Origin: Laccaria trichodermophora
Lineage: Eukaryota; Basidiomycota; Agaricomycetes; Agaricales; Hydnangiaceae
Direction: 5' to 3'
Assembly: GCA_018417955.1 (NCBI GenBank)
Contig: JACTVC010000008.1
Coordinates: 1,510,317-1,574,316 of the forward strand
Length of the DNA stretch: 64,000 bases
In this document: piece after piece, positions 1-64,000 of the stretch
Layout of the letters: the number at the start of each line of letters is the position of its first letter
How positions within the stretch are numbered: the stretch's first letter is position 1
Notes under the pieces: model-generated
Told to the model about the DNA's origin: nothing
Databases searched by the model: none
Seen by the model: the letters and a program-made list of their open reading frames with translations, nothing else
Translations under genes and position numbers: made by a program

Positions 1-1
1 T

Positions 2-1337
2 GAGCTCCCTCACAACCTCAGCGCCATGCCCTCCATCCAGAAGGTCAAGCTCTGGTATGCCCAATCCTTCGAGGTACTGCTCCCCCACTCCCTTTTCACT
101 CGTGTGACTGAAGTGAATCCACAGGAACTTATCACCTTTCCGCCGATAGCTCTGCCTCCAGACATTCGTCAAGCCCTCATGGTTCCCCGTTCAGACGATA
201 TTGCTCTCCCAGAATCAAAGCCCAATCCCTCCTTCACAAAATTCGCCGATGGCTCTACTCAATACACTCACGGGCATTGCAATAACAACGGAAATGGGTT
301 CAACAAGTTGAAGCTACGCGTGCCAATGGAGCGAAGGTTCGTCAGCATCTTCACCGATAGTCTTTTTTTAATCGTTGCTGCAGATATTATGCCAATACGA
401 ATAACATCTCATGGCCACCAGCAGTACAAGATTACAACAAACGGTTCACAAAAGTTTTAGAGCATATCAAGAGCAGGCACGATCCCACCGTCACTACTGT
501 TGCTCAAGGTGTCTTGGAATGGAAACGAAGTCAAAATGCACGCCACATTGGATTGGACATCCAAGCCTGGCTAGATCGATTCTATCTCTCTCGTATAGGC
601 ATCCGATTTTTGATTGGTCAACGTGCGTGTCCTCTCCGGATTAAGAATAAGTTTCTTACTGAACAATTAACATATCAGACGTCGCACTTAACACCCACCA
701 AGCACACGAAGACTACGTTGGGATAATCTGCACAAAAGCAAATGTACACGATATCGTTCAAGAAGCCATCGAAAACGCGCGCTTTGTATGTGAAGAGCAC
801 TACGCCATGTTCAAAGGGCCTCCTGTTCAGCTCATTTGCCCTAAACACCTCATATTCCCTTACGTCCCGGGCCACTTGTCACACATCTGTTTTGAGTTGC
901 TCAAAAACTCCTTGCGTGCGGTTGTTGAGCGATATGGCGTTGACGACGATACTGGTGTGGTATATCCACCCATCAAAGTGATCGTTGTGGAAGGCAAAGA
1001 AGACATAACCATCAAGATCTCTGACGAGGGTGGGGGCATTGCACGGAGTGCCATCCCTCTCATTTGGACATACATGTACACGACGATGGAGAGCCAAGAC
1101 ATCGATCAAAATTTCAAGGCTAGCGACTTCAAAGCTCCTATGGCTGGATTTGGCTATGGTTTGCCCCTGTCGAGATTGGTACGTTTCTTCCTTTACACTC
1201 TCAGCCACGCACTGATTTGCGCTCAGTATGCCCGCTATTTTGGAGGCGACCTCCGCCTGATATCTATGGACGGATTCGGAACGGACGTGTATATCCATCT
1301 CAACCGGCTGTCGAGCAGCCAGGAACCGCTACCTTAG
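2..1337 (+). CDS. Pyruvate dehydrogenase kinase-type mitochondrial protein kinase, 5'-partial
   Basis: Mitochondrial serine kinase of the PDK/BCKDK family, which phosphorylates the E1 alpha subunit of pyruvate (or branched-chain ketoacid) dehydrogenase and switches the complex off. The reading frame is open at the window edge (ELPHNLSAMPSIQKVKLWYA), so the N-terminus is missing. Proposed exons are 2-73, 125-336, 384-622, 679-1178 and 1227-1337, with introns of 47-56 nt. The GHKL ATPase core is clear: N-box ELLKNSLRA, G1 box SDEGGGI, and G2 box GFGYGLPLSRL continuing across the last intron into YARYFGGDL. The conserved segments RHDPTVTTVAQGVLEWKR and VPMERRYYANT support the splice choices. The stop is TAG at 1335-1337. 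PDK fits better than BCKDK because of the C-terminal GTDVYIHLNRL block, but the substrate is inferred from family resemblance. Confidence 0.9.
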
Positions 1338-2551
1338 CGGAGCGCACACCCATTTTCTGGTGTATCCCCCCGCCATAGGTAGACGGGACGCTGGGATGGC
1401 CGGAGTGCCTCCCGCTTTCCGCTCTCAAGCTTGTTGCGGCACGACTCACTCGTCGAGTTCCGTTCCTGTCCTGACTGGACGACCCTTTCATCTGCAATGG
1501 GTCTCGTCACATGCCTTTCATCTGAATCATCCGCTCTTTCCTTCATTTGTCTCGAGTCCGCTTCAAATTGTACTGCTAATTTCAATGTACTACAAATCTC
1601 TGTATAATAACTCATCCCAAACGACCTCGTCAGGAATCGCTTAATATCTTATATACTGTAAAACGTACAGTACGCACAGATGAACGTTACTGAAAGTTGA
1701 AATCCGCCATCCTCGCTTCGTCTGTCTCCAATCGGAAGCAGGAGTAGGTCTGTATCTCGACTTGACCCTAGTCTCTATCCAGAAGCCAGACTCGACGCCA
1801 GTCTCTATGGGATCAGCAAGAATTGTTCGTCATAAAGTTCGCTCTCTCAATCGAACATACCGGTCTCAGCGTGTTGCTGGTAAGACGTGCCAACAAGAAA
1901 AGGTGCATCGTACATAGTACGTCATTCACGCTCAGTGACAGTTGAGAAAATCCGCTTGAAGAATTGTGGACTTTATTGAGTCCCCCTCTTGAGCTCGCTT
2001 TCCCAATTGCCCTTTGCCTTAGATTTCCTTGTCCTCTTCCAATCAGAAGTCCTATTCTCATGTTGATTACATAGGGATCCCCACTCTTCTCACAGGCACT
2101 TCTGTCATGTTTAGCCCCTGCGTACTCAACATGTTCAACACCTAGCCCAGCCATCTATCCGAGCTTCCCACCTTACCCCTCTGGCGCCTCATTAGCCTCG
2201 ACTAGTGGAGTGCCGTTTTTCTGCTTTTCTGCGTTCTTCAAGTTTCCGGCCGTAGTCAGATCTTCGCCATATAGTCGTAAACTCAAAGCACTTCGTTGAA
2301 ATCAACACGTCAGTTCTCTAACAGGCCAAAAGAACAAAGTACATACCTCTTGGCCTTTTTGTCGATCATTAACCCAATCGAGCTCTTGGCTTTCCATACA
2401 GGGAGGACCAGTTCATGGTTCAGCCTAGATTCACATTTGAGAGGGTTACTTTGAGGAGGTATGGATATAACTTACGACGCCGCGCCTAGTTGACCTGGAG
2501 GGAATCTGACGATATGGCTCCCCGAAGCTGACCAAAAATTAGGATGACTTC
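1338..2551. other. Intergenic region between convergent genes
   Basis: This is 1.2 kb between the 3' ends of the kinase (+) and NCL1 (-). Small open frames on both strands show no recognisable protein. It presumably holds the two 3' UTRs and terminators. I see no repeat or RNA gene. Confidence 0.5.
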
Positions 2552-5143
<2,592 letters not shown>

Positions 5144-5472
5144 GATTGAGCTTGGTTTTGGTAGACTCTATTTTCGCAGAGATTAGATCTTAGTTGACCT
5201 TGCTTGCCAAATTCAACAGATCACGCATAAACAAACACATCAACGTTACTTTATCTACAAGAACAACTTAAAACACGACGTAGGCGACTCGTTAAAGGTC
5301 TTGAGGGTTTGGGTATACTGAAAACTATGGCAAGATGGTTATGGCTTCTGCTTCTCAGTGATAGAAAGCCGTGGTGCCAAGGCTGCCACCGTGATTCGTC
5401 GACAAGTGTGACCACTTGAAGCATCTGGCAAGGGGGACTCGGAGCAAGTTCCTGTTACGGCTTCAATCCATT
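5144..5472. other. Intergenic, promoter of NCL1 and 3' end of AP-2 sigma gene
   Basis: A 329-bp gap between two minus-strand genes. It should contain the NCL1 promoter (5144 onward) and the AP-2 sigma 3' UTR. No motif stands out. Confidence 0.4.
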
Positions 5473-6163
5473 CTACTCGAGTTTTTCAAGTTCCTCAAGG
5501 CGTGACAGAACCACATCCTTGCTCGTCTCCTCTATTTCTCCGGCGAGGAAGATTTCATCCAAGATGGCATAGACCTGTGAACATCGAAGATCATAGTTAT
5601 GCTTAGGAATGATTTTCAAGATAATACCTTGTAAAAGTTGAAAACCAGGTCCAGTTCGCAAACGTTATCAAAGAATTGGTCTGCGGGCAATCAGTATGAC
5701 CTCAGACTCGGAGAAGACAAGTGGCATACCAAGAACCTCTACAAACAGATGAATAGCTTCGAGATACGCCAATTCATTATCGTTTCCGTCCACGCACAGA
5801 CAGAAGAAGAGTCCCGCGTATCGTCGATAAACAATTTTGTAATTGCGGAACTGAAGCGGATAGGTTGAGGAGGTCGAAGAGGGTTGATAGAGGCTCACCT
5901 CCACAAAGTTTGACTGATACTTCTGATCTCTAGGAGCTACGAGCCTATGAACCTCCCCGCGAAGTCGTACCTGGAGCAGCGGTTAAACCAATACGGACAT
6001 TGTTGTGCTCAAGATGGGGCTTACCTTCTCCTCGTCGTCATATGGTACGTACCATTTTGACAATCTAGTTTTCCCTTGACGGTTCTATCGTGCATGACTT
6101 CACCACCGTCCGAGTGGTTTAAGTGATGAAAGCACTAACTTGTACCAAAATGAATCTGATCAT
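5473..6163 (-). CDS. APS2: AP-2 adaptor complex sigma (small) subunit
   Basis: Small subunit of the clathrin adaptor AP-2, part of the plasma-membrane endocytic coat core. The start is ATG at 6163-6161 (MIRFILVQ), followed by an intron and then [55 protein letters not shown] and the C-terminal [20 protein letters not shown] with [19 protein letters not shown]. These blocks follow the longin-fold sigma family end to end, and the spliced length fits the usual ~142 residues. [15 protein letters not shown] and the FLAGEI-ET tail favour sigma-2 over sigma-1 (AP-1). The gene is split by about five short introns. Its start lies only 75 bp from the stop of the aldehyde dehydrogenase gene on the same strand. 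Confidence 0.9.
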
Positions 6164-6238
6164 GGCTGGTGCCAAGAAAGTTACAAACTGTGGTGATGTT
6201 ATTACATAACCAACTTTAAGTATAATTTCTACGTTGTC

Positions 6239-8399
6239 CTGATCTTCATATGAACCGACTTCGCTCGTGTGACCTGATCATATCCTGAAGTCCAGGTCGG
6301 TATCTGGCTTGTGATAAAGTCAAGCTACTCACCAAATTTACTCAAGCTAACACCTCTTCCGCTATTTTTTACCCCAGTCCAGGCCAAAGCAGGGTCCAAA
6401 TAATCACACCTGCTCGTGAAAAAAGGACAACATATAGTTGAATTTTTCTTAAACAATTACACCTTACCTGTTCAAAAACACCGTCCCAGCTTCCAATTCG
6501 TTCACAAATTTATTGAAGACCTCAGATTGAGGATTGGCTTCGACGTCGGTCCAGACGGATGCAGTCAAACCGTAAGGCGAATCGTTCATGAGCCTGACAG
6601 CCTCATCAACTGAGGCAACCTAGGTCAACAGTCAGAAAGCGTGATAATCTTCAGAGGTATCCTTACGCTCTGTATCCCAACAACTGGGCCAAACGTCTCT
6701 TCCTGCGTTTATCAAACTTTATGCATGTAACACCGATATTCAAAGACATGTATACCATCATAACATCCATTGCTTGAAGAAGGGAATTGTGAGATGATCA
6801 AATTTCGTAGCGGGAGGACGCACAATGGTTGACGTCGACGAGAACCTGTGGTGCTACATATGTGGTACCACTGATTTTAGAAATGTGACTCAGCCAAGCT
6901 AGCTCTCATTTATTTGAGAGCCTCACGGTTTCGCAAAGGGAAATAGTTGTTCTGGGATAAGAGCTTTGGCACCCGATTTGACTAGAAACACATCAAACTT
7001 AGAACGACGCGGTCATTGACCATTCATACCAGCATCATCAATCTGTTTCCGAATACGTTCGGCACTCGCTAAGCTAACCACAGGCCCAAGATTGGTTTCC
7101 GAAAGCGTAGGATCACCAAGATTGTATGTCTAAACCCAGCAGAGTTTTTCTTTTTGTTTTGATAAATTCATGTCGGATTACACTTCACACTCACCTTTGT
7201 GATCTCAACAAATCGTTTTACAAACTCTTCGTAGATTGATTCGTGAACATATATCCTCTGGAACAGAATTAATTGCATCTGCCTTTCGACGGTACACTGA
7301 ACTCGCCTCGACGGAGCAGCAACTTTGTCCTGAATTGAAGAAAGCACCTGCTCAGGGTGTCAAACAAGTGAAGGTAGATGACAGAGGAAGAAGAAAGAAC
7401 TCACCATCAACTAACTCACCAACCGTATAATCCAGGTTTGCATCAGACGCGACGTACGCTGGGTCTTTCCCACCAAGCTTTCAAAAGGGGTAAACCCCCA
7501 AGAACGACCATCATCAATGAATTAGAGAGAGCACGCACCTCCAAAGCGACACCAGTAAATCCGGATGCTTTCGCAGCAGTTTCCGCTATAGACCGACCTC
7601 CCGACACGCTGCCAGTGAAAGACACGAAGTCAACGGATGGATGCTGGATAACGTGTGTTGTCAAAGAAGGCGACAAATGGACCACCTGGATAACGTCTTT
7701 CGGTACACCCGCCTGAGTCAATGCGAGTGCAAATCTCTCCGCGGTTAGGGGTGTTTGTGGTGAGGGCTTCAGCAAGACCGCGTTGCCTGCGATGATAGCG
7801 GGCAGAACAGAATTGATCGACACGAGATACGGAAAGCTGCAGAGTGATTTTCTGTGAGTTGTTGCTATGACAAGGAAGGCAGTAGCCTACTTCCAAGGCG
7901 CGATAACGAGCACGACACCCAACGGAGTTCGTTTGATGTATCGTTTGAATCCAGGCTTATCTGTATCTGCTAGTGAAACATCTGCCAAAGATGATTCTGC
8001 TATAGATAGCATGTACTCTGCTCGTTCCAGAAAACCTCGAACTTCTCCTGCGCCTTGGGAGACTGGGCTGGTGTCAGGTGATGATCGAAGTTAGTGAAGC
8101 TTGTGCTCATGAAATTGTGCTTACCGCCCCATCTGAAGTGACAATTCCAACGGTATTTCATCCTTCATTTTCCTAAACTCGTCCTTGGTAGCGTCAGATA
8201 ATGATCAAGGAGATGATCATATCGAGCGCACCATGAACTTCCGTCCGATAAGCACCCTTTCGTTGACCGAAACCCCACTCCATAATTTCTGAGCTGTGGC
8301 GGCGTTCTTGACAATGACATCAAGTTCGTCCTTTGTGGGGTATATTTTGGAAACATAGGGCTTCTGGTTGTGAGGTGATATCGTTGTCTGGATGGACAT
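6239..8399 (-). CDS. Aldehyde dehydrogenase family protein, intron-rich
   Basis: NAD(P)+-dependent aldehyde dehydrogenase oxidising aldehydes to acids. The start is ATG at 8399-8397 (MSIQTTISPHNQKPYVSKIY) and the stop is TAG at 6241-6239 after VHMKIRTT. Family motifs in order: the cofactor-fold segment INSVLPAIIAGNAVLLKPSP with TPLTAERFA (7820-7740); FVSFTGSVSGG (about 7625), the glycine-rich NAD-binding turn; ALELGGKDPAYV (about 7450), holding the general-base Glu; the catalytic-Cys motif QSCCSVER (about 7310); the EEVFGPVVGIQSV block (about 6700); and GVKNSGRGVSLSKFG near the end. It resembles the ALDH22/Msc7-like branch, but the substrate cannot be read from sequence. The intron after QSCCSVE seems to begin GC rather than GT. 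A 97-bp gap separates its start from PUP1. Confidence 0.88.
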
Positions 8400-8496
8400 G
8401 GTGGTTGAGGTTGAAGATGATCTAATCTAATTTTAATCACGTGGCGACGCGTAAGTATAACTCTTGAAGTTGAGGATTCGTTAGTTGCAACACACA
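8400..8496. promoter_or_regulatory. Short bidirectional promoter, aldehyde dehydrogenase / PUP1
   Basis: Only 97 bp separate the two divergent start codons, so both promoters and 5' UTRs must overlap here. It contains an AT-rich stretch (CTAATCTAATTTTAATCACG) and a possible CACGTG-like CACGTGGCGACG. Inferred from gene arrangement; no TATA box is clear. Confidence 0.55.
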
Positions 8497-9525
8497 ATGT
8501 CCTCCTCATCTATATACTCGCCCCCTGGATTCGACTTTTCAAATCAACTTCGGTATTCACTTCAGGAACATCAACTCAATGTCAAGCTAATGTTGTCGAT
8601 CTTAGGAATAATTTTATGTTACAGAAAGGCCTTCCCCTCCCAAAAGCGACCAGCACTGGAACGACCATTGTAGGCTGTTTATTCAAGGACGGCATTGTTT
8701 TGGGTGCAGATACGCGGGCCACAGAGGGTCCGATCGTAGCAGACAAGAACTGTGAAAAGGTTTTATAGACGCGTCATCTATGCTACCTTGATTCCAATGA
8801 TTCGTCTTTCAGATTCACTACATCACGGAGTCCATTCGATGCTGCGGTGCAGGAACGGCAGCAGATACAGAATTCACCACTGCTCTAATATCTTCAAACA
8901 TGGAGATGCACGCCCTACAAACTGGACGCAAGCCTCGCGTCGTGACTGCCATGACCATGTTGAAGCAGATGCTTTTCAGGTATGCATTTAATGGCTCATT
9001 CATGCACCCTTTCTCACATATATCTATTCAGATATCAAGGGCAAGTTGGAGCCGCACTGGTCTTGGGCGGCGTTGATGCCACCGGTGCTCACCTCTTTAC
9101 AATCCATCCTCATGGCTCAACGGACAAGCTTCCATATGTTACTATGGGTTCTGGAAGTTTGGCCGCGATGGCTGTTTTTGAAAGCGGCTGGAAGCCAAAT
9201 ATGGAGGTGAGTTTGACCTGGTTCCATCGCGTGCTGTATCACATTTGTTCCGTAGCGAGAAGATGCTCTCAACCTTGTCAAACTTGCCATCGCTGCAGGA
9301 ATTTTCAATGATCTTGGATCAGGTTCCAACATCGACGCTTGCATCATAACCGCCAACAACACTGAGATGCTTCGAAATGTAGAAATGCCCAACGTCCGGG
9401 TACAGAAGGAGCGCGATTACAAGTTCAGAAGAGGTACAACGGCGTGGAAGAAAGAGGATGTGAGGAAGTTGATTGTCGAGGAGCAGACCCTTTTAATCGG
9501 CGGCGATGAGATGGATACCTCATAA
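8497..9525 (+). CDS. PUP1: 20S proteasome subunit beta-2 (beta type-7)
   Basis: Catalytic beta-2 subunit (trypsin-like activity) of the 20S proteasome. The start is ATG at 8497 ([19 protein letters not shown]), followed by introns. The propeptide ends in ATSTG and the mature protein starts [20 protein letters not shown], so the active-site Thr1 after Gly is kept, with Asp17 (GADTRAT) and the usual Lys33 neighbourhood ([12 protein letters not shown]). Later blocks are [48 protein letters not shown] and [20 protein letters not shown], with the TAA stop at 9523-9525. The C-terminal extension, which in this family wraps beta-3, is present ([15 protein letters not shown]). At least five exons are visible. 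The next gene starts about 60 bp downstream on the same strand. Confidence 0.93.
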
Positions 9526-9588
9526 TTCATGCGCTATGTGCGGGGAGGCAAGGGCGTCTAAATAAACGAAATTACAACATATAATTTG

Positions 9589-10515
9589 ATGGTTTCTTCT
9601 TATATGTCATCATCCTCAGATTCCTTGTTCTACACGCTTTCTAATCACGTACAACGCCGCATTGACGAGGCTTTGGACGTCGTATCCAAGGACGTGGGTA
9701 ATGCAGCCTTCGGCGCCGATTGCAACTTGAAGGTCGTCAATGATGTCAAAGGGGCCATCGTTCAAGACGACGACAAAGTTTCCCCTGTACAAATCCCACT
9801 TACTCTGATCCCTGCTGCCCTTCAGTACCTCGACCTGCCACCGGATGACCCCGAAATCTGCTCAATCTTCCGAAACGCTGCAACCGGTTGGAGCTCCTCT
9901 TCGCCAAATATACGCCGGAACGAAGAGTATGTCAGTCGTGATGATTGGCGCGCTGTGTGTGCGGTCCTTCTTGAACAAGATGACGGGGATGATGAGGACC
10001 CATTAGATTCATTACCTAGGGCTCAAATTCCAGGGTCCTGTGAGGAGGACGACGAAGAAAGTGGCGCCTACCGTGAATCTGACGATGATTTAGCAGAGTC
10101 TACAACTGGCGACCTCGATGACGAATACATTGAGGGAGAAACATCTCGTCGCAAGCCCGGCGGCCCTCGAAAAGCAGAATTACTGTCGCCCTCAACCAAG
10201 GCCTTAGGCACGCAGAAACTTACTCCTTACCAGCGGCAGGCGTGCTTGGACGCTTTTGCCTTATTCTTCCCGGATGCCTCTCCTTCTGAACTTCCTGAGA
10301 AGAAAATTATGATGAAGGATATTCAGCGAGTTGCGGGTCTTCTCAAAGAGAAAATCAAGGCAGAAGAGGTATGGTTCTTATATCATTGTTAGAGCCTCGT
10401 CTAATGGTGTCCAATATGGATGGTTGAAATGCTTGACATGTTTTCAAGCTCACCGGAAAGATCTGTGACCTTGATGGACTTTAGTCATATGATGGTGATG
10501 ACAAGACTTGTATAA
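9589..10515 (+). CDS. D/E-rich uncharacterised protein with possible EF-hand-like C-terminus
   Basis: The long first exon opens at ATG 9589 (MVSSYMSSSS) or ATG 9604. The N-terminal ~120 residues form a possible globular region (IPLTLIPAALQYLDLPPDDP). An acidic, disordered stretch follows (about residues 140-190). The C-terminal helix-rich part, starting LTPYQRQACLDAFALFFPDA, looks like a divergent EF-hand pair. An open segment at 10,425-10,515 (VEMLDMFSSSPERSVTLMDF) would complete that fold and ends in TAA at 10513-10515. However, no AG acceptor exists immediately before it, so the 3' exon is uncertain. If the intron is not spliced, the protein ends at 10,392. It may be a nuclear regulatory protein, but I do not recognise the family with certainty. 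Confidence 0.6.
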
Positions 10516-11856
10516 CTACTATGCCCTATTAGTAATTCGGCCAAAGAATTCCCGCTACGTTAGTAGTGGGCCTCTGCTGCGCTGTTCAAATTTCGAGATC
10601 ACAAAGTGATGGTAGCAACAACAAGGGGTCGCCGAAGCAAGGCAAGCCCCAGAATTTTTTAGGCTGGGGAGTGTAAGCTACTTACACCAGACGATACAAA
10701 TAAAATACAAGTACAAGACGATAATAAATATAGAACATATAAGAGAAAAAACAGGGAAGTGGAGGGAGGGCCAAAGAAATCTGAAGAGATTCTGCGAGAG
10801 GCACGGTAAGTGAGTATTGAGTTGGAGGGAATCTTTACAATGCTTCTTACAATCTGGCTGACAAAGTCTGAGCCAGAGGGGATGTAAGAGTATGAACGGT
10901 GCTCAATAGAATAGATGCCTCACCAAATGAAAAGTGATTGGAGTGCGTTTATAATAAACAAGAGGCGAAGCCTTTTTGGTAGAGATCACTGTTCATTTGG
11001 GTGAGTATGCGGCACATAAGATAGAGAGCACGGAGTGCTTACCTGTGCTGGGTAGACATGGTCTGAGAGAAAGAGCCAGCACAGGAGATGGAACTGACAC
11101 CGATGACTTCTCCTAACCCAGCATCTGCCAAACTTTGGCACTGTTGAACCCATGATTGGTGAGCAGAGCTCAAGGGGGGAGTGGTGCTGCCATGGTTGGT
11201 GAGCAAAGCTCAAGGGGAAAAGACTCAGCAGAGCAGAGCCTTTTCCTAGTGGAGTTTTGAGTTGGCACAGAGGCCTATGAAATGCCTCCTTACCCTAGGA
11301 ACCTGCCATTATGACAATCTTGTGGTGGGCCAATGGGTGGGAAAAAATTCACGTGCTGCATGTGCCACTGAGACATCATGTTTCTTCACACGGTCACACA
11401 CAATCTTGCTCTAGGCTGGACACTGGAACTGAACATGGCAAACATGTCATGAGCAAGTGATCAGGATGAACAAATGGGCAAATGATAACAACTTGTCATG
11501 TAAATTTCTTCTCTATCTATATTTGTTGTATGTAACAGCCTGTGTTGAATTAAAGGCAAGTCAGGAATCCTCACCCTATTTGTTTTTTATATATGACAAT
11601 TCTGTAATCATGCTTGTCATGAAGAGCAACCACTAAAGGGAAAAAGAGAGCCTCAGTCACCCTGTTGTCAGCATCTATGTCTGGCACAGCCAATATGGAT
11701 GACTTGGTGAATGAAGACTAAATCATGGCAGATGTAGATGATGCCTGAGTTTAAAGTACATAATATCTTTATCAGAGGAAGGATTTGTTTGTTTTCAGAA
11801 TACATACTAAATAATTCAAGCAGATAAAGAATTTTATTACATACTATAGGACATGT
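10516..11856. other. Gene-free region, possible LTR remnant
   Basis: No coding sequence is recognised. On the minus strand, 11,300-10,672 has the look of a retrotransposon LTR: a pyrimidine-rich U3/R-like tract (about 10,800-10,720) and a 3' end reading GTGTAAGTAGCTTACA near 10,672. I could not find the opposite end, a primer-binding site or a target duplication, so this is only a suggestion. A short direct repeat (GTTGGTGAGCA-AGCTCAAGGGG) occurs at about 11,155 and 11,195. The change from host genes to repeat-rich DNA starts here. Confidence 0.3.
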
Positions 11857-11864
11857 AAATTGAT
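11857..11864. repeat. 8-bp target site duplication, left (AAATTGAT)
   Basis: Identical to 12448-12455 on the other side of the hAT-type element. Eight base pairs is the standard hAT duplication length. Confidence 0.85.
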
Positions 11865-12447
11865 TAGTGTTTGGAAGTCTGGTCTCGTGACTGGAAAAAG
11901 ACTGTAACCAGACCGGACCAAGACCGCAAAAGACCAGACTTGCGGTTCGGTCTTTTTATTTTTGAGATGTAAAGACCGCAAAAAAACCGGTTAACGTGAA
12001 CCGATCTTGACCGGTTTGGACCGGTCTTTTGTAGCCCCTTAAATACCCTTTGAAACGCACCCAAGAACGTACGATTTGGTCAAAAAACGAGAGAGATATG
12101 AATTAAATGTAAATTACTTTTGGGAATAATAGATGTACCAGACTTATTTTATAGAAGCACCAATTCCTAACGGAATTTAACGTTCTTGGGCTCGTTTTGA
12201 AGCTAATAGAGATGTTAATAAATTTACCGATTCATAGTTTTAAAATATTGGCCTAAAGACCGGTCATAAACCGGTTAAAACTGATGCAGACCGAAACTGG
12301 TCTATAGACCACAAAAAACTGCAGTCTGCGGTCTTTTTGCAGTCTGGTCTGGTCTTTTGACTTCTGGGGAAAAGGCAGACCGGTTACAGTTACGGTTAAT
12401 GCCCCTGGGCATCAAAAAACCGGACCAAACCGGACTTTCAAACACTA
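11865..12447. mobile_element. Non-autonomous hAT-type element (MITE-like), 583 bp
   Basis: The ends are inverted repeats: the left begins TAGTGTTTGGAAGTCTGGTC and the right, read inward, begins TAGTGTTTGAAAGTCCGGTT. They are flanked by perfect 8-bp repeats AAATTGAT (11857-11864, 12448-12455). The interior is rich in AGACCGGTC / ACCGGTT-type words repeated in both orientations near each end, which could be subterminal transposase-binding sites. It has no transposase, so it would depend on an enzyme elsewhere. The hAT assignment rests on TIR form and duplication length. Confidence 0.85.
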
Positions 12448-12455
12448 AAATTGAT
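12448..12455. repeat. 8-bp target site duplication, right (AAATTGAT)
   Basis: Partner of 11857-11864. Confidence 0.85.
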
Positions 12456-12779
12456 AGTAACTTCACTGCATTATGGACACGATCTCTTCGCCAATACATC
12501 ATTCAGTGCAAGCAATGACAAGAATAAGTGTAAAGTTATCTCCATAGTCTGTACAAAGAAATTGCATATGAAAAACAGTCTGAAAACTTATTAACTGATG
12601 AAATGATGGAGATGGTTTTTAAGTAGAAGGAGGTTCATGCAGGACAAGTTACATTGTCCAAAATCAGATACAAGTTTAAAAAAGTCCTCCACCTTGGTGT
12701 CATCCCACATATTGATGGCTGTTAAATATTCTTCATGCTTGTATAGATTAACATTCAATCAAAAACACACTGTATTTTT

Positions 12780-13645
12780 TCTTGGTTTTTTTTTTTTTTT
12801 TTTTTTTCATTCAATTTAGATTCTATGTTGGTGAGCTTCAGATTCTTCTTTGAAAAAGTATTGTTTATTTTGAATTTGACCTTATTACACAATATGTCTC
12901 AATGAATTGTATACAATCATGATCCCTGAAATTTTACATTTTTTCTGCATTTTATTTCATCAGAATTGGACTTGATTTGGTAAAGTTACACATTTTTCTT
13001 TAGGCAATGCTGGGAACTCAAAAAGCGATGATGCACGAACATTTCCCAATTGTTTGATGGGGGACAGTTTCGTGCATCATAGTAGATCTCTGATCAGTTA
13101 CCATTTTCGGTAATAAATAAAGATTCATGTATAACTCAGCGAGTTTTGATCCAAATGACATGATTTTTTTTGTAACAGGTACTCCTCATTTCCGTGGTCA
13201 TGTTGGTGTTACGTTCCTGGTAAACAAACACAAATAAACAGTCAAAAAAAACGAAATAAATCATCTCTGATCGATTGTCCTCTTGGCATCACAGATGCTA
13301 ATGATGCACAAAACTTCCCCCATTAAATGATCAGAAAATGTTCGTGTGTCATTGATTCTTGCTCTTCACTCCAAGGCTGTGCAAGTTCAACTTCCCACAG
13401 CACCCTCTCTTTTGCTGTGTGCTCCTTGTCTTTTGCAGCACTCTTCATTGTCATGGCCAGTCCAAACAATTCATATGACATATCTACCACATATTGTCTG
13501 TCTTGTCTGCATGCTTGTCACTGTCTTGGCTAGCCCAAATGATTTGAGTGCCACATGTCTACTACATTCATCTCACAGATCAATACACCAGCTCCACCAC
13601 ACCATCTCTGTGCACCCATCATCATCCTGGCTGCATGCTATTACC
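12780..13645 (+). repeat. Diverged inverted repeat, left arm
   Basis: Matches the reverse complement of about 16,150-17,060 along its length with scattered substitutions and small indels. An example is the shared word AATTGTATACAATCATGATC. It contains the hairpin unit at 13,029-13,081 (ATGATGCACGAA with TTCGTGCATCAT) and repeated TGGCCAGTCCAAAC-type words. No protein is recognised. It may be an old transposon or a foldback element. Confidence 0.75.
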
Positions 13646-14006
13646 ACATGATGTAGGTCCATTTGGATGTCGCTGTCAAAGTGAGTCTCTTCATAAACTC
13701 AAAGGACTTGTAACAAGGTGGTGGTCTATAGATGGTGATACCATCAAAACAGATCAGATTGCACAGATTGAAGTTTAGATCTCAGCTATCGGATCTTATT
13801 CTTTTGACACATCACAGATTCCTATGATGCATGAAACTTTCCACCATCAAATGATTGGGAAATGTTCGTGCGTCATCATTTTTTGAACTTGCTCATGTGG
13901 CTATGTGTAATTCATTTTATCAGTGGAATGGTATATTGCTGTCTTGGCTAGTCCAAACACAATGAAAGTTCTCTGTCAACACCACTTCGATTTTCATGAT
14001 CTTGAA

Positions 14007-14690
14007 CTCGTTCGGATAGCCCCACGCTCTGCGAAGAAGCTCCCAAAAACCATGTATGAAACGGTTGAGGTCTCATGGAGCTAGGTAAGTTTCCATTTTC
14101 GCTCTTTTGCCAGGCTTATGCTCATAACTCCCCAAGACCTCAATCTGGTCCGTTTTCCATGGTTAAGGGCTCGTTCGGATACCCCCACACTCCGTGAACA
14201 CGCGCCCCAAAACCGTTTACGAAACGGTGGAGGTCTCGTGGAGCTAGGTAAGTTTCCATTTTCGCTCTTTTGCCAGGCTTATGCTCATAACTCCCCAGGA
14301 CCTCAATCCGGTCCGTTTTCCGTGGTCAAGGGCTCGTTCGGATAGCCCCACACTTTGTGAAGACGCTCCCCAAAACTGCTTACAAAACGGTTGAGGTCTC
14401 GTGGATCTAGGTCAGTTTCCATTTTCGCTCTTTTGTCTTTATGCTCATAACTCCCCAGGACCTCAATCTTTTCCATTCTCTGTGGCCAAGGGCTCGTTCG
14501 GATACCCATATACTCCGTGAAGACACTCCTTAAAACTGTTTACAAAATGGTTGAGGTCTCATGGATCTAGGTCAGTTTCCATTTTTGCCCTTTTGCCTTT
14601 ATGCTCATAACTCCCCAGGACCTCAATCTTTTCCATTCTCTGTGCTCAAAGGTTTGTTTGGATACCCCCATGCTCCGTGAAGACGCTGGA
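14007..14690 (+). repeat. Tandem array, ~160-bp unit, about 4.3 copies
   Basis: Units begin with CTCGTTCGGATA at 14,007, 14,170, 14,333 and 14,493, with a decayed start at 14,653, giving spacings of 163, 163, 160 and 160 bp. Each holds AAAACGGTTGAGGTCTCGTG, TTTCCATTTTCGCTCTTTTG and CATAACTCCCCAGGACCTCA. It is more GC-rich than the surrounding DNA. No coding potential runs through it. Confidence 0.9.
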
Positions 14691-14717
14691 AATCTATCCC
14701 CTATAAAGGGATAGATT
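14691..14717. repeat. Perfect 10-bp hairpin at the end of the tandem array
   Basis: AATCTATCCC, a 7-nt loop CTATAAA, then GGGATAGATT. It sits exactly where the 160-bp array stops, so it may be the terminus of another repeat rather than a terminator. Confidence 0.6.
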
Positions 14718-15510
14718 ACACTACTCACAGATATGGTCAACAGAAGTTAACTGCGTATATGATTCTGGATGTAAGAGAATGAGATACAGAGAGGTATGCG
14801 ATAAGGTAAGGTGGTGGTAAGAGAGAGAGAGAGAGCGTATGCGCATAGAGTCCAAATATAGTGTAGAGGACGATGCCAAACAAGAGTCCAAATAAGCGTC
14901 CAATACGTCCAAGTAGTAATCCGCCAGGATTACACCCTCCCTGCCTTTAGAAAATTGTCTGTAAGAAAATAAAAGAAAAGAAAAAGATGTTAGTAGAAAA
15001 GTAAGTAAAATCCAAATGCTGGGTGCGTCAAAACCCTGTGGGAAAAAGCTACCGGCTGGCAAATGTGAAATGAAAATCTACTTAATTCAAGCAGATCCAC
15101 CCCTAGATGCCAGCCAGGTATCCAAAGCTTTGCATTCTTGCAGTTCTGATCCAGGCAGCCAACGGTTGTGTTCCTGACCATAACCCCGCCAGCAGACGAG
15201 GTATTGATAACCACGGCCTCGACGTCACGCATCCAAGATCCATTCGATGAAATACTCTTCGTTGCTGTCGTCGGTTGTGATAGGGCGAGGTTCCTCAAAG
15301 TGGCACGAAGGAAACATTGTGGTATCAGATTCGATGTAGGGGTGTTGCATAATTCAACCATTACGACTCACTTATTTTTTAGTATCACCTACAATGTGTT
15401 GCATTGGAGATACCCCCACGAAATTGGGTATGCAAAGCCTGCGAAGTGTCTGGAGAGGGTAGAGGATCGAAGCGATCGCGTCGATGAGTCATATTTCCAT
15501 ATATAGAAAC
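14718..15510 (-). mobile_element. Possible LTR-retrotransposon fragment
   Basis: On the minus strand a purine-rich tract AGGCAGGGAGGG (about 14,945-14,935) is followed directly by TGTAATCCTGGCGGATTACT, the arrangement of a polypurine tract and LTR start. About 200 bp of LTR-like sequence follows toward 14,720. The 15,000-15,360 minus-strand frame (for example VGCLDQNCKNAKLWIPGWHL) may be internal element or captured sequence, but I do not recognise a domain. No second LTR or target duplication was found. Confidence 0.35.
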
Positions 15511-16149
15511 GTGCCTGATTATGTAGGTAGGTAGGTCAAGCCCAGAGGCCTTGACAAAAAAATTCGACCCCAGCTACTGTTTTTTGATTCTTGAACCCCC
15601 TTGGGAAATGCATAAGGTGTCTTCCCATGCAGCTTTGTGTTTTAATGCTGCAGGATCCATGTCTACCATGTACATGAGGATGCATTTGACATTGATGGTG
15701 TTATGCACCAGGGGATGGGTGGCAACTTTGTATAGATAGGGGAAGCATTCATTCCAGTGTTCATTGTAGACAAGACATCTGCCATCAACCACAAATCACT
15801 TGTCTTCTGGTCCATTGGGTCACATGGTCTGGATCTTATCCACAAGATATGTTGGAGACATTACTATGAGATGGAACTTGATATAAGTGCCTGGTAACAT
15901 GTAATAAGGATATGCATACCTGATAACTTGACATGGATGAAAGAGTTGTGTATGAATTGGGTTTGGCAAATGTACAGGCATTGGAGGGAAGGAAAGAATG
16001 GGGGGGCGTTTATCTTGAATAAAGCCCTGGCACAGTTAATGGTAACTGAATCTACATGCTTGGATCTTGGCACTTAGCATGTGCCAACAAAGAGGAAATA
16101 GCAGGATTGGATAATCCAGCAGATTACTCCACAAGACAATTGTGGTAGG
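15511..16149. other. Gene-free region with a decayed coding-like fragment
   Basis: At 15,574-15,850 the minus strand carries a frame resembling eroded protein (VYNEHWNECFPYLYKV) that overlaps a second frame on the same strand. It may be a gene or transposon relic. Nothing can be named. Confidence 0.3.
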
Positions 16150-17060
16150 TTCTTCATGCTCAAACTGTTTGGACTGGCCAAGATGACAATGGGCATGCAG
16201 AGTTGGTGTGGATGTATTGCTGTGAGATGAATATGGTAGACACATGGGACTTGAAGTGTTTGGACTGGCCAAGACAACAAGAAGCATGCAAAGGAAACAG
16301 ACAATATGTGGTAGATACATTGCATGAATCATTTGGACTGGCCAAGACGATGAAGAGCACAAGATGACAAAGTGCACAGCAAAAGACAGGGTGCCCTGAA
16401 TTTGGACAGCCTTGGAGTGAAGAGCCAGAATTGATGATGCATGGACATTTCCTAATCATTTGATGTGTCATTGGAATCTATGATGAATACTACTGAAGTT
16501 GCACAGCCTTGGTACAAAAGCTCAAGATTCTATGATGCACAAACATTCCCTGATTGTTTGATGGGGGGAAGTTTCATGCATCATCAGAATCTGTGATGCC
16601 AAGAGGACAAGAGATGAGAGATGAGATCTAAGATGTACCCTCTGAGATTTGCCTCCCCTGCATTTTTAGATTGTGGGAAAGATTGTTTTGAAAGGAAATA
16701 GATCATGAATCTTTATTTATTGCTGAAAATGGTAACTGATCTGATATCTACTATGACATACAAAACTGTCCCCCATCAAATGATCAGGAAATGTTTGTGT
16801 GTCATCGCTTCTTGAGTACCAGTGTTGCCTAAAGAAAAATGTGTAACTTTACCAAATCAAGTCCAATTCAGATGAAGTAAAATGCACAAAAAATGTAAAA
16901 TTTCAGGGATCATGATTGTATACAATTCATTGAGACATATTATGTAATAAGGTTTTGACAAAGTCTGAATAAACATACTTATATAAAGAAGAGTCTTCAG
17001 CTCACCAACATAAAATCTAAATTGAATGAAATAAAAGACCAAGAAAAAAATATAGTCTAT
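16150..17060 (-). repeat. Diverged inverted repeat, right arm
   Basis: Partner of 12,780-13,645 in opposite orientation. It has two or three additional copies of the ~100-bp hairpin unit built around ATGATGCA..TTCCCC (about 16,430-16,590 and 16,750-16,800). The spacer between the arms is about 2.5 kb. Confidence 0.75.
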
Positions 17061-17129
17061 TGTTAGGTATATTATGTAATAAAATCCATATGCACAAATA
17101 GACATATATTTGCACAAATCAAGTTAATG

Positions 17130-18640
17130 CAAGCTTTTTCAATGAAGAAATAGCAATAAATGAGCACAAAATCAAAAGAAAATGACTGATGGTGCTCACT
17201 GTTGGTGACAACATTTGGAAACACTTTCAGGGTCCATGGTAAATTTCCATATAAGGCACTCAGCATTTGTCCAACTGAAAAATAGCAATAAATGGCAGAA
17301 AATTTGAGAAACAATTGAAGAATGGTGGTAACTGTTGGGGCTGATGTTAGGACTGTTTCAAGGGTCCCAGGTGCATTTTCTTAACTGGAAAATTATCTAA
17401 CAATTGCCAGAAAATAACACAAAAATCAGAGAAAATTGGACTAAATCTTGTCTTTCTCCCATAAAATTTGATGGTTTGATGATGTAGAATAATGTTGTTG
17501 AACATTTTCTGAAAGGAAATATAGCAATAAAAGTAGAAGACAAATCAGAAACAAATGGGGGACAATGTGCACTATTGATGACAATGTTACATAGCATATT
17601 ATTTCTAAATAAGGAAATGTGCGCTTTTTCAGATGTAAAATAGCAATGAAATAGCAGAAAAATCAGAAAAAATTGAGGGTGGTGCTTACTCCTGGTAATG
17701 ATGTTGGAGGTTGTTTTCAGGGTCCAGGGGACATTTCTAAATAAGGAAATGTGCGCTTTTTCAGGATGTAAAATGGCAATAAAATAGCAGAAAAATCAGA
17801 AAAAATTGGAGGGTGGTGCTTACTGTTGGTAATGATGTTGAAGGTTGTTTTCAGGGTCCAGGGTACATTTCCAAATATGGTAAAATAGCCAAAAATAGCC
17901 AGAAAATCAGAAAAAAATGGAGGATAGTGGTGATAACCTTGGGTAATGTTGTCAGGGTTCAGAGGCTAGTCCCAATATGGTAATATAACCAGAAATAGCC
18001 AGAAAATAGCCAGAAAGTCAGAAAGAAATGAGGGATGGTGCTTATTGCCAGACATAACCTTGGGTAACATTGTCAGGGTCCAGAGTCTAGTTCCAAATAT
18101 AGTAGTATAAACCCAAAAATAGCCAGAAAATAGCTAGAAAATCAGAAAAAAATGGGGGATGGTGCCCATTGCAGTGATAACATTGGGTAATGTTGTCAGG
18201 GTCCACTTCTGAATATGGTAATATATCCAAAAAAAGCCAGAAAACTGTTATAAAATCAGAAAGAAATGGAGGATGGTGCTTATTGTTAGTGATAACATTG
18301 AGTAACATTGTCAGAGTCCAGATTCTAGTTCCAAATAGAGTAATATGGTCAAGAATAGGAAAAAAATGGGGGATGGTGCTTATTGCTAGTGATAACATTG
18401 GGTAACATTGTCAGGGTCCAGAGTCTAGTTCCAAATATGGTAATATAACAAAAAATAGCCAGAAATTAGGCAAAAAATCAGAAAAAAATGGTGGATGGTG
18501 CTCATTGTTATGATAATGTTTGGTAATGTTGTCAGGGTCAAGGGTCCAGTTCCAAATATAGTAATAGATTCAAAAAACATGGGAAAATGGTGGAAAAATT
18601 GAAAAAAAGTTTGAATGGTATGTAGAATGTCAGGCACTAC
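17130..18640 (+). repeat. Satellite-like array A, degenerate ~110-125-bp units
   Basis: A succession of units that share TCAGGGTCCAG, TTCCAAATATGGTAATATA, ATAGCCAGAAAATCAGAAAA and GGGGATGGTGCTTATTG, with variable length and much substitution. About a dozen units are recognisable, clearest from 17,640 on. The same family occurs at 24,700-25,330 and more distantly at 43,820-44,900. Confidence 0.8.
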
Positions 18641-19330
18641 CTTCAGAGTCCATACCAAAAAGAAAATATCATCTACTTTAACCAAAAACTAGAGAAAACT
18701 AAGCAAAGAATAATTTTGTCTATTAGGGCCCATGTAATGAGATGTTGGGATAATGGTCATATGACCACTTACAAAAAATAGTCAACAAATGGAAGTTGTA
18801 GCCCTACACTGTAAAGTGCTCCTCTTGTAGAGATAATCTAACTTTGTAGTCTATGTCTGACATCTGCAGTCTTTTATTGTATATCAGTAAACTTTGTAGT
18901 ATAAGTTTGCTAAAGTGTTCAGGGTACAGAGCAGACATCCAAATATGGTAATCCATTAAAAAATAGTCATAAAATGTCAAGAAAATCAGTGAAAATTAAA
19001 GGATGGTGCTTATTGTTAGTAATGATGATGGGTAACACTTTCAGGCTCTAGAGTAGACTTCCAAATATGGTAATCTACCTGCATATAATCAGAAAATGAG
19101 CAAAAAACAAGAAAAACATAGAAATGTTTTTTATTGATGGTAATGATGCTGGGGTAATTTGTTTAGAGTCCAGAAGAAGACTTATATAGGAAAATTTACT
19201 TGTGTGTGATAAAAATGTACCCAGAATAACAGAAAAAAGAAAAAATAGAAATTGGTTTCTATTGCCTTTGCAAAAGAGGACTCATTTCTGCCATGCTTGC
19301 AATGGCCTCTAACACAAGTGATTATGCATA
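18641..19330 (+). repeat. Uninterrupted copy of the repeat that the KDZ element entered
   Basis: The part at 18,700-18,835 aligns with the left flank (25,430-25,493) and then the right flank (41,783-41,870) of the KDZ element, with GTCATATG at 18,756-18,763 in the place of the duplicated GTCACATG. The part at 19,130-19,320 aligns with 41,930-42,110 (shared CATGCTTGCAATGGCCTCT). It therefore shows the target before insertion. Confidence 0.85.
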
Positions 19331-19978
19331 CTGTAGGAAGTACAGATATACAAAGCACTACATGTAGTGCAAGAGGATGGCAAGACTGCTGACAAGATGG
19401 TGGTTCAAGACAAAAGATCAATATATTATGTAAGATAACCAAATCTAGCTATATACCACTGTTTGACTATGGTCTCTGGGCATTCCCTTCCAATCCTATA
19501 TCACAACAACTATTGACCCTCAATGCTAGTGTGTGATGGATGATCGCCACAAATTTTTTTTTTTTTCTCAAAAGATTTTCTGCAATTAAGTTGCATAGCC
19601 ATGTTATTCAATTACCCCTATGACTTTCTACCAGAAACAAGCTTTGCAAGTGATCGCCGTTATTGAAATAAATTTTCAATGAGATACATCAGCGATTTCA
19701 TCGCATACTCCTCAATTACTCAAGCCTATTATGTGAAAAAAATGGCGACACATGATGGCCAAGATAAAATGCAGATTTCATTCTATTAGATGGTAAAAGG
19801 GCAACACAAAATGGCTAAAATAAACTGCCATTTGGTTTAATTGGATTACAAAGAAGATGTATTGTCAGGAAATGTAGGAAAACTATGTTGAACATTGCCT
19901 TTGAATTTGGGAATGTGTTAGTTGAATAATGATAGAATGCAATCAAGAAAGAAAAGAAGCATCAATTACAATATGTTG
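19331..19978. other. Gene-free AT-rich region
   Basis: I see no recognisable protein, RNA or clear repeat here. It has a few simple T-runs and words related to the neighbouring repeats. Confidence 0.4.
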
Positions 19979-21320
19979 TCACATCCAGGAACAACCAGAG
20001 TTTTCGCAAGGCCCACCTCCAAGAGTCCACCGAATATCACACCCCTCATATGATAAAGCCTTATCCTTCTTCTCTTGTAGAATTGAAAGATAAAATGTTA
20101 GGGTGCCAATAACAACTAGGAGAGCCAGCTGTTCATCAAAGGAGAAGAATAAGCAGTTTGAATTGCTTGTGTGTCTTGAAGTATGAGGACAGGAAGGATC
20201 CACAGTGCAGACATGTGGCCAGAGTTTTCCCTCAAACAAAAAACTGCATTCTCAGTACCTTGTGCGGAAGATAAGATAGAGTGGGTCCAAAATGTTCTGT
20301 TCAATGAATCTAGGAACCATATTGCCTGCAATAATGTGATGTAGATCCAGTAGCTGGGATTGTGTAGGAGATACAACTGAATGTGAAAGTTTGTTGGATG
20401 TGAGGTCTGGATAGGCGCAAAATATGCCATGCTTGTTAATATAGTTCATAGTGTGTGTTGAAGAAGAATGGATGATAGCAGCAACAGGAGAAGGGGAAGA
20501 TGTCATGATCAGATTGACACAAAGATCACAGTTTGAGTGATGTGTTAACAAGAAGATGCTTGATATGCATGGGTTGCCAAGATGCACATTGGACCATGTT
20601 TCTGTAACCTTGTATTGATCCTCAAGCAAGTCTTGTTAGAGTTCAAAGGCATGGCACTGGGGTACATAAATATCGAGGTCATGAGGTTTGAACCTGTCAA
20701 TGTGTGCCAGGATGGGAAGTAACACCACCGAACCACCAATAACAGCATTGTATGTGTCTAGCTTCTTCAAGGTTTGAGCATAGCTAAGGCGGAAACCATG
20801 TATCTGTGATGTGACCCGGTTACAAACATAGACATTGGCTGTATGGTAGAAATAGCACAATGTGTGTCATAACTTCATAATAACTGGAAGAGGTAGCTGA
20901 TCATACAGCATGATTAGCTGTTCTTTGTTGAACGTCAACAAACGAGAAACCAATGGAGTGTAATAACGAGCTGAACAAATATAAATCAGAAGTATGAATG
21001 TCTGAATGGAGAGGAAACATATGAGGCATGTTGATTTCTTGGATTTTCGATATGACATCATCCAAGTGGCGGATAATGCTGTTGATCTCTCGGGAGTGGT
21101 GTTTCGCATATTCCAAGATACTTGACACTGGCAGATTCCACAATTCTGAGCATGTCAGAAAGTTGAGGACGTGTGTAGGGTTAGACCCAAACAGCAAGCT
21201 GGAGGGTCTAGGGCTGATTAAATAATCAGCTTCTAATAATTGCATCAGCACGTAGTTGCAGCAAGCCGTTATTAAGAATGCACGGAAACCCAGCATGTCA
21301 ATTTTATCCAATGTTGTCAT
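19979..21320 (-). pseudogene. Broken agaricomycete nucleotidyltransferase-like protein gene
   Basis: Read on the minus strand. From 20,830 down, a frame has YNAVIGGSVVLLPIL followed by HDLDIYVPQ, the Gly-Gly-Ser and Asp-x-Asp pattern of nucleotidyltransferase-fold proteins. It continues with VNLIMTSSPSPVAAIIH, STHTMNYINKHGIFCAYPDL and, near the end, GCDIRWTLGGGPC. This order is typical of a large family of uncharacterised agaricomycete proteins. An in-frame TAA (20,638-20,636) interrupts the frame right after CHAFEL, and near 20,250 the coding frame shifts. The upstream segment 21,320-20,901 (MTTLDKIDMLGFRAFLITAC) may be its N-terminal part. The two disruptions in otherwise alignable sequence make it a probable pseudogene, although introns at those points cannot be excluded. 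Confidence 0.6.
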
Positions 21321-21738
21321 GTTGAAGGCATCCAGATTGATGGTTGATGGTGGGGAAAGTTCTATGAAACAGTGATAGCGAGTTTAGAAATCTGAGCATG
21401 TAAGTCATGCAAAAGACTTACAATGATATTGAGGACTTTTAGGTTGATTAGGAGAGCCTTGGATATAAAGAGGCATTGAAAAGACGATGCAGAGGACACA
21501 GGTTAGCCAGGTTACACTCATGAGATATATATGCACATAGAGGTTCCACATACAGGGACAACCAAGAAAAGAATATTGAGAAATTTATGACATGGAGTCA
21601 AAAATTTCAAGGAGGCCTGAGGAATTGGAGACAAAGATGCCATGAATAAACTGGTGAGAAATGTTCTCTCACACATTCACAGCAATACCATAATCCATAC
21701 CATTGGTACGTAAACCAGTACAAAAATGTCAAAATTAT

Positions 21739-21940
21739 GAGTCCTCTGAGTTTATGAAGAGACTTGTTTATTACCCTTGATCTCAAGGAATTTTTCAGCC
21801 TTCTAACGCTGAACTTTGCCTTTTTCCCACAAAAATTGATGGTTTCCCACATTCAGGGTTTCAGGGTTTTGGGCCTTTTGTAGTCTTTCATATTCAGGGT
21901 TTCAGGCACTCAAGCTATTTGTACACTTCCATCATCATCT
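21739..21940 (+). repeat. Dispersed direct repeat, copy 1
   Basis: Nearly the same ~200 bp recurs at 22,856-23,040: GAGTCCTCTGAGTTTA, then AGAGACTTGTTTATTACCC, then TTCAGGGTTTCAGGGTTT. The unit includes a short internal run of TTTCAGGG words. Confidence 0.8.
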
Positions 21941-22560
21941 TTGTAGTTGATGGTACACAGTACAAGGTTTTGTCTATTTGAATCAGTCCTGTAGTGCTGT
22001 AGACAGCCATGCATTTGTTGAACTTGATTGGCAGACAGTACTAGGAAATGTAGACATATCATAGAAGTATTTTGAGCTAGCTTCAACAACATTGTGTATG
22101 TCCTCACTCATAGTTGCAGTCTGGTTCTTAGATCTATGGTATCAACTTAGAATGTTAAGCCTGTCTCATAATGTAGACAACAGCTCACTTTAAATGTAGT
22201 TGGCTGGTAAGTATGTTGAGTAATTTTGAGGAGTTGTTTGACAGTCAACAAAGTGTATCAAAATGTTAGTCAAATCAACTACCCATGGTAGTTCAGTAAG
22301 TGGCGTTGCTGGGTGACGTTGCCTTCACATAATGGTGTCAGTAAAAGGTGGGGCAGTCAGGACTCACCTAAGACGACGAAATCATGTCATTCATCATCTC
22401 GTTGTCACATCGCCTGGCAGTGATGTGGCAATGCGTTGCATGCTGTTGTGAGCACTTGTTACTGGGGAGCTGTTGTTATGGGGCAGCTGGTGTAGGGCAT
22501 TGGCAGGTGGATGGCACAGGCCGTGGCCTTTGGTGACGTTGTGCGAAATAGCCTATGATG

Positions 22561-22612
22561 TAGGACCAGGCTCGTCTGAGCCCTAGCTGGGGCTCAGATG
22601 AGCCCAGTCCTA
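22561..22612. repeat. Imperfect hairpin, 23-bp arms
   Basis: Left arm 22,561-22,583 (TAGGACCAGGCTCGTCTGAG..) and right arm 22,590-22,612 pair with three mismatches around a 6-nt loop. A related word (TAGGACCGGGCTTGTCTGAA) lies in the loop of the hairpin at 23,432-23,496. Confidence 0.7.
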
Positions 22613-22658
22613 TGTCATAATTTGGCAGGAATGTTCAATGCAAATAGTAATCATCATA

Positions 22659-22767
22659 TGCAATCTGAACTACTGCACATGTGGTAGTTCAGATTGCACA
22701 TATTTGTTTTCAATGACATTGAAAACAAAGACAATCTGAACTACCGCACACATGGTAGTTCAGATTG
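22659..22767. repeat. Two successive perfect hairpins of the same sequence
   Basis: Hairpin 1: TGCAATCTGAACTAC (22,659-22,673) with GTAGTTCAGATTGCA (22,684-22,698). Hairpin 2: CAATCTGAACTACC (22,732-22,745) with GGTAGTTCAGATTG (22,754-22,767). The linker also holds TTTTCAATGACATTGAAAA, itself a dyad, so the whole stretch can fold in several ways. Confidence 0.85.
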
Positions 22768-22855
22768 CACCTATTTGTTTTCAATTGACTCAACACCATG
22801 CATGACAACACAAATATGACGCACATCAACTCCCAATGCATTTACGAGTCCTCTG

Positions 22856-23040
22856 AGTTTACAAAGAGACTTGTTTATTACCCTTGATCTCAAGGAATTT
22901 TTCAGCATTCTAACACTGAACTTTGCCTTTCTCCCATGAAAATTGATGGTTTCCCATGTTCAGGGTTTCAGGGTTTCAGGCACTCTGGCTATTTACAGGC
23001 TTCTGCCATCATTTGTGTAGTTGATAGTATCTGGTGATGG
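22856..23040 (+). repeat. Dispersed direct repeat, copy 2
   Basis: Partner of 21,739-21,940, about 1.1 kb downstream in the same orientation. Confidence 0.8.
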
Positions 23041-23431
23041 TGTGAACTCTCACTCAATATTGTAGTTTTGTATAGATGGCATCTAGTAAATTGCAGCTTT
23101 TATGGTGAATACATTGGTAGTGTTTTGAGAACTGATTATGTAACACATTGTACTACAGTGCATGTAATTAAATTGCAAGCAAATTTAAAAGATTTTTGCA
23201 TTTTATTTCATATAATTTGGAGTAGATATGGCAGAGTTGCAGTATTTTCTTTCAGAATCACTGGTAGAACCTGGGTGATGGGACACCAATTATGTAATAT
23301 ATATTGCTACATTTTATGTCATCAGACTGCAGGGAATTTTACCTTTTTTCTCCATTTTATTTTATGTAATTTGGAGTAAATCTGATAAAGTTACAGTATT
23401 TTCTTTCAGAATTGTGAATATTACCTGCAGC

Positions 23432-23496
23432 GATGACATAAGCGATGACGTAGGACCGGGCTTGTCTGAACCCCAGCTATCATCGCTTATGTCATC
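23432..23496. repeat. Perfect 17-bp inverted repeat with 31-nt loop
   Basis: GATGACATAAGCGATGA (23,432-23,448) and TCATCGCTTATGTCATC (23,480-23,496). It resembles the terminal inverted repeats of a tiny foldback element. Confidence 0.8.
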
Positions 23497-23509
23497 ATTT
23501 TTTGCGAAA

Positions 23510-24672
23510 ATGAAGATTTATATGTATCTCTGCCAATTCTGGTCCAAATGACACGTTTTTTTTTGCACTTTGCACTCCTTGCCTGTGGTATTGTTTTGAA
23601 ATGAAGATAAATGTAGGTAAATACAAATAAATAGTCTGAAAGGACATGTGTACTCTCAGGAAACATTGGTTTCTGTATGTTGCACTTGAATCACATGATA
23701 TGACATGGGTACAAACAAATGCAAAGTGACTTACCATGTGCATGGTTGTTCTGTTTGTATATGTTGAATGCTTAGTAATCTCTGCTGAGGTTTCTATGTA
23801 GCTCTGCCACTTCAGATTCAAATGACACAGTTTTTTCCGTGATGAGTAAGCTTGAGGTACGAGAGCACGCTCATCTTAGGATAAGATAACGCCTTGCGTC
23901 AGAACCAGACATCTCACACATGCGTAAACACCAATATATGTCTATGTTTCTGGGAGTTCTTCTCCCCATCACTTCGGATCTGGTTCTGATGCTAAGATAT
24001 TGCTTTCGGCCTCTTCGCTAAATTTTCTGAACCCACCCACCATCCCTCCAGTGTTTAGTTTTGATAAATGGTACTGCCGGTTGGCTTGGCAAGCATTTGC
24101 CACATTTATTCTCACTAGATGCTCAGGTCTTGTTCGCACCCATTTGAGTCTGAGCAAGACCTTCCCACAACCAAGTTATTCGCACACGCGAATTTCTTGG
24201 CTACCCACATTATCTTGTGCCAATAACGCAACAGTTATCTTATTTTGCAGTATCCGATCCTTGTCTGTGGGATTATTCTGAAATGAGGATAAATGTAGGT
24301 AAATACAAATAAATAGTCTGAAATGACATATGTATTCTTAGGAAATGTTGGTTTCTGTATACTAAACTTGAATCCACATGATATCACATGGTTAAAAACA
24401 AATGCAAACTGACTTACCACATGTGTGGTAGAATTGTTTGCACATGTTGAATGATTAGTAATCTATCTTGGTGGAAATGAAGTTTTATATGCAACTCTGC
24501 CAAATCTGGTCCAAATGACATGGTTTTCTTTTGCTGTTTGCACTCCTTAATTGTAGGATCATTCTGAAATGAGGATAAATGTAGGTAAATACAAATAAAT
24601 AGTCTGAAATGACATATGTATCCTCAGGAAATGTTGGTTTCTGTGTACTGAACTTGAATCCACAAGATATCA
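23510..24672 (+). repeat. Three direct copies of a ~200-bp repeat, one split by an insertion
   Basis: Copies lie at about 23,510-23,706, 23,800-23,836 plus 24,243-24,400, and 24,477-24,672. They share CTCTGCCAAATCTGGTCCAA, GGATAAATGTAGGTAAATAC and AAATAAATAGTCTGAAATGA. The middle copy is interrupted at about 23,836. A diverged relative lies at 13,130-13,260. Confidence 0.75.
23837..24242. other. GC-richer ~405-bp insertion inside a repeat copy
   Basis: The surrounding repeat breaks off after AATGACACAGTTTTTT and resumes at TTGCAGTATCC; the intervening DNA is of different base composition. ACAGTT occurs at both borders and could be a short target duplication. Its origin is unknown. An open frame runs 24,000-24,281 (MLSASSLNFLNPPTIPPVF), but I do not recognise it. 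Confidence 0.5.
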
Positions 24673-24699
24673 TTTTTAAATGAAAAATAGCACTAAAAT

Positions 24700-25485
24700 A
24701 GCAGAAAAATCAGGCAAAATCAGAGGTGGTGCTCACTGTTGATGATGATGGTGGAGGTTGTTTTCAGGGTCCAGGGGGCATGTCTAAATTAGGAAATGTA
24801 CACTTTTTCAGATGTAAAATGACAATAAAATAGCAGAAAATTCAGAAAAAAATTGGGGAAGGTGCTGACTGTTGGTGATGATGTTGGAGGTTGTTTTCAG
24901 GGTCCAGGGCACATTTCCATATATGGTAATTTAGCCAAAAATAACCACAAAATAACCGAAAAATCAGAAAGAAATGGAGGGTGGTGTTTACTATTGGTGA
25001 TGACATTGGGGGTTGTTTTCAGGGTCCAAGGTGCATACCCAAATATGGTAATATAGCAGAAATAGCCTGAAAAAAGCCAAAAAAATTAGAAAAACTGGGG
25101 GATGGTGCCCATTGCTAGTAATAATGTTGAGTAATGTTGTCAGGGTCCAGGGTCCAGTTCTAAATATGGTAATATACCCAAAGATGGCCAAAAAATACCC
25201 AAAAAATCAGGAAAAAATGGGAGATAGTGCTTATTGTTGGTGATAACATGAGGTAATGTTGTCAGGGTCCAGGGTCTAGTTCCAAATATGGTAATATATC
25301 CAAAAGTAGGTGGAAAATAGCAGAAAAATGAGAAAGATATTTGGATGATGTATTGAACATCAGACACTGCCTTCAGAGTCCATTCCAGAAAGAAAATATC
25401 ACCTTGTTTGACAAAAAAGTGAAGAAAACCAAGAGAAGAATAATTTTAGCTATCAGGGTCCATGTAATGGGATCTTGGGATGATG
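24700..25485 (+). repeat. Satellite-like array B and left flank of the KDZ target
   Basis: Six or so units of the array A family (CAGGGTCCAGGGTCCAGTTC, AAATATGGTAATATA). They lead into the copy of the 18.7-kb repeat that was cut at 25,485 by the KDZ insertion. Confidence 0.8.
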
Positions 25486-25493
25486 GTCACATG
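25486..25493. repeat. 8-bp target site duplication of the KDZ element, left (GTCACATG)
   Basis: Identical to 41,783-41,790. The corresponding empty site at 18,756-18,763 reads GTCATATG once. Confidence 0.92.
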
Positions 25494-26365
25494 CACTTCA
25501 GTCACCCACTACCAACTGACTTTTAGTCTTGCAAACTCCATGAATACTACGGGACTAAATGTCAGTATGTATATCTATATTGTATATATTCTGGGGCTTG
25601 TATATCTCCACTTTTACCTAAATATATTTTGACATTCAAAGTCACACCAAATATATTTCTAGTGTGTCACACACCCCAAAATATATTTCTTCACTGAGAT
25701 GGACTCCAAATATATTTCTTATGCCTGGACCCTGAATTGTGACTGTCACACTGCAGAAATATATTTCTGGTCTGGGATGGACTTAGGATATATTTTGCAG
25801 CTGGGATTGACCAAGGATATATTTCTTCAGCCACTAGGGGTGTTTGGGGTCCCAGTTCCTAAAAAAACTTGTGATATTTTTTGGGATGGGGGACATATAT
25901 TCTAGGTAATTTACCTATTATTTTTTAGGGTTTTAGCCACCCTTCCTTGACTGTTTGTAGCATATGTATGAGAGGTTTCTTTACTGATATGTCATGAAAG
26001 CTGAGTATTCCTCTCACTCAAGCAATGGAGAACAGTGGAGAAGAAAGCTGGGTGTTGTTGTTGGAGTACTTGATGAGGGAAGCTGTGTGTTGTTGTTGGA
26101 GTACTTGGTGAGGGAAGCTGGGTGTTCCACATGAGTACAACCATCTATAGTTTAATACCATCTTTTCCTCAGTGCATGCATACCCATCATACTACTTACT
26201 TATATCAGTACAACCATCTAAATTTTTATATAATAATGAGGGAAACTGGGTGTTGTTGTTGGAGTGCTTGGTGAGGGAAGCTGGGTGTTGTTGTTGGAAT
26301 ATTTGGTGAGGAAAGTTGGACATTGCTGTTGGAGTACTTGGTGAGGGAAGCTGGGTGTTGTTGTT
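25494..26365 (+). repeat. Long terminal inverted repeat of KDZ copy 1, left
   Basis: Matches the reverse complement of 40,911-41,782 essentially base for base, including the frame at 25,699-25,905. The outer ~430 bp carry many ATATATTT words. The inner part is a 35-bp minisatellite (GGAGTACTTGGTGAGGGAAG..) where the match fades. The dyad TGACTTTTAGTCT is at 25,517-25,529. Confidence 0.9.
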
Positions 26366-26590
26366 GGGGTACTTGGTGCAGGAAGCTGGGTGTTCCACAT
26401 GAGTACAACCATCTATAGTTTAATACCATCTTTTCCCCAGTGCATGCATACCCATCATACTACTTACTTATATCAGTACAACCATCTAAATTTTTATATA
26501 ATAATGAGGGAAACTGGGTGTTGTTGTTGGAGTGCTTGGTGAGGGAAGCTGGGTGTTGTTGTTGGAGTATTTGGTGAGAGAAGGTGGATG
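26050..26590 (+). repeat. 35-bp minisatellite in ~268-bp higher-order units
   Basis: The unit GGAGTACTTGGTGAGGGAAG plus CTGGGTGTTGTTGTT repeats every 35 bp (for example 26,063 and 26,098). Blocks are separated by a ~110-bp element starting GAGTACAACCATCTATAGTT at 26,133 and again at 26,401. Confidence 0.85.
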
Positions 26591-26639
26591 TTCCTCACAC
26601 TAAAGCATTGGAGAGGACAGCAGGTAAGTTATGTTATAT

Positions 26640-27230
26640 TTATAGATGGTAGCATACATCTTGATGTATGACTTGGGCAAGGAACATCATAGATCTGAAC
26701 AGCTGGCTTGTAAGTTGTAGTGTTGGTGTTAATGGGTAGCATACATCAGAACAGCTGGCAAGTTGTGTTAAATTATTGATAGATGTAGCATACATCTTAA
26801 GCTATGACTTGGGAATTAAATGAGCATCGTAGATTACAATGGTTCAAGTTGGAGGGTTACAACCAGATCAGAACAGCTGGTAAGTCATGTTTAATTATAG
26901 CATACATCTTAAGCTATGACTTGGAAATTAAATGAGCATCGTAGATTACAACGGTTCAAGTTGGATGATTACAACCAGATCAGAACAGCTGGTAAGTTGT
27001 GTTTAATTATTGATAGATGTAGCATACATCTTAAGCTATGACTTGGTAATTAAATGAGCATCATAGATTACAACGGTTCAAGTTGGAGGATTACAACCAC
27101 ATCAGAACAGCTGGTAAGTTATGCTAAATTATTGATAGAGGTAGCATACATCTTGAACTATGACTTGGGGAATTAAATGAGCATCATAGATCACAACAGT
27201 TCAAGTTGGAGGACTACAACCTGAGCAGTT
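26640..27230 (+). repeat. Subterminal ~110-125-bp tandem repeats
   Basis: About five units containing AGCATACATCTTAAGCTATG, ACTTGG.AATTAAATGAGCA, TTACAACGGTTCAAGTTGGA and CAGAACAGCTGGTAAGTT. Mirrored at about 62,990-63,570. Confidence 0.85.
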
Positions 27231-28110
27231 CAACATATATCCACAATATATAAATTTGCAATAATATATCCACAGTAAATTTCCACTCGCAATGAATATA
27301 TATACTGTGTGAGACTCTCATCCTTGCATATAATCACAGAATATATCCAGATAGATAAGATATATCTCCTAGTAACTGTACATATATACTTCATAGATAT
27401 ATTTGAATGTATATATCACAATAAGTTGCACATAATCACAGAATATATACTTGTTAAATATGTTTAAAGGTATATATATTCCAGTAACTGTACATATATC
27501 CTCTGTAGATATATTTCAGGGCACAAATCTACACTTGGTCAATATAATGGTACATATATATGTGGTAAATACATTTGAGGATATATATATACCAGTGCGA
27601 TATATTTCAAGGCCTATACCCCAATGGCAGTGCATATATACTTGGTAGATATATCTGAATATGTACATATATACATGTTAGATATGTTTGAAGGTACATA
27701 TACAATTACCAGTGCATATATACTGGCTGTGAATGATCTGAATATATTCTGAATATTAAGATTGGATGGCTTTAAGCAAGACATTTTCACATATATATCT
27801 TATTTCAATATCCTAGGATGGCAGATTGTAACAAAACTTGAAGGTAAGTAATAGCTCTAAGTCGATGCAAACATGAAGTATGTAAAAGTCCATATATACT
27901 TGGTAGATATCTCAGAAGATCTATATTAGATATATTTGAAGGTATATATGGTATTATATATCCAAGTAACTGGTACATTTATCTTGACAGGATATATACT
28001 GGCTGTGAATAATCTGAATATAATCTGAATATTAAGATTGGATGACTTTAAGCAAGACATATTCACAGATGATCTCCACTGAACATATCCAAGATATATC
28101 TCATTTCAAT
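27230..28110 (+). repeat. ATATAT-rich subterminal array
   Basis: Dense irregular repeats of words such as TAGATATATTTGAAGGTATA and CATATATACTT. Near its end, a ~250-bp segment is duplicated (CTGGCTGTGAAT.ATCTGAAT to TGTAACAAAA.TTGAAGGTAA at 27,720-27,850 and 27,990-28,150). There is no protein. Confidence 0.8.
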
Positions 28111-28821
28111 ATCCTAGGATGGCAGATTGTAACAAAATTTGAAGGTAAGTAATAGTTCTAAGTTGATGCAAACGTAAAGTGTGTAAAAGTCCAATGCAAA
28201 TGAGGGAGACAAATAAATAGCGAGCAATGCAAATGAGCAAAGACGAAAGAAAGGCAGCTATCCACAAAGCAGGCTTATGATAATAAAGTATGTAAGTAGC
28301 AAGGTGAATTCAGCAAAAGAGTGACAGAGCATGGACAGATAGTGACAGTGAAAGCAGTGCATAACATTACTTCGAAAAATTATGCCAGATATGCTAATGA
28401 TAAAGTGAAAGACTTATAACGAGAGTGTAAGTCAGTAGAACAGGGTGACATTACTAAGAAGGGCAAAGTTAAACGTGATGATTATAAGCTAATCAAAAAT
28501 TGAAAGACTTACAACAAGAGTGTAAGTCAGTAGAACTTGATGTTACTAAGAACAGCCAAGTTAAACATGATCATCAATCAAATCAAGAAGACTTACAATA
28601 TGATAGTAAGCAAATATCAATCACAAAAGCATGAACACAGGTAGAAAGGAGTGACAGCACTAGAAATGATCAAGTTAGCTACTAAGTCATGAAGCGTGAG
28701 AGATGTAGTACAAACGGACGACAATGTGAGGATGTAGTTGTTGAAAACAAGCCACAATACTAAAAAAGAGCATGTTAGGTACGTCGATGAAGCAGAAACG
28801 GACCGACGATGCAAGAGTTAG
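28111..28821. other. Gene-free stretch downstream of gene A
   Basis: 3' flank of gene A. A ~100-bp repeat occurs twice and partly a third time (TGAAAGACTTA.AACGAGAGTG and AGTCAGTAGAAC at about 28,407, 28,500 and 28,590). Otherwise there is no feature. Confidence 0.6.
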
Positions 28822-31800
28822 TTAGTTCTTCTTGCCAGCGCCAACATGTTTTTGAGACCTGGAAGAGCCTGGTTGCGCCGATTGACTCACAGATTGCTGC
28901 GATGTCGGATCGGATCGAGAGGATGAAGATGTCGACTGATTTCGGAGTGGATTATAGAACGAAACTGGCTGAACCGGCTGAGTTGCCTGACGGTACTTCT
29001 TGTAGAACATATTGTCAGAAAGGCCGACAAAGGAGACACGACGTTGGCGCTTTGCTTCAGGCTCCTCTTGCACTTGCTTGTGTTTCGGAATAGGGCGGTA
29101 CTCCCTCACAGACCTTGCATCTTCGCATTCATCGGAAAGGGACATTGCATCGTCACGCAAACGCTTCTTGGATGGCCCTGCCGAAGGAGGAGGGGACGAG
29201 ATCGAGGCCGGAGAGCTTGGTGTACCATTGTGTTGCTGTTTGTTGACTGTAGTTGAGATAAGGCAGTTGCCACGGACCCACTTATTTGAGTCTTTGACAA
29301 AGACCATCGGGAGACCCTGCTGGTTGAGAATGACCAGGATTTCACCGAAGCGTGCGTCAGCTTCAGCAATCTGTTTTTGATCTAAGGAATACATGTCATC
29401 CAAATTAATGTTGAGGAAGCACAATGTGAACTGACCTGCATTCCAGCTCTTGATTTGGAGAATGCCCTTGATCACGAGAAGGGAGAAATGCATCCATTGC
29501 CTGTTCTGGATTTTTGTAGAGACAAACGACCTGCAGAAACCAATGTCGAGCATCGTGGAATCCCATCCAGTGATAACGAGTTGGAACTGGTAGGCGAGGT
29601 TGGGCCATGTTGTCCAAGGAACCGACTTCCGCAGCTCTTTTTGAGGCAAGTAACTATCTAGAAAGTTCGTGAGACAGTAAGTGCTGCAAGTTACGTTGAA
29701 TAAAAACGACCTACTTAGAAGATTTAGAAACAAATCGGAGAATTGCCTCTGGCGATCTTTTGCATTGGGTAGGATCTTTTCGTCCGCAGCAACTGTGATG
29801 ATTGATGCCTTTGCCGCCTGAGCAGTCGACGGGCCAGCAGTCGATAGGCGAGCACTCGGTGGGCTGGCAGTCGATGGGCCGGCAGTCGATCTTTCGGTGA
29901 CCACTGAAGGTGTCGCCGATGACGCCATGCCATGCTGTATGACTTGGTCCCTGATTATGCGGTCCGCGTGCATCGCCCTACGAGAATATGCATAAGAAGA
30001 AGAGCTACATTAATTTTAAGTGTTACAGACCAGACTTTGCTAACGAAAACATCTGTCAGCATGGCTATCGGCCATTGTTCACGCTTGCAGAGATCTTGAA
30101 GTTCCGACGAGCTCATGAAGAAACCAGACTTATTACGCGCCGTTGCGTTCTGCCTGCTGTAAACCATTATACCTGCGAAGTCAAAAGAGCGATCACGTCG
30201 TTTGATGTTAGTTATCTAGTAATCATTGTTGTTAGTCCCCGTTTGTGACGTTGAAGACAGCTTACAAGGTCGGTGATTGCCTTGAGGTTATCCGCAAAGC
30301 GGAGGCTCGCATCGCGGACATTGGTGCCCTCATCAGTAACCTGCTCCTGGAGGAACTTTACGGCGTCCTTGATGCGTTCATCTTTCTCCTCTTTTGTCGT
30401 TGCTCCATCCATGAGCTTTCTGTATTCTTCGTTGTTAGTTTTGTTCCAAAGTAGCAGACCCTCTGGAAAATTATTAGAAATGAATGAACAAGCAATCAGG
30501 AAACAAACGCTACCTTTATTGCCATCCTCTGGTTTTGATTGGCTGGCAAAAGACTTGTATAGATTGTATCGGTTTGGGGCCCTCTTCTCCTTCTGGAAAA
30601 GACCCGCCCTCTCCATGGCGAACTGAGCTGTGCGACCATAGAGATTGCCTATCCTTCCAGCGAGTTGCCACACAATGTTTCCGAGCATTGGGTACATCGC
30701 CGACTCCAAGAGGGACAGCTTTTTCGAGGAAATTTCGTCGGCTTCGGTGAGCAGCGCATCGGGCATCAATGTCAACCCATAGCTTCTCAAGATGCATGCT
30801 GCATCTTTTTGGGCAGGCGTGAACGAAGCTCTCAAAGCCTCCCAACAAGCGTCAGATGAGGTCGGAGGCCCCCCACGCAAACCCATCTCCAAATCTGAGT
30901 CAGACCTCTTGATAGTTACGACAGGGACGGCAGCTGATGAGCGCGTCTCTTCTTGCAGTTCACGCTGCATCTCGCGTTCTTCCTCTTCCTCTTCCTCATC
31001 CGTATCCGAAACTGGTTTTCCGCTGGACTTAGCCAGAGCCCTCTTCTCCTGTCGTGTCTCTTCCCAATCTGAACCGCTGAGATCACTCTCAATCATGGGA
31101 TCTGGTGCGTCCCATTCATCATAATTAACCCGAGCACGTCGAGCGGCCTGTGCAACCTCTGCACGACGAATTTCCTCTGTGTGCACAATCTCCCAGTTCA
31201 CTGCATCGACATAATCTTGTGGGTCGTGAGGGACCGTATGGTCATCAGGAATGCCGACGTATTTGTTCTTGGTCTCATCCCAGATTTCCGTGAGTCTGTC
31301 AGCTGCGTTTTGCCGACCTTCTCGAGGTAAGTGTGCGTGATAGCGCACATGACCTTCCTCCCATGGCTTTTTGAACTTGTAAACGGCACCCTCCTCGTTC
31401 AACCCCACTTGTAATCCCTTCTCTTCATCGCGAGACAGATAGTTGACGCAGACGAGTTTAAGTTCCGGATCGTCCGGCCCACGAGAGTTGTTTAATTCTT
31501 GAAAGGCCCTCTTTGCCTCTGGGTGAACATAGGAGCTGCAGTTACGACCAAGCTTTCGGACATCGTTGACTGCTTCGATGTAGTCCTCGATAACGTGGGG
31601 GGCTGTAAACCCAGGTGGAATTGGAACCCAAGTGGAGGAATCGTTATCGAACATCAAAGTCCGATCGTCTGCTGGACTGCGGGGTCCCTCCTCGGGCAGA
31701 AACCCGTGATACTGGCGATAGCCGCCTTCTGGATACGAGAAGCGATAACCTTGGTCGCCTTGAAGACTGTAATTGATAGCCTCCAAGTCGTCGTCGGTGA

Positions 31801-32481
31801 AGTCACCGATAGACATTAAGTCGACGCGTTCGGGCAATTTGTCTTCGTTCGAGGAGGCATTGGTAGCTGGGGCATTCACAGGCGTGGGGGCGGGGGAACC
31901 TGCAGAGTGCGCCGGATGAACACTGGTTAAAAGGCGTAAGCTTGTGACTCTGGTGCCACCGCAGGTCAGCCGACTAAAGTCTGGCTGTACTGCCTTGCCG
32001 ACATAAAGTCTGACAAGGCGGAATCGACTAAAGTCTGATTCCACGACGATAAAATGTAAGAAGATGTGCACTTACATTGCATTGTTTGCATTGGTTGCTG
32101 CCGCCTTCAGCCTCGCTTCTGCTTGAGCGAGGTTCATTTTTTGCGCGTCGTTGCGAGTGGGGATGAGGACGCAGTCGAGAGCTTCGCATGTAGTCCCGTT
32201 CTGAACTGTCGAGGATTCAGAATCCTGCTTGTCCGTGTTTGCCTGGTCATCGAGCGTCAGGGAGGGGGAGACAGGTTAATATGTGGACACGCACTGGGGA
32301 AATGGTGTCTTCCTTGTTGTTTTTGGTTTTTCTAGCCTTAGTACCTCCCTAGTGAAATGCCACGTCAATGGATATATGGGAGAGGGGAAAACAGTGTTCA
32401 ACTTACTGCATTTTGCTTTGACAGGGGGGCGGCCCTAGGTCTAGTTTGGTTTTTGGATCTTGTTTGAGTACGATGAGACAT
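28822..32481 (-). CDS. Gene A of KDZ element: acidic, disordered-tailed protein of unknown function, copy 1
   Basis: The start is ATG at 32,481-32,479 (MSHRTQTRSKNQTRPRAAPL) and the stop is TAA at 28,824-28,822. The product should be close to 1,000 residues from several exons. A long central exon (about 31,900-30,460) holds two tandem copies of a ~60-residue module. Copy 1 runs from YRFSYPEGGYRQYHGFLPEE to HVIEDYIEAVND, and copy 2 from YKFKKPWEEGHVRYHAHLPR to DPQDYVDAVN. An acidic run (SDTDEEEEEEEREM) and a helical region follow. The C-terminal third is Ser/Pro-rich with a KKRLRDD basic cluster, so it is possibly nuclear. An intron near the start carries dyad motifs. I do not recognise the family. 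Its position next to the transposase suggests an accessory function for the element. Confidence 0.75.
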
Positions 32482-34144
32482 TTAAAGTAGTGGGCGTGAG
32501 TTGGACGATTGGTTGAGAGATTATAGTAGGTTGAGCGGGGAAAGTTGCTTGTAAGAGTTTGAGACCATTAAATAAGTAGTGCGGGAGGTCACGTGGTCGC
32601 GACATCAGTCCATATATATCGCACAGGTAATCTACAGGGCAGCATAGCTGCAGGCTTGCCTGTAGACCATCTAGACCATCGAAGCTGCACTTATAAGTAT
32701 GCCTTATTTACTGAATTTGAGTTTGATCAGCAAATTATACAAGTAGTTAGGTAAAGGCAGGGACGTACCGCCACAAAAATGACTGGCCAATGTCTGCGCA
32801 TCCAAAATTTGCTTCAATGACCCTCCAGAATAGTCGACCCTTAATTACTAAGGGGGCATGGCGAAGGAAGGGGTGACTGAGCGGAACTCGACCAAGATCG
32901 CTGGCGATTTGCAGACTCCAACTGTCGCTAATCTCGTGGGCGTTGACACGAGCATCACTCAGAGCTTTCTTGCAAGACTCAATGGTGCATTGAACAAGAG
33001 GTCCAATGAGAGCTTCGAATTGAGAATGATTCAGCTTCTTATTGACGTGCATTGGACCCGAGGTGTCAGCTGTGATGAAAGGAAGATTGATTTCGGTTTG
33101 CGTGGTCGACGACAATTCAATCTTGGCCTTCTCGGCGGCTTCACGAACATGTTGGATTGCCATTCGGTCATTCTTGAGATCAATGCCCGATTCCGATTTG
33201 AACTCGTTGAGAAATGGGATGCCAATTCCACTTGAGGGAGGTTGCACATGTGTAAACATGTGTCTACGAAAATGAATTTATGCACAGTGAGTAAAAAGCA
33301 CCAGAACTAATGCACAAGAGGGGGTACGTACCAACAGAGCGCGCTAGGCTGGGCGCCCTTGAAGCAGAAAAACACGCTAGAAGCCAAAAAAAGCACGCTT
33401 GAAACAAAAAAAGCACTTTATTAAAACACAAAAAGGGCGTGAACGATGATATAACACATACGTGATGAAGACGCAATTCCAGGCGCCCTGGGGTCGAAAT
33501 GGGTGCGCTTCGTTCAATGTAGAATGGACTTGCGCCGCCGGTGAACCGACTACAGTCTGGTAAGATCTGAAGAAAAAGACCGGCTAAAGTCAGATCAAAT
33601 AAACTAGCTAGCGACCTATAGTCTGCAGGTAGTAGTAAACGTCGCAGTCGTAGTGTTCGCGTCGACAAGGCATCCAGTACTCCAGTAGATCAGGAGTGAT
33701 TGAGGTCTGATCTAATCAGCCGACTATAGTCTGGCTGTATGGCGCAGAGAACGACCGACTCAAAGTCTGGTCTGCAAAAACCAGCGACATAAAGTCTGCT
33801 GGCAACCTGTGGTGGGCACGAGTAAGTCACAAGCGCCTGTAAACGTGCTTGAACCTTAATTGAGAACAAGGGACTCTGTCGCTCCGAACGTCTGTCCGAT
33901 GTTGTTGACTGTGGTGGGTGCTGCCAAACACCGTTCGCATTCAAGTTGGGCGTATACTATCTACTGTCCACGTTGTTCCCCTTCTCTCTCCACTTCTCCA
34001 AAGCTAGGAGTCCGGTCCAAAGGTAAGCGCCCCCTCCCACCTTTGTCCACCAACCTACAAGGCCCGGGATCAGACTTTTAGTCGGTCGAAACGCCATCTA
34101 CCTGACTTTGAGTCGGTGGATTGGAACGAGCAGACTGTTAGTCG
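31971..34144. promoter_or_regulatory. Cluster of GACT-N2-4-AGTC dyad motifs, copy 1
   Basis: Consensus CGACT-N2-4-AGTCT in both orientations. Sites at 31,971 (CGACTAAAGTCT), 31,999 (CGACATAAAGTCT), 32,025, 33,547 (CGACTACAGTCT), 33,581 (CGGCTAAAGTCAG), 33,612 (CGACCTATAGTCT), 33,721 (CGACTATAGTCT), 33,756 (CGACTCAAAGTCT), 33,785, 34,072 (AGACTTTTAGTCG), 34,103 and 34,132. They cover a gene A intron and the divergent gene A/gene C region. The same dyad sits in the terminal repeats. Binding of the transposase or of an element-coded regulator is inferred. Confidence 0.75.
32747..33259 (-). pseudogene. Captured fragment of mitochondrial HSP70 (SSC1-type), copy 1
   Basis: The frame contains a segment of the HSP70 ATPase domain typical of the mitochondrial/bacterial DnaK branch: [48 protein letters not shown] and, slightly altered, [20 protein letters not shown] with [16 protein letters not shown]. 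About 105 residues match. The N-terminal ~10 residues and the C-terminal ~55 (from [11 protein letters not shown] on) do not, so the fragment is fused to unrelated DNA. Neither the phosphate-binding loops nor the substrate-binding domain is present, so it cannot be a working chaperone. It lies between genes A and C. The copy in the other arm differs by one residue (His here, Arg there, after MAIQ). Confidence 0.85.
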
Positions 34145-34391
34145 TTCGTTCATGCGGGACGGTCTTGCATTGGTTGCTACCAACATTCCCGCAAGTTGCT
34201 CTATCGTTGTGTTCTCCATCTTCTGTCCTGTCAATCAATCTCTTACCAAGACCTCGTAAGTTATATTCTTCTCTTACACCATTGGCTAAACTATAACTCC
34301 ATTTTAGAAATCATTCTAGATCAGAAACCCTTGCTAGCAGCTAGAAGATATTTTCCACGTCTTCATACGCCTGTTCATCCCAAAAAACACG
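33262..34391. promoter_or_regulatory. Divergent upstream region of gene C
   Basis: It holds nine of the dyad motifs and, at 33,350-33,440, a short run of AAAAAAAGCAC.CT.GAA repeats. No convincing protein. It probably contains the gene C promoter and 5' UTR. Confidence 0.5.
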
Positions 34392-36989
34392 ATGGCTTCC
34401 TCAAGAACGGATCCTTTACTTCATACCTGTAAGTTCCAAGCTAGTGTGGTGTGCACGGCGATTGATTGACGCGGATATGATAGATGGCTCTCCTGACGTC
34501 TTTGGTCGCTATCACTATAACGACGGCAATACGAAATTTGACACTTACGAGCGGTCGGAGGATGGTAAGCGCTGATGCACAAAGTACCATTGGATTGTTT
34601 TCTGAACGAAGCATTTTAGATGAAATAACAGCATACGATGCTTTGGCCATTGCAGAACTGTACGAAGAGTATATCCCACTCGATAACGCGCCTGTCCCCC
34701 CATCGCCCACCATCTCTCCTGGCCAGGCCATCCCCAGGCGGATGATTGTCACTTCGCCTAATGTTGACTGGATGCCATATATCTCCCTTCACGCAAGGGA
34801 TGTTCGTGCCCGCGAAGATGGTCGCTTTGCTTGGGCTGACTTCACCCTTTGCCCTCAGTGGTTTATAGAAAGCCAGTGGCATCTTCCCTTCGTCCGTACA
34901 CGCCCACCAGCGGCGACAATCAAAAGCCACGAGCTGAGTTTCTGTTGGTGGGAAATGAGCGACCACCATTTCATTGAGGCTCGTGGCTCGGCTTTCCACG
35001 ATTTGGGAACGCTTGAACCTGATATTGCAGACGCATTTCGAGCAGAGGCGAAGAAACTTCACTTAGCGTGCCGGTCTGTTCAGCAGCATAAGGATCCTGG
35101 CCGCCTCTTCTATCTCGCCAACAAGACCACCGATGCCGCCCTCCAACTGAAATTCTGCAATTTCACGAGGAGGGACCTTGTCTACCGGATCGCCTGTTTC
35201 CAGCGGCTCTATCTGGAGACTCTCGCCATGTACGAGTGGCACAAAAAGTGGACCTTTCGCCTCAATGACACGACGGGCAAAATATATGAAGTAGATGAGT
35301 CAATTATGGGAGCGATCACCGACAGTCCCGATTGCATAGCAGTGCTCTACCGCGTCGGGGCACCTGCTTGGTATGTCCGGCCTCCAGGCAATATTCCTTG
35401 TGACATGACAATTCGTGCCATCGTGGCACCTGGATGGGATAAGAAGCCGAATTACCGTGGGCGATCGGCGAGCGAGTATGATCCACAGGAGTTCACTTCT
35501 CGGGATTACCCCAACGCCCCTTTTCAGACTGTCATCACTGCATCCCCCCGAAGCGGCGCATATGTTGCAGCATGTCAGCAGTGGCGCGAGGGTCATTTTG
35601 GTCCAATTGTCTCCCAAACCGTGGTGAAGGAGCCTGTGGCCACGGCGGAGTTGATGCAAAGACCTGTTGGTTTCAAAGACTCTCTTGCAACACCTTCTCG
35701 GACGGAGTCGTCGCAAATGCCACGTTCTGGTAGGTTTGTGCTACTTTTCGCAACTACGCATCTAACTTTCTTGTAGAATCTTCCACGCAATCTCTCACAA
35801 CGCCCGCTAGGTCCGAGTTCTCGCGAATGCCACGTTCTGGTAGGCTTTGATTTACACTACTTTTCGCAACTACGTATCTAAACCTCTTGTAGGATCTTCT
35901 ACGGTAAAGCACGAAAAGACTGCGCTTCGTAAGTCCTCTCTTTCGTGAATAATATCAAGTAAACTAAGGGAATGACTCTTAGCTTCCGTGAACACTGCGA
36001 AATTCCGCGAGCCAGAATTGGACTTCGTACCACAGCAATCGCCTGCTTGGAAGCATGCATTGGCTTCGGTGGATACAGACCCTCGTCGCATCATCTCTGA
36101 GCCCTCTACACAAAAGTTTCGGGGATATCAATTCCCCGATCCTTTCCTGTTTATCACCGGTGTGAACCACAGAGCGATGATCTTGGCGTGGTTGATGATG
36201 CGAGGACAGTGGCTCCAATCACTGGTGGATGTTGACTCTGTTCCCCACCTTCCGATGCCCCAGCATTGGCGCAATTTCCTGCACGACTTTGCAAGAGATA
36301 TGCGTTTGCTGCCTTCAAACCCATCTGCAAGCCAAAGAACGACGGTCAGCGGTGGAGTTACGAAGAACAAGGGGGCCAAGCCAATTGCCGCTATGACACA
36401 ACAACAGCGGCGTTCGCATAAGGCCAAGGAGGCACAGGGTTCGATCTTCTCGGGAGTGGTGAAGCTTGCTGGTCGACCAAACATCATTTTTTGGGGTGAT
36501 GTGGCTGTCATGCAAGGGGACTCTGACCTTCTCTCTGCACCCATAATGGCGCAGGTCATCTGGAACGCCTTTGAGCAAAATTTTCGGTATGAAATTCGCC
36601 ACCTTGACCGCCTGCTCTTGCCTGCGGCCTGGGCCTCCGATTCGGCTGCAGGTCTTCGTGAAGATCTGATTCGCCGTGTTTTTCCTGATGACAGTGATGG
36701 CTTACTTGTTGCGGAACGATGGCTAAATCAAGGGCTGGCAGCTGGGAACTGGAGGGATCGTTTGAATTGTGTGGAGGCCTTGCGGCGGTTGATGGTGGGA
36801 TGGCCAGGCGAAGCTGCATGGCGATTGAAGGCACAGTATATTTCTTCGGACACCACACAGACTCGATTTGAAGAGACAGAGCAAATGGTGGTGTGCCTTT
36901 ACTGCCAAACCTTCTTTGATACGTTTGGACGGGCCCCGTGCACACCACATCAAGCACCTTTCCTTAACAATGCATCATCTTCAGCTTAG
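34392..36989 (+). CDS. Gene C of KDZ element: agaricomycete-type uncharacterised protein, copy 1
   Basis: The start is ATG at 34,392 (MASSRTDPLLHT). Introns lie at 34,429-34,483 and 34,565-34,619. The long exon from 34,620 carries EITAYDALAIAELYEEYIPL, then a Trp-rich body (WFIESQWHLPF, CWWEMSDHH), then VLYRVGAPAWYVRPPG. Two small exons ending MPRSG are tandem copies with a 110-bp period (CCACGTTCTG at 35,720 and 35,830), each followed by a near-identical intron. The last exon (about 35,983-36,989) has FITGVNHRAMILAWLMMRGQ, WNAFEQNFRYEIRHLDRLLL and YCQTFFDTFGRAP, ending in TAG. The body resembles a multicopy agaricomycete family of unknown function (segments VGAPAWYVRP, FRYEIRHLDR, WRDRL). 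I assign no activity. Confidence 0.8.
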
Positions 36990-37206
36990 TGGTGGACATG
37001 GACTTTTTATCATGACAGAATATACGTAGGACTTGGTAGTTTTTGTATGGACCGTAGCGGTGTTTTTTTGTTGATGAATCTTGACATGTACGGACGTTTG
37101 GCATGGGAATGGCAGTTATCGGCCGATCACGCTGGTCAGATAATAAAGGTAATGAAGTGATGTTTCATTCCTTCCCTCGCACCCACCCCTCTGAGTCTCC
37201 TTTAAC

Positions 37207-40200
37207 ATGTTCAAGCGTAAACTGGTCAAGGCCTGTCCACAGCTTCCTCAGCAACTTGTTCCATCTGGATCTTTCCAAACACGTAGAGCTTATGGCACGG
37301 GTGATCCTACATCTGAGCCTCGTGCTAACATATATATCCCTGAAGGCCATCTTGTGCAGCATACAGATTCCTTTCAGGAGATGGACCAAGACACTTTCCA
37401 AGCTTTAGCAACAACTGTTAATGTGGATGGAAATTACCAAGGTAAAAAACAACGTCAATTTCAGCGATGGGAGCAGGAAATCCTTCCTGCTCTTATGGAA
37501 CCGTATATGAAACTCTTGAGAGACACAGACTCATTGCGAAATATGCCTGACACCAAATTGGCTCTTGGGTGTACTGGTTGTCATTCTGGAAGACCTTTGA
37601 AAGTTTCATGTGTTTTTTTTGAAAGTATGTTGATTTCTTTTACTGTTTGGTTTCAATCTTTTGAAATTTTTCTTGCAGAAATTGAGACTCTTATGCTCTG
37701 TACTTGCACATCACCAGCTCTTCAACTGCTTCAACAGGGTTTATTTCCTTGTGCACCTCTTTTGCCATCTCTAGCAGTTGACTTGAATATGCTGGAGTTT
37801 GTCAATGAGCTATTTGTCAATACAGCCCCAAATACAACGGCTTGGTGTGAGACCTTGGAGTCTTTTCTTAGCAACAGGAGATACAAGCTTTCAACTCAGG
37901 TCAGTTATTTGCATTTTTCTGTATCTTTCAAATATCTTCATCCACTTCTAGAATAACTTACGGCGACGATTTGGAAATGCCATGCAGTGGTATGCCACCC
38001 TGATTGACAAGAAAAATCACCATCTGGTCAAGTACTTGGACCAATTTAGGCTATCAGTTTCTGATACTGCAGGTATGATCATTTTTTGATTTTTATGGGG
38101 TCTATACTTATGTTTACTCCAGCTGAGGCTCAAGGTTCAGAGTCACCTGAGGGTACTTATTTGTGACCATATCCATGACAATAACCTGACATTGGTCGCA
38201 ATAGATGTGCAAATGAACAGCCCTGTTAGTGAGAATGAACCTCAGGATGCCCCATCGGTTCCAAATACAGATGCCAAAGATCGACCAAGTGAATATTTGC
38301 GCTCCCGTTGCCCACTCTGTTTTGGTGGAAAGGATTGGTGTAAATCAGATGAACTGTGTGTGTCTCTTTCATATTCTTTATTTTTATTCAGTGATGTCTA
38401 TCTAGTGTGGACTTTATTGTTTGCTTGGATGCATGCTTCAAACAAAAATCAAGAAAAGCTCAAGGCAAGGAACCACCTGCACCTCGTCAGCATCCTGATA
38501 CTATCTTTATCTCTCCATCTGATGTCAAAGCAATGGATGATATGGTAGAGAACATTCGTCCACAAGCTAAACCAAAAGGTAAAGATAAGTCTAAGCAAGG
38601 ATCTTCATCAGAGGATGCAGATCATTGTGAACCTGGGATCAAAGTGCCTAACTCTGTGTTGAACTTGTGTGAAGACTCATTCACTGCTGCAGATGAGAAA
38701 AGAGTTAAAGCTAGTACTCAGTTCTTCTCTGACACTGGTCTAATGGCTATGGTTTGTCGACATGACCGGGTTTTATGGCTTGTAAACATGACTTCTGCTG
38801 GTGAAAAGCAGCATTATGCTTTAGTTCTTTTGGAGCGTCTCTTCAATCATTTACCCTCTACTGCTCGAGTGGGTGTACTGTATGATATTGGCTGTCAACT
38901 TCATCGAAGTTGTGTCAAATGGGGCTTTTTGAAAGAATTCTTTGATCGTTTAATCTGGGCAATTTCTGTTTTCCATGCATATGGTCACCAATGGGCTTGC
39001 CAACTCATTTACCATCCAAGAAAATGTATTGGCTTTGGCTTGACTGATGGTGAGGGCTGTGAAAGATTTTGGAGCTCAATCAAGCTCTTAATTCCATCTT
39101 TGCGTGTCAGTGGCTACTATACCCGAATCTATACAATTGATACTCAGGTTAAGCATCTGGATCACAAATCACTCATAGGTCTTGGTGACTGGCTTAGAAA
39201 AAAGTGGAATGCAGCTGTTATGCGTAAAAGTGAGGCTGAAACTGCTCTGGAAAAACTGGAGCAGAAAGATATCACTGGAGCTGTTTTGAGGGAACAGTGG
39301 GCTGCTCAACTTGTGCAACAGACAAAGCCAAGTCCTAGGCAATCAAAAAACTTGGCTGATAAAATAATCCAAGAGATACTGGAGCTAAAGGAAACTATGA
39401 ATGAAATAAAAGCAGAGCTCTATAAATTTGAGATGATGATTGAAACTAGCAAATATGATGATGGCTGGGAGATTTCAGATGTTAGATTGCATCTTGCTGA
39501 CCTCAAGGACAACTATCAAAGAGTGGAAAAATCAATGAAAACTAAACGTACTACTTTGGGAGCTGATGGTCGGTTGAATCTGGAGTGCCTGCTTGGGAAT
39601 AAGTTTCTTCGCTTGCGTGTCAATGCTCTAGCATTAAAACAGAGATTGAGAAATCGGCTACAGCAGCGTAAATTTGAACTTGATAGCTTGGAGAGAGCAT
39701 ATCGAAAAACAACAACTAATAGTGAGTGTCATTGTTGCACTAATTAACAAACCCCAACTTACATGCCTCTATAGCTAAAAAATTGCATGAACATTCAGAG
39801 TCTCAGATCAAGCGAAAAGAGCCAGGGATTCAAAAATTGGCTAAAAAATATAATGACCTCTGTGCTGAATTAGAAAAGATGATTAGAAAGAAAGAAAGTC
39901 CTCGTGGTGCATGTGCACCACACAGAATAGCGACTGAAGGTCTTTTCAAACTGGATGTTGATGATGATATTTGGCAGGATGTGGGGCTGGATGACACAGA
40001 TCTGTCATTTGGAAGTGAAGTGCCCAGATGGCCGGGGGACGAAGATGTACGCAAAGGTATAAAAGCAATGTTGGAACTAGATCGATGCAAGGAAGAATTG
40101 CAACGTCTTTCCTATGAATGTAGTGCAATGCAGGAATGGTTTATGGAGGAATGGCAATGTGTTACGAATGCTATGGCTTGTGAGCAAAACAAAGATGTTC

Positions 40201-40508
40201 TTTACCAACTGGATTTGCATGCATACAATTTGGCACATCTTTGCATTATCTGGCAAGATAAAGTTCGACTAGTTGTTCCATATAAGACAATGAGTCCATG
40301 TTGGGGTCCTACTTTGGAAGAACTGGCACTTGTTAGAAAATTGGAGGTTTCAGAAATGATGGTAGAGAACGATATGGAAAGAGATGAAGAGAATGATAGT
40401 GATGAAGAGGAGGATGAAGAGGAGGATGGTGAGGAGACAGAGTTACTTGAAGCAGTTGAAATGCTAGCACTTTCAGATGAATTTCATAACAGCTATGGAA
40501 ATGTATGA
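37207..40508 (+). CDS. KDZ (Kyakuja-Dileera-Zisupton) transposase, copy 1
   Basis: DDE-type transposase expected to cut and join the element ends. The start is ATG at 37,207 (MFKRKLVKACPQLPQQLVPS). First exons are 37,207-37,624, 37,679-37,899 and 37,952 onward. The N-terminal third has the Cys-rich zinc-binding region of this superfamily (LGCTGCHSGRPLKVSC, LMLCTCTSP) and RCPLCFGG. The catalytic core has VCLDACFKQKSRK, DTGLMAMVCRHDRVLWL, VGVLYDIGCQLH, FHAYGHQWACQLIYHPRKC and GFGLTDGEGCERFWSSIK. The Asp residues in the first blocks and the Glu in DGEGCERFW fit the catalytic acidic set, none missing. The C-terminal third is coiled-coil-like and ends in an acidic tail (DSDEEEDEEEDGEE). The final exon starts about 39,775. 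It looks intact. Confidence 0.92.
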
Positions 40509-40910
40509 CTGTGGATTATAGGGGCTCAATATATATACAGTGTTCTGTACATATATTTCAGGTACAAATGTATAACCATGCTCAACATATATTCCAAGAA
40601 TATATACAATAAATGTACTTTGTATATACATTCTGTATATATGTAAAGAATTGTAAATACAAGGAGAAATATTTTATAATATGCAGGAAAGATATACACA
40701 ACAAAGATATGTAATATAATGTGTGTACATGCACAAAGAAAAGATGAACTCTAGATGGTTGTACTGATATAAGTAGTAGTATGATGGGTATGCATGCACT
40801 GAGGAAAATATTATATCAAACTTTAGATGGTTGTACTAATGTGGATCACCCAGCTTCCCTCACCAAGTACTCCAACAACCAACTTACCAGCTTCCCTCAC
40901 CAAGTACTCC
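40509..40910 (+). repeat. Right subterminal region of KDZ copy 1
   Basis: AT-rich ATATATAC words (40,530-40,720) like the left subterminal array, then 35-bp minisatellite units in reverse orientation leading into the right terminal repeat. Confidence 0.7.
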
Positions 40911-41782
40911 AACAACAACACCCAGCTTCCCTCACCAAGTACTCCAACAGCAATGTCCAGCTTTCCTCACCAAATATTCCAACAACAACACCCAGCTTCC
41001 CTCACCAAGCACTCCAACAACAACACCCAGTTTCCCTCATTATTATATAAAAATTTAGATGGTTGTACTGATATAAGTAAGTAGTATGATGGGTATGCAT
41101 GCACTGAGGAAAAGATGGTATTAAACTATAGATGGTTGTACTCATGTGGAACACCCAGCTTCCCTCACCAAGTACTCCAACAACAACACACAGCTTCCCT
41201 CATCAAGTACTCCAACAACAACACCCAGCTTTCTTCTCCACTGTTCTCCATTGCTTGAGTGAGAGGAATACTCAGCTTTCATGACATATCAGTAAAGAAA
41301 CCTCTCATACATATGCTACAAACAGTCAAGGAAGGGTGGCTAAAACCCTAAAAAATAATAGGTAAATTACCTAGAATATATGTCCCCCATCCCAAAAAAT
41401 ATCACAAGTTTTTTTAGGAACTGGGACCCCAAACACCCCTAGTGGCTGAAGAAATATATCCTTGGTCAATCCCAGCTGCAAAATATATCCTAAGTCCATC
41501 CCAGACCAGAAATATATTTCTGCAGTGTGACAGTCACAATTCAGGGTCCAGGCATAAGAAATATATTTGGAGTCCATCTCAGTGAAGAAATATATTTTGG
41601 GGTGTGTGACACACTAGAAATATATTTGGTGTGACTTTGAATGTCAAAATATATTTAGGTAAAAGTGGAGATATACAAGCCCCAGAATATATACAATATA
41701 GATATACATACTGACATTTAGTCCCGTAGTATTCATGGAGTTTGCAAGACTAAAAGTCAGTTGGTAGTGGGTGACTGAAGTG
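40911..41782 (-). repeat. Long terminal inverted repeat of KDZ copy 1, right
   Basis: Mirror of 25,494-26,365, ending GTGGGTGACTGAAGTG at 41,782, next to GTCACATG. Confidence 0.9.
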
Positions 41783-41790
41783 GTCACATG
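41783..41790. repeat. 8-bp target site duplication of the KDZ element, right (GTCACATG)
   Basis: Partner of 25,486-25,493. Confidence 0.92.
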
Positions 41791-43288
41791 ATCAATTATG
41801 AAAAATGGTGAAAATGAAAGTTGTAGCCATACACTGTAGCTTCTTGAGTCCATGTGAGCTATATTCTGAACTGCTTCCATTGTCAAGATATATGTAAAAG
41901 ACTTTTCCAAGTGTGACATTGTTTTTTATTGCTGGTAATGATGCTGGGGTACTGCAAGATTCAAATAGAAAATGGTACTTGTTTGTGATAAAAAGGTACC
42001 TAGAAAAACAGAAACAAGCAGAAGATAATAGAAATAGATTACTATTGCCCTTGCAAAAGAGGACTTGTTCCTGCCATGCTTGCAATGGCCTCTTACACAA
42101 GTTGAAATGAAGGTAGAAAGCCAAGTCAGCTTGAAGACTGAAGAATAATCATGTTCAAGCAAGGCTAGTACAGGGACAGTTACAGCTAATACAAGTATAG
42201 CTAGTACAATGACGGTTACAGCTAACAATGATGTTTAGGTAATGCTCCACTCAGTGAATTTGTTTAGGTTTAGATCCAGAGGTATAGTACCTGACAGCCA
42301 TAAATTTTGTGGTCAATACAGCCAATCAACATATAAGAAAGGATGTCTCATGACAAACAGAGACAGTTTATCATCAATAAAAGAGGTATATAAAATAGAA
42401 CAAGCAAGACCCAGCACTAATCATACTTTAGCTTTTGAAAGTTGATCAACAAGATGGTTGAAAGGCCAATCAACATGAAAAGCACAGGGTCAGTTGACAG
42501 AATATATCATGTGTCTCACACAAATTTGAAGTTTTAATGGGCGCTACTAAATACAGCCTCATTTTGACAGAATAGGTATAGACAGAAGGGTTGTTAGGAC
42601 CAAGGAATATTTGTTCAAGTGGCGAATAGGGATCAAGCATGTTCCCATGCATTAGCAACCCTTGCATAAAATTGATGAGCAATTGTACACATATCCACAA
42701 GTTTTATCACTTAGGCATTCACATATACTTTCGACATGGATGCATTCTACAACAACAATGAAGCCAGTGAGTAGAGCATATTTACTGCCATTGTGACTGA
42801 AATCCAAAAATCCATAGAAGATCTTCTTGGGCACGCATTGAGAAAGGCCCAAAGGTCTGTCAACTATTGACCTTCAATGAGGTTAGCAGCACCTACCTTA
42901 GAAGTTCGATGAGTCTACTAATTGATGATATGTAGAAAGACAGGATGGCACCATATGCATTTGTGCAATCCATGGAGAAACTTCATTGCTGGAAGCTTGT
43001 AAGGATTGAACAGAACATGCAAGAACAAGAGGAAGTTGTCCTACGTATCCAAGGAATCATGTGACAAGAGCATACTGCCAATTAAAAGGCCATTTGAAAT
43101 GTATGTCAATGATACTAAAGTCTGTGGTGCCTTCTCAACATATATATACATAGAGAGTCACAAGGCCGGAAATATCTATGTCAAAGCATTATGCTTACAG
43201 GATTCAGTTCAGACATAATGAAGAAAGCCATTGAGAATATACATTACATCCATGGGTTATTCAATCAGGAATTCATGCAAGGAGAACT
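41783..43288 (+). repeat. Right flank of KDZ copy 1, duplicated in inverted orientation
   Basis: Exact or near-exact reverse complement of 46,899-48,404. It begins as the right half of the 18.7-kb-type repeat and ends in the interior of a gene fragment whose continuation exists only in the other copy. Several small frames are shared between the copies, but none is recognised as a gene. Confidence 0.9.
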
Positions 43289-43325
43289 AAGACTAAAAGT
43301 CAGTTGGTAGTGGGTGACTGAAGTG
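43289..43325 (+). mobile_element. 37-nt orphan terminus of the KDZ element at the palindrome breakpoint
   Basis: AAGACTAAAAGTCAGTTGGT to GGTGACTGAAGTG is identical to the last 37 bp of the element (41,746-41,782). It is joined directly to base 43,288, where the left palindrome arm ends. No element interior precedes it and no GTCACATG follows. Confidence 0.9.
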
Positions 43326-44099
43326 CCTTGGAACTGGTCACTTACTGCTACAGCTTGTGAGGTAAATCAACTGGCAATGTGATCTTGCCTCTGGCTTGGT
43401 TTGAACCACCAACCTGCTGACAAGCTGTAATCTTTTATTTAGTGTAAACTGAATGCCTATTCAATGACTCTGATAAACTCAAATTACTTGCTAAACTTCT
43501 GTATCACAAGACCCTGTCTATCAGGGCAGGTCTTATCAGATCTGCACTGTTATCTCTTCCTGCATCTGTATCCAACCTCTCATGGATTTCCATAGCTTTG
43601 AATATCTGGAGCAATCTCAAATCTTGCTAAAATACACCCACATCTAGTCTCTAACCCTCATTTTTCCTCTCTTTGGACTGAGCTGTGACCAAGATCACAG
43701 CTGGGTCTTCTTTCCATTGTCATTCCAGCTTGCCATATGACTTTCATTGACAGCTTCCACATTCAATGCACATATAATCCATTACACCACCCAAATTTGA
43801 AATACTACTAGAATAAAATTAGAAAGAAATTGGGTGTTGATGATGGGGTAATGTTTACATGGTCTGTGCACAGTTCCCAATATAGTAATCACTGAAATTA
43901 CAGCCAAAAAGTCAGAAAAAAATAAGAAAAGAAATTCACATGCTGGAAATGGTCATTAATAATGTTAATATATTGTTTGCCTGGTCTGTGCATATTTCCA
44001 AATATGGTAATTAGTGAAAATATGGCCAGAAAATTAATGTCTGCCTCAAGCTGATATGGTTTCATCTAATAGGCACATGATAAATGCATCATATAGTTG

Positions 44100-44292
44100 T
44101 TCATATTGTATATCACATGATACAGTCATATGATATAACATGAAATATGATCAATCATGTGATATACTAGTCATGTGACAATGTCATGTGATGTATCATG
44201 TGGTCTGATTATGTGATATAGATCATGTGATATGTCATGTGGTCTGATCATGTGACATATCATATGATGTATCATGTGATACAGTCACATAA
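44100..44292. repeat. CATGTGAT-type short palindromic repeat array
   Basis: At least ten occurrences of TCATGTGAT or one-base variants spaced 10-20 bp, for example ATCATGTGATATACTAG and TCATGTGGTCTGATCATGTG. It includes CATGTGAC, the reverse complement of the KDZ target duplication. Confidence 0.8.
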
Positions 44293-45834
44293 TAGCCAGC
44301 AAAGATTTTGGCACTTATCTAGTATTTACACCAGAATAGTGTGGCTACTACAATTCCAAAATAAAGTAAGTATTGCATTTCCACATGAAAAATTGAAGAG
44401 AAAGAAAAAAAATAATAGAGCAAAGTCAATAAAGCTAGAAAATCAGAAAAATAAAATAAAAATAATAAAGTAATGTTTAAAATATTGGGGTACAATATAC
44501 AGGGTCTGTGCACATTTTCCAATATGATAATCTACATAAATATAGGCAGAAAAGTAGAATAAAAATTCAAATGATATGTGATAATTTTGATGGACTGTTT
44601 ACTTGGTCTGTGCATATTTCCAAATAAAGTAAATAATGGAAATATATCCAATTAGGGCCAAAAGAGGATATTAATAGACTATTGTCAGGAATATTGAAAT
44701 ATCATATACATGGTTTATGTGCATTTTCTAATATAGTAATTGATACAAATATACTGTAAGAATCAGAAAAGAAAAGAGAAAAAAAAGACAGACATACTAT
44801 TAACTGTTGTTGACAATGTGGGTGCATGGTGGACATGACCTGTGCATATTTCCAAATAGGGTAATTTGTGCAAATATAGCCAGAAAATTGCAATAAAATG
44901 AGAGTAGCATTGGGGGAAATGTAGATGGTAATTACTGGTGGTCATAATATTGCAGAGCTGATTTCAGAGTCCATTTTGCATTTTTGAATGAGAATGTTAC
45001 TATTTTAAATGAAAATCATTTATAAAATATGGTAAAAATGACAACAAATAGGACTTCTTGTTGGGTACTGTTGTCAAGGTCTAAAATCCATATCTAAAAA
45101 AGAAAATTCAAATATTTCTAATAGAGACATCAGAATTCTGGAGTGTTCTAGCCATTTCTGCAGAAATAGGTGGGGCACAATAAAGTACTGGCAGTCATGA
45201 TGGTGTTAAATTTAATATGTCATTATAGTCAACAAACACAAATACATCACATATACATTTACATGAAACATCAGACTCTGACAATCCTCAGAACTCTCCA
45301 GTGCTCAGGAGCATACCTCTATGGGAGAGAGAAAATATAGCTAGCATAGTAAATGTAACAATCCCCAGAACATCTTTAGTTTTCAGAAACATAGGTTTAC
45401 TGCAGTGAAGAATATGGCTTGCACATCAGCAAATATTTACCTCTGGTAATTTGCATGAATAATAGACAACAGTAATGATTCAGTTGGTAAGGCTAATCTA
45501 TTGTAGGCAATTATCAATATAAACTCAATATAAGAGCAGTCAATAAAAACCTTTATTATCTGATGAAGCAGAATTTTGAGGCTATAACTATATAACAAAT
45601 AGCTGAATACCACTAGATACAGTTGCATGCAATATATAATCTGATGTTTCTATAATAAAAATACAATATAAAAGTTAAAGGGCAAGTTTAGGACCAAAAT
45701 TATCTTTATAATAAATTTTGTAGAAAAGTTGAATCCAGAAGATAAAAGTTTGAATGTCAGAAATTTTTGAAGTTTCTTTTTTGAAACTAGGACCCCAGAT
45801 ACTCTGTGACACTGGCAGGAAATCTTTTGCCTGT

Positions 45835-46065
45835 GTGTCATGGCTAAAACATTTCCGAGCAGTGTGACATGGCTCAAACATTTTTCAGCAGTGTGACATG
45901 GCTCAAACATTTCTTAGCAGTGTGACATGACCAAAAGATTTTTCAGCAGTGGGACATAGCTAAAACATTTCTGACTAGTCTGAAACACTTCAAATATTTC
46001 CTACCACTCTAACATGCTTCAAACATTTCTGACCACTTTCAGATGGCTAGGATATTTTTCAATGC
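45835..46065 (-). repeat. 29-bp minisatellite, about 7 decaying units
   Basis: AGCAGTGTGACATGGCTCAA plus ACATTTTTC recurs at 29-30-bp steps (GTGTGACATGG at 45,862, 45,891 and 45,920), degrading towards 46,060. Confidence 0.8.
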
Positions 46066-46211
46066 ATTATATCAACCCAAATATTGAAGGTCAAACATTT
46101 TTGCCCAATGCAATAATATATTTTCCTCCAGAGGCAAAAAAAATAAACGGCCAAGGAACCTATTAGCCTGGATATATACCTATATGTTTCAAGGCTAATA
46201 GCTTGTTCAAG

Positions 46212-46227
46212 GTGGGTGACTGAAGTG
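46212..46227 (+). mobile_element. 16-nt second orphan terminus of the KDZ element
   Basis: GTGGGTGACTGAAGTG equals the last 16 bp of the element, in the same orientation as 43,289-43,325. The flanking sequence is unrelated. Confidence 0.65.
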
Positions 46228-46441
46228 CATAATTAGCCCACATTCACAACGTGAATCATATGTGTAGTCTAGCCATAGACCATACATTTCAATCAATATA
46301 CATCCTTCTAACCTTGTCATGCATTTCTACATCCTCATCCTTGCTATATCCTGTCTTTCTCTTTAGGGTCTGACTGATGTGATGTACTTCCTGTCCACTC
46401 ATTTGTCATGAAATAGTTTCATTCTGGTCACCAAAAGTATT

Positions 46442-46996
46442 TTAGTAAAGCTTGTGTGGCAATAAAATTTTACTCACTTTGGTAGTGCTGTTGTCTAAAA
46501 GCATAATTGCTCTTAGCACAATAAGCATTTTGAATTTCTTGGCTTTTAGTGGTACAACCATAAATGAAGCTTGAATTTCCAAAACATCTCCCCTCTGAAT
46601 ACATCCAGGATTGATATCTATATATCTATAACCATTGTTATAAGTCATTCTTCCAAAGAAGTAGAAATATACTCACTTGATTTTGTTGTCCTTCTTTACA
46701 GCCTCATAATACTCTACAACATTCTCTTGAATATGAATGAAGTCATTTGATAATGCATTTGTCAATATATCATCTGGATCAATAGCATGACTGAATTGGA
46801 TTGGCATCTCTCCATTCATGTCACTCTGTCTGGTGAAGTAGCAGTTTGATATGTTGATAGCATCAAACTGGCCGAATCTTCCAGGTGTCCAAGCCTCGAG
46901 TTCTCCTTGCATGAATTCCTGATTGAATAACCCATGGATGTAATGTATATTCTCAATGGCTTTCTTCATTATGTCTGAACTGAATCCTGTAAGCAT
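46442..46996 (-). pseudogene. Fragment of an agaricomycete multicopy protein gene
   Basis: Two exon-like pieces. The first, 46,996-46,673, has HYIHGLFNQEFMQGELEAW, DAINISNCYFTRQSDMNGE and DPDDILTNALSNDFIHIQEN. A short intron (GTGAGTAT start) leads to 46,648-46,442, with RGDVLEIQASFMVVPLKAKK and FKMLIVLRAIMLLDNS. The motif order GDVLEIQ-SF-VVPLK-KM-VLR-I-LLD is common in uncharacterised proteins of agaricomycete genomes, so this is likely a real gene or its remnant. I could not find complete 5' or 3' ends. In the left arm the same gene is cut at 43,288, inside the first piece. Confidence 0.55.
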
Positions 46997-48404
46997 AATG
47001 CTTTGACATAGATATTTCCGGCCTTGTGACTCTCTATGTATATATATGTTGAGAAGGCACCACAGACTTTAGTATCATTGACATACATTTCAAATGGCCT
47101 TTTAATTGGCAGTATGCTCTTGTCACATGATTCCTTGGATACGTAGGACAACTTCCTCTTGTTCTTGCATGTTCTGTTCAATCCTTACAAGCTTCCAGCA
47201 ATGAAGTTTCTCCATGGATTGCACAAATGCATATGGTGCCATCCTGTCTTTCTACATATCATCAATTAGTAGACTCATCGAACTTCTAAGGTAGGTGCTG
47301 CTAACCTCATTGAAGGTCAATAGTTGACAGACCTTTGGGCCTTTCTCAATGCGTGCCCAAGAAGATCTTCTATGGATTTTTGGATTTCAGTCACAATGGC
47401 AGTAAATATGCTCTACTCACTGGCTTCATTGTTGTTGTAGAATGCATCCATGTCGAAAGTATATGTGAATGCCTAAGTGATAAAACTTGTGGATATGTGT
47501 ACAATTGCTCATCAATTTTATGCAAGGGTTGCTAATGCATGGGAACATGCTTGATCCCTATTCGCCACTTGAACAAATATTCCTTGGTCCTAACAACCCT
47601 TCTGTCTATACCTATTCTGTCAAAATGAGGCTGTATTTAGTAGCGCCCATTAAAACTTCAAATTTGTGTGAGACACATGATATATTCTGTCAACTGACCC
47701 TGTGCTTTTCATGTTGATTGGCCTTTCAACCATCTTGTTGATCAACTTTCAAAAGCTAAAGTATGATTAGTGCTGGGTCTTGCTTGTTCTATTTTATATA
47801 CCTCTTTTATTGATGATAAACTGTCTCTGTTTGTCATGAGACATCCTTTCTTATATGTTGATTGGCTGTATTGACCACAAAATTTATGGCTGTCAGGTAC
47901 TATACCTCTGGATCTAAACCTAAACAAATTCACTGAGTGGAGCATTACCTAAACATCATTGTTAGCTGTAACCGTCATTGTACTAGCTATACTTGTATTA
48001 GCTGTAACTGTCCCTGTACTAGCCTTGCTTGAACATGATTATTCTTCAGTCTTCAAGCTGACTTGGCTTTCTACCTTCATTTCAACTTGTGTAAGAGGCC
48101 ATTGCAAGCATGGCAGGAACAAGTCCTCTTTTGCAAGGGCAATAGTAATCTATTTCTATTATCTTCTGCTTGTTTCTGTTTTTCTAGGTACCTTTTTATC
48201 ACAAACAAGTACCATTTTCTATTTGAATCTTGCAGTACCCCAGCATCATTACCAGCAATAAAAAACAATGTCACACTTGGAAAAGTCTTTTACATATATC
48301 TTGACAATGGAAGCAGTTCAGAATATAGCTCACATGGACTCAAGAAGCTACAGTGTATGGCTACAACTTTCATTTTCACCATTTTTCATAATTGATCATG
48401 TGAC
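46899..48404 (-). repeat. Flank of KDZ copy 2, right palindrome arm start
   Basis: Mirror of 41,783-43,288 (coordinates sum to 90,187). It ends with CATGTGAC at 48,397-48,404, the inverted target duplication. Here the gene fragment continues uninterrupted into 46,898, so this copy is probably the original. Confidence 0.9.
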
Positions 48405-49276
48405 CACTTCAGTCACCCACTACCAACTGACTTTTAGTCTTGCAAACTCCATGAATACTACGGGACTAAATGTCAGTATGTATATCTATATTGTATATAT
48501 TCTGGGGCTTGTATATCTCCACTTTTACCTAAATATATTTTGACATTCAAAGTCACACCAAATATATTTCTAGTGTGTCACACACCCCAAAATATATTTC
48601 TTCACTGAGATGGACTCCAAATATATTTCTTATGCCTGGACCCTGAATTGTGACTGTCACACTGCAGAAATATATTTCTGGTCTGGGATGGACTTAGGAT
48701 ATATTTTGCAGCTGGGATTGACCAAGGATATATTTCTTCAGCCACTAGGGGTGTTTGGGGTCCCAGTTCCTAAAAAAACTTGTGATATTTTTTGGGATGG
48801 GGGACATATATTCTAGGTAATTTACCTATTATTTTTTAGGGTTTTAGCCACCCTTCCTTGACTGTTTGTAGCATATGTATGAGAGGTTTCTTTACTGATA
48901 TGTCATGAAAGCTGAGTATTCCTCTCACTCAAGCAATGGAGAACAGTGGAGAAGAAAGCTGGGTGTTGTTGTTGGAGTACTTGATGAGGGAAGCTGTGTG
49001 TTGTTGTTGGAGTACTTGGTGAGGGAAGCTGGGTGTTCCACATGAGTACAACCATCTATAGTTTAATACCATCTTTTCCTCAGTGCATGCATACCCATCA
49101 TACTACTTACTTATATCAGTACAACCATCTAAATTTTTATATAATAATGAGGGAAACTGGGTGTTGTTGTTGGAGTGCTTGGTGAGGGAAGCTGGGTGTT
49201 GTTGTTGGAATATTTGGTGAGGAAAGCTGGACATTGCTGTTGGAGTACTTGGTGAGGGAAGCTGGGTGTTGTTGTT
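48405..49276 (+). repeat. Long terminal inverted repeat of KDZ copy 2, inner end
   Basis: Same sequence as 25,494-26,365 in the same orientation. It starts CACTTCAGTCACCCACTACC right after CATGTGAC. Confidence 0.9.
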
Positions 49277-49678
49277 GGAGTACTTGGTGAGGGAAGCTGG
49301 TAAGTTGGTTGTTGGAGTACTTGGTGAGGGAAGCTGGGTGATCCACATTAGTACAACCATCTAAAGTTTGATATAATATTTTCCTCAGTGCATGCATACC
49401 CATCATACTACTACTTATATCAGTACAACCATCTAGAGTTCATCTTTTCTTTGTGCATGTACACACATTATATTACATATCTTTGTTGTGTATATCTTTC
49501 CTGCATATTATAAAATATTTCTCCTTGTATTTACAATTCTTTACATATATACAGAATGTATATACAAAGTACATTTATTGTATATATTCTTGGAATATAT
49601 GTTGAGCATGGTTATACATTTGTACCTGAAATATATGTACAGAACACTGTATATATATTGAGCCCCTATAATCCACAG
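49277..49678 (-). repeat. Subterminal region of KDZ copy 2 beyond the transposase
   Basis: Mirror of 40,509-40,910: minisatellite units and ATATATAC words. Confidence 0.7.
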
Positions 49679-52600
49679 TCATACATTTCCATAGCTGTTA
49701 TGAAATTCATCTGAAAGTGCTAGCATTTCAACTGCTTCAAGTAACTCTGTCTCCTCACCATCCTCCTCTTCATCCTCCTCTTCATCACTATCATTCTCTT
49801 CATCTCTTTCCATATCGTTCTCTACCATCATTTCTGAAACCTCCAATTTTCTAACAAGTGCCAGTTCTTCCAAAGTAGGACCCCAACATGGACTCATTGT
49901 CTTATATGGAACAACTAGTCGAACTTTATCTTGCCAGATAATGCAAAGATGTGCCAAATTGTATGCATGCAAATCCAGTTGGTAAAGAACATCTTTGTTT
50001 TGCTCACAAGCCATAGCATTCGTAACACATTGCCATTCCTCCATAAACCATTCCTGCATTGCACTACATTCATAGGAAAGACGTTGCAATTCTTCCTTGC
50101 ATCGATCTAGTTCCAACATTGCTTTTATACCTTTGCGTACATCTTCGTCCCCCGGCCATCTGGGCACTTCACTTCCAAATGACAGATCTGTGTCATCCAG
50201 CCCCACATCCTGCCAAATATCATCATCAACATCCAGTTTGAAAAGACCTTCAGTCGCTATTCTGTGTGGTGCACATGCACCACGAGGACTTTCTTTCTTT
50301 CTAATCATCTTTTCTAATTCAGCACAGAGGTCATTATATTTTTTAGCCAATTTTTGAATCCCTGGCTCTTTTCGCTTGATCTGAGACTCTGAATGTTCAT
50401 GCAATTTTTTAGCTATAGAGGCATGTAAGTTGGGGTTTGTTAATTAGTGCAACAATGACACTCACTATTAGTTGTTGTTTTTCGATATGCTCTCTCCAAG
50501 CTATCAAGTTCAAATTTACGCTGCTGTAGCCGATTTCTCAATCTCTGTTTTAATGCTAGAGCATTGACACGCAAGCGAAGAAACTTATTCCCAAGCAGGC
50601 ACTCCAGATTCAACCGACCATCAGCTCCCAAAGTAGTACGTTTAGTTTTCATTGATTTTTCCACTCTTTGATAGTTGTCCTTGAGGTCAGCAAGATGCAA
50701 TCTAACATCTGAAATCTCCCAGCCATCATCATATTTGCTAGTTTCAATCATCATCTCAAATTTATAGAGCTCTGCTTTTATTTCATTCATAGTTTCCTTT
50801 AGCTCCAGTATCTCTTGGATTATTTTATCAGCCAAGTTTTTTGATTGCCTAGGACTTGGCTTTGTCTGTTGCACAAGTTGAGCAGCCCACTGTTCCCTCA
50901 AAACAGCTCCAGTGATATCTTTCTGCTCCAGTTTTTCCAGAGCAGTTTCAGCCTCACTTTTACGCATAACAGCTGCATTCCACTTTTTTCTAAGCCAGTC
51001 ACCAAGACCTATGAGTGATTTGTGATCCAGATGCTTAACCTGAGTATCAATTGTATAGATTCGGGTATAGTAGCCACTGACACGCAAAGATGGAATTAAG
51101 AGCTTGATTGAGCTCCAAAATCTTTCACAGCCCTCACCATCAGTCAAGCCAAAGCCAATACATTTTCTTGGATGGTAAATGAGTTGGCAAGCCCATTGGT
51201 GACCATATGCATGGAAAACAGAAATTGCCCAGATTAAACGATCAAAGAATTCTTTCAAAAAGCCCCATTTGACACAACTTCGATGAAGTTGACAGCCAAT
51301 ATCATACAGTACACCCACTCGAGCAGTAGAGGGTAAATGATTGAAGAGACGCTCCAAAAGAACTAAAGCATAATGCTGCTTTTCACCAGCAGAAGTCATG
51401 TTTACAAGCCATAAAACCCGGTCATGTCGACAAACCATAGCCATTAGACCAGTGTCAGAGAAGAACTGAGTACTAGCTTTAACTCTTTTCTCATCTGCAG
51501 CAGTGAATGAGTCTTCACACAAGTTCAACACAGAGTTAGGCACTTTGATCCCAGGTTCACAATGATCTGCATCCTCTGATGAAGATCCTTGCTTAGACTT
51601 ATCTTTACCTTTTGGTTTAGCTTGTGGACGAATGTTCTCTACCATATCATCCATTGCTTTGACATCAGATGGAGAGATAAAGATAGTATCAGGATGCTGA
51701 CGAGGTGCAGGTGGTTCCTTGCCTTGAGCTTTTCTTGATTTTTGTTTGAAGCATGCATCCAAGCAAACAATAAAGTCCACACTAGATAGACATCACTGAA
51801 TAAAAATAAAGAATATGAAAGAGACACACACAGTTCATCTGATTTACACCAATCCTTTCCACCAAAACAGAGTGGGCAACGGGAGCGCAAATATTCACTT
51901 GGTCGATCTTTGGCATCTGTATTTGGAACCGATGGGGCATCCTGAGGTTCATTCTCACTAACAGGGCTGTTCATTTGCACATCTATTGCGACCAATGTCA
52001 GGTTATTGTCATGGATATGGTCACAAATAAGTACCCTCAGGTGACTCTGAACCTTGAGCCTCAGCTGGAGTAAACATAAGTATAGACCCCATAAAAATCA
52101 AAAAATGATCATACCTGCAGTATCAGAAACTGATAGCCTAAATTGGTCCAAGTACTTGACCAGATGGTGATTTTTCTTGTCAATCAGGGTGGCATACCAC
52201 TGCATGGCATTTCCAAATCGTCGCCGTAAGTTATTCTAGAAGTGGATGAAGATATTTGAAAGATACAGAAAAATGCAAATAACTGACCTGAGTTGAAAGC
52301 TTGTATCTCCTGTTGCTAAGAAAAGACTCCAAGGTCTCACACCAAGCCGTTGTATTTGGGGCTGTATTGACAAATAGCTCATTGACAAACTCCAGCATAT
52401 TCAAGTCAACTGCTAGAGATGGCAAAAGAGGTGCACAAGGAAATAAACCCTGTTGAAGCAGTTGAAGAGCTGGTGATGTGCAAGTACAGAGCATAAGAGT
52501 CTCAATTTCTGCAAGAAAAATTTCAAAAGATTGAAACCAAACAGTAAAAGAAATCAACATACTTTCAAAAAAAACACATGAAACTTTCAAAGGTCTTCCA

Positions 52601-52980
52601 GAATGACAACCAGTACACCCAAGAGCCAATTTGGTGTCAGGCATATTTCGCAATGAGTCTGTGTCTCTCAAGAGTTTCATATACGGTTCCATAAGAGCAG
52701 GAAGGATTTCCTGCTCCCATCGCTGAAATTGACGTTGTTTTTTACCTTGGTAATTTCCATCCACATTAACAGTTGTTGCTAAAGCTTGGAAAGTGTCTTG
52801 GTCCATCTCCTGAAAGGAATCTGTATGCTGCACAAGATGGCCTTCAGGGATATATATGTTAGCACGAGGCTCAGATGTAGGATCACCCGTGCCATAAGCT
52901 CTACGTGTTTGGAAAGATCCAGATGGAACAAGTTGCTGAGGAAGCTGTGGACAGGCCTTGACCAGTTTACGCTTGAACAT
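49679..52980 (-). CDS. KDZ transposase, copy 2
   Basis: Mirror of the gene at 37,207-40,508, with the same predicted exons and the same protein in every segment I compared, including DTGLMAMVCRHD, YDIGC and DGEGCERFWS. The start is ATG at 52,980-52,978 and the C-terminal exon runs to 49,679. Two intact transposase copies within 15 kb could supply enzyme for each other and for non-autonomous relatives. Confidence 0.92.
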
Positions 52981-53197
52981 GTTAAAGGAGACTCAGAGGG
53001 GTGGGTGCGAGGGAAGGAATGAAACATCACTTCATTACCTTTATTATCTGACCAGCGTGATCGGCCGATAACTGCCATTCCCATGCCAAACGTCCGTACA
53101 TGTCAAGATTCATCAACAAAAAAACACCGCTACGGTCCATACAAAAACTACCAAGTCCTACGTATATTCTGTCATGATAAAAAGTCCATGTCCACCA

Positions 53198-55795
53198 CTA
53201 AGCTGAAGATGATGCATTGTTAAGGAAAGGTGCTTGATGTGGTGTGCACGGGGCCCGTCCAAACGTATCAAAGAAGGTTTGGCAGTAAAGGCACACCACC
53301 ATTTGCTCTGTCTCTTCAAATCGAGTCTGTGTGGTGTCCGAAGAAATATACTGTGCCTTCAATCGCCATGCAGCTTCGCCTGGCCATCCCACCATCAACC
53401 GCCGCAAGGCCTCCACACAATTCAAACGATCCCTCCAGTTCCCAGCTGCCAGCCCTTGATTTAGCCATCGTTCCGCAACAAGTAAGCCATCACTGTCATC
53501 AGGAAAAACACGGCGAATCAGATCTTCACGAAGACCTGCAGCCGAATCGGAGGCCCAGGCCGCAGGCAAGAGCAGGCGGTCAAGGTGGCGAATTTCATAC
53601 CGAAAATTTTGCTCAAAGGCGTTCCAGATGACCTGCGCCATTATGGGTGCAGAGAGAAGGTCAGAGTCCCCTTGCATGACAGCCACATCACCCCAAAAAA
53701 TGATGTTTGGTCGACCAGCAAGCTTCACCACTCCCGAGAAGATCGAACCCTGTGCCTCCTTGGCCTTATGCGAACGCCGCTGTTGTTGTGTCATAGCGGC
53801 AATTGGCTTGGCCCCCTTGTTCTTCGTAACTCCACCGCTGACCGTCGTTCTTTGGCTTGCAGATGGGTTTGAAGGCAGCAAACGCATATCTCTTGCAAAG
53901 TCGTGCAGGAAATTGCGCCAATGCTGGGGCATCGGAAGGTGGGGAACAGAGTCAACATCCACCAGTGATTGGAGCCACTGTCCTCGCATCATCAACCACG
54001 CCAAGATCATCGCTCTGTGGTTCACACCGGTGATAAACAGGAAAGGATCGGGGAATTGATATCCCCGAAACTTTTGTGTAGAGGGCTCAGAGATGATGCG
54101 ACGAGGGTCTGTATCCACCGAAGCCAATGCATGCTTCCAAGCAGGCGATTGCTGTGGTACGAAGTCCAATTCTGGCTCGCGGAATTTCGCAGTGTTCACG
54201 GAAGCTAAGAGTCATTCCCTTAGTTTACTTGATATTATTCACGAAAGAGAGGACTTACGAAGCGCAGTCTTTTCGTGCTTTACCGTAGAAGATCCTACAA
54301 GAGGTTTAGATACGTAGTTGCGAAAAGTAGTGTAAATCAAAGCCTACCAGAACGTGGCATTCGCGAGAACTCGGACCTAGCGGGCGTTGTGAGAGATTGC
54401 GTGGAAGATTCTACAAGAAAGTTAGATGCGTAGTTGCGAAAAGTAGCACAAACCTACCAGAACGTGGCATTTGCGACGACTCCGTCCGAGAAGGTGTTGC
54501 AAGAGAGTCTTTGAAACCAACAGGTCTTTGCATCAACTCCGCCGTGGCCACAGGCTCCTTCACCACGGTTTGGGAGACAATTGGACCAAAATGACCCTCG
54601 CGCCACTGCTGACATGCTGCAACATATGCGCCGCTTCGGGGGGATGCAGTGATGACAGTCTGAAAAGGGGCGTTGGGGTAATCCCGAGAAGTGAACTCCT
54701 GTGGATCATACTCGCTCGCCGATCGCCCACGGTAATTCGGCTTCTTATCCCATCCAGGTGCCACGATGGCACGAATTGTCATGTCACAAGGAATATTGCC
54801 TGGAGGCCGGACATACCAAGCAGGTGCCCCGACGCGGTAGAGCACTGCTATGCAATCGGGACTGTCGGTGATCGCTCCCATAATTGACTCATCTACTTCA
54901 TATATTTTGCCCGTCGTGTCATTGAGGCGAAAGGTCCACTTTTTGTGCCACTCGTACATGGCGAGAGTCTCCAGATAGAGCCGCTGGAAACAGGCGATCC
55001 GGTAGACAAGGTCCCTCCTCGTGAAATTGCAGAATTTCAGTTGGAGGGCGGCATCGGTGGTCTTGTTGGCGAGATAGAAGAGGCGGCCAGGATCCTTATG
55101 CTGCTGAACAGACCGGCACGCTAAGTGAAGTTTCTTCGCCTCTGCTCGAAATGCGTCTGCAATATCAGGTTCAAGCGTTCCCAAATCGTGGAAAGCCGAG
55201 CCACGAGCCTCAATGAAATGGTGGTCGCTCATTTCCCACCAACAGAAACTCAGCTCGTGGCTTTTGATTGTCGCCGCTGGTGGGCGTGTACGGACGAAGG
55301 GAAGATGCCACTGGCTTTCTATAAACCACTGAGGGCAAAGGGTGAAGTCAGCCCAAGCAAAGCGACCATCTTCGCGGGCACGAACATCCCTTGCGTGAAG
55401 GGAGATATATGGCATCCAGTCAACATTAGGCGAAGTGACAATCATCCGCCTGGGGATGGCCTGGCCAGGAGAGATGGTGGGCGATGGGGGGACAGGCGCG
55501 TTATCGAGTGGGATATACTCTTCGTACAGTTCTGCAATGGCCAAAGCATCGTATGCTGTTATTTCATCTAAAATGCTTCGTTCAGAAAACAATCCAATGG
55601 TACTTTGTGCATCAGCGCTTACCATCCTCCGACCGCTCGTAAGTGTCAAATTTCGTATTGCCGTCGTTATAGTGATAGCGACCAAAGACGTCAGGAGAGC
55701 CATCTATCATATCCGCGTCAATCAATCGCCGTGCACACCACACTAGCTTGGAACTTACAGGTATGAAGTAAAGGATCCGTTCTTGAGGAAGCCAT
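53198..55795 (-). CDS. Gene C of KDZ element, copy 2
   Basis: Mirror of 34,392-36,989. The start is ATG at 55,795-55,793 (MASSRTDPLLHT) and the stop is at 53,200-53,198. The long exons translate identically to copy 1, and the duplicated MPRSG exon-intron unit is also present (about 54,355-54,470). Function unknown as in copy 1. Confidence 0.8.
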
Positions 55796-56925
55796 CGTGT
55801 TTTTTGGGATGAACAGGCGTATGAAGACGTGGAAAATATCTTCTAGCTGCTAGCAAGGGTTTCTGATCTAGAATGATTTCTAAAATGGAGTTATAGTTTA
55901 GCCAATGGTGTAAGAGAAGAATATAACTTACGAGGTCTTGGTAAGAGATTGATTGACAGGACAGAAGATGGAGAACACAACGATAGAGCAACTTGCGGGA
56001 ATGTTGGTAGCAACCAATGCAAGACCGTCCCGCATGAACGAACGACTAACAGTCTGCTCGTTCCAATCCACCGACTCAAAGTCAGGTAGATGGCGTTTCG
56101 ACCGACTAAAAGTCTGATCCCGGGCCTTGTAGGTTGGTGGACAAAGGTGGGAGGGGGCGCTTACCTTTGGACCGGACTCCTAGCTTTGGAGAAGTGGAGA
56201 GAGAAGGGGAACAACGTGGACAGTAGATAGTATACGCCCAACTTGAATGCGAACGGTGTTTGGCAGCACCCACCACAGTCAACAACATCGGACAGACGTT
56301 CGGAGCGACAGAGTCCCTTGTTCTCAATTAAGGTTCAAGCACGTTTACAGGCGCTTGTGACTTACTCGTGCCCACCACAGGTTGCCAGCAGACTTTATGT
56401 CGCTGGTTTTTGCAGACCAGACTTTGAGTCGGTCGTTCTCTGCGCCATACAGCCAGACTATAGTCGGCTGATTAGATCAGACCTCAATCACTCCTGATCT
56501 ACTGGAGTACTGGATGCCTTGTCGACGCGAACACTACGACTGCGACGTTTACTACTACCTGCAGACTATAGGTCGCTAGCTAGTTTATTTGATCTGACTT
56601 TAGCCGGTCTTTTTCTTCAGATCTTACCAGACTGTAGTCGGTTCACCGGCGGCGCAAGTCCATTCTACATTGAACGAAGCGCACCCATTTCGACCCCAGG
56701 GCGCCTGGAATTGCGTCTTCATCACGTATGTGTTATATCATCGTTCACGCCCTTTTTGTGTTTTAATAAAGTGCTTTTTTTGTTTCAAGCGTGCTTTTTT
56801 TGGCTTCTAGCGTGTTTTTCTGCTTCAAGGGCGCCCAGCCTAGCGCGCTCTGTTGGTACGTACCCCCTCTTGTGCATTAGTTCTGGTGCTTTTTACTCAC
56901 TGTGCATAAATTCATTTTCGTAGAC
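55796..56925. promoter_or_regulatory. Divergent upstream region of gene C, copy 2
   Basis: Mirror of 33,262-34,391, with the same dyad motifs, for example AGACTATAGGTCG near 56,564 and AGACTGTAGTCGG near 56,630. Confidence 0.5.
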
Positions 56926-58241
56926 ACATGTTTACACATGTGCAACCTCCCTCAAGTGGAATTGGCATCCCATTTCTCAACGAGTTCAAATCGGAATCGG
57001 GCATTGATCTCAAGAATGACCGAATGGCAATCCAACGTGTTCGTGAAGCCGCCGAGAAGGCCAAGATTGAATTGTCGTCGACCACGCAAACCGAAATCAA
57101 TCTTCCTTTCATCACAGCTGACACCTCGGGTCCAATGCACGTCAATAAGAAGCTGAATCATTCTCAATTCGAAGCTCTCATTGGACCTCTTGTTCAATGC
57201 ACCATTGAGTCTTGCAAGAAAGCTCTGAGTGATGCTCGTGTCAACGCCCACGAGATTAGCGACAGTTGGAGTCTGCAAATCGCCAGCGATCTTGGTCGAG
57301 TTCCGCTCAGTCACCCCTTCCTTCGCCATGCCCCCTTAGTAATTAAGGGTCGACTATTCTGGAGGGTCATTGAAGCAAATTTTGGATGCGCAGACATTGG
57401 CCAGTCATTTTTGTGGCGGTACGTCCCTGCCTTTACCTAACTACTTGTATAATTTGCTGATCAAACTCAAATTCAGTAAATAAGGCATACTTATAAGTGC
57501 AGCTTCGATGGTCTAGATGGTCTACAGGCAAGCCTGCAGCTATGCTGCCCTGTAGATTACCTGTGCGATATATATGGACTGATGTCGCGACCACGTGACC
57601 TCCCGCACTACTTATTTAATGGTCTCAAACTCTTACAAGCAACTTTCCCCGCTCAACCTACTATAATCTCTCAACCAATCGTCCAACTCACGCCCACTAC
57701 TTTAAATGTCTCATCGTACTCAAACAAGATCCAAAAACCAAACTAGACCTAGGGCCGCCCCCCTGTCAAAGCAAAATGCAGTAAGTTGAACACTGTTTTC
57801 CCCTCTCCCATATATCCATTGACGTGGCATTTCACTAGGGAGGTACTAAGGCTAGAAAAACCAAAAACAACAAGGAAGACACCATTTCCCCAGTGCGTGT
57901 CCACATATTAACCTGTCTCCCCCTCCCTGACGCTCGATGACCAGGCAAACACGGACAAGCAGGATTCTGAATCCTCGACAGTTCAGAACGGGACTACATG
58001 CGAAGCTCTCGACTGCGTCCTCATCCCCACTCGCAACGACGCGCAAAAAATGAACCTCGCTCAAGCAGAAGCGAGGCTGAAGGCGGCAGCAACCAATGCA
58101 AACAATGCAATGTAAGTGCACATCTTCTTACATTTTATCGTCGTGGAATCAGACTTTAGTCGATTCCGCCTTGTCAGACTTTAGTCGATTCCGCCTTGTC
58201 AGACTTTATGTCGGCAAGGCAGTACAGCCAGACTTTAGTCG
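56043..58241. promoter_or_regulatory. Cluster of GACT-N2-4-AGTC dyad motifs, copy 2
   Basis: Same sites as 31,971-34,144 plus one more. In the gene A intron the 25-bp unit AGACTTTAGTCGATTCCGCC-TTGTC is present twice (about 58,151-58,200) but only once in the left arm. Confidence 0.75.
56928..57440 (+). pseudogene. Captured fragment of mitochondrial HSP70, copy 2
   Basis: Mirror of 32,747-33,259. It reads [16 protein letters not shown], with Arg as in the usual family sequence, where copy 1 has His. Copy 2 therefore keeps the ancestral base and copy 1 has the change, unless one is a sequencing error. The frame is open to TAA at 57,438-57,440. Confidence 0.85.
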
Positions 58242-61200
58242 GCTGACCTGCGGTGGCACCAGAGTCACAAGCTTACGCCTTTTAACCAGTGTTCATCCGG
58301 CGCACTCTGCAGGTTCCCCCGCCCCCACGCCTGTGAATGCCCCAGCTACCAATGCCTCCTCGAACGAAGACAAATTGCCCGAACGCGTCGACTTAATGTC
58401 TATCGGTGACTTCACCGACGACGACTTGGAGGCTATCAATTACAGTCTTCAAGGCGACCAAGGTTATCGCTTCTCGTATCCAGAAGGCGGCTATCGCCAG
58501 TATCACGGGTTTCTGCCCGAGGAGGGACCCCGCAGTCCAGCAGACGATCGGACTTTGATGTTCGATAACGATTCCTCCACTTGGGTTCCAATTCCACCTG
58601 GGTTTACAGCCCCCCACGTTATCGAGGACTACATCGAAGCAGTCAACGATGTCCGAAAGCTTGGTCGTAACTGCAGCTCCTATGTTCACCCAGAGGCAAA
58701 GAGGGCCTTTCAAGAATTAAACAACTCTCGTGGGCCGGACGATCCGGAACTTAAACTCGTCTGCGTCAACTATCTGTCTCGCGATGAAGAGAAGGGATTA
58801 CAAGTGGGGTTGAACGAGGAGGGTGCCGTTTACAAGTTCAAAAAGCCATGGGAGGAAGGTCATGTGCGCTATCACGCACACTTACCTCGAGAAGGTCGGC
58901 AAAACGCAGCTGACAGACTCACGGAAATCTGGGATGAGACCAAGAACAAATACGTCGGCATTCCTGATGACCATACGGTCCCTCACGACCCACAAGATTA
59001 TGTCGATGCAGTGAACTGGGAGATTGTGCACACAGAGGAAATTCGTCGTGCAGAGGTTGCACAGGCCGCTCGACGTGCTCGGGTTAATTATGATGAATGG
59101 GACGCACCAGATCCCATGATTGAGAGTGATCTCAGCGGTTCAGATTGGGAAGAGACACGACAGGAGAAGAGGGCTCTGGCTAAGTCCAGCGGAAAACCAG
59201 TTTCGGATACGGATGAGGAAGAGGAAGAGGAAGAACGCGAGATGCAGCGTGAACTGCAAGAAGAGACGCGCTCATCAGCTGCCGTCCCTGTCGTAACTAT
59301 CAAGAGGTCTGACTCAGATTTGGAGATGGGTTTGCGTGGGGGGCCTCCGACCTCATCTGACGCTTGTTGGGAGGCTTTGAGAGCTTCGTTCACGCCTGCC
59401 CAAAAAGATGCAGCATGCATCTTGAGAAGCTATGGGTTGACATTGATGCCCGATGCGCTGCTCACCGAAGCCGACGAAATTTCCTCGAAAAAGCTGTCCC
59501 TCTTGGAGTCGGCGATGTACCCAATGCTCGGAAACATTGTGTGGCAACTCGCTGGAAGGATAGGCAATCTCTATGGTCGCACAGCTCAGTTCGCCATGGA
59601 GAGGGCGGGTCTTTTCCAGAAGGAGAAGAGGGCCCCAAACCGATACAATCTATACAAGTCTTTTGCCAGCCAATCAAAACCAGAGGATGGCAATAAAGGT
59701 AGCGTTTGTTTCCTGATTGCTTGTTCATTCATTTCTAATAATTTTCCAGAGGGTCTGCTACTTTGGAACAAAACTAACAACGAAGAATACAGAAAGCTCA
59801 TGGATGGAGCAACGACAAAAGAGGAGAAAGATGAACGCATCAAGGACGCCGTAAAGTTCCTCCAGGAGCAGGTTACTGATGAGGGCACCAATGTCCGCGA
59901 TGCGAGCCTCCGCTTTGCGGATAACCTCAAGGCAATCACCGACCTTGTAAGCTGTCTTCAACGTCACAAACGGGGACTAACAACAATGATTACTAGATAA
60001 CTAACATCAAACGACGTGATCGCTCTTTTGACTTCGCAGGTATAATGGTTTACAGCAGGCAGAACGCAACGGCGCGTAATAAGTCTGGTTTCTTCATGAG
60101 CTCGTCGGAACTTCAAGATCTCTGCAAGCGTGAACAATGGCCGATAGCCATGCTGACAGATGTTTTCGTTAGCAAAGTCTGGTCTGTAACACTTAAAATT
60201 AATGTAGCTCTTCTTCTTATGCATATTCTCGTAGGGCGATGCACGCGGACCGCATAATCAGGGACCAAGTCATACAGCATGGCATGGCGTCATCGGCGAC
60301 ACCTTCAGTGGTCACCGAAAGATCGACTGCCGGCCCATCGACTGCCAGCCCACCGAGTGCTCGCCTATCGACTGCTGGCCCGTCGACTGCTCAGGCGGCA
60401 AAGGCATCAATCATCACAGTTGCTGCGGACGAAAAGATCCTACCCAATGCAAAAGATCGCCAGAGGCAATTCTCCGATTTGTTTCTAAATCTTCTAAGTA
60501 GGTCGTTTTTATTCAACGTAACTTGCAGCACTTACTGTCTCACGAACTTTCTAGATAGTTACTTGCCTCAAAAAGAGCTGCGGAAGTCGGTTCCTTGGAC
60601 AACATGGCCCAACCTCGCCTACCAGTTCCAACTCGTTATCACTGGATGGGATTCCACGATGCTCGACATTGGTTTCTGCAGGTCGTTTGTCTCTACAAAA
60701 ATCCAGAACAGGCAATGGATGCATTTCTCCCTTCTCGTGATCAAGGGCATTCTCCAAATCAAGAGCTGGAATGCAGGTCAGTTCACATTGTGCTTCCTCA
60801 ACATTAATTTGGATGACATGTATTCCTTAGATCAAAAACAGATTGCTGAAGCTGACGCACGCTTCGGTGAAATCCTGGTCATTCTCAACCAGCAGGGTCT
60901 CCCGATGGTCTTTGTCAAAGACTCAAATAAGTGGGTCCGTGGCAACTGCCTTATCTCAACTACAGTCAACAAACAGCAACACAATGGTACACCAAGCTCT
61001 CCGGCCTCGATCTCGTCCCCTCCTCCTTCGGCAGGGCCATCCAAGAAGCGTTTGCGTGACGATGCAATGTCCCTTTCCGATGAATGCGAAGATGCAAGGT
61101 CTGTGAGGGAGTACCGCCCTATTCCGAAACACAAGCAAGTGCAAGAGGAGCCTGAAGCAAAGCGCCAACGTCGTGTCTCCTTTGTCGGCCTTTCTGACAA

Positions 61201-61390
61201 TATGTTCTACAAGAAGTACCGTCAGGCAACTCAGCCGGTTCAGCCAGTTTCGTTCTATAATCCACTCCGAAATCAGTCGACATCTTCATCCTCTCGATCC
61301 GATCCGACATCGCAGCAATCTGTGAGTCAATCGGCGCAACCAGGCTCTTCCAGGTCTCAAAAACATGTTGGCGCTGGCAAGAAGAACTAA
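57706..61390 (+). CDS. Gene A of KDZ element, copy 2
   Basis: The start is ATG at 57,706 (MSHRTQTRSKN). Exon 1 ends at 57,780 before GTAAGT. Exon 2 begins after CACTAG at about 57,838, and exon 3 (NTDKQDSESSTVQNGTTCEA..) ends at 58,110. The dyad-bearing intron runs 58,111 to about 58,312. The long exon then holds the two YRF/YKF..YH..LP modules and the acidic run. Downstream exons join as ITDL to NATARNKSGFF and SKVW to AMHADRIIRD, ending KKN at 61,390. The intron near the start is 25 bp longer than in copy 1. Function unknown. Confidence 0.75.
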
Positions 61391-62100
61391 CTAACTCTTG
61401 CATCGTCGGTCCGTTTCTGCTTCATCGACGTACCTAACATGCTCTTTTTTAGTATTGTGGCTTGTTTTCAACAACTACATCCTCACATTGTCGTCCGTTT
61501 GTACTACATCTCTCACGCTTCATGACTTAGTAGCTAACTTGATCATTTCTAGTGCTGTCACTCCTTTCTACCTGTGTTCATGCTTTTGTGATTGATATTT
61601 GCTTACTATCATATTGTAAGTCTTCTTGATTTGATTGATGATCATGTTTAACTTGGCTGTTCTTAGTAACATCAAGTTCTACTGACTTACACTCTTGTTG
61701 TAAGTCTTTCAATTTTTGATTAGCTTATAATCATCACGTTTAACTTTGCCCTTCTTAGTAATGTCACCCTGTTCTACTGACTTACACTCTCGTTATAAGT
61801 CTTTCACTTTATCATTAGCATATCTGGCATAATTTTTCGAAGTAATGTTATGCACTGCTTTCACTGTCACTATCTGTCCATGCTCTGTCACTCTTTTGCT
61901 GAATTCACCTTGCTACTTACATACTTTATTATCATAAGCCTGCTTTGTGGATAGCTGCCTTTCTTTCGTCTTTGCTCATTTGCATTGCTCGCTATTTATT
62001 TGTCTCCCTCATTTGCATTGGACTTTTACACACTTTACGTTTGCATCAACTTAGAACTATTACTTACCTTCAAATTTTGTTACAATCTGCCATCCTAGGA
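61391..62100. other. Gene-free stretch downstream of gene A, copy 2
   Basis: Mirror of 28,111-28,821, with the same ~100-bp repeats around TGACTTACACTCT.GTT.TAAG. No gene. Confidence 0.6.
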
Positions 62101-64000
62101 TATTGAAATGAGATATATCTTGGATATGTTCAGTGGAGATCATCTGTGAATATGTCTTGCTTAAAGTCATCCAATCTTAATATTCAGATTATATTCAGAT
62201 TATTCACAGCCAGTATATATCCTGTCAAGATAAATGTACCAGTTACTTGGATATATAATACCATATATACCTTCAAATATATCTAATATAGATCTTCTGA
62301 GATATCTACCAAGTATATATGGACTTTTACATACTTCATGTTTGCATCGACTTAGAGCTATTACTTACCTTCAAGTTTTGTTACAATCTGCCATCCTAGG
62401 ATATTGAAATAAGATATATATGTGAAAATGTCTTGCTTAAAGCCATCCAATCTTAATATTCAGAATATATTCAGATCATTCACAGCCAGTATATATGCAC
62501 TGGTAATTGTATATGTACCTTCAAACATATCTAACATGTATATATGTACATATTCAGATATATCTACCAAGTATATATGCACTGCCATTGGGGTATAGGC
62601 CTTGAAATATATCGCACTGGTATATATATATCCTCAAATGTATTTACCACATATATATGTACCATTATATTGACCAAGTGTAGATTTGTGCCCTGAAATA
62701 TATCTACAGAGGATATATGTACAGTTACTGGAATATATATACCTTTAAACATATTTAACAAGTATATATTCTGTGATTATGTGCAACTTATTGTGATATA
62801 TACATTCAAATATATCTATGAAGTATATATGTACAGTTACTAGGAGATATATCTTATCTATCTGGATATATTCTGTGATTATATGCAAGGATGAGAGTCT
62901 CACACAGTATATATATTCATTGCGAGTGGAAATTTACTGTGGATATATTATTGCAAATTTATATATTGTGGATATATGTTGAACTGCTCAGGTTGTAGTC
63001 CTCCAACTTGAACTGTTGTGATCTATGATGCTCATTTAATTCCCCAAGTCATAGTTCAAGATGTATGCTACCTCTATCAATAATTTAGCATAACTTACCA
63101 GCTGTTCTGATGTGGTTGTAATCCTCCAACTTGAACCGTTGTAATCTATGATGCTCATTTAATTACCAAGTCATAGCTTAAGATGTATGCTACATCTATC
63201 AATAATTAAACACAACTTACCAGCTGTTTCTGATCTGGTTGTAATCATCCAACTTGAACCGTTGTAATCTACGATGCTCATTTAATTTCCAAGTCATAGC
63301 TTAAGATGTATGCTATAATTAAACATGACTTACCAGCTGTTCTGATCTGGTTGTAACCCTCCAACTTGAACCATTGTAATCTACGATGCTCATTTAATTC
63401 CCAAGTCATAGCTTTAAGATGTATGCTACATCTCAATAATTTAACACAACTTGCCAGCTGTTCTGATGTATGCTACCCATTAACACCAACACTACAACTT
63501 ACAAGCCAGCTGTTCAGATCTATGATGTTCCTTGCCCAAGTCATACATCAAGATGTATGCTACCATCTATAAATATAACATACTTACCTGCTGTCCTCTC
63601 CAATGCTTTAGTGTGAGGAACATCCACCTTCTCTCACCAAATACTCCAACAACAACACCCAGCTTCCCTCACCAAGCACTCCAACAACAACACCCAGTTT
63701 CCCTCATTATTATATAAAATTTAGATGGTTGTACTGATATAAGTAAGTAGTATGATGGGGGTATGCATGCACTGGGGAAAAGATGGTATTAAACTATAGA
63801 TGGTTGTACTCATGTGGAACACCCAGCTTCCTGCACCAAGTACCCCAACAACAACACCCAGCTTCCCTCACCAAGTACTCCAACAGCAATGTCCAACTTT
63901 CCTCACCAAATATTCCAACAAACAACACCCAGCTTCCCTCACCAAGCACTCCAACAACAACACCCAGTTTCCCTCATTATTATATAAAAATTTAGATGGT
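62101..64000 (-). repeat. Subterminal arrays and minisatellite of KDZ copy 2, outer side
   Basis: Mirror of about 26,220-28,110: the ATATAT-rich array (to about 62,985), ~115-bp units (62,990-63,570) and 35-bp minisatellite blocks (63,630 to the edge). Small indels against copy 1 gather here, for example one extra A at about 63,920 and two extra G at about 63,755. Confidence 0.85.

What the first reader, a model, noticed from the sequence alone, without database searches (positions are those of the whole stretch)
43260..43340. The palindrome breakpoint is joined to a 37-nt terminus of the transposon
The left arm ends at 43,288 inside a gene fragment that continues intact in the right arm (46,898). 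The very next bases are the last 37 bp of the KDZ element, with no 8-bp duplication. A transposon end exactly at a duplication breakpoint is what alternative transposition (reversed or sister-chromatid ends, as known for maize Ac/Ds) followed by repair would leave. That would suggest KDZ transposase can make large inverted duplications.
Basis: partly seen in the sequence, partly recalled or inferred. Interest (0 to 1): 0.85.

Follow-up and report, generated by a model that had tools for sequence, protein, structure and literature searches.

The report
Botched repair between two sibling transposons
Two near-identical jumping genes lying head to head in a mushroom genome appear to have exchanged arms during a faulty DNA repair, leaving a 37-letter stub of one of them joined to a 1.5-kb copy of its neighbour's surroundings; it is a well-preserved example of how transposons rearrange chromosomes, not proof of a new transposase activity.

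Summary
The junction is real: the left arm stops at 43,288 and the next 37 nt are an exact KDZ terminus. But the terminal base faces away from the breakpoint and has a target duplication: CCTTGGA (43326-43332) recurs beside a KDZ end on contig C39. The window is the last 64 kb of its contig; C39 overlaps the right KDZ (14.65 kb, 0 mismatches, 12 small indels) and holds the other half of the element that this KDZ had interrupted. So the 'palindrome' ends at KDZ termini: two inverted sibling KDZs 5 kb apart plus a 1,506-bp flank copy, not a large inverted duplication. I infer double-strand-break repair: pairing with the inverted sibling, copying 1.5 kb past its end, blunt joining to the stub. 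Sister-end transposition with re-replication remains a rival. Of 76 KDZ ends surveyed only this one is a bare stub, but two other KDZ insertions (C4, C18) have ends in the same orientation with inverted matching TSDs, and their predicted empty sites exist elsewhere: KDZ-associated inversion looks recurrent. No reads could be checked; the C76-C39 link is inferred.

The parts
25486..25493 (+). TSD t2 (GTCACATG), left side of KDZ_L
   Evidence: empty site contiguous in L035 (C1), 400 of 400 nt at 98.75%
25494..41782 (+). KDZ_L, 16,289-bp KDZ element with 896-nt terminal inverted repeats (99.6% alike), t2 on both sides
   Evidence: KDZ transposase domain PF18758 E=1.4e-63
37195..37956 (+). ORF (stop to stop) with CxC1 cysteine cluster associated with KDZ transposases
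   Evidence: PF18802, E=1.2e-8
38395..39747 (+). ORF (stop to stop) with KDZ transposase domain
   Evidence: closest named relatives among the 120 hits listed: Laccaria amethystina 83% over 70% of the query, L. bicolor 74% over 61%
41783..41790 (+). TSD t2 (GTCACATG), right side of KDZ_L
41783..43288 (+). extra (copied, truncated) 1,506-bp flank of KDZ; identical to the reverse complement of 46899-48404
43288..43289 (.). blunt junction: copied flank joined to the cut interior of a KDZ end; 0-bp microhomology, no inserted base
43289..43325 (+). 37-nt stub: exact terminal 37 nt of a KDZ ('KDZ-B'); outermost base is 43325
   Evidence: the only orphan among 76 surveyed ends
43326..43332 (+). TSD t1 (CCTTGGA) of KDZ-B; partner copy on C39:15371-15377 (reverse complement)
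   Evidence: target without KDZ at this place in 16 of 16 other copies fetched
43326..46227 (+). right half of an 'A/B' element (about 1.8-kb terminal repeats inferred from paired inverted matches; terminus GGGTGACTGAAGTG) that KDZ-B interrupted; left half on C39, matched at 15378-15576, 16173-16318 and 16778-17595
46228..46235 (+). TSD of the A/B element (CATAATTA); partner TAATTATG on C39:17596-17603
   Evidence: joined family C site contiguous in 4 of 6 copies, no match in the other 2
46228..48404 (-). ancestral, uninterrupted flank (family C sequence plus about 320 bp of another repeat); 46899-48404 is the part that was copied
48397..48404 (-). TSD t2 (CATGTGAC on the + strand) at the inner end of KDZ_R
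48405..64000 (-). KDZ_R, inverted KDZ cut off by the contig end; inferred to continue on C39 to 15370, where it is followed by t1, not t2
   Evidence: C39:1-14651 vs 49343-64000: 0 mismatches, 12 small indels of 15 bases in all
33150..33150 (.). private base change of KDZ_L (derived C>T on the + strand, in a CpG)
   Evidence: 2 of 2 other alignable copies carry C
58149..58174 (.). 25-bp tandem duplication of KDZ_R, shared with C39 (approximate limits)
   Evidence: absent from KDZ_L and from 3 of 3 other copies

Best explanation
Shown by sequence: the A/B right half keeps only 37 nt of a KDZ, with a 7-bp TSD whose partner lies on C39. On C39 the A/B left half is attached to a KDZ that matches KDZ_R. 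KDZ_R's other end carries the flank and TSD (t2) of KDZ_L's site. KDZ_L has t2 on both sides and an extra 1,506 bp of that flank, joined blunt to the 37-nt stub. Reconstructed: a KDZ copy ('KDZ-B') sat, inverted, 5,079 bp from its sibling KDZ-A, inside the A/B element. Inferred: KDZ-B suffered a double-strand break, or was cut out and incompletely refilled, near one end. The long broken end paired with the inverted sibling. Synthesis ran off the sibling's end through its TSD and 1,506 bp of flank, then stopped, and end joining sealed it to the 37-nt stub. A crossover in that event, or a separate inversion between the two KDZ arms, swapped the outer flanks. So one end used homology and the other end joining; this is the gap-filling/ectopic-recombination behaviour known for other TIR transposons.
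For: TSD t1 is split between stub and C39, and the joined flanks are contiguous across the join in 16 of 16 A/B copies fetched, 13 of them from the very start of the 200-nt left flank. The A/B element's own TSD is split the same way, independent evidence that C76 and C39 are two halves of one locus. C39's KDZ and KDZ_R share the derived 25-bp duplication that KDZ_L and three other copies lack, and differ from each other by indels only. Outer arm limits coincide with KDZ termini. Flank copies are 1506/1506 identical. The breakpoint is inside family C sequence that is intact in 6 of 6 other copies. The two KDZs differ by one substitution and one 25-bp duplication, one derived in each, over the stretch they share; in a 1,351-nt stretch the next copy (C77) differs from KDZ_L at 16 sites against 1 for KDZ_R: recent siblings. 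Two other KDZ insertions have their ends in the same orientation (C4, C18), so exchange between KDZ copies seems to recur here.
Against: The C76-C39 link rests on overlap and TSDs, not on reads. The five C39-only deletions lie at 2.7-5.3 kb of C39, not at its very end, and could be real differences. The base shared by KDZ_R and C39 is ancestral, so only the duplication ties them. At the termini C77 is closer to KDZ_L (4 mismatches in 1,537) than in the 1,351-nt stretch. Exchanged flanks with virtually identical copies is also what sister-end ('hybrid element') transposition predicts; the siblings are too alike for chimerism to be seen. Two steps (local insertion, then break repair) are needed where the rival needs fewer. 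There is no microhomology at the junction.
Confidence: 0.5

Rival explanations
1. Alternative transposition with re-replication: one KDZ end from each sister chromatid inserted together at t1 just ahead of a replication fork; one fork re-copied the KDZ, t2 and 1,506 bp of flank, the other only 37 nt, both aborted, and the two ends were joined (a 'composite insertion' as in maize Ac/fAc), with later or simultaneous inversion.
For: One event gives the new TSD, the near-identity of the two KDZs, the captured flank and the blunt internal junction. The long tract (about 17.8 kb: 16,289 + 1,506) lies inside the 4,781-18,866 bp range reported for single forks in maize; of the three end-joined maize insertions described, one had no microhomology (PMC4270019 sections 6, 8, 9, 11). 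Identical copies are the stated outcome of hybrid element insertion (PMC2775673 passages).
Against: A 37-nt tract is far below that range. The simple product keeps the two A/B halves as outer flanks of the insertion; the assembly shows the outer flanks exchanged, so an extra inversion is needed. No report of KDZ doing this was seen in the listings (44 and 49 listed 15 of 27 and 10 of 21 papers).
Confidence: 0.2
2. Assembly artefact: a chimeric or fold-back read, or collapsed haplotypes, created the junction near the contig end.
For: The structure lies at the end of contig C76, inside near-identical arms of about 17.8 kb; the last 800 bases of C76 carry seven small indels against both KDZ_L and C39.
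Against: A fold-back copy would repeat KDZ_L, but KDZ_R carries a 25-bp duplication that KDZ_L lacks and lacks KDZ_L's private base. The junction is about 20.7 kb inside the contig. Two TSDs fit the reconstructed locus.
Confidence: 0.1
3. One reading: the KDZ transposase directly produced a large inverted duplication, the 37 nt being the reacted end at the breakpoint.
For: Two near-identical arms of about 16 kb in the window.
Against: Outer arm limits coincide with KDZ termini; the stub's terminal base is still in its target with a TSD; the junction exposes the interior of the element.
Confidence: 0.04

Closest known systems
Galileo inversions in Drosophila buzzatii (ectopic recombination between long-TIR transposons; PMC2775673, passages seen)
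   Same: Two inverted copies of one long-TIR element flank an inverted segment; exchanged TSDs (7 bp in both cases for one side); empty sites known.
   Different: Here the inverted segment is only 5 kb, one element is flanked by its own TSD on both sides, a 1.5-kb flank has been captured, and a 37-nt stub is left; chimerism cannot be tested because the copies are nearly identical.
Gap-filling capture by TIR transposons (Pack-TIRs; PMC8277862, passages seen)
   Same: A broken element is refilled by copying nearby non-element sequence and then closed.
   Different: Pack-TIR duplicated regions have a median of 224 bp and breakpoints skewed to the element interior; here 1,506 bp of flank and its KDZ are involved, and the break is 37 nt from the end.
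Composite insertions by reversed-ends transposition and re-replication in maize Ac/fAc (PMC4270019, sections 6, 8, 9, 11 read)
   Same: TSD-bounded element end, whole element, flank copy and an internal end-joined junction.
   Different: One tract here is only 37 nt; outer flanks are exchanged; no second donor element is demonstrated.
Kyakuja-type KDZ transposons of Agaricomycetes (PMC12730594, passages seen)
   Same: KDZ transposase, 7-bp TSDs, CA...TG termini, Laccaria among the hosts.
   Different: The two Laccaria bicolor Kyakuja families described there have no TIRs and carry a TET/JBP gene; this element has 896-nt TIRs, and no TET/JBP domain was found in the eight ORFs scanned of ten listed over 25494-46300. 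Whether it is Kyakuja or Zisupton was not tested by a tree.

Membership tests
KDZ (Kyakuja-Dileera-Zisupton) DNA transposon | KDZ transposase domain | tested here: met
   PF18758, E=1.4e-63 in 38395-39747; CxC1 beside it
KDZ (Kyakuja-Dileera-Zisupton) DNA transposon | 7- or 8-bp target site duplications | tested here: met
   13 ordinary pairs among 76 ends: 9 of 7 bp, 4 of 8 bp; 41 of 76 ends have no partner in the set
KDZ (Kyakuja-Dileera-Zisupton) DNA transposon | defined termini (CA...TG, inverted repeats) | tested here: met
   CACTTCAG...CTGAAGTG, 896-nt TIRs 99.6% alike
TE-mediated inversion by ectopic recombination | two inverted homologous copies, both with exchanged TSDs | tested here: inconclusive
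   KDZ_R has t2 inside and t1 outside (exchanged), but KDZ_L has t2 on both sides and the other t1 sits on the stub
TE-mediated inversion by ectopic recombination | chimeric elements | tested here: inconclusive
   Only one substitution and one 25-bp duplication separate the copies, one derived in each
Alternative transposition / composite insertion | element termini joined to target with fresh TSD | tested here: met
   t1 at the stub and at the outer end of KDZ_R, but equally expected from an ordinary earlier insertion
Alternative transposition / composite insertion | reacted terminus directly at the new breakpoint (plain alternative transposition without re-replication) | tested here: not met
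   Breakpoint 43288|43289 meets the cut inner side of the stub
Alternative transposition / composite insertion | donor ends from two elements or sisters; reciprocal product | not testable with these tools
   No reads, no sibling strains
Pack-TIR / gap filling | filler copied from elsewhere next to a piece of a broken element | tested here: met
   1,506-bp flank copy adjoins the 37-nt stub
Pack-TIR / gap filling | microhomology at a switch point (common, not universal: 67.6% of cases in PMC8277862) | tested here: not met
   0 bp at 43288|43289

The most novel reading that the evidence does not exclude
The KDZ transposase itself made this by sister-end transposition into a site just ahead of a replication fork, followed by re-replication and end joining, and the same activity made the split, inverted KDZ insertions on C4 and C18: a fungal counterpart of maize composite insertions and, as far as the searches made here show, the first case for KDZ elements.
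Probability: 0.2. Interest if true: 0.65.

Novelty: new member of a known kind. Interest (0 to 1): 0.42.

Why it matters
It gives an unusually complete molecular record of one transposon-driven rearrangement: original targets, TSDs, a nested element's TSD, exchanged flanks and the end-joining scar can all be read. With two further split KDZ insertions in the same genome (C4, C18), it makes KDZ elements candidates for a recurrent source of inversions in mushrooms, and offers a locus where ectopic recombination and alternative transposition could be told apart by typing strains.

Tried and rejected
Rejected: (1) chance match or unrelated dispersed repeat: the other 75 ends found with up to 3 mismatches run on into the KDZ terminal repeat (74 pass a 12-nt test; the 75th, C17:9851, fails it but resumes the repeat after a small deletion, judged by eye). 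(2) 37 nt as a normal part of the A/B element: 16 of 16 other copies fetched lack it at that place. (3) Large inverted duplication. (4) Fold-back copy of KDZ_L: KDZ_R differs by a duplication and a base.

Limits of the survey: it needs the full 37-mer with up to 3 mismatches, so shorter stubs and more distant KDZ subfamilies were not seen. A genome-wide TSD table for all 249 exact GTGGGTGACTGAAGTG ends (126 + 123) could not be finished because letters were blanked part-way. Of the 76 ends, 35 fall into TSD matches (26 ordinary, 6 inverted-type, 2 split between C24 and C49, and 1 that repeats t2); 41 have no partner in the set. The C77 element with exact 37-mer ends (1104201/1131653) has unlike TSDs and was not resolved. 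Papers: searches gave listings of which most papers were not opened, among them two that mention KDZ often (PMC12477816, PMC12810828).

Full report
THE OBSERVATION. The window is C76:1510317-1574316, the last 64,000 bases of a 1,574,316-base contig in a 59.0-Mb, 77-contig genome. The inverted repeat is real: 32004-43288 against 46899-58183 and 26984-32038 against 58174-63228, 100% complementary. The left arm ends at 43288, and 43289-43325 is letter for letter the terminal 37 nt of the KDZ at 25494-41782. The join is blunt: the copied flank would continue CGAGGC, the KDZ interior reads GTTTGC before the 37-mer, and neither overlaps.

THE 37 NT ARE A KDZ END STILL IN ITS TARGET. Sequence from 43326 on belongs to a repeat (here called A/B: about 1.8-kb terminal repeats, terminus GGGTGACTGAAGTG like the KDZ's). 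In 16 of 16 other A/B copies fetched, the sequence runs through this place as GATCTCA|CCTTGCAAC or close variants; one of them (L070) has a different KDZ insertion about 80 bp away. Contig C39 holds a KDZ end at 15370 followed by TCCAAGGTGAGATCC, the reverse complement of the missing A/B half. Stub and C39 share the 7-bp TSD CCTTGGA. Among 76 KDZ ends with up to 3 mismatches, 13 ordinary pairs carry TSDs of 7 bp (9) or 8 bp (4), so a 7-bp TSD is normal here; 76 random 8-mers give 0.225 matching pairs on average and at most 2 in 400 trials.

C39 IS PROBABLY THE CONTINUATION OF C76. C39:1-14651 matches 49343-64000 with 0 mismatches and 12 gaps of 15 bases in all. Seven of the gaps are peculiar to the last 800 bases of C76, as expected of a poorly polished contig end; the other five are deletions peculiar to C39 at 2.7-5.3 kb, which may be errors or real differences. 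C39 and KDZ_R share a derived 25-bp tandem duplication absent from KDZ_L and from three other copies; they also share a base that KDZ_L has changed, but that state is ancestral. Independently, the A/B element's right terminus at 46227 is followed by CATAATTA and its other terminus at C39:17595 by TAATTATG, the reverse complement: one TSD split over two contigs. The joined family C site is contiguous in 4 of 6 copies; the other two gave no match. The link is strong but inferred, not read-based.

WHAT THE LOCUS LOOKS LIKE. From left to right: Y (window left of 25486) - t2 - KDZ_L - t2 - 1,506-bp flank copy // 37 nt - t1 - A/B right half - CATAATTA - family C - flank - t2 - KDZ_R - t1 - A/B left half (C39). 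KDZ_L has t2 = GTCACATG on both sides, and its empty site is contiguous in L035 over 400 of 400 nt at 98.75%. KDZ_R has t2 on one side and t1 on the other. Family C is uninterrupted across 46898/46899 in 6 of 6 copies, so the right side is ancestral and the left flank is the copy; the two flank copies are identical over 1,506 bp. Beyond the outer KDZ ends the sequences are unrelated (14 of 60 matches; one 77-nt 80.5% hit elsewhere in Y). So apart from a second KDZ, only 1.5 kb of flank was duplicated.

AGE AND RELATION OF THE TWO KDZS. They differ by one base (derived in KDZ_L; 2 of 2 other alignable copies have the older base) and one 25-bp tandem duplication (derived in KDZ_R; absent from 3 of 3 other copies). 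The closest other copy found (C77) differs from KDZ_L at 16 of 1,351 sites, against 1 of 1,351 for KDZ_R; at one terminus C77 is closer, 4 mismatches in 1,537. KDZ_L and KDZ_R are recent siblings, so whether the elements are chimeric cannot be tested.

MECHANISM. Reconstructed from sequence: a KDZ once inserted, inverted, at t1, 5,079 bp from KDZ-A; loss of all but 37 nt of it on one side; exchange of outer flanks; capture of 1,506 bp of flank; blunt joining. Inferred: a double-strand break in, or excision of, the t1 KDZ, homologous pairing of one end with the inverted sibling, synthesis past the sibling's end, and end joining to the stub, with a crossover in the same event or a separate inversion. 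This follows the logic of gap filling by TIR transposons (PMC8277862, passages) and of Galileo inversions with exchanged TSDs (PMC2775673, passages). The main rival is sister-end transposition with re-replication, modelled on maize Ac/fAc (PMC4270019, outline with abstract and four sections): it explains the near-identity and the single TSD with fewer steps, but needs one tract of only 37 nt (reported single-fork tracts are 4,781-18,866 bp, with one larger, unresolved allele) and an extra inversion.

IS IT RECURRENT? Of 76 ends, only this one is a bare stub. But two other KDZ insertions have their two ends in the same orientation with matching inverted 7-bp TSDs: C4:856654/874087 and C18:295935/323087. 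With the flanks joined as the empty site would read, 4 of 4 other matching places cross the C4 join (81-86% identity) and 6 of 7 cross the C18 join (69-75% identity). So each is most simply one insertion whose halves were later inverted relative to each other, here without a short stub at either end. Three loci in this genome thus show KDZ-associated inversion; how the C4 and C18 cases arose was not worked out. No report of KDZ-driven inversion was seen in the listings (9 of 9 papers; 15 of 27; 10 of 21); in PMC12510652 (passages only) inversions are ascribed to pheromone genes, with KDZ elements merely present. The library holds open-licence papers only.

VERDICT. The assembly has not been checked against reads.

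Noticed in passing
C4:856654 and C4:874087; C18:295935 and C18:323087 (L081, L084, L029, L030): Two further KDZ insertions whose ends lie in the same orientation with matching inverted 7-bp TSDs; predicted empty sites are contiguous at 4 and 6 other places.
   Followed up: partly
window 43326-46227 and C39:15371-17595: A second, many-copy element type with about 1.8-kb terminal repeats shares the KDZ terminus GGGTGACTGAAGTG and makes 7-8-bp TSDs; it may be a non-autonomous KDZ relative.
   Followed up: partly
window 32747-33277 (-): An ORF inside the KDZ matches Hsp70 (PF00012, E=3.8e-27), perhaps captured host sequence; the one base change that distinguishes the two KDZs (33150) lies inside it.
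   Followed up: no
C77:1104201-1131689 (L017, L018): A pair of KDZ ends with exact 37-mers about 27.5 kb apart has unlike TSDs (GCTAATGC / GATCAAAT), another possible recombinant or nested pair.
   Followed up: no
C24:8704 and C49:130004 (L102, L104): Matching 7-bp TSDs on two contigs near their ends suggest C49 and C24 are neighbours separated by a KDZ.
   Followed up: no
window 26004-26622 and 40786-41253: The KDZ terminal regions contain 35-nt tandem repeats.
   Followed up: no
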